From Bryobacterales bacterium (lineage in GTDB: Bacteria > Acidobacteriota > Terriglobia > Bryobacterales > Bryobacteraceae): DNA of 57,197 nt. The position numbers and the translations under genes were made by a program. The stretch spans positions 13,515 through 70,711 of the forward strand of contig PMTR01000168.1 of the NCBI GenBank assembly GCA_003167255.1, given 5' to 3'. Positions within the stretch are counted from its first letter, which is position 1. Each line of letters starts with the position of its first letter. The notes below the pieces were generated by a model. The model was not told the origin of the DNA. It did no database searches and was given only the letters and a program-made list of their open reading frames with translations. This document shows, one piece after another, positions 1-57,197 of this stretch.

Positions 1-606
1 GCGTGCCGCGTCGACACTCGTGTCGACGCCTCGCGGGCGGTGCGACACGACGGCAACTGCGAAGTTATTATTGCGTGAACCCTTAGGCCACGGGCGCGTC
101 TGCGCGCGGAAGAGAGAACTCGCCTGGCGCCGCGCTCGCGCAGATCCGGCGACCGTGGGCGGCGGCGCAGAGCACGAGCCGCGCCGCTCGGGCCCCAACT
201 TCGCGTGCACGGAGGTCTCGCGGGCACGCCGTGGCCGCCGGGCCGCACGCGCTTCCGACCCGACTTTCACGGCGCGCTCAGGAACGGAGCGCGCCGCCGG
301 CGCCGAGCGAGGAGAAGAAGAGGCGGCGCCGCGCAGTGCGATCTCGACGACGCTTCTGCCGTGTTAGGGCGCTTCACGAATCTATCGCCGCAGTGGGTGG
401 CTAGCAAGCTCAAGCTTCCCAGATCAGGACTTCTGGCCAGCGACGCCCAAATCTTTCTCCGAGTGGTGCGTGATACGACCGGAGCAGGCGCCAGACGCTC
501 AAATCAACGAGATGCCTACGATCCGCTCGGAATCGAACAAACACCTTTTGTCGTCTGCGTTCCGACCCACTTCGTTTTATCATCACTACTCAGGAGGTAC
601 GAACCA
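1..606. other. GC-rich stretch without a supported gene
   Basis: No convincing coding sequence lies before the ATP-grasp start at 607. The first 370 bases are extremely GC- and CpG-rich, and the open frames across them have Arg/Ala-rich, low-complexity translations typical of chance frames in GC-rich DNA. A 15-mer at 96-110 (GCGTCTGCGCGCGGA) recurs exactly at 34058-34072 in another GC-rich non-coding stretch. A hairpin lies at 8-29. The last 70 bases are AT-richer and probably hold the promoter of the ATP-grasp gene. Confidence 0.6.
8..29. repeat. REP-like hairpin
   Basis: Perfect palindrome with arms GCGTCGACAC and GTGTCGACGC. It has the same shape as the hairpin at 57133-57152, with paired base changes that keep the stem, which suggests a family of extragenic palindromes. 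The location is intergenic. Confidence 0.5.
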
Positions 607-1263
607 GTGCGCCTCGACATTCCAAGTCAAACTATGACAAAGAAACTGGAGCCCCTGCTCAAGGACGAGCCCGGCACCTTCAGTCACCACCCAACAGTCG
701 TCAGCGGACTCACCCAACTCCAACGCTTCAAACGAGCCAATATCGCCTGCCCCGATTTCACAACCAACCTCAACGAGGCAAACCAATGGGTACAAGCCGG
801 CCCTCTCGTATTTGGCCGAAACAGCAACCACGAAAAAGGTCTCGACATCGTCGCACCCAACTCTCCGGAATGGGCCAAGAAGGATTTCTGGACCAAAGTC
901 ATTCCCGTCGAACGCGAATATCGAATCCACATCTTCGACGGCCAGCTCATTCATCAGAGCCTGAAGGAGCTCAACCCAAACGCCAAGCCATCGAGGATCG
1001 ACGGTCTTCCAATCCGGAACACCTCTACCGGGTACAGCTACAATCACAACTTCAACCCGCCCCCTGCAGCCGTCGAACTCGCGAAACGCGCCGTCGCCGA
1101 ACTTGGCTATCTCTGGGGAGCAGTTGACATTCTCGAAGACAAAACCGGCGTTCCATATGTACTTGAGGTGAACAGCGCACCCGGCATGGGCGACCCTACC
1201 GCCAGCGCCTACGCCAACGCAATCAAGCACTACACCCAAAAGACCCGCGCCGGCACCCGCTAG
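607..1263 (+). CDS. ATP-grasp domain protein
   Basis: A 218-residue protein resembling the short ATP-grasp proteins found in phages and scattered bacteria, which ligate a carboxylate to an amine with ATP; the substrate is unknown. Visible motifs are FGRNSNHEKG, the charged strand VEREYRIHIFDGQ, and the C-terminal metal/ATP-binding segment GAVDILEDKTG followed by LEVNSAPGMGD, where Glu and Asn would bind Mg-ATP. The GTG start at 607 is chosen because AGGAGG sits nine bases upstream; the ATG at 634 is an alternative. The frame stays open further upstream, but the codons there look random. No operon partner is seen. The assignment to the superfamily is solid; the role is not known. Confidence 0.8.
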   Translation: MRLDIPSQTMTKKLEPLLKDEPGTFSHHPTVVSGLTQLQRFKRANIACPDFTTNLNEANQWVQAGPLVFGRNSNHEKGLDIVAPNSPEWAKKDFWTKVIPVEREYRIHIFDGQLIHQSLKELNPNAKPSRIDGLPIRNTSTGYSYNHNFNPPPAAVELAKRAVAELGYLWGAVDILEDKTGVPYVLEVNSAPGMGDPTASAYANAIKHYTQKTRAGTR

Positions 1264-1460
1264 CGCCGTAGCGCAAGGTTCCCAGCCCGGCTATAACCAG
1301 CGGGGCACGCAAATCGTCGTGCTTTCTTCATCGTCATCATCGCCTCGAAGGCACGCTTTGCCTCACCGCCACCAGCCGCAAGCGCATCGGCAACGGCGTT
1401 GGAGGAGTCAGCCGCCCGCCCGACAAGCCGTAGCTCGTGCCCCGACCTACCTCGCCCGCT

Positions 1461-3020
1461 TCAGGGTTTAATCGCCACCGGCACGTGGCTCTCCGGCGGC
1501 TTGTTCAGCTTCAACAGGTTGTCCGGTGTGAAAACCGCTGGACCGGGACTGCCGTCAGCGTTCCAAATTGCCCGCTCGGGAGCCCAGTAGAAAACGCCCG
1601 CCCCGTTGGGCCCTTTGCGCACGGTATTCACCATGTCGACCATGAATTGCAGTTGGCCTTCCGGCGTGGTCGGCCAGAGGAAATACCTGGACATGTCACG
1701 ACCGGCGCGACCACCAGGGGCCGCGGCAGGAGCTCCGGCCTGCGCACCGGCGACGGGCGCGGCGCCACCACCAGCCGCGGCGACCGCACCGCCTGCGCCG
1801 GCAGCCGGAACAGCACCGGCCGCCGCGGCTCCGGGAGCTGCAAGGGTGCCGCCGGCGCCGCGACGCCCGCCACCAGAGCTATAGCCGGTCTCGACAACTA
1901 TGAACTCCTTATTCTTGTACCGCCGGGCGCACTGGACCATGTTGTTCAACAGCTCTTCCGGGGTCGCGTGGCCATACTGCGGATAGCAACTCTGCGCGAT
2001 GATGTCGTACGGAACCTTGGCCGCTTCCACATGATCGAAGAACCACTGGGTTTTGTCCCAATGGCCACCCTGGTCGATATGGATGGCGATCTTTAGCGGG
2101 GACTTGCCCGCTGCCGCTTTCGCTCCCTTGACTCCCGCCTTCAACAGGCGCGTCAAATTACTCCACTGTTTGGCATCGTCATAGTCGGGAAACGGAGGGG
2201 CCTGCCCTGCTACGGGAAACTGAACCCGGGCGATGGGCCACGCGGCGCCATTGGTGATTTCGTTGCCGATCTGGATCATGTCGGGCATCGCCCCGGCGTC
2301 CTTCAGCGTTTTGACCACGTCGTAGGCGTGCCGTTCCCATTCCTTTTCCAGACCGTTAATGTCCTCTCCCTCCCACGCCATGGGAATATATTGCTTGCCA
2401 GGATCGGCCCACGTGTCGGAGAAGTGGACGCACAAAAGCAGCTTCGCGCCGAGGTCCTTGATGTGCTTGGACAACGCCACTCCGTTCACCAGTGGATTGT
2501 TGGGAGCACTCCTCACGGGAGGCACGAAGATGCGAACTCGAAAAGCATTCCAGCCATGGTTATGCAAGATGGTCAGTTCGTCGCTCGGCTTGCCGTCTTC
2601 CTGGTAAGTGAAAGGCGCCCTGCCGGCTCTGCCCGCCGCGCCACCGGCGCCGGCCGTTGCGATTCCCCCGGCAGCACCAATCGCGCCACCGGCAACAACC
2701 GGTGCGGGTCCCCGGGCAGCGACACCTGCGCCGCCGGCGCCGGCCGCCGCGGGTCCCACGACACCCCCACCCGCGCCACCGCCGCGAGCGCTCACAATAG
2801 GCGTGCCGGGTCCACTGCCGGCCGGAGCGCCGGAAGGAGTGGTCTCAATTCCGGTGATGTCCGCGCCTAATAGGAACTTACCAAGTTCGGACTTCGCCGG
2901 GGACTGCGCCGCCACGGGAAGAATGCCTACTACGAAAAGGGTGATCGCGGCGAACGCTGCTGCCAGGCAGGCCGCCTGAAACACCCTCGATTTTGACCTT
3001 TGACATGGATCGCTCAACAT
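1461..3020 (-). CDS. secreted arabinogalactan endo-beta-1,4-galactanase (GH53)
   Basis: Family GH53 enzymes cleave beta-1,4-galactan side chains of plant pectin. The 519-residue protein begins with a signal peptide (basic start, hydrophobic stretch at about 15-38, cut after VAAQ). The catalytic acid/base is probably Glu254 in IGNEITNG and the nucleophile Glu377 in VVETGY, with RVRIF and HFSDTWADPGKQ as further family signatures. Two Gly/Ala-rich low-complexity inserts interrupt the barrel, at about 62-136 and 383-440; ordinary GH53 enzymes lack them. The start at 3020 follows a GGGAGGAAAC ribosome site and gives a proper signal peptide; an upstream extension is possible but less likely. It stands alone, with another polysaccharide-related hydrolase, an esterase, on the same strand upstream. 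Confidence 0.88.
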   Translation of the reverse strand: MLSDPCQRSKSRVFQAACLAAAFAAITLFVVGILPVAAQSPAKSELGKFLLGADITGIETTPSGAPAGSGPGTPIVSARGGGAGGGVVGPAAAGAGGAGVAARGPAPVVAGGAIGAAGGIATAGAGGAAGRAGRAPFTYQEDGKPSDELTILHNHGWNAFRVRIFVPPVRSAPNNPLVNGVALSKHIKDLGAKLLLCVHFSDTWADPGKQYIPMAWEGEDINGLEKEWERHAYDVVKTLKDAGAMPDMIQIGNEITNGAAWPIARVQFPVAGQAPPFPDYDDAKQWSNLTRLLKAGVKGAKAAAGKSPLKIAIHIDQGGHWDKTQWFFDHVEAAKVPYDIIAQSCYPQYGHATPEELLNNMVQCARRYKNKEFIVVETGYSSGGGRRGAGGTLAAPGAAAAGAVPAAGAGGAVAAAGGGAAPVAGAQAGAPAAAPGGRAGRDMSRYFLWPTTPEGQLQFMVDMVNTVRKGPNGAGVFYWAPERAIWNADGSPGPAVFTPDNLLKLNKPPESHVPVAIKP

Positions 3021-3441
3021 CGTTTCCTCCCTCGAAATAACGCCGCAAATGGTCTCTGAGGACGGCAGTGAATGCGCATTCCATGCCTCGACGGGCACCG
3101 AAGGAAGCCGAGTTTCGCCCGACCCGCTCATCTGCCGTTCGCAGATTAGCATGCTTACCACCTGTCCAATAGATCAGGTCGAGATACGGCGTTGGAGGAG
3201 ATGAGCATCCGACCAGGGTAGACTGCCGAAAACCTCAATACTGCCGCGGCGTCTTCCAGAAAGGGAATTCTTGAGCGCATGCTGGAGCCACAAACCGACC
3301 TAGGGTTGTAGCGTAGCCGTTTCTGCACAAAGCTCCTTCGCCAAGGCAATGCAATCTGACACATTGGTTTGCACCTCCCTGTCGATTTGATCGCCTGCGC
3401 CTGTCCCGCTTTCGTTCTAACGCCTTGTCGCATGGCGCCGG
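3021..3441. other. intergenic stretch
   Basis: About 420 bases between the galactanase start and the esterase stop. Only one short minus-strand frame (3155-3433) is open, and it has no recognisable motif, signal peptide or ribosome site. It presumably contains the promoter of the galactanase gene and the terminator of the esterase gene; I cannot place either with confidence. Confidence 0.5.
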
Positions 3442-5097
3442 TTACCGCGTCGCCATCGCCGCCTCCAGCGCGAGATACCGGTTGCGGTCCCCTTCAGGTT
3501 CGGCTTGGGACTTCACGTCGATGCGCATACGCTGGTAATTGTTGTCGGCGCGGTAGGCCGGCCAGCTCGGCAGGCCGGGGCCGTTCGGACTGCCAGTCTT
3601 GATGAAATTCACGAAGTAGGCCTGCATCGTTTTGGATACTTCGTAGTCGGCGGGCTCCCAGGTGTAGCGCTTATCAAGATCCAGGTTGCCCATGGCATAT
3701 TGGATCTCGGCGGAATGCGCCGCGCCGCGTGGGGGCGGGGGTTGGTGGGTGCCGGGCCCAGAGGGCGCCCCGCTGCCCGCATTGTCGCCCCTGCCGGCCG
3801 CGGGTGCAGCCGGCGCGGGTTGGCCAGGCATGCCGAGATAAGCCGGACGAGGACGGGCGTACAGGTAGCGGTATACTGGTTTGCCGCCGGTCTTCATCTG
3901 GAGTTCCGTCCACTTCCATGTGCCGTACGAGATGAAGCGGGCGCTGGCCAAGTGCGCGGCGGCTTCGTAAACCTCATCGGTGGTGTTAGCGGCGTAGGCC
4001 TTCAGCACCGCATCGGCCTTCTCACCGTAGAACCTCCTGATGGCGTTGGCGAGGGTTTCCGGCGTAGGGTCGCCGGCGGCCAGAACGGAGCGCGCCGACT
4101 GCTCCTCGGTGTTCGACCCCGCCAGCAGAGGGACCTTGGCCTGCTCGCCCGCTTCGAAGAGCGCCGTCAGGGACTTCGAAAGGAAATAGCCGTCCATGGC
4201 TGTGCTGAAGCGGACGCCCTGGGCTTTGGCGGTGGCATCCTGAATCTGCTCCGCGGTCATCGCGCGAAGGGCGGCAAGCGTGTTCACGCCGGCGGCGGCA
4301 GCGAATTTGACGCCGTTCTGTTCGGCCTCGGCAAGAGGCTGCGGCGGCAGGCTGGCAATTGCGGCGCCGCTCTCGCCGATGGCGCCGGCGATCAGGTTCC
4401 TGGAAAGCGGCGAAGCCATGAGCGCGCTGACGGAGATCGAGCCGGCCGATTCGCCGGCGATGGTGACGCGCTTGGGGTTGCCGCCGAAGGCCGCAATGTT
4501 CCTCTGCACCCACTCGAGGGCGGCCACCTGGTCCAATAGACCGTAGTTGCCGGCGGCGTGGCGCGGGGACTCCCTCGTCAGGTCGGGATGGACGAAGAAG
4601 CCGAAGATGTTGGTGCGGTAGTTGACGGAGACCGCGACCATGCCCTGGCGGGCCATGTTCTCGCCGTCGTAGCGCGGCTCCGAGCCATCGCCGTTCTCGA
4701 AGCCGCCGCCGAAGATGTAAACCAGAACTGGCAGTCCTTCATGACCCGATTTGGCGGGGGTCCAGACGTTGAGGTAGAGGCAGTCCTCGCTCATGCCGTC
4801 GCTGCGGAACCAGTAGTCGGCGCCGGGTGAGGTGCGCTGCATGCACCGGGGGCCGAACTTGTCGGCGTTGCGGGTGCCGGTCCAGTTCGTGACGGGCTGC
4901 GGCTCCCGCCAACGCAGGTCGCCGACGGGCGGCTGGGCGAACGGGATGCCCTTGAAGGTGCGCACGCCGTCTTTGGGCGCGGCGGTGGATTCGAGAATGC
5001 CGTTCGCGGTCTTAACGCGGTTGGCAGCGAAGGCCGGCAATACCGCGGCGGTGCAGATAACGATGGCGGGGAAGAGAAAGCGCATAAGAGGCCTCAT
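3442..5097 (-). CDS. secreted type-B carboxylesterase
   Basis: Alpha/beta-hydrolase of the carboxylesterase type B family, 551 residues, which hydrolyses ester bonds of small or polymer-linked substrates. A signal peptide covers about residues 1-25 (cut near AFAAN). The nucleophile is Ser217 in AGESAGS, and the oxyanion-hole loop is YIFGGGFENG near 128. Cysteines in GPRCMQ and SEDCLYLN match the conserved disulfide of the family. The catalytic His is probably the one in GAAHSAEI near the C terminus. Just before it is a Gly/Ala/Pro-rich insert (from about PGQPAPAAP to PPPPRG) that is not part of the usual fold. The next ATG, four codons in, is an alternative start. Polysaccharide ester removal would fit the neighbouring galactanase, but this is inference. 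Confidence 0.87.
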   Translation of the reverse strand: MRPLMRFLFPAIVICTAAVLPAFAANRVKTANGILESTAAPKDGVRTFKGIPFAQPPVGDLRWREPQPVTNWTGTRNADKFGPRCMQRTSPGADYWFRSDGMSEDCLYLNVWTPAKSGHEGLPVLVYIFGGGFENGDGSEPRYDGENMARQGMVAVSVNYRTNIFGFFVHPDLTRESPRHAAGNYGLLDQVAALEWVQRNIAAFGGNPKRVTIAGESAGSISVSALMASPLSRNLIAGAIGESGAAIASLPPQPLAEAEQNGVKFAAAAGVNTLAALRAMTAEQIQDATAKAQGVRFSTAMDGYFLSKSLTALFEAGEQAKVPLLAGSNTEEQSARSVLAAGDPTPETLANAIRRFYGEKADAVLKAYAANTTDEVYEAAAHLASARFISYGTWKWTELQMKTGGKPVYRYLYARPRPAYLGMPGQPAPAAPAAGRGDNAGSGAPSGPGTHQPPPPRGAAHSAEIQYAMGNLDLDKRYTWEPADYEVSKTMQAYFVNFIKTGSPNGPGLPSWPAYRADNNYQRMRIDVKSQAEPEGDRNRYLALEAAMATR

Positions 5098-5351
5098 CTG
5101 AGATTTCCGTTTTGGAAACCCAACAATTGAGTGTCGCCGATTGTGTATCCGGGGTCAACGCAAGTGGAGTTGGCTTCTTGGGAGTGCATCGCGCCGCGAT
5201 CGGGTCGCCGACAAGCTGGCGGATGGCGCAAGCGCTTGGGAAAGCTCTGCATGAATCGTCGACGCTGCGGAAACCGGCCCCAAACGGCGTTCGCGTCATC
5301 GCAATCGGCGGGTCCCCCCATACTGAACCCGCGGCATAGGAGGCCGCTAGT

Positions 5352-5639
5352 ATGGCGCGCAGGCAGAAGATAGCGAAACGGCCCAAGCCTAAAACGGTGC
5401 TCCGGCTTCCCGACCTGGAACAATCGAAAAACGCGGTATTGAATTCGCTCCCGGCGGCGAGTTCCCAGGAATCGTACGGTCACGCGATCGAGGAGTTCAT
5501 CGGCTGGTACTACTCTGAGCCTCGCCTTGCATTCAACCGAACGGTGGTTCTGCGATACCGCTTCTCTCTGGAGCAGAGAAACCTCGCACCCGACAGAGCT
5601 ATACCTTGGCTGCAAGCGGCGGCTGAAGAATGCGGTTAA
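5352..5639 (+). pseudogene. tyrosine recombinase, N-terminal fragment
   Basis: Residues from about VLRLPDLEQSKNAVLNSL to SLEQRNLAP match the SAM-like core-binding domain of XerC/D-type integrases, including the helix reading SYGHAIEEFIGWYYSEPRL. A good AGGAGG ribosome site precedes the ATG. The frame then runs into a short unrelated tail and stops after 95 residues, so the whole catalytic domain (R..HxxR..Y) is missing. A C-terminal integrase fragment lies 38 kb away at 43201-43390. Directly downstream is copy 1 of the dispersed start cassette. It is a decayed mobile-element gene. Confidence 0.75.
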
Positions 5640-5724
5640 CGACAAAATCGGTCTTGAGCCGGGCGAATCGTGAGCCGTACCCGCCACGCTGGCCGACTTG
5701 CGTGTCATCGATCGCGTGGAGAAC

Positions 5725-5782
5725 AAGGATGGCGGCGGGTGTATACTCAACAGGGCCCGGGAGTCCAAAATGGAAATTTCGG
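5725..5782 (+). repeat. dispersed start cassette, copy 1
   Basis: Contains AAGGATGGCGGCGGG, TATACT at 5742-5747, GGGAG at 5759-5763 and TCCAAAATGGAAATTTCGG with its ATG at 5770, 22 bases after the TATACT box. It lies about 105 bases upstream of the porin start at 5889. The frame from its ATG stays open to 6042 and overlaps the porin gene in another frame, so here the cassette more likely supplies transcription than the start codon. Confidence 0.75.
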
Positions 5783-5888
5783 CTCAACAGTCATGGAACC
5801 TGCTTCTTACCCCGATCACTTTATCGGCCAAAACCGTGAAGTTCCTCAGCGGCTATGGGCGCGGTGCTGTTCGGTCAATAGGGGGGCC

Positions 5889-7247
5889 ATGCAGTGGAGC
5901 CGGATTTCCTCAATCGCCGCGGTCCTCACCGTCACCTTGGCGCCCGCACTCGCCGCCTCGATGCTGGCGGATGACGCGTCCTCTTCTGCCGACGGCAGCC
6001 CGCCACCGGCCTCTAAGTGGTTTGCCGACTGGTCTCCGGTAGGAAAACTGCCGGCCTGGTTGCAACTGGGCGGAGAGATTCGTGGCCGCCTCGAGAGCAC
6101 CTCCGGGACTTCACTCACTAACAACGCTCCCGACACCTACTATCTGAACCGCCTGCGCGTCCACCTCGGCATCAAGCCCACTTCCTGGCTCCGCTTCTAC
6201 GCCGAAACCCAGGACGCGCGCGTAGAGGCCTACAACCCGCCGGTCGCGCCGAGCACCATTTACAACCCGTTGGACCTGCGCCAGGCGTTTGTCGAAGTGA
6301 GCACCCACGGCCCCCTGAATTTCGATCTGCGCGCCGGGCGCCAGGAACTGCTGTTTGGCGGCCAGCGCCTGATCGGTCCGGCCGATTGGGGCATGTCACG
6401 GACCTTCGACGCCTTGGATCTCGGGGTGACTCGTGGTAACGCGAAGGTGGATCTGCTCGCCGGCTCCGTTGTTCTGATCGACCCCACGCGAATCGACCGC
6501 CACAAGCCCGGCGAGCATTTCTATGGCGCCTATGGCTCTCTGAAAAACCTCCCCGCCGGCATCAACCTGGAGCCTTACCTTCTCTTCAAGCAGACGCTGC
6601 TCATCAAGAGCGAAACCGGCGTTCTCGGAGATGCCCTGGTGGTCAGTCCCGGCGCGCGCGTATTCGGCAAAGCGCCCGGGCGTCTGGATTACGTCGCCGA
6701 GGTGGTGGTGCAGCGCGGCTCTTATTCCTCCGACCGCATCCAGGCACTGGGCCAAAGCTATGTGCTCGGCTGGACGATCACCGACAAGACGTGGAAGCCG
6801 CGCGTCAGCGCCGAGTACAGCTACGCCTCCGGCGATCCCACCACCAAAGACGGCCTGCGCGGCACCTTCGACCAGTTCTACCCCAGCAACCACAGCTATT
6901 ACGGAATGATCGACCAGTTCGGCTGGAAGAACCTCAAGAACTGGCGCGCCGGAATCGACCTCCAGATCACCAAAAGACTGAAGCTGCTGAGCGATGTCAA
7001 CGACTTCTCTCTCGCCACCGTGCAGGATTCGCTTTACAACTCCAGCGGCAGCTCCGCGGTGCTGAACCGCAATACCACCAGTTCCCACATCGGCTGGGAA
7101 ACCAACACCGTCGCGCTCTACCAGTGGTCCAAGGTCTGGAAATTCGGCGCCGGCTACGGCCACCTGTTCGCCGGCCAGTATCTGGAACAATCCAAGGTCA
7201 CCTTCGGCTACACGTATCCGTACCTGTTCTTTACCGGTAGTTTCTGA
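5889..7247 (+). CDS. alginate-export-type outer-membrane porin
   Basis: A 452-residue beta-barrel protein of the alginate-export (AlgE-like) family, expected in the outer membrane and passing an acidic glycan or other solute. The signal peptide is MQWSRISSIAAVLTVTLAPA, cut near ALAAS. Diagnostic segments are NRLRVHLGIKPTSWLRFYAE, LRQAFVEV, RAGRQELLFGGQRLIG (a strongly conserved family hairpin) and the C-terminal strand ending in TYPYLFFTGSF with a terminal Phe. The ATG at 5889 is chosen because it opens the signal peptide; upstream codons are intergenic or repeat sequence. The gene stands alone downstream of an integrase remnant and cassette copy 1, which may provide its promoter. Substrate is unknown. 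Confidence 0.85.
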   Translation: MQWSRISSIAAVLTVTLAPALAASMLADDASSSADGSPPPASKWFADWSPVGKLPAWLQLGGEIRGRLESTSGTSLTNNAPDTYYLNRLRVHLGIKPTSWLRFYAETQDARVEAYNPPVAPSTIYNPLDLRQAFVEVSTHGPLNFDLRAGRQELLFGGQRLIGPADWGMSRTFDALDLGVTRGNAKVDLLAGSVVLIDPTRIDRHKPGEHFYGAYGSLKNLPAGINLEPYLLFKQTLLIKSETGVLGDALVVSPGARVFGKAPGRLDYVAEVVVQRGSYSSDRIQALGQSYVLGWTITDKTWKPRVSAEYSYASGDPTTKDGLRGTFDQFYPSNHSYYGMIDQFGWKNLKNWRAGIDLQITKRLKLLSDVNDFSLATVQDSLYNSSGSSAVLNRNTTSSHIGWETNTVALYQWSKVWKFGAGYGHLFAGQYLEQSKVTFGYTYPYLFFTGSF

Positions 7248-7251
7248 CTCG

Positions 7252-7395
7252 CGGAGCTACTTTTTCCGAACTTCCAACTCCACCGGCCGCGCTACGGAGC
7301 TCACTTCCGGATCGTAGTGTTTATGAGGCTCCGCAGCCGGAGCTTCACCGTGACGGTGTCGCCGGCGGGAATGGAATCGAAATATCCCGTGCGTG
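7252..7395 (-). pseudogene. possible decayed 3' end of an unknown gene
   Basis: On the minus strand two frames read like pieces of one protein tail: a strand-like SIPAGDTVTVKLRLRS, then, after a frameshift, EVSSVARPVELEVRKK and a stop. No complete gene is present. This is a tentative remnant; a chance pattern cannot be excluded. Confidence 0.22.
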
Positions 7396-7417
7396 TGATA
7401 GATTAATTATCACGCGC
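7391..7417. promoter_or_regulatory. palindrome before the methyltransferase gene
   Basis: GTGATA and TATCAC flank GATTAAT, in an otherwise GC-rich region, with the outer bases nearly paired too. It ends four bases before the ATG of the methyltransferase gene. This is an operator-like site or a hairpin that could mask the start; no ribosome site is obvious there. Confidence 0.45.
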
Positions 7418-7420
7418 AAA

Positions 7421-8467
7421 ATGGGTGCACCTGTCACCGCGAAAGGGATCGACGGCCTTCATGCCGACGGTCGGGACAGCCGACTGCCCAACGACAGGCG
7501 GCTGGAAAGTAGTCCCAGCCGGCCAAGGGCGGCTGTATGGATGCGGCCTGCCTTGCGACGCATCATCCGCAAGATGCTGGTTCCGCACCTTCGCGTCGGA
7601 TCGGCCGTGTTGGAAGTCGGCGCCGGAAGCGGCGAGTTATCCATACTCATAGGAGATGCGCTGCCGCCGGGAACTCACTGGATGAGCACCGATCGACATT
7701 CGATGCGTCCGGGCCAAACTGTGGCGACGTTGCCCGGTCTTCCGGAGATTTCGGACGGGGTGGTGGATGTCGTGGCTGAACTTTCCGTCGCTGATGCGAT
7801 TGTATGGCCTGTCCTGGTCGATTCCTTCGCAGGCATGTGGCGCGTACTCAAGAGTGGCGGGACGCTCGTCCGCATCTTGGACCTCAGGGAGGAGTCTGGT
7901 ATCCTCGGTCCCGATGCCGCGCAGCGAGGATACATCCCGCTCCTGTACACGGACGACTGCGAGGGCGGCCAGGAATTTTCCAGGCGATTGGTATTCATTC
8001 ACCGTGATCGTCTACGGGCGCAGCTCCCGGCTCTTCGACAGGGAAGCCTTTCTTCCACACAGGTGGACAAGATCGAGTCCTGGCTCGACGTTCCGGAGGG
8101 AGTGCTGAGCGATGAGGGCCCGCCTTGGCAGAGAAATCGTTTGCTCGCGGAGCTTCGACAATTGCAAATCCTGGCAGCGGAAATAGACCTGGCGGCATAC
8201 GCACAGAATCGGCTGGCGGAGGCGCTGGTTGAAGCCAACCGTATGCGAGGTTCCGGCTTTGAAATCGGGTATTGCGGTCCTGTTATAGAACAGACGATGG
8301 TGAAAAGGGACACGCTAGCCGGTCTTCCCAAAAGAACGGCTGCCGTCGTTTCGCGTTATGGGCTCATCAGGCTATGGGAAAACGATCCCTTTGGCCCCCA
8401 CAACAATAAATACGTCCGCATACGCTCCACCGCGATTGTACTGGTAGCCCACAAGCACGCAGCCTGA
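7421..8467 (+). CDS. SAM-dependent methyltransferase
   Basis: A 348-residue protein with a class I methyltransferase fold. Motif I is LEVGAGSGELS at about residues 64-74, followed by an acidic strand end near WMSTDRH and a post-I region with the MWRVLKSGGTLVRI signature at about 135-150. The C-terminal half has no motif I can name. Substrate unknown. It lies alone between the porin and the convergent aldolase gene. The ATG at 7421 lacks a clear ribosome site and follows a palindrome directly, so start and regulation are uncertain. Confidence 0.75.
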   Translation: MGAPVTAKGIDGLHADGRDSRLPNDRRLESSPSRPRAAVWMRPALRRIIRKMLVPHLRVGSAVLEVGAGSGELSILIGDALPPGTHWMSTDRHSMRPGQTVATLPGLPEISDGVVDVVAELSVADAIVWPVLVDSFAGMWRVLKSGGTLVRILDLREESGILGPDAAQRGYIPLLYTDDCEGGQEFSRRLVFIHRDRLRAQLPALRQGSLSSTQVDKIESWLDVPEGVLSDEGPPWQRNRLLAELRQLQILAAEIDLAAYAQNRLAEALVEANRMRGSGFEIGYCGPVIEQTMVKRDTLAGLPKRTAAVVSRYGLIRLWENDPFGPHNNKYVRIRSTAIVLVAHKHAA

Positions 8468-8509
8468 CGCGCCGCGACGGCTGAGATTCCGGCGGCCCGC
8501 TAATGGACG

Positions 8510-9550
8510 CTACTTTCGCTCTCCGCCACGGCTCGCAGACAGCTTTTTCGCGAGATCCAGGGTGACGTCGACGATCATATCTTCCTGACCACCGACCATT
8601 CGCCGCCGCCCAAGTTCCACCAGGATGTCTCTTGTGTCCACGCCGTACCGGGCGGATGCAGACTCCGCGTGGCGCAGAAAGCTCGAGTACACGCCAGCAT
8701 ACCCCAGCGAAAGGGTTTCGCGATCCACTCTCACCGGCCGATCCTGGATGGGCCGGATCAGGTCCTCCGCTGCGTCCATCAACCTGAACAAATTGCAGCC
8801 ATGTTCGAGTCCGAGGCGGTTCAGCACCGCAATCAGCACCTCCAGCGGAGCGTTTCCGGCTCCGGCGCCCATTCCGGCAAGCGATCCATCGACGCGCGTC
8901 GCACCGTTTTCGATCGCGACAATCGTGTTGGCAATACCCAGACCCAGGTTGTGATGTGCGTGCATGCCTTTCTGCGTTGCCGGGTCGAGCACCTCATTAA
9001 AGGCGCGGAATCGCTCCGCCACTTCGTGCATCAGCAAAGCACCCGCGGAATCGACGACGTAAACGCAATGAGCGCCGTAGGATTCCATCAGTTTCGCCTG
9101 GCGGGCCAGTTCCGCCGGGGGCGTCATGTGAGACATCATCAGGAACGTGGCCACATCCATGTCCAAGGCGCGGGCGTGCTCGATGTGCTGTTTCGCAATG
9201 TCGGCCTCGGTGGAATGGGTTGCTATGCGCACGCTGCGCGCTCCTGCCTGGTACGCGCTATGAAGGTCCTCAACCGTTCCTATTCCGGGTATCAGCAGGG
9301 CGGTCACTTTCGCGCGTTTAACGTTTTCGGCGACTGCTGCAATCCACTCGAAGTCCGTGTGAGCGCCGAAACCGTAATTGAAGCTCGAACCCGCGATGCC
9401 GTCGCCGTGGCTGATCTCGATGGCGTCGACACCCGCCTCATCGAGCGCTTTGGCGATTTGAACCACCTGGCTAATCGAGTACTGATGCCGTATCGCATGC
9501 ATCCCATCACGAAGGGTAACGTCCTGGATGTAGAGGCGGGACCCGCTCAT
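8510..9550 (-). CDS. mhpE: 4-hydroxy-2-oxovalerate aldolase
   Basis: Class II pyruvate aldolase (DmpG/BphI/MhpE family) that splits 4-hydroxy-2-oxovalerate into pyruvate and acetaldehyde, the penultimate step of aromatic meta-cleavage pathways. At 346 residues it has full family length. The N-terminal motif [14 protein letters not shown] carries the metal-binding Asp and catalytic Arg; [16 protein letters not shown] carries the metal-binding histidines; [17 protein letters not shown] is the conserved barrel strand. Its ATGA start overlaps the stop of the acetaldehyde dehydrogenase gene by four bases, so the two are translationally coupled. The family channels acetaldehyde directly to that partner. 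No ring-cleavage dioxygenase or hydratase is visible nearby, so the upstream pathway is unknown. Confidence 0.92.
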
Positions 9551-10500
9551 TGCGTCTTTCCTCCGTTCGCTTCGGCGAGCCGTTCGCCCGTGCGCAATGC
9601 AGCCGAGGTCATGATGTCCAGGTTGCCTGCGTACTTGGGAAGATAATGTCCGGCGCCCTCGATCTCAAGATAGATGCTTGTTTTGAGCCCGTGGAACGTA
9701 CCCATACCTGGAATCGCGACGGGACGATCCCCTCCGATCCGGTCAAATTGCACGCGCTGCTTCAGACGGTAACCCGGCACGTAGCAACGGACATCGGCGG
9801 CCATGCTCTCGACCGAGTGCTCGATCTCATCGGTGTCGGCATCCTCAGTCAGGCAAAACACCGTATTGCGCATGATGAGGGGAGGATCGGCGGGGTTCAG
9901 AACGATAATGGCTTTCCCACGGGCCGCGCCGCCCACCTTCTCGACCGCCCTGGCGGTGGTTTGCGTGAACTCATCGATGTTCGCGCGCGTGCCGGGTCCG
10001 GCCGATTTGCTAGCGATGCTGGCGACGATCTCGCCGTAGAGGACCTTGGCCACGCGGTTCACGGCCGCGACCATGGGTATGGTCGCCTGGCCCCCGCAAC
10101 TGACCATATTTAAGTTAGGCGCCCCCAAGTGCTCTGACATGTTGGCCACCGGCACGACATATGGACCGATGGCCGCGGGAGTTAAATCAATGAGTTGCTT
10201 GCCGTAAGGGCGCAGGAAGGCTTCGTGCTTATGATGCGCCTTGGCCGACGTGGCGTCAAATACGATGGATATTTCGGCGAAGTCCCGCGCCTTCACCAGA
10301 CCATCCATGCCCTCGGCCGTCGCCGGCACGCCCATCCGGCGAGCTCGCGCCAGACCATCGGATTCGGGGTCGATACCGACGAAGGCGGCCACTTCCAAAA
10401 CCTTGGAGGTTCGGAGGATTTTGATCATCAAGTCGGTGCCGATATTTCCCGTGCCAATAATCGCAACCTTGACCATAGGATTTGCCCGTTGATCTATCAT
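9547..10500 (-). CDS. mhpF: acetaldehyde dehydrogenase (acylating)
   Basis: Converts acetaldehyde, NAD+ and CoA to acetyl-CoA (DmpF/BphJ/MhpF family) and pairs physically with the aldolase encoded just downstream. Full length at 317 residues: Rossmann motif [11 protein letters not shown] at about 14-24, catalytic Cys135 in SCGGQAT, and the conserved [16 protein letters not shown]. The ATG at 10500 has a weak AGAAG upstream; the ATG at 10476 (MVKVAIIG) is an equally plausible start and would leave the palindrome at 10490-10500 outside the coding region. The gene is transcribed divergently from the transporter operon. Confidence 0.92.
10490..10500. promoter_or_regulatory. candidate GntR operator (TGATCTATCAT)
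   Basis: TGAT-CT-ATCA inverted repeat at the beginning of the dehydrogenase gene. Similar 11-mers occur at 15514-15524, 15718-15728 and 21638-21648, all before genes near the GntR regulator. Binding is inference. Confidence 0.35.
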
Positions 10501-10513
10501 TTTACATTTCTTC

Positions 10514-10541
10514 TTGCTTTATCGTCAAGCTACGATATAAA
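10514..10541 (+). promoter_or_regulatory. possible promoter of the transporter operon
   Basis: TTGCTT at 10514-10519 and TATAAA at 10536-10541 with a 16-base spacer, inside the short AT-rich divergent region between the dehydrogenase and MFS genes. The -35 match is weak. Confidence 0.4.
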
Positions 10542-10564
10542 ATCATATCCTGGGGGATGCGCTG

Positions 10565-11920
10565 TTGGAAGATGACACGTCTCGAAGCCGCTTGGAATCA
10601 ATTGTTTCAGCCCAAGGCGGCGCTGGCGAGTGGGCTTCCACCATCGGTTCGGAGCCACCGGTCGGCGATCGGGCCACGCACGTCAGGTACTACGTCTTGG
10701 CCCTGAGTTTCCTGATGGCCTTCATGATGTATATGGAGCGCGGCGCGATAGGCGTAGCCGCCCCGGCGATCATGCGGGAATTCCAGATCAGTAAGATCCG
10801 AATGGGTTGGAGCGTTTCCGCGTTCAACTGGTCCTATGCTCTGTTTCAGGTGCCAGGTGGGTGGATGGCAGACCGGTTTGGGCCTCGGATCGTGCTGGCG
10901 GGCGCCATGGCATGGTGGTCGTTGTTCACCGCCGCAACGGGATTCTCCGCCGGTGCGATTTCTTTGGGAATCACCCGTTTTTTGTTTGGGATGGGCGAAG
11001 CGGCGGGGTTTCCCGCTGGTTCTCGCGCACTGGTACCGTGGCTGCCGGTGCGGCGGCGGGCCTTCGGGCAGGGTTTTCAGCACTCAGGATCCCGTTTGGG
11101 GGCGGCGGCCGCGCCATTATTAGTAGTGTACCTGCTGAGGATCGCAGGCTGGAGATCGGTTTTTTGGATATTCGGCGCGGCAGGTATTCTTTGGGCACTG
11201 GCTTGGTATCTTTATTATCGCAACGTGCCCCAGGAGCACGCCGGCACCAACCGCCTTGAACTGGAGTTGTTAGCAGCCAATCGCTCGAAGACACAGCCTA
11301 AACGGGCGGTGCCTTGGCGGCACATTCTCCGTACTCGTGACCTGTGGTATCTGAGCGCGGCCTATTTCTGCTACGGGTGGGTTGTCTGGCTGTATCTGGC
11401 GTGGTTCCCGACGTATCTGCGGGAAGCCCGGCACTTCACCGAGCTGAAATCCGGGCTTGCCAGTCTCCCGTTGCTGGCCGCAACCCTGACCAACGTGGGC
11501 GGGGGTTTGTTGTCCGATAGACTGGTGTCCAAATGGAATAACCTGCGTCGTGGCCGTCTCGCGGTTTCGCTTTTCGGGTTCGTGATCGCCGGGCTCGCGC
11601 TTGTTCCAGGAGTGCTGACGAACAACGCACTCTTGGCCCTCGCGTGCCTGACCATCGCGCTCGCCGGCCTGGAACTGACCGTCGCTGTTTCGTGGGCGAT
11701 GTGCATCGATATCGGAGGGAATTTCAGCGGCTCTGTTTCATCGGTAATGAATACCTGGGGAAATCTCGGAGGAGCGATTTCGGCGGTAATGGTCGGCTAC
11801 CTGGCCACCCTTTTGGGATGGAAATCGCCGTTCATATTGGCCAGTGCTTTCTGTCTGTTTTCGGCGCTGCTGGTCAGCCGTATCGATCCCCGCCGTTCGG
11901 CGGTTGGGGAATCGCTGTAA
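10565..11920 (+). CDS. MFS transporter, anion:cation symporter family
   Basis: A 451-residue inner-membrane transporter with 12 predicted helices, of the ACS family that imports organic acids such as hexuronates, phthalate or glucarate. Signatures: helix 1 ending FMMYMERGAIGVAAP, the loop 2-3 motif GGWMADRFGPR, and helix 4 FGMGEAAGFPAGSRA with the arginine loop PVRRRAFGQG. An N-terminal soluble tail of about 40 residues precedes helix 1. The TTG start at 10565 is preceded by GGGGGATG; a start just before the first helix is possible. First gene of a four-gene run, 22 bases before the ferredoxin-like gene. It probably imports the substrate of the pathway encoded here. Confidence 0.85.
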   Translation: MEDDTSRSRLESIVSAQGGAGEWASTIGSEPPVGDRATHVRYYVLALSFLMAFMMYMERGAIGVAAPAIMREFQISKIRMGWSVSAFNWSYALFQVPGGWMADRFGPRIVLAGAMAWWSLFTAATGFSAGAISLGITRFLFGMGEAAGFPAGSRALVPWLPVRRRAFGQGFQHSGSRLGAAAAPLLVVYLLRIAGWRSVFWIFGAAGILWALAWYLYYRNVPQEHAGTNRLELELLAANRSKTQPKRAVPWRHILRTRDLWYLSAAYFCYGWVVWLYLAWFPTYLREARHFTELKSGLASLPLLAATLTNVGGGLLSDRLVSKWNNLRRGRLAVSLFGFVIAGLALVPGVLTNNALLALACLTIALAGLELTVAVSWAMCIDIGGNFSGSVSSVMNTWGNLGGAISAVMVGYLATLLGWKSPFILASAFCLFSALLVSRIDPRRSAVGESL

Positions 11921-11942
11921 GAGGAGGAGGAGGAGTCGAACC

Positions 11943-12785
11943 GTGAAAATCAACCAAGATAAGTGTGTCGCCTGCGGGAACTGCACTTACGTGTGCCCTA
12001 TGGGCGCGATTTACATCGACCCGGTCGTCAAGCGGGCCACCGTCAACCTGCACGAATGTGTCGAATGTTATGCCTGTTTCAACGGCTTAAGTCAGGAGCA
12101 CCTCAACCCGACGCTGATTCGAACGGTCCGCCGGATCTTCCAGATGCTGCGCCTGCGGTTCGAGCCCGAACCCGACGTCTGTCCGACGGCGGCGTTCGAG
12201 CCGGAGGAACTGACGTGGCCGCGCGTCGTGCGCCGGGCTTTCTCAGATCCCCGGGTGCCGCACGAATCAACGGGTGTGGAAGGCCGCGGGACCGAGGAGG
12301 TCAAGACCAACGACATCAGTGGCCGCGTGAAGGTGGGGGAGGTTGGTTTTACCATCGAGTTCGGCCGTCCCGGCGTCGGCGTATGGATGCGGGAAATCCA
12401 GGAAATGTGCTGGGAGTTGGCCAAGGCCGGTGTGAGTTTCGAGAAGAAAAATCCGATCACCTCGCTCATGTCGGATGTGGCGACGGGGACACTCCGCGAA
12501 GACATTCTCAACGAGAAAGTGATGTCGGCGATTGCTGAAGTCAAGGTTCCGGTCGAACGCACAGAAGAGATTATCCTGCTGGTGCGGGAAGTGGAGAAGC
12601 GGCTGGATACGGTGGTTGCGCTCGGCGTCGGGACACGGTGCGATGCGGATGGGGAGGAACGGGTTGTGGCGCCGATTCTGGAGCGTCTCGGATATAAGCT
12701 GGAGCGCGCCAAGACCAACACCGGACTCGGGAGAATCACGAACGCGGCGCCGGAGACAGTTAAACTGGAGGTACTCTCGCGATGA
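11943..12785 (+). CDS. two-cluster ferredoxin-like protein with unknown C-terminal domain
   Basis: A 280-residue protein. Residues 1-80 form a bacterial 2[4Fe-4S] ferredoxin domain: Cys8, Cys11, Cys14 and Cys18 for one cluster, and Cys39, Cys42, Cys45 plus the distant Cys80-Pro for the other, with an unusual insertion of about 34 residues before the last ligand. The remaining 200 residues are soluble, mixed alpha/beta, with no family I can name. The GTG start at 11943 follows an exceptionally strong run of GGAGGAGGAGGAG. It overlaps the next gene by four bases (ATGA), so the products are probably made together. The role may be electron transfer to a reductase acting on the imported compound; this is inference. 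Confidence 0.75.
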   Translation: MKINQDKCVACGNCTYVCPMGAIYIDPVVKRATVNLHECVECYACFNGLSQEHLNPTLIRTVRRIFQMLRLRFEPEPDVCPTAAFEPEELTWPRVVRRAFSDPRVPHESTGVEGRGTEEVKTNDISGRVKVGEVGFTIEFGRPGVGVWMREIQEMCWELAKAGVSFEKKNPITSLMSDVATGTLREDILNEKVMSAIAEVKVPVERTEEIILLVREVEKRLDTVVALGVGTRCDADGEERVVAPILERLGYKLERAKTNTGLGRITNAAPETVKLEVLSR

Positions 12786-13459
12786 CTAACACCCTACACC
12801 GTTTTGGAGATGCTGAGAGCTTTCGAGACGACTACGTCGTGATTGCCATCAGCAGCAAAGGGCGGAATGATGAAAATGCGGTTCCCAGGCTGCGCCGGTT
12901 CCTGGAAATCGCCCGCCGGTTCAACCCAGTGAATCTGGGCGATGGCCGGCACGGCGGCGCGCTCCGGCCTACTCAGTCCATCAATCCGCTTTCACACTGG
13001 AGGCGGAATATGACACCTGACTTCGACGCCGTAATTGCCGGTCTGGACGTGGCGACTACGGCCGCGGCGGTCTTCGACAATCGCGTCGCAGCGGAAGATT
13101 TCCTGAAGGAGGTCCGGGAAGCCGACCTCGGATTGAGCGTCAATATTTCCACGTCCATTGACGGCGCTGAGCAATGCTGCCACGCGGCGGGGCTTTGCCG
13201 CCACAGCGTTGGATACTCGCTTGGCTTCGAGGGGAAGACCGGCCACCTCCCCAACGAAGATGTGTTAATGCTGTCCACCATGTGCGGCCACGGGATGGTG
13301 AGTTCGTCTTTGGCCAAGAAAATGATCGACTGGGTTAAAGAAGGACGCCGGACGCCCGGGCAGGCCGTCACCTATCTCACCCGTTTTTGCTCCTGTGGCG
13401 TGTTCAATCCCTCACGGGCCTGCCGCGTTCTAGAAGAAGCGAGGACGAGGACCAAATGA
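12782..13459 (+). CDS. Cys/His-rich protein of unknown function
   Basis: I do not recognise this 225-residue protein. It has no signal peptide or membrane segment. The C-terminal half carries many potential metal ligands: CCHAAGLCRHS (Cys132, Cys133, His134, Cys139, His141), CGHG (Cys168, His170) and CSCG plus SRAC (Cys203, Cys205, Cys214). It is coupled by four-base overlaps to both the ferredoxin-like gene before it and the amidohydrolase gene after it, so a joint redox or metal-dependent role with the ferredoxin-like protein is likely. The spacing of the cysteines suggests a bound Fe-S cluster or another metal. Function is open. Confidence 0.7.
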   Translation: MTNTLHRFGDAESFRDDYVVIAISSKGRNDENAVPRLRRFLEIARRFNPVNLGDGRHGGALRPTQSINPLSHWRRNMTPDFDAVIAGLDVATTAAAVFDNRVAAEDFLKEVREADLGLSVNISTSIDGAEQCCHAAGLCRHSVGYSLGFEGKTGHLPNEDVLMLSTMCGHGMVSSSLAKKMIDWVKEGRRTPGQAVTYLTRFCSCGVFNPSRACRVLEEARTRTK

Positions 13460-14769
13460 AACGCCTTCTCCTGGGCCTCCTGCTGTGTTTGCCCGCCATG
13501 CCTCAAGGCATGGTTTTCAAGGGCTTTACGCTGATCGACGGGCGCGGGGGCGCTCCTGTATCCGATGCCGCGATGATCGTGGATAGCGGCCGGATCACGT
13601 GGGTAGGACCCGCCTCGCAACTCAAGGTCCCGGCTGGCGCGAGCGTCAATGACGTGTTCGGCAAGTACGTGATGCCGGGTATCATCAACCTTCACGGCCA
13701 TGTCAGCGTTGCTTCGGGGCTCACCCAGGATGTGAAGCGGTTTTATACGCGGGAAAATGTCGAAAAGAGCCTTCATCTCTATGCCAGCTATGGTGTAACT
13801 TCCGTCGTTTCCATGGGGACCGACCAGCCGCTGGTCTATCAAATCCGCGAGGAGCAACGCCGCGACCGCCCCTCGGTTGCCCGTATCTTTACCGCAGGTC
13901 GCGGCTTTACCGGCAAGGCCGGATACCCCAGTACCGCGCCCGGAATGGCAGGCGTGCCGTACGAAGTGGCAACCTCTGAACAAGCCTCCGCTGACGTGGA
14001 GGAACTGGCCTCGCACGCCCCGGATCTGGTCAAGATCTGGGTGGACGATCATCTGGGCAAAGACCCAAAGATCCCGATAGAGGTATCCACCACAATTATT
14101 CAGGCAGCCCACAAACATGGCCTGAAAGTGGTTGCTCACGTTTTTTATTTGCAGGACGCCAAGCAACTGGTGGCCGCCGGCATTGACGGACTTGCCCATA
14201 GTGTCCGCGACAAGCCCGTAGACGATGAGTTGATTCGGCTGATGAAGCAGCACGGCACATGGCAAATGGCAGCCACGCTCTCGCGCGAGGCGTCCATGTT
14301 CGTGTACGCCAAGCCCGCGCCTTTTCTCACGGATCCGTTCTTCACTCGCGGAGTTTCTCCCGAGGTGATCGCCACCCTGCAGAGCGCGGAGTATCAGAAA
14401 AGAATTGCCGCGGACCCGGATTTGCCCCGGTACCCCGCGTTTCTTGAGACGGCTAAGCAGAATCTGAAGCGCTTGGCCAACGCAGGCATCCGATACGGCC
14501 TCGGTACCGATACCGGCCCTCCGGCGCGTTTTGCCGGTTATTTCGAGCACTGGGAAGCGGAGCTGATGGTGGCGGCGGGGCTGACTCCCGGGCAGGTGAT
14601 CACGGCCGCTACCAAGAGCGCCGCGGAGTTCCTGGGAGCGAAGGACCTGGGAACCGTCGAAAAAGGGAAGTGGGCCGATTTTCTTGTACTGTCGGCAAGC
14701 CCCTTAGCCGATATCAAGAATACCCGCAAAATCGAATCGGTGTACATTGCCGGCAATCGGGTCGAATGA
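13456..14769 (+). CDS. exported metal-dependent amidohydrolase
   Basis: A 437-residue member of the amidohydrolase superfamily (imidazolonepropionase/prolidase-like branch). Signal peptide MKRLLLGLLLCLPAMPQG. The metal-binding HxH is His80/His82 in INLHGHVS; further ligands are expected in VKIWVDDHLG (about 196), KVVAHVF and the late Asp in GLGTDTGPP. The C-terminal beta-sandwich strands end in KGKWADFLVLSASPL and VYIAGNRVE, as usual for the family. The start at 13456 overlaps the stop of the preceding gene (ATGA). Last gene of the operon; the stop is 39 bases from the convergent GntR gene. It probably opens an amide or lactam ring or hydrolyses a peptide-like bond before uptake. Confidence 0.85.
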   Translation: MKRLLLGLLLCLPAMPQGMVFKGFTLIDGRGGAPVSDAAMIVDSGRITWVGPASQLKVPAGASVNDVFGKYVMPGIINLHGHVSVASGLTQDVKRFYTRENVEKSLHLYASYGVTSVVSMGTDQPLVYQIREEQRRDRPSVARIFTAGRGFTGKAGYPSTAPGMAGVPYEVATSEQASADVEELASHAPDLVKIWVDDHLGKDPKIPIEVSTTIIQAAHKHGLKVVAHVFYLQDAKQLVAAGIDGLAHSVRDKPVDDELIRLMKQHGTWQMAATLSREASMFVYAKPAPFLTDPFFTRGVSPEVIATLQSAEYQKRIAADPDLPRYPAFLETAKQNLKRLANAGIRYGLGTDTGPPARFAGYFEHWEAELMVAAGLTPGQVITAATKSAAEFLGAKDLGTVEKGKWADFLVLSASPLADIKNTRKIESVYIAGNRVE

Positions 14770-14808
14770 CGATGTCACCGTGCCGGGCGACCTCTGCCAA
14801 GTAGCGAT

Positions 14809-15501
14809 TCAAGCGTCTTCCGGAGGCTGCGAATCGGCTAAGTGCGGCGTCGCGGACACCCATCGCAAGGCGAAGGCGGTGAACGTTCTTCGAACGATGG
14901 TTGAAAACTCGGGTTCTGGAACTGACCGCAGCGCGTCGATCAGAGCGCTGTGCTCGCGTCCCATCGAAGCCGTCAGGGGCGCTTCGCTCGCCAGCACCAC
15001 AAATGCGAAGAGCGGCGCCATCAATCGCTCCAGGGTTTCAGCCAGGAACGCATTTCCGGAGAGCCTCCAGCACCAGCGGTGGAATTCGAAGTCGCATGCC
15101 AGGAATTCCCGGCGGTTGCCGCGTCGCCCGGCCTCGACCAAACGATCGGCAAGAGCTTGCGCTTCCTTCAATTCCGCTTCGGTCACGCGCAATCGCGCCC
15201 ACTGCATCGCGAGAGTTTCCAGTTCGATGCGCAATTCGTAGAGCTGGCGCACTTCGGCCACCGAAAATGCCGTCACAAAGCTGCCTTTGTTGTTCACGCG
15301 CCGCACAAATCCCTCATGTTTCAGAGAGATGAGGGCTTCGCGCACAACCGGCGTCCCTACATTCATTTCGCGTGCGATCTGGCGTTCCACGATGGTGTCG
15401 CCGGGCCGAAGCTTGCCCGAGAAAAAAGCACTCTTCAAAGCGGCAATCACCCGTTCGGTCAATGAGATGGTTTCAATCTGTCCAAAACCCAAGGTTTCCA
15501 T
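14809..15501 (-). CDS. GntR-family regulator, FadR/FCD type
   Basis: A 230-residue transcription factor. The winged helix occupies about residues 8-75, with the typical recognition segment REMNVGTPVVREALISLKHEGFV. The FCD ligand domain follows, with the metal/ligand residues in LYELRIELETLAMQWA, DFEFHRWCWRLSGN and GREHSALIDAL. FCD regulators usually respond to organic acids. The start at 15501 is chosen at the first Met with the usual short lead into the wing. A TGATAAATCAT site lies just upstream of its start and again before the divergent TonB gene, suggesting self-regulation and control of the receptor. Confidence 0.87.
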   Translation of the reverse strand: METLGFGQIETISLTERVIAALKSAFFSGKLRPGDTIVERQIAREMNVGTPVVREALISLKHEGFVRRVNNKGSFVTAFSVAEVRQLYELRIELETLAMQWARLRVTEAELKEAQALADRLVEAGRRGNRREFLACDFEFHRWCWRLSGNAFLAETLERLMAPLFAFVVLASEAPLTASMGREHSALIDALRSVPEPEFSTIVRRTFTAFALRWVSATPHLADSQPPEDA

Positions 15502-15513
15502 AGTCTTTGACTC

Positions 15514-15524
15514 ATGATTTATCA
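15514..15524. promoter_or_regulatory. candidate GntR operator upstream of gntR
   Basis: ATGATTTATCA, the reverse complement of TGATAAATCAT at 15718-15728. It sits 13 bases upstream of the regulator's ATG. Confidence 0.5.
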
Positions 15525-15698
15525 AATTATGGTAACACGGTCCGCGTTCGGAACGCTCGGCAGCGCGCTCGAATTCGTTGATTCGCATAGGCGCCTGACG
15601 GCCAAACTCTTTCTTGGCCCAGCCAGTTCGGCCTAAATCCCTCGGCCCCCTGCAAACTGCCCGCCCCTCCCAGTTTTGGGGGCCATCTACAAAAGCCT

Positions 15699-15728
15699 TG
15701 ACACAAGGTCGCTTGTGTGATAAATCAT
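15699..15728 (+). promoter_or_regulatory. TonB receptor promoter with candidate operator
   Basis: TTGACA at 15699-15704 is followed at -10 distance by TGATAAATCAT (15718-15728), so a regulator bound there would compete with polymerase. The -35 itself is embedded in the palindrome CCTTGACACAAGG. It lies about 50 bases before the strong ribosome site GGGGAGAGG of the TonB gene. Confidence 0.55.
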
Positions 15729-15778
15729 ATGTCGCGTACGATTTCAGGGGACACGTAACAAAGGGGAGAGGTAAGGAC

Positions 15779-18700
15779 ATGAGAATTCTGTTTGTGCTGA
15801 CCGGTTTCACTGTGGCAACTCTGTTGTTTGCCCAGAACGACCGCGGGGTCATCACGGGTACGGTTACCGATGCAGGCGGAGCCGTCGTACCCAACGCGGC
15901 TATTGCCGCAGTCAACAAGGAAAACGGCGAGCAGTTCAAAGTCGTGACGACTCCCACGGGGAATTACACGTTGACGCAAATGCCCGCCGGGATCTACGAT
16001 GTCAGCGTCGAAGTTCTGGGATTCAGTAAATTCATCCAGGTAGGCATTCGGGTATTTGTCGGGGAGACAGCGCGCGTCGATGTCACGATGAAGGTGGGCG
16101 CGGCCACCGATTCGGTCACCGTGATGGCCGACGCCGCTTTGCTCAAGACGGAAAGTGCCGAGCAGAGCTCGACCATCGCGGTTGAGACGCTGAACGATCT
16201 GCCCATGAACTTCGGGGCAGGCGGCAACAGCTCGGCCGCTGGTGTTCGCAACGCGCTGACTCTTATCACCCTCGTGCCGACCGGAGTTTTTTCCGGCTAT
16301 TCTTCCATCAATTTGAATGGGGCGCCGCAGAATTCATTCAACATCCAAATTGAGGGAATGCAGGCGAATAATAGCCGCCTGGCGATCCGCCAGGACCAGG
16401 TGCAGCCTTCCGTGGAGTCGCTTCAGGAGGTTTCAGTTCTGACCAGCAACTTCGCTCCCGAGTACGGTCAGGTGGCCGGCGGCTTTTTCAATTACGTCGT
16501 CAAGTCCGGCAGCAACCAGGTCCACGGCAGCGTGTTTGAGTACCTGGTCAATGAAGACCTCGGCGCGGGAATCCCCTTCACCAGTAGCGGCGTAGGAGGA
16601 CACTTGCTTCGCCCGCCCAACCGGAGAAACGACTTCGGCGGCAACGTCGGCGGCCCGGTGTGGATACCCAAGCTCTACAACGGCCGCAACAAGACTTTTT
16701 TCTTTTTCTCCTATGAGGAGTTCTACCAGTCGCAAGGCCTAACCGGTTTAACCAACGTCCCCACTGCTGCGATGCGAAACGGGGACTTTAGCGCAGCGCT
16801 CACCGGCAAGTCGCTCGGCAAAGACCCGACCGGCGCGAACATTGCGGAAAACACCATCTACGACCCTACCAATTTCGTGACGACGGCCAGCGGCCAGGTG
16901 GTAACGATTCCGTTCCCCCTCAATCAGGTCCCCCAGCCTCGCATGGACCTGGTTGCCTTGAAAATACAGGCGTTGATCCCGCAGCCCACGGGGGCTGGAA
17001 TCCTCAATAACTGGACTCAGAATTACACCGCGTTGACCAAGGAGTACATTCCTTCACTGAAGATCGATCAGTCCTTCAACAATCAGGGGAAGCTCTCGTT
17101 CTACTGGTCGCAATACAAAGGCCCCCACTACAACGGCCTCGACGGCCTGCCGGTCCCCATCACGCAACAACGTTTCATTCAAACGCTCACCAGCACCTAT
17201 CGGCTCAATTACGACCAGCCGCTGACTCCCACCTGGCTGGTACACCTCGGCGTTGGCTACCTGGACCACTACAATACAGACTGTGGGCTGCCCGCCGTGG
17301 AGGGTTACGACCCCGTTGCCGGCCTGGGCCTGGTGGGCGCAGTCTATGGCAAAGGCTTCCCTGCTATCAGCGGCCTGAATTCGACCAATGGTGGCGGCAT
17401 GGCCTTGGGCATGGGCTCGGTAAATTGCCAGCCCATCGAGGTATACAAGCCGACGGCTGTCGCCAACACGTCTTTGGTCCACGGCAACCATACCTTCAAG
17501 ATCGGTGGCGATTGGCGAATCGACGCCCTGACCTCGGGCACCTCCGGAGCCTACGGCAGTTACACCTTCAGTGGCGCCCAGACCGGGCTGCCCTACACCC
17601 AGGGACAGACCATCGGGGGCAGCACCGTTGGATTGCCATATGCTAGCTTTCTGCTCGGCCTGGTGAATACCGCCAGCGTCTCCAACCCCGCCCTGCCTCA
17701 GACCCGCAAGGCATCCTGGGCCGGATACTTGCAGGATAACTGGAAGGTGACGCGCAAGCTCACGCTCGATTATGGGCTTCGATATGATTTGCAGGGCGCC
17801 GGCGACGAGATCCACCATCGCGTCAGTGCTTTCTCAGCGAGCATTCCAAACCCCTCCGCCGGCGGGCTGTTGGGCGCCACCGTCTATGAGGGATCTTCCC
17901 CGGGAGCTTGCAACTGCATCTTTACTAAACCCTATCCTGACGCTTTCGGCCCGCGATTCGGCGCTGCCTATCAGATCGCGCCCAAGACGGTGTTGCGCGG
18001 CGGATTTGGCTTCACCTACGCCCAAACGGGCGGTGGGCAGGCGACCAATCAGGCCACTTTGGGCGCCGGCGGTTGGAATACACTTGCCTTTTCAAACCCA
18101 ACGTATGGTTCTCCGGCGTCGTTGCTCAAGAACGGTCTGACCTATAAGCTCAGCGATTTATTCAACAGCACGCTGAATGCCGGCGTCCGGCCCCAGCCCG
18201 GTCAAATCCAGAGCCCTTCGGCGGAAATCGACCATAACGCGGGCCGCCCGCCGCGTGTGAGCCAATGGAATGTCTCGCTGCAGCGTGAAATCACTAAGGA
18301 TCTGGTCATCGAGGCCGCCTACGTAGGCAACCGCGGCGTCTGGCTGGAGCAGGACGCTCAGGAAAATTTGAACGCGCTCACGCCGGCACGGCTGGCTACT
18401 TTTGGCCTGGACATCACGAACGCGGCCAACCGGACGCTTCTCACGTCGACAGTGGCCTCCGCGGCAGTTATAGCAGCCGGATTTAAGGCGCCATACGCAG
18501 GATTCCCGACCACCCAGACGCTGGCTCAGGCCCTCCGGCCGTACCCACAGTTCTCAACCATTTCGGTAGTGGGCGCAGCTCTGGGTAGGTCTTGGTTCGA
18601 TTCCTTGCAGATGAAACTCACCAAGCGCCTTTCCCACGGCTTGGACGTGCAGTCAAACTTCGTATGGCTGAAGAATGAGGGTAGCGCCAACAACAACGAC

Positions 18701-19336
18701 ATATCCAACCTCCCAACCCAAAAGGCGATAACCAGCAATGAGCAGCCGTTCGCCCTGGTGGTGGCGCTCAACTATCAGCTTCCAGCGGTTAGTTCCAGCC
18801 GCTTCTTGCGCGCCGCAGTCCGCGACTGGACCCTTAGCACTATCGTGAAGTACGCAACCGGCCTGCCCATTCCGACACCGGCGTCGACCAACAATCTCAG
18901 TTCTGTGTTGTTCCAAACCGCCACTGTCAACAGGGTGGCAGGCGTGCCGTTGTTCCTGCAGGACCTCAACTGCCACTGCATCGATCCCTACCAGAATCTC
19001 GTGCTGAACCCCGCCGCGTGGGCCCAGCCGGCCGCGGGGCAGTTCGGAACAGCCGCCCCTTATTACAACGACTTCCGGTATGAACGGCGTCCCAGTGAAC
19101 AGGCGTCGCTCGGCAGGATCTTCCGTATCCGGGAAAAGATGAGCTTGCAGATCCGGGCGGAGTTCTTTAACATTTTCAACCGTACGTACATGAACAATCC
19201 AGTTGCCACCAATCCCCTGGCGACAACCACCCACAATGCTGCGGGGCAACTTACCGGAGGGTTTGGCTATATCAACCCCGGAACCGTGCAGGATAATCCG
19301 AGAAATGGACAGATTGTGGCCCGATTCCGCTTCTAA
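15779..19336 (+). CDS. TonB-dependent receptor, Oar-like
   Basis: A 1185-residue outer-membrane receptor of the large Oar-like class that is greatly expanded in acidobacteria and is thought to import oligomeric substrates with TonB energy. Signal peptide about 1-18 (cut after LLFAQ). Residues about 22-105 are a carboxypeptidase-regulatory-like beta sandwich (GVITGTVTDAGGAVVPNA). The plug follows, with the region from NLNGAPQNSFNIQIEGM to APEYGQVAGG, then a 22-strand barrel ending in GQIVARFRF with a terminal Phe. The start at 15779 follows GGGGAGAGGTAAGGAC. It is divergent from the GntR gene with a shared putative operator, and a cytochrome c and an MmgE/PrpD gene follow. It probably takes up the compound degraded by the local pathway. 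Confidence 0.92.
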   Translation: MRILFVLTGFTVATLLFAQNDRGVITGTVTDAGGAVVPNAAIAAVNKENGEQFKVVTTPTGNYTLTQMPAGIYDVSVEVLGFSKFIQVGIRVFVGETARVDVTMKVGAATDSVTVMADAALLKTESAEQSSTIAVETLNDLPMNFGAGGNSSAAGVRNALTLITLVPTGVFSGYSSINLNGAPQNSFNIQIEGMQANNSRLAIRQDQVQPSVESLQEVSVLTSNFAPEYGQVAGGFFNYVVKSGSNQVHGSVFEYLVNEDLGAGIPFTSSGVGGHLLRPPNRRNDFGGNVGGPVWIPKLYNGRNKTFFFFSYEEFYQSQGLTGLTNVPTAAMRNGDFSAALTGKSLGKDPTGANIAENTIYDPTNFVTTASGQVVTIPFPLNQVPQPRMDLVALKIQALIPQPTGAGILNNWTQNYTALTKEYIPSLKIDQSFNNQGKLSFYWSQYKGPHYNGLDGLPVPITQQRFIQTLTSTYRLNYDQPLTPTWLVHLGVGYLDHYNTDCGLPAVEGYDPVAGLGLVGAVYGKGFPAISGLNSTNGGGMALGMGSVNCQPIEVYKPTAVANTSLVHGNHTFKIGGDWRIDALTSGTSGAYGSYTFSGAQTGLPYTQGQTIGGSTVGLPYASFLLGLVNTASVSNPALPQTRKASWAGYLQDNWKVTRKLTLDYGLRYDLQGAGDEIHHRVSAFSASIPNPSAGGLLGATVYEGSSPGACNCIFTKPYPDAFGPRFGAAYQIAPKTVLRGGFGFTYAQTGGGQATNQATLGAGGWNTLAFSNPTYGSPASLLKNGLTYKLSDLFNSTLNAGVRPQPGQIQSPSAEIDHNAGRPPRVSQWNVSLQREITKDLVIEAAYVGNRGVWLEQDAQENLNALTPARLATFGLDITNAANRTLLTSTVASAAVIAAGFKAPYAGFPTTQTLAQALRPYPQFSTISVVGAALGRSWFDSLQMKLTKRLSHGLDVQSNFVWLKNEGSANNNDISNLPTQKAITSNEQPFALVVALNYQLPAVSSSRFLRAAVRDWTLSTIVKYATGLPIPTPASTNNLSSVLFQTATVNRVAGVPLFLQDLNCHCIDPYQNLVLNPAAWAQPAAGQFGTAAPYYNDFRYERRPSEQASLGRIFRIREKMSLQIRAEFFNIFNRTYMNNPVATNPLATTTHNAAGQLTGGFGYINPGTVQDNPRNGQIVARFRF

Positions 19337-19344
19337 AACCAATC

Positions 19345-19397
19345 GAGGAGGGCCAAGGCCCGCTGACCACCAGTGTGATGGGGGTCAAGCCCTCCTC
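19345..19397 (+). terminator. possible stem-loop terminator after the TonB gene
   Basis: Nine-base perfect arms GAGGAGGGC and GCCCTCCTC with a 35-base loop, eight bases after the TonB stop. There is no U-run, so it may be an attenuating or processing hairpin before the cytochrome gene. Confidence 0.4.
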
Positions 19398-19424
19398 TGT
19401 TCTTGAAAGGACGATTGAACAGAG

Positions 19425-19847
19425 ATGCGGTTAAGACCTCACTATTTCATAGTTGGATCTCTTTTGGTGTTGAGCGCCTCCCTCCATGCGCAGAGCAAGC
19501 AGGTCAAGACCGAAAACATTCAACCCACTACGGCCCGGACAGGCGCCGACCTGTTCCGCGAATTCTGCGCCGTCTGCCACGGCGTGGACGCCAAAGGCAA
19601 CGGCCCGGCCGCCGATGCCCTGAAAACCAGGCCTTCCGACCTGACGCAGATCAGCCGCCGGAATGGCAGCAAATTCCCGACTGTGCGGATGCACCGGTTT
19701 GTTAGCGGCGAAGACGCGGTGGCCGCCCACGGCAGTCGCGATATGCCCACCTGGGGCAACGCGTTCAAGTCCATCAGCGCGGATGCCGCTTCCGCCGAGA
19801 TGCGCGTGAACGTCCTGGTGGAATACCTCCAGAAGATTCAAAAGTAG
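19425..19847 (+). CDS. periplasmic c-type cytochrome
   Basis: A 140-residue class I monohaem cytochrome c. Signal peptide about 1-22 (cut after SLHAQ). Haem attachment site CAVCH (Cys48, Cys51, His52) in LFREFCAVCHG, and a probable sixth ligand Met in RDMPTWG. The typical C-terminal helix VNVLVEYLQKIQK is present. It lies 88 bases after the TonB receptor gene and before the MmgE/PrpD gene, all on one strand. It likely carries electrons from a periplasmic oxidation, but no partner dehydrogenase is encoded next to it. Confidence 0.88.
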   Translation: MRLRPHYFIVGSLLVLSASLHAQSKQVKTENIQPTTARTGADLFREFCAVCHGVDAKGNGPAADALKTRPSDLTQISRRNGSKFPTVRMHRFVSGEDAVAAHGSRDMPTWGNAFKSISADAASAEMRVNVLVEYLQKIQK

Positions 19848-19958
19848 GCACCGGTTAAGGCCGTTCTTTTCCGTCCAGGGGCGGGGAGGTTGCAGGAAAC
19901 CGGGGGCAGTCAGCGGTCTGGAGACTGCGGTAAGCTGTTGCTCGAAGCATCGAAAAAA

Positions 19959-21455
19959 ATGAGATTGACACGAAGGAAGCTGGCCCAGATGGCAGCTCTG
20001 GGCGCAAACTCCGCATTCCTCGCCAAGAGCCAGGTTGCCGACTTACGGCAGAGCGCGCCGGCCGCCGATCAAGAAGGGCTAACTCGCAGAGTCGCGGAGT
20101 TCATCGTCCGGACCAAGTATGCCGATTTGCCCCAAGAAGTGCTCGACCTGGGCAAGAAATCCATCCTCGATGGCATCGGCCTGGCACTAGTGGGCTCGGT
20201 GGGAGCCATTGGACGTCTCACGCGCACATACTTGCAATCGTTGGGCCTCGCGCGCAATGAGGCGACGATCTGGGGATCCTCGATGAAGTTACCGGTACGG
20301 TTTGCCGCGTTTGCAAATGGGACCGGTATCCACGCCGACGATTACGACGACACGCAGTTGGCCGTGGCCCCGGATCGCGTCTATGGCCTGCTCACTCATC
20401 CCACCGCGCCTTGTCTTTCGGCGGCATGGGCGGTGGCCGAAGCAAAAGGGATGTCCGGGCGAGACCTGATGCTCGCCTACCATCTCGGGATGGAAGTCGA
20501 ATGCAAAATCGCCGAGGCCATTGCCCCGCGTCATTACGAAGATGGATTTCACTCCACCGGGACATGTGGCACATTCGCAGCCGCAGCCGCTGCCATGAAG
20601 CTCCATGGCGCTGACGTGCCGGCCTGCGCCCGCGCGCTGGGCATCGCCGGAAGCCAGTCCGCCGGCTTGCGCGAGAATTTCGGGACAATGACCAAGCCCT
20701 TTCACGCCGGTCGCGCCGCGGAGTCTGGCATCGTCGCAGCCGATCTGGCCACGCTGGGCTGGACCGCCAGCGAACAGATCCTCGAAGCGCCAAGTGGCTT
20801 CTTTCATGCTGCCGGCGGAAGCGGCTATGATGCCGGCGCGATCAAGCTGGCACAACCCTGGACGTTGGTTTCGCCAGGAATTTCGATCAAGCCGTTTCCC
20901 TCCGGTTCCCTGACGCATCCGGCTATGACCGTATTGCTGCGACTCATGCAAGCGAACAACATCACCGCCCAACAGGTCGCACGCCTGGACGTCGGCGCCA
21001 ACCGGAATATGCCCAGTGCGCTCATCCACCACCGGCCTAAGAACGCGCTTCAGGCAAAGTTCAGCATGGAATTCTGTATGGCGGCAATCCTGCTTTACGG
21101 CAGGGCGGGGCTGCGCGAATTCGCCGACGAAGTCGTCAGGCGGCCGGAAGTCCAGGCGATGATCGAGCGCGTCCATTTCAGCGTTCATCCCGAGGCTGAG
21201 AAGGCCGGCTACAACAAGATGACCAGCATCATCGAGATCCGGCTCGTGGACGGCAGGACCATTTCCGGCCGCGCCGATTTCGCTAAGGGGAACCCGGCAG
21301 ACCCCATGACCTACAACGAAGTCGCCGCCAAATTCGCAGACTGTGCCAGATTTGCAAGCTGGCCCAACGACAAGATCGCCGCCATTGTTGAGAACGTGCG
21401 AACGCTCGAAGAAGTCCCCGATGTTCGGACTGTGACCAGGCTTTTTATTGGTTAG
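19959..21455 (+). CDS. MmgE/PrpD family protein with Tat-like leader
   Basis: The MmgE/PrpD family contains 2-methylcitrate dehydratase, immune-responsive gene 1 (cis-aconitate decarboxylase) and iminodisuccinate epimerases. This 498-residue member starts with a twin-arginine-like leader (MRLTRRKLAQMAALGANSAF), unusual for the family, which is mostly cytoplasmic. Family segments: KKSILDGIGLALVGS, the active-site region FANGTGIHADDYDDTQ, HPTAPCLSAAWAVAEA, HSTGTCGTFAAAAAAMKLHG and NFGTMTKPFHAGRAAESG. The start at 19959 is taken because it opens the leader; an extension upstream is in frame but looks non-coding. It probably acts on a small carboxylic acid from the same pathway; the exact reaction is not predictable. 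Confidence 0.85.
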   Translation: MRLTRRKLAQMAALGANSAFLAKSQVADLRQSAPAADQEGLTRRVAEFIVRTKYADLPQEVLDLGKKSILDGIGLALVGSVGAIGRLTRTYLQSLGLARNEATIWGSSMKLPVRFAAFANGTGIHADDYDDTQLAVAPDRVYGLLTHPTAPCLSAAWAVAEAKGMSGRDLMLAYHLGMEVECKIAEAIAPRHYEDGFHSTGTCGTFAAAAAAMKLHGADVPACARALGIAGSQSAGLRENFGTMTKPFHAGRAAESGIVAADLATLGWTASEQILEAPSGFFHAAGGSGYDAGAIKLAQPWTLVSPGISIKPFPSGSLTHPAMTVLLRLMQANNITAQQVARLDVGANRNMPSALIHHRPKNALQAKFSMEFCMAAILLYGRAGLREFADEVVRRPEVQAMIERVHFSVHPEAEKAGYNKMTSIIEIRLVDGRTISGRADFAKGNPADPMTYNEVAAKFADCARFASWPNDKIAAIVENVRTLEEVPDVRTVTRLFIG

Positions 21456-21461
21456 CCGACG

Positions 21462-21483
21462 CCCGGCCACCCTAATAGCCGGG
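21462..21483 (+). terminator. weak hairpin after the MmgE/PrpD gene
   Basis: CCCGGC and GCCGGG arms with a ten-base loop, starting seven bases after the stop codon; only a short TTAA follows, so termination strength is doubtful. Confidence 0.4.
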
Positions 21484-21624
21484 TTAATGCAAGATCATCG
21501 GGGATTTAGCAAGCTCCCGCGTATTCTTCCAGTTGCGTTTGGTTCGAACTGGGTGGTCGGCGTGAGGATTTCGCTTTAGAATATGCATTTTCCGGTTTGT
21601 TTTTTAGTCCCTGCATTTTTTGGC

Positions 21625-21653
21625 TTGACTCAAACGTTGATCTATGATAGAAC
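21625..21653 (+). promoter_or_regulatory. promoter with operator-like palindrome for the propeller gene
   Basis: TTGACT at 21625-21630, a 17-base spacer and TAGAAC at 21648-21653. Within it, TGATCTATGAT (21638-21648) differs by one base from the site at 10490-10500. It leaves a long leader of about 165 bases before the ATG at 21828. Apart from this promoter and the hairpin at 21462, I see nothing in 21456-21827. Confidence 0.45.
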
Positions 21654-21827
21654 ATTAGCGGACGTGAGGGAAGCACGCTAGTCTCCACGAGGGGTAACAA
21701 AGCAGGTTTTTCGCCGGACGATGCCCACCCTGGGAGTCCCCGGCAGCTTGATCGGGATACGTGAAAGAGCGGACTCGGGGTTTCTGCGGCGAGCGCGGTG
21801 GTCCCAAGTTCTTGTCAAGGAGAATCG

Positions 21828-22820
21828 ATGATGAGACGCAGAGAGTTTTTTGGGTTGGCGGCTGGTGCAATTCCGTTGTGCGCCGCAGGTATCGACATCA
21901 CCACCATTAAATCCCGCGGCACGCGGAAACCGGAGATTGTCTACAAATCGCCGTATTCCAAGCCGAACGCGCTGCAAGCGACGAAGGAAGGGTTGTGGGT
22001 CCAGGACCAAGGTGCCTCACCGGAACACGTAACTTTGGTGAACTACGCGGACGGCAAAACTATCCGTGATTTCACCGCGGATATCGTCGGCGCCAGCGGC
22101 GTCACGGTCGATGACGACGGCGTGATGTGGCTCACCTCGACCCACAACTCCCTGATCGTTAGCTGCAGTCCGCAAGACGGGAAGACAATCGCAAAGTACT
22201 GGACTCCGGGCGCTGGCAGAATTTACGCCAAGAAGGGCGATCCGCCGGCCGCACGCAGCCCGCTGACCTCGCCCTTCCCACCTCCTGAAGGCCGGGGCGG
22301 TGGTCAGGGTCAGGGTCGTGGCCGAGGTGACGCTGCTGGTGCCGGCGATGCCGGTGGTGCTGGCGCCGCCGCCGGTGCCGGTGGCGCTGCTGGAGCTGGT
22401 GGCGGACGGGCCGGCGGTGGCGGACGGGGTCGTGGCGGACCTCCGGGACAATTGGCGCTCGACGCAACCACTGGCCTCTCTGGCACGGGTGCTCATGGAA
22501 TTGAGCACCGCGACGGGCTTCTCTATTTCGCCAACCCGCCGGCGCGGCACATCTACGTCATGGAACCGAAGACGTGGGTGGTGCAGGACTGGTGGGAAGT
22601 GCCGGGCAATCGGCCGCACGGCGTCGGCTGGGAAGGCGACACTCTGTGGAACGCCGATTCTAACTTCAGGGCCTTCTTCCGGTTCGATTACAAGACCGGG
22701 AAGATCGTCGAGAAGATTCAATTGACGGAAAAGGACCCGTTGATTCACGGCGTCACGATTCACGACGGCTACATGTGGTATTGCGACGACGTGGGCTACA
22801 TCTGCAACTTCAAGCTGTAG
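21828..22820 (+). CDS. secreted beta-propeller (Vgb/SMP-30-like) protein
   Basis: A 330-residue protein with a Tat-like leader (MMRRREFFGLAAGAIPLCAA). Repeated blades of the type GLWVQDQGASPEH, GVTVDDDGVMWLTSTHNSLI, HGIEHRDGLLYFANPPARHI and HGVGWEGDTLWNADSNFRAF are typical of six-bladed Vgb or SMP-30-type propellers, which may be lactonases, lyases or carriers. Between two blades, about residues 145-205, a Gly/Ala/Arg-rich insert (GRGGGQGQGRGRGDAAGAG and onward) interrupts the fold. GGAG lies five bases before the ATG. Activity is unknown. Confidence 0.75.
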   Translation: MMRRREFFGLAAGAIPLCAAGIDITTIKSRGTRKPEIVYKSPYSKPNALQATKEGLWVQDQGASPEHVTLVNYADGKTIRDFTADIVGASGVTVDDDGVMWLTSTHNSLIVSCSPQDGKTIAKYWTPGAGRIYAKKGDPPAARSPLTSPFPPPEGRGGGQGQGRGRGDAAGAGDAGGAGAAAGAGGAAGAGGGRAGGGGRGRGGPPGQLALDATTGLSGTGAHGIEHRDGLLYFANPPARHIYVMEPKTWVVQDWWEVPGNRPHGVGWEGDTLWNADSNFRAFFRFDYKTGKIVEKIQLTEKDPLIHGVTIHDGYMWYCDDVGYICNFKL

Positions 22821-23089
22821 GACCCGCGGTCAATCAAGAGTAGCAAATGGCTTGCGTGTCTGCAGGTGGAAATGCTCGACGCGCTACAGGTGCCCGCTAA
22901 GGCAATGTGGGCGCGGTTGCCTGGTATTCGAAAAACAAACGGCGGAAGCAAAACTCACGAAGGGGGACGAGATCTGCTCCACTGGAAGATTCGCGCCCGT
23001 GAAATAGCTCGGGGGCTGTCCTGTCACGCGCTGATCGATCTTTTATCTGCTGGGATTTTTCATCGGTAATGAACCGGCGTGGCCGGGAG

Positions 23090-23672
23090 TCGGAGCTGGT
23101 CCACATGATCCTGGCCGGCAGGGGAAACCGAAACACAGCGCCGGCTGAAGGCGTTTCTGGCCGGCGGCGACACCCCGGCGCGGTGGGCATCCACACCGTG
23201 ACGGCGTTTCTGTACAACGGACTGGCGGCCCGCCCCTATTGGAACTCCTCGATCCTGGCGCCCCAGTTTCTGGCATCGGCTTTCTGTTCCGGCCCGGCCA
23301 TTCTGCTGATCATGATTCAGGTGCCGCGGCGGTTTTTACGCGGTTTGAAATTCAGAACGAGGCCATTTGGAAGATCGCCGAGCTGATGGCGTACGCCATG
23401 TTCCTTAACCTCTTCCTGCACGGCGCCGAAGCCTTCAAGGAATTCTATTCCAACACCCAGCACACGCTGTACACGCGTTACTGGTACTTTGGCTTGGGCT
23501 CGCACCATACGCTGGTCCCCTACGCCTGGGCGGCGGTATTCTGCAACGCGTTCGGGCTGTTCATCGTCCCCAAGGCCCGGCGCAACTTTGTGACGTTGAA
23601 TATCGGCTGCCTGGCCATCTGCGCGGGAGTGTACATCGAAAAGGGCATGCACCGTTCTCCGCTACCAGGCTC
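23090..23672 (+). pseudogene. NrfD/PsrC-like membrane subunit, frameshifted fragment
   Basis: One frame reads VGIHTVTAFLYNGLAARPYW, then SSILAPQFLASAFCSG and a helix AILLIMIQVPR; a second frame takes over near 23335 with RFEIQNEAIWKIAELMAYAM, LFLHGAEAFKEFYSNTQH and GLGSHHTLVPYAWAAVF, ending VYIEKGMH. Together these follow the order of helices in NrfD-type quinol-interacting subunits of Mo/W oxidoreductases. The N-terminal helices and the C terminus are missing and the frame is broken, so the gene is dead. The stretch 22821-23089 before it contains nothing I can identify. Confidence 0.7.
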
Positions 23673-23780
23673 TGCGCGCCACTTCGATCGCCCGTAGGCA
23701 GACAGTGGCGCCGGCGCGTCCGACTCGCGATATTCCCCGCGGACTCCGTCGAACACGTAATCGTCCCGTAGTCGAAAATA
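23655..23780 (-). pseudogene. RmlD-like sugar-nucleotide reductase fragment
   Basis: The minus strand reads RDDYVFDGVRGEYRESDAPA followed by PLSAYGRSKWRAE. This is the diagnostic YVFDG and catalytic YxxxK region of dTDP-4-dehydrorhamnose reductases and related NAD-dependent epimerases. Only about 40 residues remain, with no gene around them. Confidence 0.6.
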
Positions 23781-23859
23781 CCGAGCGTTCTGCTGCTCCT
23801 CTCTATCTGGCTGGCCGGTGAGATTGTCGGTAAAGCACCCCAAAAGGGTCTTGATCTGT

Positions 23860-24000
23860 TGACGATCCTTCTTGGCACCATCAAATGCACGCGCGGCGTT
23901 ACCCGTCCTCACGTACTGCGCCTCCATCCCAGCCGCCACAAGCCGCTTTCCCCCCGGCGAGAACGCCGCGGAGAGGATTCCACTCCGGTACCGGGTCGCT
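23860..24000 (-). pseudogene. possible WD40-type repeat fragment
   Basis: The minus strand reads SGILSAAFSPGGKRLVAAGM, close to the blade consensus of WD40-like propellers (AFSPDGKRLAAAG), followed by non-matching sequence. Too short for certainty. Confidence 0.4.
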
Positions 24001-24114
24001 TCGAGACCGGACGACCCCGCATTTGTCCGCCTCAGTCGTGAACCGCGCTGTGGTAAGTTCACTTGCATGGGTCTTTCGTCGAGAATCGGAGGAGTCCTGG
24101 CCGTAAGCCTGCTC

Positions 24115-24602
24115 ACAGACGGAGCGGGTGATCGGCAACGACTGGGTGGTGCGGTATGAAAATCGATTTCTGCAAGTGAACCGGCAAGGAAATCATGGGG
24201 CGCCGGCCAAAGGTAAAGTGGCGGTGTGCGAGTGGCAGGACGGCCGCGTGGAGATCCGGTATCGAGGACAGAAGGTGGACTGGGAGGAAATTGCAGAGCG
24301 GCCGCAACGGGCGGAGACGGAGGCAGCACACAAGGTCGTCATTCCGTACGGCGGCACTCCACCGACAGCAAGCCACCCATGGAAACAGCGCTACGACGGG
24401 ATGCCGGAGCAGAGCCTGGCGAAGCACCAGATCCGCGGCGCGGAAATTGTTCGAGTGGCTCCCCGCGCTACGCCCTAAACGCTCGGCTTACGGCCTCGCA
24501 GGGCTTCGCTTCGGGAGCCGCCATAACAATTGGAAGAGAACCAGGCAAAAGGGACATTTCTAATGAGTTAAGACAGGGGACACTTTAAACGAGGCTTGAC
24601 AA
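24115..24602 (+). mobile_element. ISNCY-like transposase C-terminal remnant and element end
   Basis: The plus frame reads NDWVVRYENRFLQVNRQ, then APAKGKVAVCEWQDGRVEIR and YRGQKVDWEEI, the C-terminal beta-rich part of ISNCY/integrase-core transposases; the DDE core is missing. It continues through GMPEQSLAKHQIRGAE and a non-coding end with GGGACATTTCTAATG and TTTAAACGAGGCTTGACAA. The final 240 bases match, inverted and with an internal deletion, the stretch at 43068-43200. Cassette copy 2 starts about 35 bases after this end. Confidence 0.65.
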
Positions 24603-24630
24603 CGCTGGCCGGCTTGCGAGTCGAAAAGTA

Positions 24631-24682
24631 GCGAGTGAATGTATACTGAACTGTGCCGGGAAGCTCACAATGGAAATCCCGG
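24631..24682 (+). repeat. dispersed start cassette, copy 2
   Basis: TATACT at 24642-24647, GGGAAG, then CACAATGGAAATCCCGG with ATG at 24670, 22 bases after TATACT. It opens the 17-residue uORF that starts the coupled chain leading to the arabinofuranosidase gene. Confidence 0.75.
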
Positions 24683-24723
24683 ATAATACCCGAAACTCTC
24701 GTATCGGAGGCTCGATGCGATAA
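24670..24723 (+). CDS. leader peptide MEIPDNTRNSRIGGSMR
   Basis: A 17-codon ORF starting at the cassette ATG. Its stop TAA shares the A of the next ATG (TAATG at 24721-24725), the classic layout for translational coupling. Its first residues (MEIPDN) come from the repeat and recur, with changes, at other copies. Too short to support a function. Confidence 0.4.
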   Translation: MEIPDNTRNSRIGGSMR

Positions 24724-24950
24724 TGACGAAAGCCGCTGCTGGAGCATCCAGGCACGTGGTGCGAGATGTTGGGCGGGCGCTTGCCGGATGTGTGATCTGG
24801 TTGCTGATCGTATCCGCCTTGCCGCGGCAGGCGGCGGGCCAGGGATGGTCCATCGCCTTACAGGGTTCGAGCAGTTCCATCCGCAGGGACGTCTACCTCC
24901 GGGAAGGAATAGGAGATGCCGGAATAAACCCGGCAAGGCAAATAGGATGA
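24723..24950 (+). CDS. small membrane or secreted protein of unknown function
   Basis: A 75-residue ORF with one hydrophobic segment (RALAGCVIWLLIVSALPRQA) resembling a signal peptide or anchor, followed by a short polar tail. GGAGG lies about 12 bases before the ATG. It starts in a TAATG overlap with the upstream leader and ends in ATGA with the arabinofuranosidase start, so it is placed as the middle link of a coupled chain. No family recognised; its codon use is acceptable but the ORF is short, so it could be only a coupling device. Confidence 0.4.
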   Translation: MTKAAAGASRHVVRDVGRALAGCVIWLLIVSALPRQAAGQGWSIALQGSSSSIRRDVYLREGIGDAGINPARQIG

Positions 24951-27900
24951 ACATGAAAACGAGAATCGATCTTGTGCTAATGCTCGCACTGGCGCTCACG
25001 CTGATTGGCGCCACGTTGACGATGGCCGAACAGGCCGGTGCCAATGTCCCTCCGCCCAGGCCGAAAGGCCCATGTGACATCTACGCCGCCGCCGGCGACC
25101 CCTGTGTGGCCGCCCACAGCACCACGCGCGCCCTGTACGCCTCCTACACCGGCCCGCTCTACCAGGTCCTGCGCCAGTCGGACGGCAAGACCTTGGACAT
25201 CGGCGTCGTCCAGCCCGTCGCGTCGCCGTTCCCAAATTCAGGCGGAGACGCGGGCGGATACGCCAACGCGGCCGCGCAGGACGCGTTCTGCGCCAACACG
25301 TACTGCTGGATCACCACCATCTTCGACCAATCCCCCAAGCATAATAACCTCACCCAGGCGCCCCGCGGCGGATTCAGCGGCCCGGCCATGGGTGGGTTTA
25401 ACAACCTCCCGGTCGCCGACATGGCGCCGATTACGATCATGGGCCACAAGGCCTACGGCGTCTTCATCGCGCCGGGCATGGGCCTCCGCCAGAACGACGT
25501 GAAGGGCACCGCAGTCGACGACCAGGCGGAGGGGCAGTACTGGGTCATTAACGGCCAGCACTACAACAACGGCTGCTGCTTCGACTACGGCAACGCCGAG
25601 ATCGACAGCCGCGACGACGACAACGGCACCATGGAAACCACCTACTACGGCAACGCCACCGGCTGGTATCACGGGCTCGCTCCCGGCCCGTGGGTGATGA
25701 CGGACCAGGAGAACAATCTTGTCGGTTGCGTCAACCCTGATGGATCCAAAGTCTGCGCCAACCTGCCGAACATCACCTGGCGATTCGTGAGCGCGATGGC
25801 CAAGGGCGAACCGCACCACTGGACCTCCATGGGCGGCGACGCCCAGCGCGGCGCCCTGTCGGTCATGTTCAACGGGCCGCGCGTCGACATCACCTATGAC
25901 CCGATGCGCAAGCAGGGGGCCATCCTGCTGGGCAACGGCGGCGACAACAGCAACGGCTCGCAGGGCACCTTCTATGAAGGCGCGATGACGGCCGCGGGCA
26001 CCTTCCCGACGGACGCCACCGACCAGTTGGTGCAGGCCAACGTCGTGGCTGCCAAGTACGACGTGCAGCGGCTGAGCCTGGCGCCGGCGTCGGCAACTGC
26101 CACTCCGCCAGGACTCCAGACGTTTTCACCGGGGTCCTCGCAGGACACCACCGTGACGTTCACGAATACCACGGGGGCGCCCGCCGTGGGCGTCCAGTTG
26201 GGCATTTCCGTGCCCAACAGGCAGTGGACCTCCTTCGTTTCGGGCACCACCCAGACGTCGAAGATGTTCGCTGACCCGGTCGCGCCGGGTGCGAACGTGA
26301 GCGCGACTTTCAAGGTCACCTCGGGGCCGGCGGCGTTCAACGGCGACCTGGTGGGTGCCGTCTCGTGGACGAACCCGCCGACCGGCGGGAAGCATTCCGA
26401 GACGACAGCCGAGAAGGTGCGGAACGTCAGCCCAATCAAGATCAACGAGTTCCGCATTAGCGCCGGTTCTCCCGCCAACTCGACGAACTCGTTCATCGAG
26501 CTCTACAACGCCGGCGCCAGGGACGTCGACATCTCCAACTGGACCCTGACCGAGCACCCGACCCAGCAGGCCATTTTCTCGAACGTGAAGATCCCGGCCG
26601 GGCAGAAGCTGGCGGCTCGCGGCTTCTACCTGCTCGGCCTCTCCAACTCCGCGCTCGCGGCCCCCGCGCGCAAGGGTGATACCACCATCAGCGTCAGGAG
26701 CACGACCGGCATGAACGTCGGCGATTCGATCGACATCGACAGCGGCTCCGGGGTTGGCTCAAACGCCGAGACCCGCAAGATCGCCGCCATCGGGACGGCG
26801 GCCGGCAACAATACGACGCTGTGGCAACCCCTCCCCGACGGTCCGGTTATCACGATCCCCGCCGGCTCGACCAACGTGCCTGTCACGAGCGTGGCCGGCT
26901 TCGTGGTCGGCGAGAAGATCGCCCTCGGTTACGGCGCCACCTACCCCGCCGTCGCAAAAGCTCTGGAGCGGTACGAGGTGGCCACGGTCATCGCGGTCGG
27001 CAAGCCGGGCACGCAAGCCTTCCTGGGGGCGGACGCGCCCACCGGCGCGACCAACATCAAGGTGACGTCCGTCGCCAACATCTCGGCCAGTGACAAGATC
27101 AGGTTGGACATCGACAGCGTCGGCCATGGGATCGAGACCGTCACGGTCACGAAAGTCGGCACGCAGTCGAGCCGCACGGCGCTCTCGGCTAATGCGAGCG
27201 CCGGCGCGACCAATATCAATGTCCGCGGCGTGAACGGTTTCGTTGTGGGCGACAAGCTGACCGTTGGCACCCCCGCGAACCACGAGACGGTTACCATCAC
27301 CGCCGTCGGCGCCTCGAGTCCGGCCGGCGCCAGCGTCGACTTTACGCCGGCCCTCGCCCAGGCGCATGCCAACCGCGAGTGGGTGGTAGCTCAGGGAACG
27401 GGCCTCGACCTGGCCGCCCCGCTGAAGTTCAACCATGCGGCCAACCTCCCCTTCAGCGTTCGGGGAACGGGGATCAGCTTCCAGCCGGCGACGGCCTTTG
27501 CCCACTCGAGCAACGAGCCCGTCCAGCCGCTCGGCGCCGGCATCACGCTCGACAGCCCCCTGGCCAAGGACCACGCGATCGACGCGGTTGTGCGTGACGC
27601 CCAGGTGACGACCGCGGGCTACCAAGGGACGCCGGTGCCCAACCAGTGGTTCGGTGGCCCCGCCCTCTCCACCAGCGCCGGCAACATGGTGCTCGGTGAC
27701 GCCGCTGGCCTGGTCGTCGACAGCCTCAACTACGGCGGCCTCGTCGACCCATGGGCCTCCAAGGGTTACCAGGCCACATCGGGATCCGGAGAGAGTGGCT
27801 GCCGCGTGCCAGTACCCGGCCCGGGCCGCGGTGGTTTCGGCGGGCCGGCCGCTCCGGCCTCGAGCGCGCCCGATAGGAGCGCGGGCCGCTTCCCGGACGG

Positions 27901-28453
27901 CCTCGACACCGACAGCAACTGTAACGATTTCCTGTTGCAGCCCGCCACCACCCTGTCGGCCGCTTCGGCCGCCGGCGCGACCAATATCAAAGTCGCCAGC
28001 GTGGCAGACTTTGCCGCCGGCCAGACGATTATGATTGATACGGGCGCGAACCTCCAGACCGCCGTCATCGCGACGGTTGGCACGGCAGGCGCCACCACGG
28101 CGGGCGCCGCCACCAACGCGGGCGCGACCGTTATCCCTGTCGCCGGCGGGGCAGGCTTTACCGCCGGCCAGACCATCACCATTGACAGTGGCGCGAACCA
28201 GGAGACGGCGGTTGTCGCCGCCACCACCGGCGGCGGCAGAGGCGGCCGTGGCGGCGGCCCTGGCGCCGGTGCCACAATCACCGTCGCGGCGCCGCTCAAG
28301 TCTGCGCACGCGGCCGGTGCACAGGTCTCCGGCACCGGCATCACCCTCACTGCGGCATTAACCCAGGCGCATGCCAGTGGGGCGCCGGTCGCCAGCGACG
28401 TTTCCACGCCCGGTGCGCCCAACAAATATTACAGGCCCCGGTCGCGTATGTAA
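24947..28453 (+). CDS. secreted alpha-L-arabinofuranosidase (GH54) with C-terminal repeats
   Basis: A 1168-residue protein. Signal peptide about 1-27. Residues about 38-365 are an AbfB/GH54 catalytic domain that removes arabinose from arabinoxylan or arabinan: probable nucleophile Glu218 in CCFDYGNAEID and acid/base Asp333 in GGDNSNGSQGTFYEG. A NEW3-like Ig domain follows at about 385-480. Then comes a lamin-tail-like strand set (INEFRISAGSPANSTNSFIE to SNWTL) whose second half (GNMVLGDAAGLVVDSLNYGG) appears only about 240 residues later; the gap is filled by repeats of the type ATNIKVTSVANISASDKIRL. Further repeats and a Gly-rich tail close the protein. No arabinose-binding CBM42 is seen. 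The ATG at 24947 overlaps the preceding small ORF. The 3' end is joined out of frame to a beta-helix fragment. Confidence 0.85.
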   Translation: MNMKTRIDLVLMLALALTLIGATLTMAEQAGANVPPPRPKGPCDIYAAAGDPCVAAHSTTRALYASYTGPLYQVLRQSDGKTLDIGVVQPVASPFPNSGGDAGGYANAAAQDAFCANTYCWITTIFDQSPKHNNLTQAPRGGFSGPAMGGFNNLPVADMAPITIMGHKAYGVFIAPGMGLRQNDVKGTAVDDQAEGQYWVINGQHYNNGCCFDYGNAEIDSRDDDNGTMETTYYGNATGWYHGLAPGPWVMTDQENNLVGCVNPDGSKVCANLPNITWRFVSAMAKGEPHHWTSMGGDAQRGALSVMFNGPRVDITYDPMRKQGAILLGNGGDNSNGSQGTFYEGAMTAAGTFPTDATDQLVQANVVAAKYDVQRLSLAPASATATPPGLQTFSPGSSQDTTVTFTNTTGAPAVGVQLGISVPNRQWTSFVSGTTQTSKMFADPVAPGANVSATFKVTSGPAAFNGDLVGAVSWTNPPTGGKHSETTAEKVRNVSPIKINEFRISAGSPANSTNSFIELYNAGARDVDISNWTLTEHPTQQAIFSNVKIPAGQKLAARGFYLLGLSNSALAAPARKGDTTISVRSTTGMNVGDSIDIDSGSGVGSNAETRKIAAIGTAAGNNTTLWQPLPDGPVITIPAGSTNVPVTSVAGFVVGEKIALGYGATYPAVAKALERYEVATVIAVGKPGTQAFLGADAPTGATNIKVTSVANISASDKIRLDIDSVGHGIETVTVTKVGTQSSRTALSANASAGATNINVRGVNGFVVGDKLTVGTPANHETVTITAVGASSPAGASVDFTPALAQAHANREWVVAQGTGLDLAAPLKFNHAANLPFSVRGTGISFQPATAFAHSSNEPVQPLGAGITLDSPLAKDHAIDAVVRDAQVTTAGYQGTPVPNQWFGGPALSTSAGNMVLGDAAGLVVDSLNYGGLVDPWASKGYQATSGSGESGCRVPVPGPGRGGFGGPAAPASSAPDRSAGRFPDGLDTDSNCNDFLLQPATTLSAASAAGATNIKVASVADFAAGQTIMIDTGANLQTAVIATVGTAGATTAGAATNAGATVIPVAGGAGFTAGQTITIDSGANQETAVVAATTGGGRGGRGGGPGAGATITVAAPLKSAHAAGAQVSGTGITLTAALTQAHASGAPVASDVSTPGAPNKYYRPRSRM

Positions 28454-28590
28454 ACCCGGCTTCGGCGAGTGTCACGCTCTGGACCACCAGCTTTGGTTAT
28501 GATTCCTATGCGACGATTCAGGATGCGGTGAACCACGTCAACACGGGCGCAACCGTGAACATCGCGGGCCGGTACTTCCGGCTCAATTCA
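28428..28590 (+). pseudogene. parallel beta-helix protein fragment
   Basis: In a frame different from the arabinofuranosidase, the sequence reads LQAPVAYVNPASASVTLW, then GYDSYATIQDAVNHVNTGAT and VNIAGRYF. This is the usual entry segment of secreted right-handed beta-helix proteins (ATIQDAVN...GGTVNVAAGTY). It overlaps the last codons of the arabinofuranosidase and breaks off at the convergent gene. Confidence 0.5.
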
Positions 28591-29262
28591 CTTCTTGTTT
28601 GCAGCCGGCGAAGCGGAGGAACGCTCGATGCTGACATTGGAGAAGCCCACCGTGGTGAGCCCCTCGGCATCATGCGCACACACTCCGATCCCGACGTAGA
28701 CCGGATCTTCCAGCGCGATGGTCGTGTTGGAAAAGGCGGTCACTTTCCCGCTGGCGGACCCCGTGTAGGCGGTGAAGCGGTCGCCGCTGCGCTCGATGCG
28801 AAGGCGCGTCGAGCCATGATCAGCCGCGGTCACGTCCACGGTCTTTCCTCCCGCCGTCGCCCGGTATTGCAGCGTGATGTGTCCGTCGGCGTGGATCGCG
28901 ACATCGGCGTAAGGCGACGCCGGGTCGAGGCTCTGACGGAAGATCAAAACAGCCTTCTCCAAAGGGGCCTTACTGCCCCAGGGGAACTGGATGTCGGCGG
29001 TCAAGGCCGCGTCGCCGGACACTCGAACCCAACTGAAATGGAACGCATCGGCGGCGCCCCACATATCGGCTCCGCCGCCGGTCACGCGATAGATGCCGTC
29101 GGCCGGCCCGTAAACCGTCGAGCCCGCCCATGTCTTTCCGACATCGGAAGAGGCCTCAAAGATGCTGCGTGAGCTGCTGGGGCGTTGCTGCGCCACAACC
29201 AAGCTCGCGCCAGCCAGTGCGAAGGCGACGAGCTCTTTGATGCCCTGCTGAAAGATCATCAT
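28588..29262 (-). CDS. secreted DUF1349-like (concanavalin-fold) protein
   Basis: A 224-residue protein with a signal peptide (MMIFQQGIKELVAFALAGAS, cut near VVAQQ). The rest is a jelly-roll of DUF1349 type: GGADMWGAADAFHFSWVRV, ALTADIQFPWG, KAVLIFRQSLDPASPYADVA, GHITLQYRATAGG, TRLRIERSGDRFTAYTGS and YVGIGVCAHDAEGLTTVGFS. Such domains usually bind glycans or accompany secreted hydrolases. The ATG at 29262 is chosen because it starts the signal peptide and is the ATG that aligns with cassette copy 6. The gene converges with the arabinofuranosidase region. Confidence 0.75.
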   Translation of the reverse strand: MMIFQQGIKELVAFALAGASLVVAQQRPSSSRSIFEASSDVGKTWAGSTVYGPADGIYRVTGGGADMWGAADAFHFSWVRVSGDAALTADIQFPWGSKAPLEKAVLIFRQSLDPASPYADVAIHADGHITLQYRATAGGKTVDVTAADHGSTRLRIERSGDRFTAYTGSASGKVTAFSNTTIALEDPVYVGIGVCAHDAEGLTTVGFSNVSIERSSASPAANKK

Positions 29263-29292
29263 TGGAAGTAGGACCAAGTTCAGTATATAGGA
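29257..29292 (-). repeat. degenerate start cassette, copy 6
   Basis: On the minus strand TATACTGAAC (29287-29278) is identical to the other copies, and TTCCAATGATG takes the place of TCCAAAATGG. The spacing between TATACT and ATG is 19 rather than 22 bases and the GGGAG is lost. The ATG is the start of the DUF1349-like gene. Confidence 0.5.
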
Positions 29293-29378
29293 GCGACCTG
29301 CCGCGCATACCAGCGGCCTGTACGTTCATTCGCGAGGAGGCGGCTGAACTGCACCGAAAAACACGCCGATGTATCCCG

Positions 29379-30965
29379 CTAGATGGGACGGGTGTACAAC
29401 TCGATACCCTCTTTTTTCCCGAGGTTTCTTGAGTATTTCTTTTCGACCGCATTATTCCAATGCTCATGAACGCCCAAGCTGTTGCACTTCGTCCCATCCC
29501 GTTCCGGATCGTAGACTGTCTTGGACGGAGGATCGTTTGCCAACGCCGCCTCGCGCATGTAGTTATCGCAATAGGAGAGGTCCGCCAAGTGGGGCCATTC
29601 GGATCGCAAGAAATCCAGACCCACGGAATCAATGGCGACTCCGTCTTGCGAGGCAAACAAACTTCCGGGCCAGTCGCCGTTGAAGGGAGCCATCTTCCAT
29701 TTCAGGTGTGGCGGATCGTCCACGAGATCGTTGGCATAGAGCGCGTCGATAAGGAAGAGCATTGTCTTTCCGCCCAGATCCTTATGACCCAGGAAATCGG
29801 TAAACGTCGAGTAGCTGGGAGTGCCATCGCGGTTTTGATTGAAATGATCGTGCGCATTCTTGCGCCAGTCCGGGTTGATGCTGGTCGCTCCGAAGAGATT
29901 CTTCGCGGAAAGGGTGACGCCGGATGCAACGTGCCCCTTGAGGAGGGAGGCATCAATCAAGTACGTGGCCTCAACCGCAGTGGTCGCGATGCCGGTAGCG
30001 TTCTGGCCCGCAATCGAAAATGGAATCGCATCGACCTTGAATTCCGCTTTGAGCCGCCCGTCTCCTCCGATGTGATCTACGAACGCCACGTCCGGGTAAA
30101 GCCTGTGAATCTTGTCAAAAAGGTTCGCCGGAACGAAACGGCTGGGGTCGAAAACCGCAATATCGGAGGGCTTCACGTGCGCTACCTCGATCAACTGCTT
30201 GACCAGAGACAACGTCAGATGCGGTGACGTGTTGAGTCGATTGTTTGTACCATGGTCGGTCGTATTGTTGAGATTCACCTTGATGGCGACCTTCTCCCCG
30301 GGTTTGTAGCCCACTCGCCCCCGGCCATGGGACCCATTGAAGTACTGGAAGAGAGCGTTCCAAGCCCTCGCATCGCTCTTTTCATTAGATAACCACTGGA
30401 TAGATCGTGACAGCATGCCATCAATCGCCTGCTGGTTGTTGCAGGTGTCGTCCCACCAGGATCCGGTCCCGTTCCAGGAGACCGCCTTCGGATCTCGCAC
30501 CCACACGACCCTACCCGGCGAAATACCCCGGCCAACGCCGACCGGCGAAAGGGGACCGTCCAAGAGCCGATAGGGCGGATCAGCCGCGTCGAATGCTCGA
30601 AGTGCCGGTGAAGGGCTCATCAGCGACCAAGCCGCAACTGCGCACATCGCAAGCGCGGCCAGGAAACCCGCCGAGCTGAGTCTGCCGGCGTCAAAGAGCG
30701 TCCGCGCCTTTCGCGACAGCGTCAGAGGCGCCGCCAAGCCGATCAGCCAAGTGACGAAACCGGCCGCGAGGGGAGCGCTCGCCTGCTGACAGGGATAGGC
30801 CGCGCGGCTCGGTTTTGGAAGCACTCGAATCAAGAACCATGCCAGAGCAGCCAGTCCTATCGCTGGAAAATACCACCTCATGTGACGGTGCCTGGTTGGC
30901 TTGTCCAACGGCATACCCGTCTTAGCGCAAATGCGTAAATCCTTCTTCATATTGCAGTGCCCCAT
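29379..30965 (-). CDS. DUF362 membrane-anchored protein
   Basis: A 528-residue protein. Three hydrophobic segments near the N terminus (about 30-48, 63-82 and 95-115) anchor it in the inner membrane; the rest is a DUF362 domain, often found as a ferredoxin-associated or redox-linked domain of unknown activity. Segments: RVVWVRDPKAVSWNG, WDDTCNNQQAID, GEKVAIKVNLNN, TSPHLTLSLVKQLIEVA, LKGHVASGVTLSAKNLFGA and the C-terminal QDGVAIDSVGLDFLRSEW. No Fe-S cysteine motif is visible, unlike the ferredoxin-fused members. The ATG at 30950 (MKKDLRI) is an alternative start. It is a single gene. Confidence 0.8.
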   Translation of the reverse strand: MGHCNMKKDLRICAKTGMPLDKPTRHRHMRWYFPAIGLAALAWFLIRVLPKPSRAAYPCQQASAPLAAGFVTWLIGLAAPLTLSRKARTLFDAGRLSSAGFLAALAMCAVAAWSLMSPSPALRAFDAADPPYRLLDGPLSPVGVGRGISPGRVVWVRDPKAVSWNGTGSWWDDTCNNQQAIDGMLSRSIQWLSNEKSDARAWNALFQYFNGSHGRGRVGYKPGEKVAIKVNLNNTTDHGTNNRLNTSPHLTLSLVKQLIEVAHVKPSDIAVFDPSRFVPANLFDKIHRLYPDVAFVDHIGGDGRLKAEFKVDAIPFSIAGQNATGIATTAVEATYLIDASLLKGHVASGVTLSAKNLFGATSINPDWRKNAHDHFNQNRDGTPSYSTFTDFLGHKDLGGKTMLFLIDALYANDLVDDPPHLKWKMAPFNGDWPGSLFASQDGVAIDSVGLDFLRSEWPHLADLSYCDNYMREAALANDPPSKTVYDPERDGTKCNSLGVHEHWNNAVEKKYSRNLGKKEGIELYTRPI

Positions 30966-31175
30966 TGTCTTTCATCCATATTTTGCGGAGGACGCTGCTC
31001 TCGCCGGCAAGTGCGTTGCGGGTACGTCCTACGCTGTAACCGCGCCTACCTATTCTACCCGGACACGGAGTGGGGGGTGCGGAATAGTCCAATGAAGATC
31101 CATGTTCGGCGAATTGACTCGCTGGATACCCTCGTAGCATATTCCAAAGTTGCTGAAGGCCGTGCTGTTCCTTTG

Positions 31176-31204
31176 TTGACGTTGCGGTCGGCCCTTACTA
31201 TAGC
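31176..31204 (+). promoter_or_regulatory. good-match promoter upstream of a small secreted protein
   Basis: TTGACG at 31176-31181, 17-base spacer, TATAGC at 31199-31204. It is about 250 bases before the ATG at 31453, leaving a long leader in which I see no further feature. The region 30966-31452 otherwise has no gene. Confidence 0.45.
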
Positions 31205-31452
31205 AACCGGACGGGTTCGATACTACCCTCGCCGAAGCTGCCGCTGCAATCGTCGAGATTGAGGCGGCCCCGATTCTGCTCCGCCTTCAGCGCATTAGGA
31301 TTCTCCAAACGCGCTGGGCTCCTGAAAAACAGCATTGGTCCGCAGCGGCTGCCGCTCGGGCTCGCTTGCACGTGCACGGGAGTCTGACGGGCCCTGGTCT
31401 CGCCTTGACGGGGCGTTCTCGCTGGGATAAGCTCGTTGCCTTGGAGGCAAGA

Positions 31453-31821
31453 ATGAAAACCGTGCTCAGGTTAGCGAGTCTTTGCTCCTGCTTGGCTGTA
31501 CTACTCTTCGCCGCGGATGTGGCAGGAGTCTGGAAGGGCGCCTTCGATTTCGAAGGCGGCAGCGTTCCGCTCACTTTCAATCTGAAGACCTCCGGTGGCG
31601 CCCTCACTGGTACCGCGGAAGGCCTCCCGACGTCGCCCGCCGAAATCCACGACGGCAAGGTGGATGGCGACACCATCACATTCTGGCTGATGACCGATTA
31701 CGCAGGACAGACCTACAAGCTGGTTTACAAAGGCAAAGTTTCGGGCGACCAGATCCAGTTTACGTTCGGCACCGAGGACGGGGGCTGGAGCGCCGAGCTA
31801 ACCGCCAAGAAGACTCCGTAG
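31453..31821 (+). CDS. small secreted protein of unknown function
   Basis: A 122-residue protein with signal peptide MKTVLRLASLCSCLAVLLFA. The mature part is a single small beta domain, with DVAGVWKGAFDFEGGSVPLT and FNLKTSGGALTGTAEGLP, resembling short periplasmic proteins common in acidobacteria; I know no function for them. GGAGG precedes the ATG at 31453 by five bases. No operon partner. Confidence 0.75.
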   Translation: MKTVLRLASLCSCLAVLLFAADVAGVWKGAFDFEGGSVPLTFNLKTSGGALTGTAEGLPTSPAEIHDGKVDGDTITFWLMTDYAGQTYKLVYKGKVSGDQIQFTFGTEDGGWSAELTAKKTP

Positions 31822-31986
31822 CGCCAGCAGCACGCCGGCCAAAACGGCGACGGCCAGGCCGAATCGGGTGAACACGGGAACCGGCATAAGTATACTCTAT
31901 ACTCTGAAACTCCGCTGCAGGCGGCAAGCCAGTTTCCTGGGGAGGCCAGCGTTCTAAATCACGTTCTAAACCACAAAGGGATACCT

Positions 31987-32042
31987 GTGGCGGCTGGGTG
32001 TATACTGAACAGAAACCTGGTAGTCCAAAATGGCAGTTCCGG
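31987..32042 (+). repeat. dispersed start cassette, copy 3
   Basis: GTGGCGGCTGGG, TATACT at 32001-32006, then TAGTCCAAAATGGCAGTTCCGG with ATG at 32030 (23-base spacing). This ATG is the apparent start of the caspase-like gene, so the repeat supplies both a -10-like box and the first codons (MAVPV in place of MEIP). Confidence 0.75.
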
Positions 32043-34015
32043 TCAAAGGCATCCTGCGCTCGGGGTTAGGGTTGCTGTGCGGAATGCTGCTGGCGCAGCC
32101 GTCCGTTCCGCGGACGGAAAAGAAAGTTGCGCTGGTCATCGGCAACGACGCCTACCTGTACGTGACACCCTTGAAGACCGCGACTAATGACGCCCGTTCG
32201 GTGCAGGCGGTGCTGCAGGGGCGGTACGGCTTCGAGACCACACTGCTGCTCAATGCGACGCGGTCGCAGATTGTTTCGGCGCTAAACGCCTACCGCCGCG
32301 ACCTGGGGCCCGATTCCTCCCTGCTGATTTATTATGCGGGCCACGGCTACTACGACGAAAAGATGGGCAAAGCCTACTGGTGGCCGGTGGATGCGCAGGA
32401 CAACGACAACACTAACTGGATCGGCGCGGAGGTCATCACGAGCAACATCAAGGTCACCGCATCGCGTCACGTGCTGATCGTGTCCGACAGTTGCTATTCG
32501 GGCACACTCCGAGGCGTGAGCGTTCCTCAAAACCTGAATGGGCTGAACACGGACCGCGCGCGCACGCTTCTGCGGCTGGAGCAGCGGCCGTCTCGTGAGC
32601 TGATGGCGAGCGGCGGAAACGAGCCGGTAGCGGACGGCGGAGCGGGCGGCCATTCGGTCTTCGCTGGCGCCTTCCTGAGCGCGCTCGAGCGCATGCCAGC
32701 GGCGCAATTCGCGGCCCACGAACTGTTTGACGAAGTCCGAACTTTCGTTGCCGGGAATTCGGCGCAACTCCCGGAGTTCGATCCGCTGAGGGACTCCGGA
32801 GACAATGGTGGATCGTTTGTGTTCTCGCGCGCGGCGGGAGCCGCTCCCGTCACGGGTCCGGCACCGGGACCAACGCGGACGGACGCTGCTACCCCGACGC
32901 CAGCCCTGCCCTCCGCGGCGAAAAGCGATGACGCCGGCGTGGCGCGGGCCAGAGAGGAACTGCGCAGCCAAGGGCTTGGCATGGATATTGCCGGTGCGAA
33001 GAACGCTCTGCTTTCGGCTGACAACGCCACGCTGCGATTGCTCACCGCCGCCGCGACCCGGCCGGCGGTGTTCGAAGAAGCGCTCCGGCAGAAGGCCGGC
33101 GACGGCGATGCATCGGTGGCGCGCCGCTTCTTTGAAGCCACTCTCAATGCGCCCGATGCCATCGCCTGGCTTGACGACGAGCTGACCAAAGGATTGAACC
33201 CGAACCTTACCCTCGCCGGTTCCTACTACCCGAAGGAAGCCCTGCTGTTGGAAGCCATGCGCGCCTCCAATGCAGCGGCCCTGAAAACCCTCCTCAAACA
33301 CGGCGCCAGCCCGCACGCTTACCAGGATCTTTTCCTGACTTCCTATGCGGACACGAGGTTTCTCTTCCCCCTTCGGTTCATCGCCAATGACGACCACATG
33401 ACGCTGGCGGAAAAACAGGATCTCATCAAGGCGTTTCTCGAAGCCGGCGCCGTCGTGCCCCAGCCGATTGCGCCGAAGGGGGGCATGGGGTGGCCCTCGG
33501 TGATGTACGAGGCCAAGAATCTCCAGGATGAGGCGGCGCCGAAACTCGGCATGAAGCTGGCGCCGACTCCGACGCTTTGTGAGCAGCCCGCGAGTGCTAT
33601 CTGCCGGAGCGCGTCCGAGCGAACCAAGGAAGACTGGTGCTCGCTGGTTGCGGCGGTGCCAAAGAAACTCAATTTCGTCTACGGCAAGAGTTCCCCGCTC
33701 TACGATGTAACCCTGCCATACCTTCTGGGCATCGACCAGAACCGTATGTATTTTCTCGGTCTCCAAGTCAACAGCGTGGACACCGATTACCTCCTGGTGG
33801 AAGTGTCAAAGGACGGTAACAGTTGGACTGTCTTGCGATTCATGTCGCCCGCGAGCGCAATGGGGCTGTGCAGGAAAGACCCCGACGGATTCCAACCGAA
33901 CGACTGCTGGCGCAGGGTGACACTCCACCGGGTGCCGGGAACCGACGAAATGCATTTCGACGATTGGGGTCTCGCCTGGAAGATCAGCGCGGACGCATGC
34001 GCTCCTGCGCGATGA
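32030..34015 (+). CDS. exported caspase-like (peptidase C14) protein
   Basis: A 661-residue bacterial caspase homologue (orthocaspase/metacaspase relative). The C14 domain spans about 30-265: VALVIGNDAYLYVTPLKTAT, catalytic His105 in IYYAGHGYYD and catalytic Cys155 in VSDSCYSGTL. A Pro/Ala/Thr linker follows at about 275-305, then a helical C-terminal region with an ankyrin-like stretch (EALLLEAMRASNAAALKTLL, KHGASPHAYQD) and a beta-rich end. A short hydrophobic leader (ILRSGLGLLCGMLLAQP) suggests export. These proteases usually cleave after Arg or Lys. The start at 32030 lies inside cassette copy 3; no other Met precedes the domain. Confidence 0.82.
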   Translation: MAVPVKGILRSGLGLLCGMLLAQPSVPRTEKKVALVIGNDAYLYVTPLKTATNDARSVQAVLQGRYGFETTLLLNATRSQIVSALNAYRRDLGPDSSLLIYYAGHGYYDEKMGKAYWWPVDAQDNDNTNWIGAEVITSNIKVTASRHVLIVSDSCYSGTLRGVSVPQNLNGLNTDRARTLLRLEQRPSRELMASGGNEPVADGGAGGHSVFAGAFLSALERMPAAQFAAHELFDEVRTFVAGNSAQLPEFDPLRDSGDNGGSFVFSRAAGAAPVTGPAPGPTRTDAATPTPALPSAAKSDDAGVARAREELRSQGLGMDIAGAKNALLSADNATLRLLTAAATRPAVFEEALRQKAGDGDASVARRFFEATLNAPDAIAWLDDELTKGLNPNLTLAGSYYPKEALLLEAMRASNAAALKTLLKHGASPHAYQDLFLTSYADTRFLFPLRFIANDDHMTLAEKQDLIKAFLEAGAVVPQPIAPKGGMGWPSVMYEAKNLQDEAAPKLGMKLAPTPTLCEQPASAICRSASERTKEDWCSLVAAVPKKLNFVYGKSSPLYDVTLPYLLGIDQNRMYFLGLQVNSVDTDYLLVEVSKDGNSWTVLRFMSPASAMGLCRKDPDGFQPNDCWRRVTLHRVPGTDEMHFDDWGLAWKISADACAPAR

Positions 34016-34219
34016 GGCGGCCCACGCTCACACCTGCACATCGCGGCGCCGCCGGACGCGTCTGCGCGCGGATGAGAAGACGCGCCGCGCTGTCGCGCCC
34101 TCGCGTGGCGCCGGCGCTGGGGCCAGCGAAACACCAGCGCGGGCGGCGCCGAAGACAACCCTGCTGCGAGACCGGCCCCGCCATGGCGAGGCAGACTTCG
34201 GTGCGATGCTGGTGTATAC
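34016..34219. other. GC-rich non-coding stretch
   Basis: Between the caspase-like gene and the zinc-ribbon ORF, in composition like the start of the window. The 15-mer at 34058-34072 repeats the one at 96-110. No feature identified. Confidence 0.45.
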
Positions 34220-34336
34220 GTGACGTGTCGAAAGTGCAAAGTCCCGATGAAAGAGTTCAAGGGGCACATCTACCACAAGCAGCGGAAGTGGAAATGCCCG
34301 AAGTGCGCCAAGGTCAGGATGCAGAAGCAGAAGTAA
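34220..34336 (+). CDS. 38-residue zinc-ribbon microprotein
   Basis: GTG-started frame with TCRKCK (Cys3, Cys6) and KCPKCAK (Cys26, Cys29), very Lys/Arg-rich and ending RMQKQK. The two CxxC pairs at 20-residue separation make a plausible zinc ribbon, perhaps binding nucleic acid. The base composition drops sharply from the very GC-rich stretch before it (34016-34219), as expected of a real gene. No clear ribosome site is seen. A hairpin at 34350-34365 follows. Confidence 0.5.
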   Translation: MTCRKCKVPMKEFKGHIYHKQRKWKCPKCAKVRMQKQK

Positions 34337-34349
34337 ACTCGTGAACGCC

Positions 34350-34365
34350 GGCACCTAGGGGTGCC
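34350..34365. terminator. short hairpin between convergent genes
   Basis: GGCACC/GGTGCC stem, extended by outer GCC/GGC pairing, between the zinc-ribbon ORF and the convergent DUF5107 gene. No T-run follows. Confidence 0.35.
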
Positions 34366-34443
34366 TTCGGCGACGCGCACGCCTGCACGCGGAAGGCAGA
34401 GTGCGCCATGCTGCTGCTCCCTGGTGGACACGGAGGGGCCAGG

Positions 34444-37400
34444 CTATGGGAGGGACGCCAACGCCGTTCTGGCGCCAACCAGGTCGGGGCTTATCTGGAC
34501 GGCTTGGCTGAGTTCGGCTTTGGCGTGCGCCTGGTCTTTGAGGCCCAGGTACCCAAGACCGGCCAGGTAATGAGCGTGGGCAGTGCGGACGCGCGGTGAA
34601 ATTTCACGTCCGGCGCGGCCTCCACGGCTGTCGGCCTGAGGCACGGGCTGTTTCAAGTCATTCTGCCCGGATTGCACCAGACCTTGGAATAGCTCTTGGG
34701 CTTTTTCCGTTTGACCCAACTTCTGGAAGGCGAGGCCCCGGTAGTAGGCTTGAGCGCTGCCGCCGGCCGCGATGCGACCAAACTGGTTGGCACGGCGCTC
34801 CGAACCGGGCTCGGGCGTCGCTACCGCTCGCTTAAAGGACTCAGCGGCCCTCCGGGTGTCGCCCGAGCCTTCATGGGCGACGCCGGTCCAGTAAGCGAGT
34901 TCCGAATCACGCGCGGTGGCGCCACCGAACCCGGAGCTCACGGGCAGGTTCACCGGGATGGTGGCGGCGGCTTGTAGATCGGCGAGTGCTTCCTGATAGC
35001 GTTTGGCCTGGATTTCTGTTTGCGCGCGCAGAATGTGGGCATCGGTCCAGTGATCCGCCACGTTGAGATTGGCGCCTTCGGCCACGGCGAACGTGTGCGT
35101 GGTCATGGTGCGGATGGCGTCGTCGATCTGGCCGGTGGCCACCTGCAGAGCAACGGCCCGGTTGAGGGCGTCATCCCGGCGCGCCACCACAGAGGCATTC
35201 TGCTGGAACAACGGCAGGCGCTTCTCCAGCGGAATCCCGGCCTGTTCGTAGAGCTCGTCGAGTTCGGTAAAGTGCAGGGCGTACTTGTGTTCGAGAGAAA
35301 CGGCCTTCTCCAACTCGGCAATGGCCTTATTGAGGTCGGCGCCCGATGCCTGGTGCATGTAGGCGGTGGCCAAATTGCGATGGGTGATCGCGAACGAGGG
35401 GTCGAGAGCGGCCGAGGCCTCCCACATTCGGGTGGCTTCCTCCGGCTGCCAGTCATATAAGACGTTGCCTAAGTAATAAGGTGCACGTGCATCGCGCGGA
35501 TTGGCGTCGATCGCCTGACGAAGCACATCAATGGCTTCGTTCTGGAAAGGAAAGACGTAGTCCGGCGGTATCGACATGGCCTGTTGGTAATACTGGGAGG
35601 CATTCCGGGTTTGGCCTAGCTTCTGCGCGAAATAACCGAGGTAGTAGTAAGCCATGGGGTGGATGCGGGACTTGTCCGGCGCCGCCAAAGTCAATTGCAG
35701 AAGCACGTCTGTGCCGTCCTGCCAGAGTCCCTCATTGAGGTATTCGGCGGCGGTCTCTTGAGCTGTCGCGGGATGATCGTTCATGGTGGCGGCCAGCCTT
35801 TTGGCGGCCTCCTTGTCCCTGGAGGCCAGGTACGTCTCAGCCATGGCGCGCACATCCAGCGGGTCCACCGCGTGAGACGCGGAAGCCAGCACCTGCAATG
35901 CCTCCTGGTTACGGCCGAGATGGCGCAATACTGCGGCTTTGAGGTTTTGCGCCCGGATGTTCAGTGCGTTGGAATCGATCGACCGGTTCACAAAATCAAG
36001 CGCCGCGGCCATGTCGCCGCGGGAGGTCGAGATCTGCGCGAGCGAATAGTAGCCCGCGGCCTTCCAGGCCTGGCTCCAGGTGGCCTTATAGAACGACGTA
36101 AACGCTTCGCCGGTTTTGCCTTCGGCCTTGAGGGTGGCGCCGAGGTAATAAACTGGTTCGGCATCCTTTGGCGTAGTATAGCGGTCCGTGGCACGCTCCA
36201 GAGCCTTCCGCAGGTATCTCTCCGCGTCGGCATAGCGGGCCTTCGTGAAGGCCGTGATGCCGAGAACCGTGTTTACCCGGGTGTCGCCAGGGTCGCGGCG
36301 CAAGGCCTCCTGCCAGTAGAGGAGAGGATCCACGTTGGGGTCGTGGAACTGCTGGGCGCGCAGACCAACGAGATAGAGTTCTTCGTTGGTCTTAATTTCC
36401 TGCGGGGGCGGCGGCGGAGTGACTGCCGGAGGAGCCGATTGGGGCGCCAGACGGATGGGACTGTACGAGACGAGTTCCCTGGTGCCATCCCAGAGCGAGG
36501 CAACCAGGTCATGTTCGTCGATGCCTGCCGGTACGGCGACCTGTTTCACGTAGGGCTTGGCGGGGTTGATGGCTACGCTTTCCTGCAGCAGCACCTTGTC
36601 CCCGGCTTTGAGCACGGCGCGGGCGGCGGAGTGGGCCGACGTGGCATAGAAGCCCACTTTCGCGAGGCCGGCGCTGACATCGAGGTTCACGGCGGCATCC
36701 AGGTTGGCCGCTTTCACGCCGCCAATATCCCGGAACGGATACCAGTTCATGTTGAACGACCGGGTTTCGTAGGGCTGGAGCCAACTGTAATCGGGTTGAT
36801 TATCCGAGTAGGCGCCCACCATCAGCTCGATGTAAGGGCCGTCCTCATCGGTCAGGGTAGCGTCCCATCGCTTGCCGCTGGGGCCGTTGCCCCAGGTCCA
36901 GAACTTCTTGCCGGGTACGATATTGTGGTCGGCCACGCTCATGGTTCCGGCCTCTTTGCCGTGGTCATAGCCGGCAAAGAAATCATCCTGGTAGTTCCAG
37001 GCGAAGACCGAATTCGCCGAGATGTGGTTTTTGTACCAACTGATATCGATGCCCTTGGAAAAATCCGCACCGCCATAGGAGGAATGGGAAATCGGCCAGT
37101 CTGTGAATTCGCGCTTGGCGTGGTGTACCCCAAACTGCGTGCTGGGCGGGAAGATCACCTGGTAGTTTTCGTTGGCGTGGACCGCCAGGTTGGCGAAGCC
37201 AAGCATGGTGTTCACTTCGGGTGTGCGGTTGAGAATCCGCACGGAGGCCTCCAGGTACGCCTTTCCCGGCCGCAAGGTGTACCCCACGGCCCAGCGCATG
37301 CGCTGGCGCAATTCCAACTCGCCCACCCAGATGGTCTTGCTGCCATCGGCATTTCGCTCGATTTTGTATTGCACCGGAAGGAAAGTGCTGGCGCGGTGAT

Positions 37401-37842
37401 GATGCGGGATGTTCCATTCCACGCCGCCGGAGATCCACGCGCCGATCAGGCCGATCAAAGCCGGCTTGATAACGTGCTGGCGATAGATGAAGTTATAGTT
37501 GTTGGTCTTATCGACGCCTTCGAAAATGCGGCCACCGACCTCCGGCAGGACGCCGATCCGGATGTATTCATTTTCCAGATAGACCACGGTATAGGACTTG
37601 TCGACTTTCTTGCCCGTAAGGGTGTCGTACATGGGATAGGGGTAGACCGGCCCCTGCGCGCCCTGGGACTGGCGGCCGAAAAAGAACATCGGGTTTGGTT
37701 CGGGATCTCCGGCCAGGTAAGTGGGGATGACGACTTTGGTCTCCCAGACCTTTACCACGGAAGCATCGGCGGCAAAGGAGGCGGCAGCCGTAAGCAGCAA
37801 TCCCAAAACAAGAACCATGAAAAGCGTTTGCCTACGAGTCAC
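34444..37842 (-). CDS. secreted DUF5107 / tetratricopeptide-repeat protein
   Basis: A 1132-residue protein. Signal peptide from VTRRQTLFMVLVLGLLL, cut near ASFAAD. Residues about 30-400 form a DUF5107 domain, a galactose-mutarotase-like beta-sandwich: YTVVYLENEYIRIGVLPEVG, IGLIGAWISGGVEWNIPHHH, EANVRIL-type strands and FFAGYDHGKEAGTMSVADHN. From about 480 on, a long array of TPR-like helices (QEALRRDPGDTRVNTVLGIT, ADAERYLRKALERATDRY, LGNVLYDWQPEEATRMWEAS) runs to the C terminus. The family is linked to carbohydrate recognition or processing. The GTG at 37842 is chosen because AGGAG lies close upstream and it opens the signal peptide; further upstream the frame is open but not coding. Confidence 0.85.
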   Translation of the reverse strand: MTRRQTLFMVLVLGLLLTAAASFAADASVVKVWETKVVIPTYLAGDPEPNPMFFFGRQSQGAQGPVYPYPMYDTLTGKKVDKSYTVVYLENEYIRIGVLPEVGGRIFEGVDKTNNYNFIYRQHVIKPALIGLIGAWISGGVEWNIPHHHRASTFLPVQYKIERNADGSKTIWVGELELRQRMRWAVGYTLRPGKAYLEASVRILNRTPEVNTMLGFANLAVHANENYQVIFPPSTQFGVHHAKREFTDWPISHSSYGGADFSKGIDISWYKNHISANSVFAWNYQDDFFAGYDHGKEAGTMSVADHNIVPGKKFWTWGNGPSGKRWDATLTDEDGPYIELMVGAYSDNQPDYSWLQPYETRSFNMNWYPFRDIGGVKAANLDAAVNLDVSAGLAKVGFYATSAHSAARAVLKAGDKVLLQESVAINPAKPYVKQVAVPAGIDEHDLVASLWDGTRELVSYSPIRLAPQSAPPAVTPPPPPQEIKTNEELYLVGLRAQQFHDPNVDPLLYWQEALRRDPGDTRVNTVLGITAFTKARYADAERYLRKALERATDRYTTPKDAEPVYYLGATLKAEGKTGEAFTSFYKATWSQAWKAAGYYSLAQISTSRGDMAAALDFVNRSIDSNALNIRAQNLKAAVLRHLGRNQEALQVLASASHAVDPLDVRAMAETYLASRDKEAAKRLAATMNDHPATAQETAAEYLNEGLWQDGTDVLLQLTLAAPDKSRIHPMAYYYLGYFAQKLGQTRNASQYYQQAMSIPPDYVFPFQNEAIDVLRQAIDANPRDARAPYYLGNVLYDWQPEEATRMWEASAALDPSFAITHRNLATAYMHQASGADLNKAIAELEKAVSLEHKYALHFTELDELYEQAGIPLEKRLPLFQQNASVVARRDDALNRAVALQVATGQIDDAIRTMTTHTFAVAEGANLNVADHWTDAHILRAQTEIQAKRYQEALADLQAAATIPVNLPVSSGFGGATARDSELAYWTGVAHEGSGDTRRAAESFKRAVATPEPGSERRANQFGRIAAGGSAQAYYRGLAFQKLGQTEKAQELFQGLVQSGQNDLKQPVPQADSRGGRAGREISPRVRTAHAHYLAGLGYLGLKDQAHAKAELSQAVQISPDLVGARTALASLP

Positions 37843-38098
37843 AATGGATCTCCTTCTTCGAACGCTAATGAATGCTCGGCTTAAGACCGTGATCCTCATC
37901 CGTCGACTGGCACACCGCTTAGTGTCTTCCACGTCGCGGCCGCGCGCAACCGGCGGTCCTGATCGCGAACTTGGAGGAGTCCTCCGACTATTGGCGGACG
38001 CCCCAGGCCCCGGCGAAGGCATAGCGCGTGGGCGCTGCTGCCACAAGACATGGGTTGAGATTTCTGCTCTGTCCGGGATGCTACGCGTTCCCCCGGCT

Positions 38099-40393
38099 TT
38101 ACCGCGAGCCGGCAAAGCCCAGCCGCGAGACCACCGCCCCCAACTCGCGCTGGTCCGACGCACCCGGCGGCATTGCGCGGCTCAGTTGGAAGGTGACCCG
38201 CACGGCGGGGGCGGTCAACTGGCCCTGGGGCACGGACTTCGCCAGGCGATAACCGCCCGGTTGCAGATAGGTTTCCCGGGTTAACAGCCGGCCGTCCAAC
38301 ATTACGGAGACGGTCACGGGGCCGCCGGCCCGCTGCATGAAGCCCGGGGGAAAGAAAAGCTGCATCTCGAAGACCGGCGCCGCTTCCGCCGGCACGCGCA
38401 ACACCGCCTCGGCTTGTTTCGACATCCAGCGCCAGCCGCCATCCTCAATGCCGTACCAGCCGGAACCGAGTTGCGCCTTGCTGCGAATGTCACCGAGGTT
38501 TAGATACGACAGCTTGGGCTCCGCGCCCGGCGCCGGCGGACCGCCGGTTGCTTGCGGTAGATCGTCGTCGCAAACCAACTCGCCCCAACCGGCCCGCAGC
38601 TCCGCCGGAGCGTTCATCGAGAGAACCGCTTCGCGGAGGCCGGCCAGTGGCAGAGTGTGGACCTCCCAGAGCTCGCCTTGGACCGGCACGGTTCGCTCGA
38701 AGACGCTCTCGCCGGACAGGCGTGCGATCCGAAAAGTCGCCGTTCCGCGCCCTCGGCCAAAGAGAGCGAACCGGAGTGTTCCCCGCGAGTCGAGCGGAAG
38801 ATGTACAGGCGCGCCGGGAATGGGCAGGTAGACCAGGCGGCCGGAGAATTGCGTAGGGGTCCAGGGCCCCGGCGCCTCCAGGAACGAAGAGGTTCTGGAG
38901 TACGTGATCCGGTCGAGCGGGCGGAGGGAGAAAGAGAAGGGGAGCAGGCCGGCGGACGCGGCCGAAAAGCCCGAATGGGCGTAACGGTCGATCAGGCGCA
39001 GCGGCGTGCGCACTCGCAGGTCCGCGGTGCGCAGCGGCACGGCGGCCTCTTCGGCGAGGCTGTCGTAGTGTCCCCCCAACGACAGCTCGGAGGAGACGAT
39101 CCACTCGCCCGGAGCGGGAACGCTGTTCTCGTCCAGCGTCCGCCCACCGTGCGCCAGCATGTAATATCGAAAACCCCAATCGCCATCCACGAGGAACGTC
39201 CGGCCAGGAGGCGCCTGGACCTGGGGGTACACCCGGGCAAACTCATAGGCGGCAAATGAGAGGTTCAAGCCCAGCAGCAGATTCACTGCGAGCGCCAGTG
39301 CCAGCCGGGCGGGCCGCTGGCTGAATTGGAGCACGAACAGCAACACCATGGGCGCGACCAGAGCGAGCAGATAGCGGGACGCGCCGGCGAAGAACACCGT
39401 CACCGCGAACGCGAAGTACAACAGGCACCAGCCGGCCAGCAGCGGGTTGCTGCGGCGCGCTTCCCACAGCCAGAGCAGCGCATTCACGCCGAGCGCGACG
39501 AAGACCGCCAACAGGGCGCGTTCCCACCAGGGATAGTCGTGCACCAGAAGGCAGGCCAGGAGGCCGGGAGCGAGGCACCACAGGCGGCGCCGCGCCAGGG
39601 GCACGACGATCACCAGCACGCCCAGATGTTGCAGCAGCGCCAGGCCGCTAGCCGCCTTCAGGCCGAGCCGGCTGAAGCTGGGGGACTGCGCATACGCGAG
39701 CAACACGGCTCCGGGCAGGCGATGCGTCAGCCCCCACTGCAGCGCCTGCCAGGCGCCGACTCCGAGATACGGCCCGGCCAGGGCCAACCAGGCGGCGCGC
39801 GATGGCCGCTCGCGTTTCACAACGTACTCCAGTAACAGAATCGGAGACAGCGCCAGCGCCTGCAGCCCCGTCAGGCCGGACAGCGCCAGTGCCACGCCGG
39901 CCATCCAGAACCGCCGCGCAAAAAAGGCCGCCGCGCCCGCCAGCAGGAACGCCAGCGCCGGCGACTCCGGCCCGGCCAGCGTGTTGGTGTTCACCTGCAC
40001 CAGCGGCGACGCCGCTACCAACAGCGCACCCCAAAGCGGCCGCGAGGTGAAGCGCGCCGCCAACGCATAAGCCGCGAAACTGATTCCGAGCGCAAACAAC
40101 AGGTAAAACAAATGGAAGAAAAGCACGGAAAAATGGCCACGCACGATCCATGCCAGCGCCAGCAGGTAGGCGTTCAAGGGCGGGTGTGGGTGGCCCGCCG
40201 CGTCCACCAGGTGGCCAAGAAAAACGTACTGGAAGTTCAGCGGCGTGAGCGGCTGGCGCAGCACGTGCCGGGCAATGTCCAGATAGGTGACTTCGTCGCC
40301 CTGCACCGGCTGCGTCAGGAACGGTACGTGCAACAGCACCGTGAAGGCGGCCAGCAATATCAGGTCGCGACGCGCTTTTACGCCGGCTTCCAT
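38099..40393 (-). CDS. GT39/PMT-like integral membrane glycosyltransferase
   Basis: A 764-residue protein. About 11 hydrophobic helices fill residues 8-395, and the periplasmic loop after helix 1 carries the acidic motif QGDEVTYLDIAR, typical of GT-C enzymes using lipid-linked sugars (GT39, ArnT and relatives). A long periplasmic beta-rich domain of about 360 residues follows, with segments such as YNLGDIRS-type strands and VTVSVMLDGRLLTRETYLQP. It probably transfers a sugar from a polyprenyl carrier at the cell surface. The ATG at 40393 lies inside the end of a small upstream ORF that is coupled to cassette copy 4. Acceptor unknown. Confidence 0.75.
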   Translation of the reverse strand: MEAGVKARRDLILLAAFTVLLHVPFLTQPVQGDEVTYLDIARHVLRQPLTPLNFQYVFLGHLVDAAGHPHPPLNAYLLALAWIVRGHFSVLFFHLFYLLFALGISFAAYALAARFTSRPLWGALLVAASPLVQVNTNTLAGPESPALAFLLAGAAAFFARRFWMAGVALALSGLTGLQALALSPILLLEYVVKRERPSRAAWLALAGPYLGVGAWQALQWGLTHRLPGAVLLAYAQSPSFSRLGLKAASGLALLQHLGVLVIVVPLARRRLWCLAPGLLACLLVHDYPWWERALLAVFVALGVNALLWLWEARRSNPLLAGWCLLYFAFAVTVFFAGASRYLLALVAPMVLLFVLQFSQRPARLALALAVNLLLGLNLSFAAYEFARVYPQVQAPPGRTFLVDGDWGFRYYMLAHGGRTLDENSVPAPGEWIVSSELSLGGHYDSLAEEAAVPLRTADLRVRTPLRLIDRYAHSGFSAASAGLLPFSFSLRPLDRITYSRTSSFLEAPGPWTPTQFSGRLVYLPIPGAPVHLPLDSRGTLRFALFGRGRGTATFRIARLSGESVFERTVPVQGELWEVHTLPLAGLREAVLSMNAPAELRAGWGELVCDDDLPQATGGPPAPGAEPKLSYLNLGDIRSKAQLGSGWYGIEDGGWRWMSKQAEAVLRVPAEAAPVFEMQLFFPPGFMQRAGGPVTVSVMLDGRLLTRETYLQPGGYRLAKSVPQGQLTAPAVRVTFQLSRAMPPGASDQRELGAVVSRLGFAGSR

Positions 40394-40521
40394 CGCAATA
40401 CCGGTTTGCGCGCGGCGGCCACTTCATCCACCTGGCTGGTGCGTGTGCCGTGGGGCGCTGCCTTCGCTAAGATGATAGCCGGGTCAAAAGGCACTTTTCT
40501 CCTACCGCTGGCGGTGCTCAT
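40378..40521 (-). CDS. small coupled ORF upstream of the GT39-like gene
   Basis: A 47-codon frame (MSTASGRRKVPFD...) whose ATG overlaps the stop of the 14-residue cassette leader (ATGA at 40521-40518) and whose end overlaps the GT39-like start by 16 bases. It has no recognisable domain. Its placement makes it a link in a translational relay; it may not encode a functional protein. Confidence 0.35.
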   Translation of the reverse strand: MSTASGRRKVPFDPAIILAKAAPHGTRTSQVDEVAAARKPVLRWKPA

Positions 40522-40562
40522 ACGTCGAATGGAACTGTGCACACATCAGCCGGAATTTCCAT
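40518..40562 (-). CDS. cassette leader peptide MEIPADVCTVPFDV
   Basis: A 14-codon ORF starting at the ATG of cassette copy 4, ending TGA inside ATGA with the next ORF. Parallel in position to the leader at 24670-24723. Confidence 0.4.
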   Translation of the reverse strand: MEIPADVCTVPFDV

Positions 40563-40615
40563 TTTGGACTCCCCGGTCCTGTTCAGTATACCCCCAGCCG
40601 CCATCCTTTGATCCG
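40551..40615 (-). repeat. dispersed start cassette, copy 4
   Basis: Best-preserved copy. Minus strand: ATCAAAGGATGGCGGCTGGG, TATACT at 40590-40585, CCGGGGAG and TCCAAAATGGAAATTCCGG with ATG at 40562-40560, 22 bases after TATACT. It lies 170 bases upstream of the GT39-like gene, in the same orientation. Confidence 0.8.
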
Positions 40616-40806
40616 GCGAGTGGCATTCCTGCGAGTTGCATTTTCTGCTCGCGAGCCGTCTTCGTCCCCGCAACGCGCACTTTTCGCTTTGCCGGAAAGA
40701 CTCGGATCGGCGTGGCGTGTCGGTCACGCACCAGCGCCGCATCGGGCCGGCATCAGGGAACGCCAGTGTTAGTGTCCAGGAATTAAGTAGACAGACCCAG
40801 GTGTGT

Positions 40807-41229
40807 CTAACCCGCCACTGCTGGGGCCTCAAGCGGCTCTGGAGCCGGGAATCCAAAGACAATACGCTTCCACTCGACTTTGGGCTTCTGGAAATTGACC
40901 AGAAGACAGACGGCGAGGCCGGAGGCTCGGAGGTAATTGAGGCACTGCGCGGTGTGCTCGCTGGCGAGCCGCTCCGCACATTTCAACTCGACCACCAGCA
41001 CGTCTTCGACGAGGATGTCTGCAAAGTATTCTCCGACGGAGTGGCCCTTGTAGCTTACTGAAAAGGATGCTTCAGCGGTAGCCCGGATGCCACGAAGCCG
41101 GAGTTCTGTGAGCAGAGCCCGTTGGTAGACTTTCTCGAGGAATCCGGCGCCCAGCGTGTTGGAGACGTCAAAGATTGCGCCCAGCACGCGCTCGGTCAGC
41201 AAATCAAATCTGCGTTCATCGGTGTTCAT
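40807..41229 (-). CDS. GxxExxY protein (PD-(D/E)xK nuclease fold)
   Basis: A 140-residue protein of the GxxExxY family, placed in the PD-(D/E)xK nuclease superfamily but without known biological role. The name motif is GFLEKVY in GAIFDVSNTLGAGFLEKVY; the nuclease core is the Asp of YFADILVED and ELK in LVVELKCAE; the family helix SEHTAQCLNYLRASGLAVCL is present. All catalytic residues appear intact. The start MNTDERRFDLL at 41229 is encoded inside one arm of the palindrome 41206-41316. It is the only gene of the inverted-repeat element. Confidence 0.82.
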   Translation of the reverse strand: MNTDERRFDLLTERVLGAIFDVSNTLGAGFLEKVYQRALLTELRLRGIRATAEASFSVSYKGHSVGEYFADILVEDVLVVELKCAERLASEHTAQCLNYLRASGLAVCLLVNFQKPKVEWKRIVFGFPAPEPLEAPAVAG

Positions 41230-41316
41230 CGGCGGCTCAAATCTTATGTGCCGTCGTAAACCAATACCTCTCAAGATTATTATTAGCCGCCGATAAACAC
41301 CGATGAACGCAGATTT
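41206..41316. repeat. 32-base palindrome over the GxxExxY start
   Basis: Arms at 41206-41237 and 41285-41316 match in 31 of 32 bases, with a 47-base loop. Each arm is itself built of near-tandem GATGAACACC and GATGAACGC units. The inner arm contains the gene's ATG and first eight codons, so a transcript starting outside would fold over the start site. Confidence 0.75.
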
Positions 41317-41518
41317 ATGGGCTGCCTGGCTGGACTTTAGTTGTCCACTTAATTCCTGGACACTACGCCAGCGATAATTCGAAATAACGCTGCGGTTTGC
41401 GGTACTCGAAGGCTGATCCCGGCGCGCTGGGAAGAACCCCGTCTGGGGCCGCTCTTATATAACCCGCTCGCCGCGATTCGGTTCCTTGTACTCCTCCGAT
41501 CGCACGGGCAACCCTCCG

Positions 41519-42004
41519 CTAGTGCGTGACGATTACCGGAATCGCGCCGAGATCTCGAATCGCGCCTTTGTTGCTTTCGGCCTGGAAAACGATCTCGTGC
41601 TTGCCCTCGGGCAGGGAAGCTGCGTCCAGATCGACGGTCCAGCCCGCATGATCGCCTTGTGGGAAGCCTGGGATCGCCTGATTGACGTCCGGACGCATCG
41701 TGCCATACGTACAATTCATCAGAAAATTCCGGTCGACAAAGACGGATACCTGCTTGATTCCATCCTCTGAAATAACCCATCCGAAGGCTGTGAACCGGCC
41801 GCTGATGTTTTGATTCGGCTGCGGCGTATCGACGACGCCTGATGGCAAGCGGGCTTTCGCGCCGGGACCGGAACCGGAGCCACAGCCCCAAGTCATGATG
41901 GCGGCAACCGCCAGACAGGCGGCCGCCAAACACCGCCGGGAGACTGGCAAGAATCTCCCGGCTTCACGAATCTTCCCTTGGCCAGATGCTACCATCCGAT
42001 GCAC
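41519..42004 (-). CDS. Ig-like lipoprotein, paralogue A
   Basis: A 161-residue protein: hydrophobic leader (RCLAAACLAVAAIMTWGC) with a lipobox-type Cys, a Gly/Ser-rich spacer, then a single beta-sandwich domain of about 95 residues containing FTAFGWVISEDGIKQVSVFV, IPGFPQGDHAGWTVDLDA and LPEGKHEIVFQAESNKGAIR. Such small domains are usually cell-surface binding modules. It is about 60 percent alike to the protein at 54067-54606, and the two also share the leader, the GTG start and the GGAGGG ribosome site nine bases before it. Surface location fits the neighbouring glycan genes. Confidence 0.72.
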   Translation of the reverse strand: MHRMVASGQGKIREAGRFLPVSRRCLAAACLAVAAIMTWGCGSGSGPGAKARLPSGVVDTPQPNQNISGRFTAFGWVISEDGIKQVSVFVDRNFLMNCTYGTMRPDVNQAIPGFPQGDHAGWTVDLDAASLPEGKHEIVFQAESNKGAIRDLGAIPVIVTH

Positions 42005-42090
42005 TTCTCAATGCCCTCCATTTCAGAGTTGACTATAGTAGGTGCGCCGCTTTCGCGTGCAGTTCGGTCTACGGCCCGCTGTGCAACGGC

Positions 42091-42220
42091 CCGCCGTGCA
42101 AGCATTCGGCTTTGGGAGGTATGCTGCAATCCGATATTTCAAATCAACAGAGAGGAACCGCTTGGCCGGCGGCGGCACAGTATTGGCCGTGAAATGGGCG
42201 CCTGTCACATAGCCGAACGG
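42091..42220 (+). repeat. 130-bp direct repeat, copy 1
   Basis: Matches 43417-43546 with two mismatches. Copy 2 is the upstream region of the GT2 gene; copy 1 abuts the PEP-CTERM gene, supplying its last five codons. The 1196 bases between the copies are the likely insert. Confidence 0.85.
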
Positions 42221-42963
42221 CAGATCAGACGAACGAGCCTGCGGCGCAGTCCAAATCCGATCAGTCCAATGCCGGATAGCACCATGAGCGCATTCGATGG
42301 TTCAGGCACCCCGTCGTTGGGGCCGTTGAGCTGAACATTATCGATGAAGTCGGTCCGATCCCCGCCTAGAGGATTATATGCCTCAAACTGTAGTGAGCCA
42401 CTGGCCGCCCCTGCCGTGAACGAAACCGTGGGCTCCGCCATGAAGGTCAAGTCCCCCGCCGGTAGGTTGTCGAACTGAATGAAGTCAATCACGCCGCAGT
42501 TCACGCCCGCTGGGCACCAATAAACATAAAAATCCAGCCCTCCTCCAAAAAAATCAGAGCCATTAGTCGTCGGGCGTTGCGCAGCCTCGAAGGAAAGCGT
42601 GTAAACCGTGCTGGCGTCTAGCCCGTTAATGGTCTCAGCTATGTTGCCAGCGATTGAAAGTGGGTTGCCAGTGTCGTATTGGAGAAAAGCTGCCTGAATA
42701 CCGTCCGGGGCTTGATTGCCGTCCCCGGATTCGCCCAGGTTGAAAATCCCCCCGTTGGAGGCAATCCCGGAGCTTCCGATAAACGTCCAACCCACACCAG
42801 GTTCACCGGGGTGATATTCGCAACCAAACTGACCCGGCTGACCAGCGCACAGTAGGCCCGACACGGCCGGGACCTCGAACGAATAATTCCCAACAGCGAT
42901 GGTGCCCGCCCAGCCACAACAGCTCAGTAGCAATAGCATGCCAGCGGTTTTGTGAAAACCCAT
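42205..42963 (-). CDS. PEP-CTERM sorted surface protein
   Basis: A 252-residue exported protein. Signal peptide MGFHKTAGMLLLLSCCGWAG. The body is a beta-rich, Cys-containing lectin-like domain (YSFEVPAVSGLLCAGQPGQF, GGGLDFYVYWCPAGVNCGVI). The C terminus is the sorting signal VPEPSNALMVLSGIGLIGFG followed by Arg-rich residues; such proteins are processed by exosortase in exopolysaccharide-producing bacteria. No exosortase lies in the window. ATG 42963 has GGGAG six bases upstream; an in-frame ATG at 42993 inside cassette copy 5 would add ten residues (MESPDNREQR). The last codons come from the 130-bp repeat. Confidence 0.8.
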   Translation of the reverse strand: MGFHKTAGMLLLLSCCGWAGTIAVGNYSFEVPAVSGLLCAGQPGQFGCEYHPGEPGVGWTFIGSSGIASNGGIFNLGESGDGNQAPDGIQAAFLQYDTGNPLSIAGNIAETINGLDASTVYTLSFEAAQRPTTNGSDFFGGGLDFYVYWCPAGVNCGVIDFIQFDNLPAGDLTFMAEPTVSFTAGAASGSLQFEAYNPLGGDRTDFIDNVQLNGPNDGVPEPSNALMVLSGIGLIGFGLRRRLVRLICRSAM

Positions 42964-42980
42964 ACGTTGCTCCCGATTAT

Positions 42981-43040
42981 CCGGACTTTCCATTTTGGAT
43001 TCCTGGTCCCGGTTTAGTATACACGCAGTCGCCATCCCTT
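42981..43040 (-). repeat. dispersed start cassette, copy 5
   Basis: Minus strand: ATCAAGGGATGGCGACTGCG, TATACT at 43021-43016, CCAGGAATCCAAAATGGAAAGTCCGG with ATG at 42993-42991, 22 bases after TATACT. The ATG is in frame with the PEP-CTERM gene. Confidence 0.78.
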
Positions 43041-43067
43041 GATCCTGCGAGTTGCGTCTTTTTGTCA

Positions 43068-43200
43068 AGCCTCGTTTAAAATGTTCCGTTTAGCACATTA
43101 GAAATGTCCCCTTTGGCTGGTTCTCTTTCAGTCTCCGCGCCTCGGATTTGGTGCTTCGTCAGACTCTGCTCCGGCATCCCGTTGTAGCGCTGTTTCCGTG
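43068..43200 (-). mobile_element. ISNCY-like element end, remnant
   Basis: Minus strand carries the GMPEQSLTKHQIRGAE reading, GGGACATTTCTAATG and TTTAAACGAGGCTTGACAA, the same 3' end as at 24362-24602 but with about 75 internal bases deleted. It directly precedes cassette copy 5, as the other remnant precedes copy 2. Confidence 0.65.
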
Positions 43201-43390
43201 GGTGGCTTGAAACCGGCGGCGCGGAAACTTGATATCGATTGGGTGAACTGGCAGGTGCTCCGGCGTTCCTTCGCAACCTGGCTGAAAATGGGCGGGGCCG
43301 ATGTCAAGGACGCTCACGCGCTCATGCGGCAGTGGCCAGTGCCCGCGAATACTGCGCGCTGCGTCCTTGCCCTGGTGAAACAGAACAACT
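43201..43390 (+). pseudogene. tyrosine recombinase, C-terminal fragment
   Basis: Reads LDIDWVNWQVLRRSFATWLK then MGGADVKDAHALMR, matching the box with LRRTHAT and the degenerate GH region of tyrosine recombinases; the H of HxxR is replaced (LRRSF) and the catalytic Tyr is lost. A fragment of the same family as, but not contiguous with, the N-terminal piece at 5352-5639. Confidence 0.55.
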
Positions 43391-43416
43391 CGTCACCAAA
43401 TAATGGAACGCTGCAA

Positions 43417-43546
43417 CCGCCGTGCAAGCATTCGGCTTTGGGAGGTATGCTACAATCCGATATTTCAAATCAACAGAGAGGAACCGCTTGGCCGGCGGCG
43501 GCACAATATTGGCCGTGAAATGGGCGCCTGTCACATAGCCGAACGG
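43417..43546 (+). repeat. 130-bp direct repeat, copy 2 (GT2 upstream region)
   Basis: Ends two bases before the GT2 start. It includes GGAGGTATGCTACAATCC (a possible -10, TACAAT at 43451-43456) and probably holds the original promoter and leader of the glycosyltransferase gene. Confidence 0.85.
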
Positions 43547-43548
43547 AA

Positions 43549-45996
43549 ATGAGCGGCTTCATTCAAAATCTGTATGCCCGATCGAGCGCAATCGCGGGTA
43601 TCGGGTTCAGAATGAAGCAGCGTTTGCTGATCCGAAGGATCATGCAGTCGGGCCTCTTCGATGCCAAGTTTTACAGGGCGACCTACCGGGACGTTCGGGA
43701 GGCCGGCGCCGATCCCATAGTGCATTTTCTTCGCACGGGGGGCCGCGAGGGCCGGATGCCGAACCCGCTGTTCGATTCCGCCTTTTATTTGCGGGTCTAT
43801 CCCGAGGTGGCGGAAGCGGGCGTGAATCCACTCGTTCACTACATCGATTACGGTGCTCGGGAGGGTCGGAATCCTCACCCGCTCTTCGATACCGCCTATT
43901 ACCTGAAACAGTATCCGGATGTCGCCGGCGCCGGTCTGAACCCACTCGGACACTACCTGGCAGTCGGCGCCCGCGAAGGCCGTAAGCCTAACCCTCTTTT
44001 TGATACAGCCTATTACCTGCGAGAGAATCCCGGCGTCGCTGCCGGTGGTTCGAATCCGCTCTATCATTTTTGCGCCCAGGGAGCCGCCCAAGGTAGAAAA
44101 CCGAACCGGCTTTTCGAGCCTTTGTATTACCTGAGCCACAACCCCGATGTCAAAGCCGCCGGGACCAATCCGCTCGCTCACTTCCTCTGGAATGGCGACC
44201 GGGACGGGCGGCGGCCATGCGCTCTGTTCGACCCGGAGTTTTACCTGCAAGAGTACCCCGACGTGCGGCAAACAGGCATGTCTTCGCTGGCGCACTATCT
44301 GCTACACGGCGCAGAGGAAGGCCGGGCTGTCAACCGTTCCCGGCGCCCTGTTCACGTGGGACAGAAATTTTCGCCGGCGCGCCTTGCGGAAATCGAGGAG
44401 GAAATCAGGCTGTTTCGGAGCCATCCCAAGATATCGGTGCTGGTGCCGGTGTATAACCAGACTTCGCGATGGCTCGAACGCATGATTGCTTCCGTGGAAG
44501 CCCAGGCCTATCCCGATTGGGAACTCTGTATGGCGGATGATGGCTCCACCAGCGCCGAAACAATTCAAACACTGAAACGTTACGCAAGCCCGGATGCCGG
44601 GCGGATCAACATCGCGTTTTTGGGCCGCAACCTCGGCATCGCAGGCGCCACCAATGCCGCCTTGTATCTGAGTTCGGGCGAGTTTGTGGCGATGTTGGAC
44701 CACGACGATGAACTCGCGCCCGAGGCCTTGTTCGAAATCGCCCGAGCACTCAACCAAGAGCCGGATCTGGACGTGATCTATTCCGACGAGGATAAGTTGG
44801 ACCCGGATGGCTGGTTGGATCAGCCTTTCCATAAGCCCGACTGGTCACCCGAGTTCTTCCGGCACGTAATGTATGCCGGTCACCTGCTGAGCGTCCGCCG
44901 TAGTCTGGCGATTGAAGCTCGTGGCATGGACGGCCGCTTCAACGGTGTTCAGGACTTCGACTTCCTGCTGCGCATATCGGAGCGAACCAAGCGCATCCGG
45001 CACATCCCCAAGATTCTTTACCACTGGCGGCGCATCCCCGGCAGCATCGCGCTCGGAGAAGACGAAAAACACGGTATCGCCGACCTTCAAGTCGCTGCCG
45101 TGAACGCGCAACTGGATCGCTGTGGCGTCCCGGCGCACGCCGAGCGCCACCCGACCATTCCCCACCGGGCGGTGATCCGGCCTCTGCCTCGCAGCGAGCA
45201 TCCGCTGGTCAGCATCGTCATCCCGACTCGCGACCAGCCTCAGCTCCTCGGCACCTGTCTGCGGAGCATCTTCGAAAAGACTACCTATCCGAATTTCGAA
45301 GTGATTCTTGTCGACAATGGCACTACCGACCGGGAGGCACGGCTCCTCTTTGAGCAGTATGACACCACCATCGTTCCTTTCCCGGAGCCATTCAACTACA
45401 GCCGGGCGAACAATCGGGGCGCGGCTAAAGCTCGTGGCGAGTACCTGGTTCTGCTGAACAACGATACCGAAGTCCGCACCCCGGGCTGGCTCGACGAATT
45501 GCTCTTCCATGCCGAAACTCCGGATGTAGGCGCGGTCTCTCCGCTTCTCTTGTACCCGGATGAAGCGGTGCAGCATGCCGGCGTGGTTCTCGGAATGCGG
45601 GGAACTGCCGACCATATTATGCGTGGATTCCCCGCCGGCTCGGACGGCTACTTCGGCTCGTTGAGCTGTGCCCGCGAGGTTTCTGCCGTAACGGCCGCGT
45701 GCATGGCGCTGCGAACGGAAACCTTCCTGCAAATAGGCGGCTTCCGCGAAGCCTTCCGGACCATTTATCAGGACCTGGACCTCTGTTTGCGGCTGCGCGC
45801 GCTGGGAAAGCGGATCCTCTACACCCCCCGCGCCGTTCTTTACCATTACGAGAGCCACACCCGCGGCAACAGGTACGATGTTCTGGACCGCGCTTTGATC
45901 CTCGACCTCTGGGGCAAAGTGATCGCGGACGGGGACCCCTACTTCAACTCCAATCTGGATGCCAGTTCCCCGTCGTATGAGTTGCTGCAGCTCTGA
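43549..45996 (+). CDS. two-domain family 2 glycosyltransferase with N-terminal repeats
   Basis: An 815-residue cytoplasmic or membrane-associated enzyme of surface-glycan assembly. Residues about 36-285 are seven near-identical units of about 48 residues with consensus LFDTAYYLKQYPDVAGAGLN followed by PLxHYLxxGAREGRxPNP, a repeat known at the N terminus of polysaccharide glycosyltransferases. GT2 domain 1 starts near 294 (ISVLVPVYNQ, MADDGSTSAE, DHDDELAPEA as the metal-binding acidic motif). GT2 domain 2 starts near 550 (VSIVIPTRDQ, LVDNGTTDRE, LLNNDTEVRTPGW). Two catalytic domains suggest addition of alternating sugars. It begins a four-gene plus-strand run; the gap to the next gene is six bases. 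Confidence 0.88.
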   Translation: MSGFIQNLYARSSAIAGIGFRMKQRLLIRRIMQSGLFDAKFYRATYRDVREAGADPIVHFLRTGGREGRMPNPLFDSAFYLRVYPEVAEAGVNPLVHYIDYGAREGRNPHPLFDTAYYLKQYPDVAGAGLNPLGHYLAVGAREGRKPNPLFDTAYYLRENPGVAAGGSNPLYHFCAQGAAQGRKPNRLFEPLYYLSHNPDVKAAGTNPLAHFLWNGDRDGRRPCALFDPEFYLQEYPDVRQTGMSSLAHYLLHGAEEGRAVNRSRRPVHVGQKFSPARLAEIEEEIRLFRSHPKISVLVPVYNQTSRWLERMIASVEAQAYPDWELCMADDGSTSAETIQTLKRYASPDAGRINIAFLGRNLGIAGATNAALYLSSGEFVAMLDHDDELAPEALFEIARALNQEPDLDVIYSDEDKLDPDGWLDQPFHKPDWSPEFFRHVMYAGHLLSVRRSLAIEARGMDGRFNGVQDFDFLLRISERTKRIRHIPKILYHWRRIPGSIALGEDEKHGIADLQVAAVNAQLDRCGVPAHAERHPTIPHRAVIRPLPRSEHPLVSIVIPTRDQPQLLGTCLRSIFEKTTYPNFEVILVDNGTTDREARLLFEQYDTTIVPFPEPFNYSRANNRGAAKARGEYLVLLNNDTEVRTPGWLDELLFHAETPDVGAVSPLLLYPDEAVQHAGVVLGMRGTADHIMRGFPAGSDGYFGSLSCAREVSAVTAACMALRTETFLQIGGFREAFRTIYQDLDLCLRLRALGKRILYTPRAVLYHYESHTRGNRYDVLDRALILDLWGKVIADGDPYFNSNLDASSPSYELLQL

Positions 45997-46002
45997 GGCC
46001 AA

Positions 46003-48060
46003 ATGAACATCCTATTCGTCAACTACGGCGGGTTCGAGTGCATCAACAGTGCAATCCACATTTTCCATCTTGCCAACCAGTTGGTTGAGCAGGGGCTCGA
46101 CTGCGCCGTAGCGGTGCCCGGGGCGGTCGACAAGGTGGAGTTGCTCGGCACGCCGCGGTTCCGCTGTCTGACCTATGATGAGGCCGAAGCGGACGAGTTT
46201 GATTTTGAGGATCATGGGCCGCCGTCGTTGATTCACGCCTGGACCCCTCGCGAGCGCGTGCGGCGCCTGGTCCAACACGTTTCCCGCGTATATGGGTGCC
46301 CGTATATCGTGCACCTCGAAGATAACGAGGAAGAGATCACGGCGGATCATGCCGGCCTGCCCTTTGAGAAGTTGCTGGCTCTGCCGGCCGACCAGTTGGA
46401 CCGCCTGATTCCGGAAACCCGCTCTCACCCCGTTCACTACCGGGAGTTTCTGGCGAAAGCGGCCGGCGTGACGGTAATCATGGACCGGTTGCTGGAGTTC
46501 AAGCCCGACGCCACGCCGGGGGAGGTGCTCTGGCCCGGCTTTGATCCCGCATTCGCCGCTCTGCCTGCGCGCAATCCGGAATTGCGGTATGGCTTGAGTA
46601 TTGGCGAGGACGAGTTTGTGCTGGTTTACCCGGGCAACACCCACGCATCCAACGTAGAGGAGATGCGCAGCCTGTACACCAGTGTCGGCCTGTTGAACAA
46701 CCGCGGGCACAAGGTCCGCCTGGTCCGGTTCGGTACGGATTATTGCGACCCGTTGGACGGCAACCGGGAGTTTGTGCGGCCCTATTGTCTGGAACTGGGC
46801 TTCCGGTCCAGGCAGGCGCTTCCGGGGCCGATGGCCATGGCCGATGCCCTGGTGCAGCCGGGAAGGCCAAGCCGTTTCAACGATTACCGGTTCCCCTCCA
46901 AGCTGCCCGACTTTCTGGTTTCCGGCAGACCCGTCATCCTTCCGCGCACCAACCTCGGCCGTTTTCTGCGCGATGGCGACGAGTGCCTGCACCTGGAGGA
47001 AGGCGATTCGATCGACATCGCGAGCAAGCTCGAAGCGCTGATTCGCGACCCTGTTTTGCGGGGGCGGATAGGCGCCGGCGGCAGGGCTTTTGCGCAACGG
47101 GAACTCAACTGGGGGCCTATCGCCGCCAAAATTCGCCGCTTTTACGATGACGTGCTGGCTTCGCAGCCCAGAGGTCCGGTCGCCCGCCTGCCTGGTGCCC
47201 CGGTCCATCGCAATCGGGAACTGCCCGCTCGCAAATGGCCGCCTGCGCCTCTCGCGCGAAACCCGCGCTGGTCCCGCATGGACTCGACGGCGCTCGAAGC
47301 CGCGGCTTCCCGCTATGCCGGATGCTTCCCCGTTTCCGCGCTGAGCTACGCAACCGTGCAGGATTTCTGTGACAGCTACGACCACTTGCAGGCGCTCGCC
47401 ACGGAAACTGGCGATTTGAAGGATTGCCAGCGCCCATGGACCTTCAAGGCGATTCTCGGCACTGTGCCTTACGGCGGCCGGCTGCTTGAAATTGGGGCGG
47501 GCGAACCCTTCGTCGCCGAACTGTTGAGCTGCCTGGGCTATGACGTATGGGTAGTGGATCCATATGATGGCAGTGGGAACGGGCCCTTGGAATACGAGCG
47601 GTTCTGCGAACAATATCCCGAGATTCACATCGTGCGCCGGCTGTTTACGGAGGACATCGACGCCTTCGATCCCGGAACATTCGACTGCATCTACTCCATT
47701 TCCGTTCTCGAGCACATCCCGGTACCGGGGTTGACGGGGGTCTTCAAGGCAATCGACCGGCTGCTGAAACCGGCGGGTCACTCGATCCACGCCGTAGATT
47801 ACGTCGTCCGCGGCGCCGCGTCGGATTGGCACAAGACCCATGCATCGCGTGTGCTGGCACTCTCCGGATTTTCGCAAAAGAAATTCAAAGGGCTGGAGGA
47901 CCGTCTGGCACGCGATCCGGAAACGTATTATTTGTCCGCCGAGAGTCACAATACATGGCGTGGACCGAGGCCGTATAGTGAGTTTCCGATGCGGGTCGTG
48001 GCGGGCCTGCAGATATGGAGGAAACAACCTGAACATGGTAAACCCCTGGGACCAAGATGA
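46003..48060 (+). CDS. glycosyltransferase (GT-B) fused to a methyltransferase
   Basis: A 685-residue fusion. Residues about 1-385 form a GT-B glycosyltransferase: MNILFVNYGGFECINSAIHI, a middle DALVQPGRPS...PSKLPDFLVSGRPVI typical of the sugar-nucleotide half, and RELNWGPIAAKIRRFYDDVL. Residues about 480-650 are a class I methyltransferase with motif I LLEIGAGEPFVAEL, YSISVLEHIPVPGLTGVF and LLKPAGHSIHAVDY. A Pro/Arg-rich linker separates them. It might cap a glycan by adding and methylating a terminal sugar, a known chain-ending mechanism; this is inference. The next gene overlaps by 26 bases. Confidence 0.8.
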   Translation: MNILFVNYGGFECINSAIHIFHLANQLVEQGLDCAVAVPGAVDKVELLGTPRFRCLTYDEAEADEFDFEDHGPPSLIHAWTPRERVRRLVQHVSRVYGCPYIVHLEDNEEEITADHAGLPFEKLLALPADQLDRLIPETRSHPVHYREFLAKAAGVTVIMDRLLEFKPDATPGEVLWPGFDPAFAALPARNPELRYGLSIGEDEFVLVYPGNTHASNVEEMRSLYTSVGLLNNRGHKVRLVRFGTDYCDPLDGNREFVRPYCLELGFRSRQALPGPMAMADALVQPGRPSRFNDYRFPSKLPDFLVSGRPVILPRTNLGRFLRDGDECLHLEEGDSIDIASKLEALIRDPVLRGRIGAGGRAFAQRELNWGPIAAKIRRFYDDVLASQPRGPVARLPGAPVHRNRELPARKWPPAPLARNPRWSRMDSTALEAAASRYAGCFPVSALSYATVQDFCDSYDHLQALATETGDLKDCQRPWTFKAILGTVPYGGRLLEIGAGEPFVAELLSCLGYDVWVVDPYDGSGNGPLEYERFCEQYPEIHIVRRLFTEDIDAFDPGTFDCIYSISVLEHIPVPGLTGVFKAIDRLLKPAGHSIHAVDYVVRGAASDWHKTHASRVLALSGFSQKKFKGLEDRLARDPETYYLSAESHNTWRGPRPYSEFPMRVVAGLQIWRKQPEHGKPLGPR

Positions 48061-48946
48061 GTCGTATGATTACTCCGACCTGTGGCTGGGAACAAAAACG
48101 GTTTCACGGCACATCAATCATAAGATCTCCGGCAACGAGAGCGTGAATTGGGTCGAGTATGCGCTCGCTGCGTATATTGTCCGGGACGATCCGCACAAGC
48201 GCTGCCTGGTTCTTGGAGCGAGCGAGGGTCATGTCGAACGGACCTTACGGAAGGGGGAATACTCGGGTTATATTCTTTCGACCGATATTGCCGATCGTGC
48301 TCTCAAACGCGCCCGGGAACGGAGCTGCGCACTTGGCTACTCCAATATTGAATATCGCGTTGCCGACCTCAATATCGACCGATTTGACGGACCATTCGAT
48401 TACATCATTGCTGAAGGTGTGCTTCATCACATTGAACGCACTGAAGAATGCCTGACGCACTTACGCGACATCCTGGCGCCTGGAGGGCTCTTGATTGCCG
48501 TTGAATTCGAAGGGCCCTTCCGTTTTCAGTTGACCGAACCTCAGGTTCGATGGATCAATGCGGCGCTTTCCATCGTCCCGCTGGAATTCCGGCCACTGAG
48601 CGGCAACGTTTCCGGAGTGCCGGCTGATATTGAATATATGCAACGCGTCCACTACGTCGTGGCTTCCGAGGAATCTGTCAGAAACATAGATCCATCTGAA
48701 GCCGCGGCCGGACCAAGGCTGAAACTGCTGATGCCAGCGATATTCAATATCGTTGAGAGGAAGGGTTTTGGTGGAACCCTACTGTCCTATATGTCGGGGC
48801 ATTTCCCCTTCGATCAGGCCAACGCCGATGCCCGCGTGGACCGCTGGCTCCAGGTTCTCCTGGATATTGAGGACGCCGTCATCGAGACCGGGCTATTGGA
48901 AGACGAATTCGTGTTCTACGTCGCGAATGCAAAATGTGGTGTTTGA
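48035..48946 (+). CDS. SAM-dependent methyltransferase of the glycan cluster
   Basis: A 303-residue class I methyltransferase: motif I CLVLGASEGHVERTL (a variant with Ser in place of Gly), YILSTDIADRALKRARE, FDYIIAEGVLHHIERTEECL and LRDILAPGGLLIAVEF. It has a long C-terminal extension of unknown role. ATG 48035 is preceded by GGAGG eleven bases upstream and lies inside the preceding gene, so the pair is coupled. It likely methylates a sugar residue or lipid-linked intermediate. Confidence 0.83.
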   Translation: MVNPWDQDESYDYSDLWLGTKTVSRHINHKISGNESVNWVEYALAAYIVRDDPHKRCLVLGASEGHVERTLRKGEYSGYILSTDIADRALKRARERSCALGYSNIEYRVADLNIDRFDGPFDYIIAEGVLHHIERTEECLTHLRDILAPGGLLIAVEFEGPFRFQLTEPQVRWINAALSIVPLEFRPLSGNVSGVPADIEYMQRVHYVVASEESVRNIDPSEAAAGPRLKLLMPAIFNIVERKGFGGTLLSYMSGHFPFDQANADARVDRWLQVLLDIEDAVIETGLLEDEFVFYVANAKCGV

Positions 48947-48952
48947 GTGAAG

Positions 48953-51232
48953 CTATCTCTGCCCCCCACCAGTAGCGACCGCGATGGTGATGGTCTTACT
49001 TGGTGCCAACTGGGCCGTTCCAGAGGGACCGGAAGCCGTCGCGGTCACTGTATGCTTTCCAGGGCTCAGTAGTGATGCTGACATTTTGAAGTTCCAGCCG
49101 CTATTGGAGTAGTCATTCCTGTTGTAATAATTCTCCACATCCCGGCGCACCTGCCCCAACGTAGCTGCTCCCGCGCTGATACCATCCACATACACCATCA
49201 CTCGATCCACCGGCGCTCCCTTCGCTGTGTCCGCCGCCCAACCGTAAACCAGCAGAATGCCGGCTGTGGAGACCGTCTCAGCCCGTTTGGAATCTCCCGC
49301 CTCGTCTACGAAACCGATTTCGGTTGGTGGCGTTCCGGGCGCGCGGAGGTAGGGCACTATGACCTCATTCGGGAGCGGGCACATCGATGTTGTATCCTCC
49401 AGCACGGCGAAAGCGCGCAACTTGCTCCCGGGGGCCGCGGTGGCCTCCCCTTCCCAGCCAGTGTTGATGTTCGTGACGTTCTTATTGACGGCGCCGACGT
49501 CCTCGCGCGGAATCCTCATTTCGCCGAATCCAACGACCCGCCCGTCAGGCAGGGCGAAGACAATCTTCCGCGGAGGCTTCCGCGCTTCCCGGTCCCACGC
49601 CCACCCCGTGGCCACAACCACGCCGGGCTCCTGAACACCAGGTTCGAGACCGTCAAGATAGCCCAGGCAACCGTCCGTGGGGACCACTTTGTAGCCGGCC
49701 CAATTCGGAATCGGCGCCGGCCCCGAGACTCTGGGCAACCCGGCCTCAAGCTCACGGGGGTCGGGACCCAGGTTATGACTGCGCAGGTAGGCGCACCAGA
49801 CAGGCACCATTGCGACCGCCGGGTTCAACGCGCCTGCAGCCGCCTGGTCGGCCGGGTTGCGTGTCACCGCGACATACGCACGGCCTATGCGGATCTGCAG
49901 GCCTGCCGCGATCCGTTCGTACGAGTTGAACCGTCCCGCGCTCGCCACCATTAGCACCAGCAGACCGGCTTGCACTCCTGCCAGGACGAGATTGCGTGGA
50001 TGCCTGCCGGCGGCCCACGCCAGAATCAGGGTTGCGACAGCGGCCCAAAAGAGCAGCGCCACGCACTGATAGCGGCTGCTGGCGGCCTGTGCAACGCCAA
50101 AGTTGAGCCGGCCCAGGCTAGTGATCACGGCCGTGGAGAGCGTGAAAAGCATGATCGCGGCAAGGAAAGTGCGTAAGAGATCGGGCGTCGATCGCCGCAG
50201 ACAAAGATGACGTACGATTGTGGTGACAGCAATCACGATTGCCAGGATAGTCAGGAATTCGGAAATCCCGACCCCTGCCGATCGTGGTGCAAGCAGAGAA
50301 TCCCAGCTTGTGGCGAAATACGTTATGACGTACCCCCCGATTGCGATGGGATTCGTAAGTTCACCACCGGGGGAATAAGAGCCCCAGAAATAGATGGCGA
50401 CCGCTACGGTCCCAAAGCCCCCGATCAGGATGCGGGTCTGTCTCGGGAACCGAAGCGAGAAGCCGAGCACAACGAGAATCGGCCAGACGAGTAAACCGTG
50501 CATACGACTGCATTCCGCAAGGACGGCGGCAAATAAGGAAAGCGCCAGTGGCCCCGACATCCAACGCCGGTCACCCGCCGCTACCCTGGACGAGTGCAGA
50601 ACGGCGCCGGCAAAGGATGTGACGGCGGCCAGACCGGCGAAAACAAAGTCGACCTCAATGGGAAAGGTGAAGTCCTCTATTTGGACGGGGCAGAGCGCGC
50701 AAAATGCAATAAAGCCAGCGGCAGTCGCCAGCGCCGCACCGCGCAATTGCCCTGAGCGACGAATCATCCAGATCAAAACCAACGCAAGGCAGACTGGAAC
50801 CAGACAAAGCTCAATCAGCAGCGAAACATTCCTGCCTCCGAAGAAACGCAGATCCACGAAGCCTGCTAGCCGGCCGACGACGAGCCGGGAGACAACAAAG
50901 GGTGCCCAAAGCCGGGACAAGGACGGCCAGCCATGAGAATGAAGCGCTACGTCGACGTAATCCCACTGGTCCCAGAATATGACCCCGCTGTAGGTTCGAT
51001 GGACAATCAGGGCGGTGGCAGCGGCTGTGTACAGCCCCATACCGAGGACAAACAGCGACAAGATCGCCGGAGCCCACGACTTCACGTCGCGGTAATCGCC
51101 GACACCGAAGGGCGAGCGTGATCGAACCGTGCGAGTCAGGGAAGCGACACGCCGGAAAAAGTCCATGAAGACATGGTAACGCGTCAGTCCGACGGACGCT
51201 GGGCTCCCGGGCGGCGGTGGCGGCTGGGCCAT
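48953..51232 (-). CDS. multi-pass membrane protein with two C-terminal beta domains
   Basis: A 759-residue protein. About 11 hydrophobic helices lie between residues 50 and 425; the loop after the first, VIFWDQWDYVDVA, has the acidic pattern of GT-C enzymes or flippase-like WbbX proteins. Two beta-sandwich domains follow: one at about 540-635 (VVVATGWAWDREARKPPRK) and one at about 650-759 (ILLVYGWAADTAKGAPVDRV, SGWNFKMSASLLSPGKHTVT). The second is 70-80 percent identical to the separate protein at 53335-53829. Convergent with the methyltransferase gene (six bases between stops) and divergent from the 51415 gene. Probably cell-surface polymer handling; exact activity unknown. Confidence 0.7.
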   Translation of the reverse strand: MAQPPPPPGSPASVGLTRYHVFMDFFRRVASLTRTVRSRSPFGVGDYRDVKSWAPAILSLFVLGMGLYTAAATALIVHRTYSGVIFWDQWDYVDVALHSHGWPSLSRLWAPFVVSRLVVGRLAGFVDLRFFGGRNVSLLIELCLVPVCLALVLIWMIRRSGQLRGAALATAAGFIAFCALCPVQIEDFTFPIEVDFVFAGLAAVTSFAGAVLHSSRVAAGDRRWMSGPLALSLFAAVLAECSRMHGLLVWPILVVLGFSLRFPRQTRILIGGFGTVAVAIYFWGSYSPGGELTNPIAIGGYVITYFATSWDSLLAPRSAGVGISEFLTILAIVIAVTTIVRHLCLRRSTPDLLRTFLAAIMLFTLSTAVITSLGRLNFGVAQAASSRYQCVALLFWAAVATLILAWAAGRHPRNLVLAGVQAGLLVLMVASAGRFNSYERIAAGLQIRIGRAYVAVTRNPADQAAAGALNPAVAMVPVWCAYLRSHNLGPDPRELEAGLPRVSGPAPIPNWAGYKVVPTDGCLGYLDGLEPGVQEPGVVVATGWAWDREARKPPRKIVFALPDGRVVGFGEMRIPREDVGAVNKNVTNINTGWEGEATAAPGSKLRAFAVLEDTTSMCPLPNEVIVPYLRAPGTPPTEIGFVDEAGDSKRAETVSTAGILLVYGWAADTAKGAPVDRVMVYVDGISAGAATLGQVRRDVENYYNRNDYSNSGWNFKMSASLLSPGKHTVTATASGPSGTAQLAPSKTITIAVATGGGQR

Positions 51233-51414
51233 GGAATTCGTTGCAGGAGTGATGTGCTACAACTAATTGTGCGAAATCAGATTGGCAGAGGCGGAAGGGA
51301 ATTCGCGCAACATGAACTGAACCCGTCCGCTGCTTGCAGCAGGGCGCCACGTCTCTACAAGCGAACTCTAGGTTCCTCCACAAAACGGGTGCCGGCAAAT
51401 GAGGCGTTCACTCG

Positions 51415-53322
51415 GTGACTAAACTATCCATCGAGAGTAAACCGCTCGGGAACCTTCCAGAGCCGCCTTCGCACGTGAGTTCGTACGCAATCTTCAATCC
51501 CATTCTGGCCTGCGTGGCGTGTTTGGTGACTGCCTGTATCCTGATCACCAGTTTGATCATCGTTCACAATGCCTATTCGCCGCTGCCGCTTATGGATAGC
51601 TGGAGTCTTTGGCAGTTGTATAAACAAAACGGAAGCTACCTGGCATTCCTATTCCAGCAACACAATGAGCACCGGATTGTGGTGACGAGACTGGTTTATA
51701 TTATCGATCGTTTCGTGTTCCACGGGCGCAGCCTCTTTCCGCTTGTCTGCAGTCTGCTTCTTCAAGTCGCCACGGGAGTATGGCTCTACAGGATTGTGCG
51801 TCGAACGGGAGAGGCAAGCCGGCTGTCACGCCTTCTGCTTGGATGTGTGATCTGTTCAGCGCTGTCATCTGCCCAACAATTCCCGAACCTCGTGATGGGG
51901 TTTCAGATCCAGTTTACGATGGTGTACTGCGCATCCTGTGGTTCACTTCTTGCGTTGATGCATGCGGCCGAGTGGTGTCAGGAGGGTCGCGATGCTGAGC
52001 TGTGGTTTGCGGTCAGTTGTGTTTCTGCGGTGGTGGCGACGTATTCATCGGCAAACGGTCTGTTGCTCTGGCCCGTTCTGCTGTTGTTTGGGCTGTGGCT
52101 TCGGCTGCCATTCAGGTTCCTTTCGGCGCTTCTGTTGGACATGGTCCTTGTCAGCATGTTTTATATGCGAGGCTATGGTACGCCGTCCCAGCACAGCAGT
52201 CCGTTTGAAGCGCTCACCCAGCATCCGGGCCGCGTCTTGATAGTTGCAGCGGCTTTTGTCGGTTCTCCGTTTGACACGATTCGTGCGGTATTAACGGTAC
52301 CGTTCGGCGCGCCGTCTGATAACGGTCGAGTTGCTTTCGCAGGCGCTTGCGGCGTGATTGGTGTGTGCGTTCTTATTTGGAGTGGAGTTCTCCTGTGGCG
52401 GCGCAGAGATCGTTATACGAGAGGCCATGCCGCGCTGATCCACATCGCAGGTTTCGTCGTTCTGACCGCAGTGTTGGTGGGCCTCGGCAGAGCGAACTTT
52501 CCTTTAGTAGCTGCACTGGACTCCCGCTATGCGACCCACGGCCTTGTGTTCTGGATAGCCATGGGTGGTTTCTATTGGTCATTCGTCGAACGCCGGCTGG
52601 CTGCCCTGAGTGCGCACTGGTACCAAATCGCGTTCAGCGGTGTCGTTCTTTGGATGATCCTGGGACTTGCCATGAGACAACCGTTCTGGATTCGATACTC
52701 GAAGGACTACGCTAACGCGCTCAATCAGATCCAGGCCGCTATTGTGTCCGATGTCTTCGATGAACCCATATGGCACGCATCTTATCCTTCTGGCGAAGCG
52801 ATCCTCGGGGGGGCGGACTATCTTCGGCAGAACCATCTCTCGGTGTTTACTGAAGCGTGGACGACCTGGGTAGGAAAGCCTGTTGAAGGGCTCTTCACGC
52901 TGGATCCGGCCAGGAGTTGTATTGGAGTCTTCGAAAGCGCCACCCCGATATCTTCCCAGATCAGACCTGGGTGGCGTGTTTCCGGCTGGGCATGGGACAG
53001 GCTTCGGCAGGCCGGGCCAGGTACCGTGATTCTCGTCGATCCTACCCAACGGATCGCCGGAGTTGTAAAGAATCCAATCGAGCGGGGAGAGGTCCATCTT
53101 GCGATTCCGGAAGTCCGCTCTTCGCGTGTAGGCTGGAGCGGCTACGTGGCTGGCAGTGCACCGAGGACACTGAGGGCGTATCTTCTAGAAAGCGATGGCC
53201 GTTCATTATGCGCCTTCGGAACACCGTTGACGTTGGCCCGCGGCGGGGAAGGGAAGATCTCAACGGGCAATCCAGGCGACCAGGCCACAGTCCGTTTGGT
53301 TCAGCATGGGAGTAGCTGGTAA
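51415..53322 (+). CDS. multi-pass membrane protein with one beta domain
   Basis: A 635-residue protein, homologous in layout to the one at 48953-51232: about ten helices, the loop SPLPLMDSWSLWQLYKQNGS, HNEHRIVVTRLVYIID after it, and a C-terminal beta domain with RVSGWAWDRLRQAGPGTVIL and YVAGSAPRTLRAYLLESDGR. It lacks the second beta domain, which is encoded by the next gene 12 bases downstream. The GTG start at 51415 has no clear ribosome site; a later start is possible. Confidence 0.7.
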   Translation: MTKLSIESKPLGNLPEPPSHVSSYAIFNPILACVACLVTACILITSLIIVHNAYSPLPLMDSWSLWQLYKQNGSYLAFLFQQHNEHRIVVTRLVYIIDRFVFHGRSLFPLVCSLLLQVATGVWLYRIVRRTGEASRLSRLLLGCVICSALSSAQQFPNLVMGFQIQFTMVYCASCGSLLALMHAAEWCQEGRDAELWFAVSCVSAVVATYSSANGLLLWPVLLLFGLWLRLPFRFLSALLLDMVLVSMFYMRGYGTPSQHSSPFEALTQHPGRVLIVAAAFVGSPFDTIRAVLTVPFGAPSDNGRVAFAGACGVIGVCVLIWSGVLLWRRRDRYTRGHAALIHIAGFVVLTAVLVGLGRANFPLVAALDSRYATHGLVFWIAMGGFYWSFVERRLAALSAHWYQIAFSGVVLWMILGLAMRQPFWIRYSKDYANALNQIQAAIVSDVFDEPIWHASYPSGEAILGGADYLRQNHLSVFTEAWTTWVGKPVEGLFTLDPARSCIGVFESATPISSQIRPGWRVSGWAWDRLRQAGPGTVILVDPTQRIAGVVKNPIERGEVHLAIPEVRSSRVGWSGYVAGSAPRTLRAYLLESDGRSLCAFGTPLTLARGGEGKISTGNPGDQATVRLVQHGSSW

Positions 53323-53334
53323 AAAGGATTTCAT

Positions 53335-53829
53335 ATGAAGGCCGCCGCGTTCAAATCGTGGATTCTTTGCTTTGCTGTTATTCCGGCCCTTCTGTTGGTT
53401 ATGTACGGTATCGAGCAATTCGGTAACATCGTTCGACTGCGCGCGTCTGGGAAGCCATCCGAAATCGGCTGCGTAGACCGGGCAGGAGGTTCCAAAGGAG
53501 CTGAGACGGTCTCCACAGCGGGGATTCTGTATATTTGGGGTTGGGCGGCGGACACAGCGAAAGGAGCGCCGGTGGATCGGGTGATGGTGAATGTGGATGG
53601 TATAAGCGCGGGACCGGCTATGTTGGGGACGCCGCGCCGGGATGTGGAGAAGTATTACAGCAGGAGTGACTACTCCAATAGCGGCTGGAGCTTCCAGATG
53701 TCAGCATCAAAACTCAGCCCTGGAAAGCACACAGTGACCGTGACGGCTTCCGGTCCGTCCGGAACGGCCCAACTGGCGCCAGATAAGACCATTACGATCA
53801 CGGCGGATACTGATGGGGCGCGGAGATAG
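53335..53829 (+). CDS. exported Ig-like beta domain protein
   Basis: A 164-residue protein with an N-terminal anchor (WILCFAVIPALLLVMYGIEQ) and one beta-sandwich domain: TVSTAGILYIWGWAADTAKG, DVEKYYSRSDYSNSGWSFQM and KHTVTVTASGPSGTAQLAPD. It is nearly the same as the last domain of the membrane protein 48953-51232. Located 12 bases after its partner, it looks like the split half of a gene that is fused in the neighbour. Confidence 0.75.
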   Translation: MKAAAFKSWILCFAVIPALLLVMYGIEQFGNIVRLRASGKPSEIGCVDRAGGSKGAETVSTAGILYIWGWAADTAKGAPVDRVMVNVDGISAGPAMLGTPRRDVEKYYSRSDYSNSGWSFQMSASKLSPGKHTVTVTASGPSGTAQLAPDKTITITADTDGARR

Positions 53830-53916
53830 GTAACTCACGCACCGCGTTCTGAAGAGGGGCTGCTGGATGTGGACGTCGTACCGGGAACGACGGGGCTCGA
53901 CACGGAGCATCGTCGG

Positions 53917-54003
53917 GAAACCCGCCGTTCAGATCACCCTGAACTGCGGATTCCTGACCCACGCCCAGGCGAAATTCGGAGATTCCGAGCCGGGGGCCAT
54001 AAC
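53917..54003 (+). repeat. 87-bp direct repeat, copy 1
   Basis: Matches 54639-54725 with one mismatch. It carries the last codons of the GT9-like gene (minus strand, ending PQFRVI) without the rest of that gene, and lies just upstream of the lipoprotein insert. Confidence 0.85.
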
Positions 54004-54066
54004 TCGAGCTTATCTCTTCGCGACTGACATGGTATAGTCAAATTTTGAAACGGAGGGCATTGAGCA

Positions 54067-54606
54067 GTGCATTGGATCGTAACGCTTGGGCAAAGTAGAG
54101 CTCGTGAAGTCGGGCGATGCTTGCTAATCCCCCGGCGATATGTGGGGGCCGCCTGTCTGGCGCTTGCCGCCATCATGACTTGGGGCTGCGGCTCCGGGTC
54201 CGGGTCTGGTTCCGGGTCCAGTCTCAGTTCCGTTCCGGGCTCCGATTCCGGTTCCGGTTCCGGCACGAAAACCCCCGCACTGCGGAACTTCATCGATTCT
54301 CCGAAGCCGAATCAGACGATCACCGGTAAGTTCGTCGCCTTTGGATGGGCTGTTTCGGAGGATGGGATTAAGCGGGTGTCCGCCTCGATCGACCGGAATT
54401 CTTGGATAAATTGTGCCTACGGCGGGAACCGTCCGGACGTCAATAGGTTGATCCCGGGCTTCCCACAAGGCGATAACGCTGGCTGGTCCTGCGTTGTGGA
54501 CACAGCCTCCCTGCCTGAGGGCAAGCACCAGCTAGCTTTTGAGGCTGAAAGCAATAAGGGCACGGTACGAGATCTCGGCTCCGTTCCCGTCGTCGTCACG
54601 CGTTAG
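54067..54606 (+). CDS. Ig-like lipoprotein, paralogue B
   Basis: A 179-residue protein with a lipobox-type leader (ALAAIMTWGC), a Gly/Ser spacer longer than that of paralogue A because of a tandem hexamer (GGTTCC-like) array at about 54190-54266, and the same beta domain (VAFGWAVSEDGIKRVSASID, IPGFPQGDNAGWSCVVDTAS). The GTG at 54067 is chosen by comparison with paralogue A: both have GGAGGG nine bases upstream and the same TATAGTCAA box (54033-54041) before it. Flanked by 87-bp direct repeats. Confidence 0.72.
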   Translation: MHWIVTLGQSRAREVGRCLLIPRRYVGAACLALAAIMTWGCGSGSGSGSGSSLSSVPGSDSGSGSGTKTPALRNFIDSPKPNQTITGKFVAFGWAVSEDGIKRVSASIDRNSWINCAYGGNRPDVNRLIPGFPQGDNAGWSCVVDTASLPEGKHQLAFEAESNKGTVRDLGSVPVVVTR

Positions 54607-54638
54607 CGAGATCTCCGACGACCGCGCTAACTTTAGTT

Positions 54639-54725
54639 GAAACCCGCCGTTCAGATCACCCTGAATTGCGGATTCCTGACCCACGCCCAGGCGAAATTCG
54701 GAGATTCCGAGCCGGGGGCCATAAC
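54639..54725 (+). repeat. 87-bp direct repeat, copy 2 (3' end of GT9-like gene)
   Basis: The genuine 3' end of the GT9-like gene; see copy 1 at 53917-54003. Confidence 0.85.
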
Positions 54726-56003
54726 CGTCGATAGCTCCAGGCTGGCCGTAGAGAAGGTTCGGGGAAAGGTCACCTGCCAGTGTACGGTTTCCGCCGGCTG
54801 CACTTCCCGGGTGCTTTCCTCGATCGTCAGGCCGCTCTCATCGCGCAGGTGAAACCGAAAACAAACGGGCGCGGATTCGGGATGGTCGACGCTCAAATCG
54901 GCTTCAAAGCAATTGTGGCCCGCCAGCTTGAGGCCCCCGAACCGGACGCGCGGCGGCGCGGTCTCTTTAGGGCCCGGATGCAGAAATACTCCATTTTGCT
55001 CCGGGACGAGTCGGGTCCATGCACCGCCATCGAGGGTGATGGGGCCGGAGTCGATTTCCCCGATCAGCGGAAGCCGCTGGCGAACCGGCGGACGCCGGCT
55101 CCCGGCGATCGCGCCCCGCAGTTCGCGATTTTCGGACGCCTGTCGATCGAGCGACCGGAGCAGATCGCTATACAACGACGCCAGGCGGGGACGGCCCCCA
55201 CAGAGGCGCTGCACAATATCCACAAACTCTCCGCGCCCGCTGGGCAGCACATAGCCGTTGGGACCAAGGGGGAAAGCGTTGGGAAAATCAAGAGGCAGGT
55301 CGATGATCCGGGGCGCCTTCAGTCCTTCCGCAATGGCAGATGCCAGGCCGGGGTTGCCTATGAATACCCCGGCCTGTTGGATCAGCCGGGCCATCTCCAG
55401 AAAATCCGCACACTGCCGGACCCGGCCCGGGATGCCGGCCACGCTCCGCCACTCGTCCGGAATCGCCAGGATCAGTATGTCGTCGAAATAGAGCATCAGG
55501 TCGCGCAGGAATTCGTCCGTCAGGTTCCGATAGCGAGGCGTCAGAGCCACAACCACTTCATTCACCTCCGGCGTTTCCACGGGAACCCGGAGAAACGGCG
55601 CGTTGGCGTCTATTTCCGCGTGCACGGCTTTAGCGTGGGCGTGCATCAGGTGAACACGCTCGGTGTCCTCGTTTCGAAAACGGTCTAATACATAATCGAC
55701 ATCGATGCACCCCGGATCCACCGATTCGAGCGGCACGCCCGCGGTGACCAGGGTTACGCGATCCAGATAGTCCTGCGCCAGCAAAAGTGGCGCCAGCGCC
55801 CGGGCGTTCTGCTCGGTCAGCTTCCTCAACGGGTTGGGATCCCGGTATACATTGAGGATGAGATGGCGAATCCCCAGCGCCCGGACTGCCGGCAATGAGT
55901 AGATCACATCGCCGGCGTTCCCGCTGTGGATCCCGGAGACCTGCGGGGCGGCCCGGTGGTTCTTGCGAAAATCCTCGATCGTCCTGAACTTAATAGAGAC
56001 CAT
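54651..56003 (-). CDS. GT9-like (heptosyltransferase-type) protein with C-terminal extension
   Basis: A 450-residue protein. The N-terminal half is GT-B-like, of the ADP-heptose:LPS heptosyltransferase kind: SGNAGDVIYSLPAVRALGIR, FLEMARLIQQAGVFIGNPGL and AIAEGLKAPRIIDLP, with GLA in place of the usual GPS. From about 280 a linker and an extra beta domain follow (LAGHNCFEADLSVDHPESAP, LRDESGLTIEES) that standard heptosyltransferases lack. The ATG at 56003 overlaps the stop of the pyruvyltransferase gene by 14 bases, indicating coupling. Role in surface-glycan assembly is likely. Confidence 0.7.
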   Translation of the reverse strand: MVSIKFRTIEDFRKNHRAAPQVSGIHSGNAGDVIYSLPAVRALGIRHLILNVYRDPNPLRKLTEQNARALAPLLLAQDYLDRVTLVTAGVPLESVDPGCIDVDYVLDRFRNEDTERVHLMHAHAKAVHAEIDANAPFLRVPVETPEVNEVVVALTPRYRNLTDEFLRDLMLYFDDILILAIPDEWRSVAGIPGRVRQCADFLEMARLIQQAGVFIGNPGLASAIAEGLKAPRIIDLPLDFPNAFPLGPNGYVLPSGRGEFVDIVQRLCGGRPRLASLYSDLLRSLDRQASENRELRGAIAGSRRPPVRQRLPLIGEIDSGPITLDGGAWTRLVPEQNGVFLHPGPKETAPPRVRFGGLKLAGHNCFEADLSVDHPESAPVCFRFHLRDESGLTIEESTREVQPAETVHWQVTFPRTFSTASLELSTVMAPGSESPNFAWAWVRNPQFRVI

Positions 56004-57021
56004 GTTCTTGGAGGCCGCCCCGGAGAATCTCCAGGTACTGCGCTTCCTGGTTGCGTTTCCAGTTGAAGAGATTTCTCGTGACCGGGTCGGGCTCAAAGTG
56101 CTCCAGAAACCCGGGCACGTCCTCCGGTTCGCGAACAAAAATGTACGGGCACAGTGCTACAGCCGAGCGAATGCGTGGCTCCGTGTTCGTCATGATTGCC
56201 GGTTTGAGCAGGGAGTTGGCAATCAGCGCGCTGTGCAACCGCGTCGAGATCACCATGTCGCAATCGGACAGCAGGCGGAAGTATTCGTCCGAATCGTACG
56301 AATAACAGACCGGGCAGTCGATACTCGAGGAAAACTCGAGGTACTCGTCGATGTAATTGCAGATGATCTTAACGGAAAACCGTGGTTGCAGCACAGCCAA
56401 CATTCCCAACATCCGGGCCTTGAGCCCGGCGGAGACGGCCTGGTTCGCGATGCGGTCGCTTTGCAGGACGATTCCGATGTTCTTGAGCGCCCTCGCCGGG
56501 TACTCGAAGGGCGCCGAAAACAGCGCCGGGCACGGCAGCATGTGGGCTTGGATTCCCAGGGCCTGCAGCCCCTGCCTGGCCATGCCGCCACGAGTGACGA
56601 TCAGGGCTCCAGAGAGCATCCGGACGTCGTCGGGGCTGCACGGCAACTCCGTGGATGGATAGTCGATCCCCAGGTAGAACACCGGCGCGGCGGAAGTGTG
56701 ACGGATGCGGGCCAGCGGCTCCAGATGCGGGCCCAGCCATTCCGGCGTGCCGGCCATAACCACCAGATCCACCGCCGGCAGTTCCTCCCCGGGCTGGTAT
56801 GAGTTGCCCAGCAGATGGGGTTTTCTTGCGGGCTTCACCCAGGGCTCCAGAAAACAGTCGGGGCTGCGGTCGTAAAGGATCCAATTCACCACCCTCTCCG
56901 GGTAGAGAGTACGGAATAAGCGTCGGATTCCAAGCGCAATCCACTCGTCCCCGGGATTCCATTGACGTGTAGAGCAGCAGAGTATGTTGAGGGGCCTCAC
57001 TCTAGACCAGTCTAGCTCCAA
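55990..57021 (-). CDS. polysaccharide pyruvyltransferase family protein
   Basis: A 343-residue member of the family that includes CsaB and WcaK, adding pyruvate ketals or acting as glycosyltransferase-like enzymes on surface polysaccharides. Segments: PLNILCCSTRQWNPGDEWIA (nucleotide-binding N-terminal loop), DLVVMAGTPEWLG, and the signature DMVISTRLHSALIANSLLKP near residue 270. It is upstream of, and overlaps by 14 bases, the GT9-like gene. A regular member; donor and acceptor unknown. Confidence 0.83.
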   Translation of the reverse strand: MELDWSRVRPLNILCCSTRQWNPGDEWIALGIRRLFRTLYPERVVNWILYDRSPDCFLEPWVKPARKPHLLGNSYQPGEELPAVDLVVMAGTPEWLGPHLEPLARIRHTSAAPVFYLGIDYPSTELPCSPDDVRMLSGALIVTRGGMARQGLQALGIQAHMLPCPALFSAPFEYPARALKNIGIVLQSDRIANQAVSAGLKARMLGMLAVLQPRFSVKIICNYIDEYLEFSSSIDCPVCYSYDSDEYFRLLSDCDMVISTRLHSALIANSLLKPAIMTNTEPRIRSAVALCPYIFVREPEDVPGFLEHFEPDPVTRNLFNWKRNQEAQYLEILRGGLQEHGLY

Positions 57022-57039
57022 TACTGTTCATTTAAGTGG

Positions 57040-57067
57040 GACAGGCCATCGCCTTTCGTGGCCTGTC
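57040..57067. other. hairpin at the window end
   Basis: GACAGGCCA and TGGCCTGTC arms with a ten-base loop. It lies upstream of the pyruvyltransferase start and could terminate a gene lying outside the window. Confidence 0.4.
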
Positions 57068-57112
57068 ATTGCCTCGGCCAAGCACCGCAGCCCGACAGAG
57101 TCGAAAAGTGGA

Positions 57113-57152
57113 GCGGGCTTCCAAGCCCGCAACGCCGACATTCTTGTCGGCG
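57113..57152. repeat. double REP-like hairpin
   Basis: Two adjacent palindromes: GCGGGCTT-CC-AAGCCCGC (57113-57130) and CGCCGACA-TTCT-TGTCGGCG (57133-57152). The second matches the hairpin at 8-29 with compensating changes. Probably extragenic palindromes dispersed in this genome. Confidence 0.55.
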
Positions 57153-57197
57153 CTTCGGGCCGCGCACCGCCGCTCCGTATTACACCTCTTCAAATTC

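Follow-up and report, generated by a model that had tools for sequence, protein, structure and literature searches.

A strongly conserved ferredoxin fusion and Cys/His protein pair of Acidobacteriota, encoded in one genome beside mhpF and mhpE in a putative uptake-and-degradation regulon

The window analyzed here, by which we mean the whole stretch of 57,197 nt (Bryobacterales bacterium, GCA_003167255.1, contig PMTR01000168.1, positions 13,515 to 70,711 of the forward strand), contains the following features, with coordinates given throughout as positions within it.

8510..9550, - strand: mhpE, 4-hydroxy-2-oxovalerate aldolase (TIGR03217)
9547..10500, - strand: mhpF, acylating acetaldehyde dehydrogenase (TIGR03215)
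10490..10499, - strand: operator-like palindrome TGATAGATCA in the mhpF/MFS gap, overlapping the last base of the mhpF -10-like hexamer
10565..11920, + strand: MFS transporter (listed with a TTG start, which may not be the true one)
11943..12785, + strand: FDX, two-cluster ferredoxin fusion (GTG start)
12782..13459, + strand: CYS, Cys/His protein (ATG start; overlaps FDX by 4 nt)
13456..14769, + strand: AMH, secreted-looking amidohydrolase (overlaps CYS by 4 nt)
14809..15501, - strand: GntR/FCD transcription factor (PF00392 and PF07729)
15515..15524, - strand: palindrome TGATAAATCA, 14 bp upstream of the GntR ATG
15718..15727, + strand: palindrome TGATAAATCA, upstream of the TonB-receptor gene
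15779..19336, + strand: TonB-dependent receptor-like outer-membrane protein (PF25183, 535.2 bits; PF13620, 61.2 bits; PF00593, 34.1 bits)
19425..19847, + strand: small cytochrome c encoded between the receptor and MmgE/PrpD genes (PF13442, 33.3 bits)
19890..21455, + strand: MmgE/PrpD-family enzyme (PF03972, 200.6 bits; PF19305, 108.5 bits)

The open reading frame coordinates and 4-nt overlaps agree with the sequence-only reading, which had described four tightly coupled genes (MFS-FDX-CYS-AMH) divergent from mhpF-mhpE. Both mhpE (575.1 bits; cut-off, 286) and mhpF (462.9 bits; cut-off, 282.25) scored over the cut-offs of their TIGR families, and a genome search found mhpE to be the sole copy over cut-off in its own genome. 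The true start of mhpF is more likely ATG 10476 than the longer start at 10500, because a promoter candidate (TTGACG-18-TAAAAT at 10528-10499; one found versus 0.3 in shuffles) and the palindrome overlie the latter. As that reading had also claimed, no ring-cleaving enzyme was found among the 35 window frames scanned with Pfam; one LigB-family protein lies on contig C24. The genome, which is 98.85% complete, gave no match to the DmpE/MhpD hydratase (TIGR03220) at an E of ≤0.001, which leaves the standard meta-cleavage route to 4-hydroxy-2-oxovalerate incomplete.

As judged from sequence comparison, FDX and CYS are two undescribed, strongly conserved proteins whose genes are almost invariably adjacent. 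The comparison covered named loci (the best 80 of 400 relatives from one contig scan) and eight sister-family loci, with genes in relatives called by a crude longest-frame method. FDX lies directly 5' of CYS at 73 of the 75 named loci with room and at all eight sister-family loci, and the two genes overlap by 4 nt in 53/74 loci; L149 has CYS without FDX. Identities to the window of 65 to 87% among the named loci and 56 to 64% among the sister-family loci indicate that this observation is not due to chance. Mean identity among the best 80 of 400 was 78.8% for FDX (73 loci), 72.6% for CYS (80 loci), 58.8% for AMH (19 loci), and 48.5% for MFS (43 loci). No obligate third gene accompanies the pair in the loci compared: beyond FDX, CYS, MFS, AMH, and a cluster of antisense frames over the pair (c4, ignored as an artifact), the most shared neighbor cluster occurs at 6 loci. 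The sequence-only reading is supported in that FDX and CYS form a genuine unit outside the described families, and none of the papers listed by the literature searches deals with it.

The genomes sampled for the pair were Acidobacteriota, among which it is limited to one order and two stray genomes. Presence within the order is patchy (90/200 genomes); in a 396-genome phylum sample, the FDX C-domain was found in 3 genomes, all 3 of which also have CYS. No relative of either protein was found in the plasmids and viral contigs searched. Two of the best 80 of 400 relatives carry odd titles, which may reflect misbinning or transfer: L100 is titled Acidimicrobiia, yet its contig falls in the window's family, and L107 is titled Vicinamibacterales, yet a quick tree of the loci places it inside the window's clade.

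FDX was described from the sequence as a two-cluster ferredoxin-like protein with a long insertion before its last ligand, and this is confirmed by its motifs, C8-x2-C11-x2-C14-x3-C18 and C39-x2-C42-x2-C45-x34-C80, whose eight cysteines are invariant in 83/83 rows. With both motifs and a Fer4-family score over cut-off (Fer4_10, residues 2 to 46 only; 36.7 bits versus the Pfam cut-off of 25.5), FDX has the sequence characteristics of a 2[4Fe-4S] ferredoxin. H107 and C233 are also invariant, giving a total of nine Cys and one His fixed in the 83 rows. The HgcB mercury-methylation ferredoxin was rejected as an identity (NF040864, 27.9 versus 99 bits, with the match confined to the ferredoxin part). 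The C-terminal domain is unassigned, as had been proposed: nothing there passes a Pfam cut-off, and a profile search found no family over cut-off. Its predicted fold is a beta-alpha-beta-beta-alpha-beta plait, possibly ACT/PII-like, which matches PstA, PII, GlnK, and ACT proteins at Z values of 6 to 6.9, a level that the tool calls common (best match, Z of 6.9 and rmsd of 2.6 over 73 residues). The structure model is poor across the ferredoxin part (mean pLDDT, 62.7).

The description of CYS as Cys/His rich is likewise upheld, with C168-x-H170 and C203-x-C205 invariant in 88/88 rows, as are H6 and H141; these residues resemble a metal site. The predicted architecture is an alpha/beta half followed by a helical C-terminal half (pLDDT, 83.9). 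No family over cut-off was found with Pfam and curated profiles, also when 22 CYS members were scanned, and a sequence search of the PDB gave no match. Foldseek found no clear fold match for the model (best E, 0.19), which does not make the fold new. A PTS IIB identity was discarded (PF02302, 13.0 versus 23.6 bits, in 1/22 members). Profile comparison of FDX with CYS indicated no relation (0.1%).

The MFS transporter matches PF07690 (MFS_1, 218 bits) and, under the cut-off of 395, TIGR00893 (231.8 bits); it matches the solved structure 6e9n (E of 4.1e-51), and its best solved relatives are a D-galactonate transporter, sialin, and vesicular glutamate transporters. The exported amidohydrolase of the sequence-only reading holds as an amidohydrolase (PF01979, Amidohydro_1; 82.6 bits versus a cut-off of 25), with export predicted from a signal-peptide-like start read by eye. 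AMH matches 8ihq (E of 1.9e-25) and the L-arginine carboxypeptidase 3mtw (E of 2.8e-23), and its closest near-full-length paralogue in its own genome is 26% identical.

Regulatory sequence offers a further line of evidence. TGATARATCA occurs exactly three times in the 57 kb (expected, 0.06; three reached in 0/100 shuffles), with all sites in two divergent gaps, one between mhpF and MFS and two between GntR and the TonB receptor. This statistic is partly post hoc, because the motif was first spotted by eye in the window and in L107, where TGATAAATCA lies just upstream of a gene that looks receptor-like by eye. The left half of the palindrome can also be read as a -10 box. No sigma-70-type site emerged when the gap between GntR and the receptor was scanned for promoters. 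Among the best 80 of 400 relatives, TGATARATCA is found 24 to 78 bp upstream of FDX in seven, three of them near-copies. At the 17 AMH loci without an upstream MFS, TGATNNATCA lies within 100 bp upstream in 6 (three of which, L121, L125, and L127, are near-copies), whereas no other palindrome of this form (255 compared) occurs at more than 1 of the same 17 loci; TGATNNATCA itself is present at only 1/52 loci without a seen AMH. With one mismatch and about 260 bp allowed, L104, L119, L133, L144, and L150 gain sites, as do L079 (208 bp upstream) and L086 (no seen AMH), in this looser, uncontrolled count. The nearest kin of the window, L075 to L078, have no palindrome at ≤1 mismatch, L076 and L078 being cut by contig ends. 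An extra-A pattern searched genome-wide matched at 15 sites, of which 2 lie here; it missed the mhpF site and defines no regulon.

The GntR/FCD protein (scanned as 14809-15504; PF00392, 55.0 versus 27 bits; PF07729, 62.9 versus 24.3 bits) is a likely but unproven binder of these palindromes. Its orthologues adjoin the pair in L107, L147, and L150 (70, 60, and 56% identical), the last with a one-mismatch site and no exact TGATNNATCA. The nearest solved relatives of the MmgE/PrpD enzyme are IDS-epimerase and cis-aconitate decarboxylase (2hp0, E of 1.5e-58), and genes 66% identical to it follow AMH in L076 and L078; by eye, a later start at 19959 would yield a twin-arginine-like leader. An arylmalonate-decarboxylase family gene lies near the pair in L079. 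No electron donor was recognized near the pair.

It is rather unlikely that mhpE/mhpF and the operon are mere neighbors, with FDX-CYS unrelated to the aldolase and their common gap due to chance. Such a view is favored by the occurrence of mhpE/mhpF at none of the 80 named loci (best 80 of 400) and none of the 8 sister-family loci, where the flanks covered reached 10 kb at most and were often shorter. Against this, one of the three window palindromes sits in the mhpF promoter region while the others are at the regulator and receptor, and two close relatives (L075 and L077) have HpcH/HpaI, likewise of an aldolase family, 5' of MFS. The proposed aldolase link is not general (0/88 other loci), but within the window mhpF/mhpE may be coregulated with the MFS-FDX-CYS-AMH operon through the palindrome common to both gaps. 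The sequence-only reading was to be refuted if the pair occurred mostly in unrelated contexts; contexts other than mhpE/mhpF do dominate, but they are not random, with MFS directly 5' of the pair at 43/61 named loci with room and an AMH-like amidohydrolase anywhere in the locus at 23/80 named and 5/8 sister-family loci (named loci again being the best 80 of 400).

The frequency of MFS, the PII-like matches of the FDX C-domain, and a weak match of the CYS model to SbtB (Z of 5.4) would also fit a pair that senses redox state and regulates the transporter in a PII-like manner instead of acting as an enzyme. This is improbable: all these Z values are at the level called common, and MFS is conserved far less than the pair, being absent directly 5' of it at 18/61 named loci (best 80 of 400) and 8/8 sister-family loci. 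A metal or cluster carrier for assembly or repair of a metalloenzyme encoded elsewhere, which is distinctly improbable, would agree with the absence of a fixed third partner gene and with small stand-alone frames of one genus that carry a CxH...CxC mini-domain like the CYS C terminus, but not with the clustering of the pair with uptake and degradation genes, the palindrome in AMH-type loci, or the patchy presence in the order. Very improbable is a function like that of the L-aspartate-semialdehyde sulfurtransferase that methanogens encode in two genes, with sulfur being transferred to an aldehyde or keto acid. The split into a Cys-bearing protein and a ferredoxin with a ligand-binding domain is the same, but CYS compared with three HcyBio (COG1900) proteins reached an hhalign probability of 1.5%, 22 CYS members gave no HcyBio match and 22 FDX members no NIL match, and the invariant CYS residues seem more like a metal site. 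The NIL domain was found in 0/60 genomes searched, including the window's own, and membership of CYS and FDX in these families was dropped, neither domain being detectable.

We tentatively favor FDX-CYS as a new two-subunit iron-sulfur enzyme in an uptake-and-degradation regulon that ends here in MhpE/MhpF (probability of roughly 0.45), on the basis of gene order, near-obligate pairing, invariant residues, and the palindromes and their places, all of which are read directly from the DNA and its translations. We infer a complex in which FDX, combining a pair of [4Fe-4S] clusters with a plait of ACT/PII-like type, would hand electrons to CYS, where a 3Cys-1His metal site in the helical half would adjoin an alpha/beta half that holds the substrate. 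An external compound would be taken in by the TonB receptor, its amide bond cleaved by secreted AMH, and the acid product brought in by the MFS carrier. FDX-CYS would then alter the imported acid and, perhaps with the MmgE/PrpD enzyme assisting, MhpE/MhpF would cleave a 4-hydroxy-2-oxo acid to pyruvate and acetyl-CoA, with the GntR/FCD protein governing the inducible regulon through the TGATARATCA palindromes. A cyclic substrate is a guess. The more specific proposal that FDX-CYS is a new enzyme class converting an amide-derived carboxylate to a 4-hydroxy-2-oxo acid, or to a precursor of one, with neither a ring-cleaving oxygenase nor a DmpE hydratase, is doubtful and on balance unlikely. Two unannotated, very highly conserved families of Acidobacteriota hint at an unnamed step in carbon or nitrogen turnover, and the predicted operator provides a direct handle, as an inducer of these genes would reveal their substrate.

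The locus resembles several known systems in part. The window has both enzymes that end the meta-cleavage route (MhpE/MhpF, or DmpG/DmpF), in contrast to the missing DmpE hydratase of the genome and the absence of a ring-cleaving gene from the scanned window frames. In the methanogen system, MA1821 has an essential Cys54 and MA1822 is a small ferredoxin that carries a NIL domain (PMC12068725); FDX-CYS is likewise a two-gene pair of a Cys-bearing protein and a ferredoxin with a small ligand-binding-like domain but differs in having no detectable HcyBio/COG1900 or NIL domain. The plait predicted for the FDX C-domain may be shared with PII/ACT-like proteins, although it shows no sequence match and is fused to a ferredoxin. 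FDX shares the two four-cysteine motifs of 2[4Fe-4S] bacterial ferredoxins (Fer4_10), here invariant, but has 34 residues ahead of the last Cys-Pro, where the usual spacing is 3 residues, and continues into a long C-terminal domain that belongs to no family. Finally, AMH belongs over most of its length to the same family as 3mtw and 8ihq (residues 6 to 423 for 8ihq); the latter degrades ochratoxin, although its record reads only "Amidohydrolase family protein." AMH is nevertheless distant from both and forms its own subfamily, linked with FDX-CYS.

The sequence-only reading gave the layout correctly: four coupled genes stand divergent from an mhpF-mhpE pair, with a GTG start codon for FDX at 11943 and 4-nt overlaps at both FDX/CYS and CYS/AMH:

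8510-9550 (-), mhpE, and 9547-10500 (-), mhpF, aldolase/dehydrogenase pair
10565-11920 (+), MFS, transporter
11943-12785 (+), FDX, two-cluster ferredoxin fused to a C-domain
12782-13459 (+), CYS, Cys/His protein
13456-14769 (+), AMH, secreted-looking amidohydrolase
14809-15501 (-), next gene, opposite strand, GntR/FCD regulator
15779-19336 (+), TonB-dependent receptor-like gene

The ferredoxin-like/Cys-rich unit singled out by that reading is real and undescribed: CYS comes immediately after FDX, in the same orientation, at 73 of the 75 named loci whose contigs have room, and at 8/8 loci of a sister family (56 to 58% CYS identity, picked from matches in an order-level genome sample). The named loci are the best 80 of 400 relatives in a scan of named genomes, and the group is named after Bryobacterales because many of these 80 are titled Bryobacterales, Bryobacteraceae or Solibacter. 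One miss, L137, retains only a C-terminal FDX remnant continuing from unrelated regulator-like sequence (1-1830), and its contig is probably chimeric; in the other (L149, 7800-10010), CYS stands without FDX behind a single frame that, by eye, resembles a cytochrome c plus sugar dehydrogenase. In L037, part of the CYS C terminus is encoded again (11389-11538) ∼1.1 kb downstream of the complete CYS gene.

The Pfam match of FDX is confined to the ferredoxin part, and CYS has no Pfam family above the cut-off and no NCBIfam family. The eight ferredoxin cysteines, C233, and H107 are invariant in 83 FDX rows, as are C168, H170, C203, C205, H6, and H141 in 88 CYS rows, 86 of which retain H72. The AlphaFold2 model of CYS is good (pLDDT 83.9, pTM 0.86), with a predicted alpha/beta first half, a helical second half, and two candidate ligand pairs in interhelix loops; fold comparison gave no clear match. 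The FDX model is good over the C-domain only, a predicted beta-alpha-beta-beta-alpha-beta plait matching PstA, PII, GlnK, and ACT proteins at Z 6 to 6.9, a level that the comparison tool rates as common. A CxH...CxC mini-domain resembling the CYS C terminus is also encoded by small frames in three genomes of one genus. Stand-alone frames of such a kind, with a CxHG...CxCG...PSRA stretch, lie in L049 (9429-9605), L050 (9110-9496), and L065 (4098-4274), that of L050 adjoining NADH-dehydrogenase genes (named by eye).

CYS is present in 90 of 200 genomes sampled from the window's order and in 4 of 396 from the phylum, and a profile search of 392 genomes recovered the identical four. The FDX C-domain occurs in three of the 396, i.e., the CYS-positive genomes minus one whose CYS match covers 62 C-terminal residues and lies at the end of its contig. 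That genome is one of two outside the order; the other match is full length (72%), on the 11-kb contig of L107 (Vicinamibacterales bacterium isolate CH22), where the complete operon, GntR gene, and two palindromes lie in a genome of another family. L107 is nested inside the window's clade, reflecting either horizontal transfer or a misbinned contig.

MFS lies directly before FDX in 43 of 61 loci (sister family, 0/8) and AMH directly after CYS in 19 of 71. AMH occurs anywhere in the available sequence of 23 of 80 loci, including L144, where its identity drops to 40% and it lies at a distance of 7 kb, and is divergent in 5/8 sister-family loci. AMH looks like a true partner of the pair, as sister-family AMH is 46 to 47% identical to it, whereas no near-full-length paralogue within the window's own genome exceeds 26%. 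On a quick tree of 83 rows, AMH presence is clustered (9 changes versus a shuffled mean of 23.4; 0/500 shuffles as low), with near-copies contributing. Beyond these four genes the neighborhood is shuffled, and the next shared clusters occur in six loci.

In the window, the receptor gene is followed by a cytochrome c gene and an MmgE/PrpD gene, whose closest relatives of solved structure are IDS-epimerase and cis-aconitate decarboxylase; MmgE/PrpD genes, 66% identical, follow AMH in L076 and L078. An HpcH/HpaI-family gene lies two genes upstream of MFS in L075 and L077 (the latter by clustering), and other loci hold an arylmalonate-decarboxylase-family gene (L079), a dicarboxylate symporter (L121), and a fragmentary aldehyde dehydrogenase that scores highest, though under the cut-off, with the 2,5-dioxovalerate dehydrogenase model (L150). 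These enzymes, whose identities vary by locus, suggest small di- or keto-acid metabolism. The earlier proposal of a cyclic or amide-bearing substrate is a guess, the amide part being favored only by AMH's family. In the window's genome, mhpE is single copy over the cut-off, DmpE hydratase was not found, and one LigB-family protein lies elsewhere. Other window genes encode a caspase-domain (Peptidase_C14) protein (32030-34015), a DUF362-domain protein (29379-30965), and, mutually close, a GH53 glycosidase, carboxylesterase, and alginate-export-type outer-membrane protein (1461-7247).

GntR orthologues lie beside the pair in L107 (70%), L147 (60%), and L150 (56%). The palindrome TGATARATCA was first picked out visually, in the window and in L107, ahead of any statistics, and its left half is similar to a -10 box. 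The window has three copies (0.06 expected; 0/100 shuffles reach three):

10490-10499, mhpF/MFS gap
15515-15524, GntR/receptor gap
15718-15727, GntR/receptor gap

The wider pattern TGATNNATCA finds the same sites (0.50 expected; 0/100 shuffles). It also lies 24 to 78 bp upstream of FDX in L089, L090, L109, L121, L125, L127, and L147, with near-copies making up three of these seven loci (L121, L125, L127). L107 has it twice, upstream of MFS and shortly before a receptor-like gene; it is absent from L075 to L078. As a control, within 100 bp upstream it is found in 6/17 AMH loci without an upstream MFS (6/22 when all AMH loci are counted), while each other palindrome of the 256 of form 4+NN+4 is found in ≤1. 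Only 1/52 loci without a seen AMH carries it (L089, whose contig ends just past CYS). The palindrome thus tends to mark AMH-type loci, not those with MFS alone. The mhpF-side copy overlaps the end of a promoter-like match, TTGACG-18-TAAAAT (0.3 expected), which suggests that mhpF starts at ATG 10476.

The proposed aldolase link thus divides: mhpE/mhpF occur in 0/88 other loci within the available flanks and are therefore a local add-on, so the link fails in general, but locally the palindrome at mhpF gives it support exceeding neighborhood alone. FDX-CYS is most likely a two-subunit iron-sulfur enzyme, given that its members are almost always paired, match in occurrence, are strongly conserved, and have invariant residues. 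Given the palindromes and neighbors, FDX-CYS in the window would sit in an inducible uptake-and-degradation regulon ending in MhpE/MhpF. The methanogen aspartate-semialdehyde sulfurtransferase (PMC12068725) is a known system with the same division of work, but no relationship of it to FDX-CYS is detectable.
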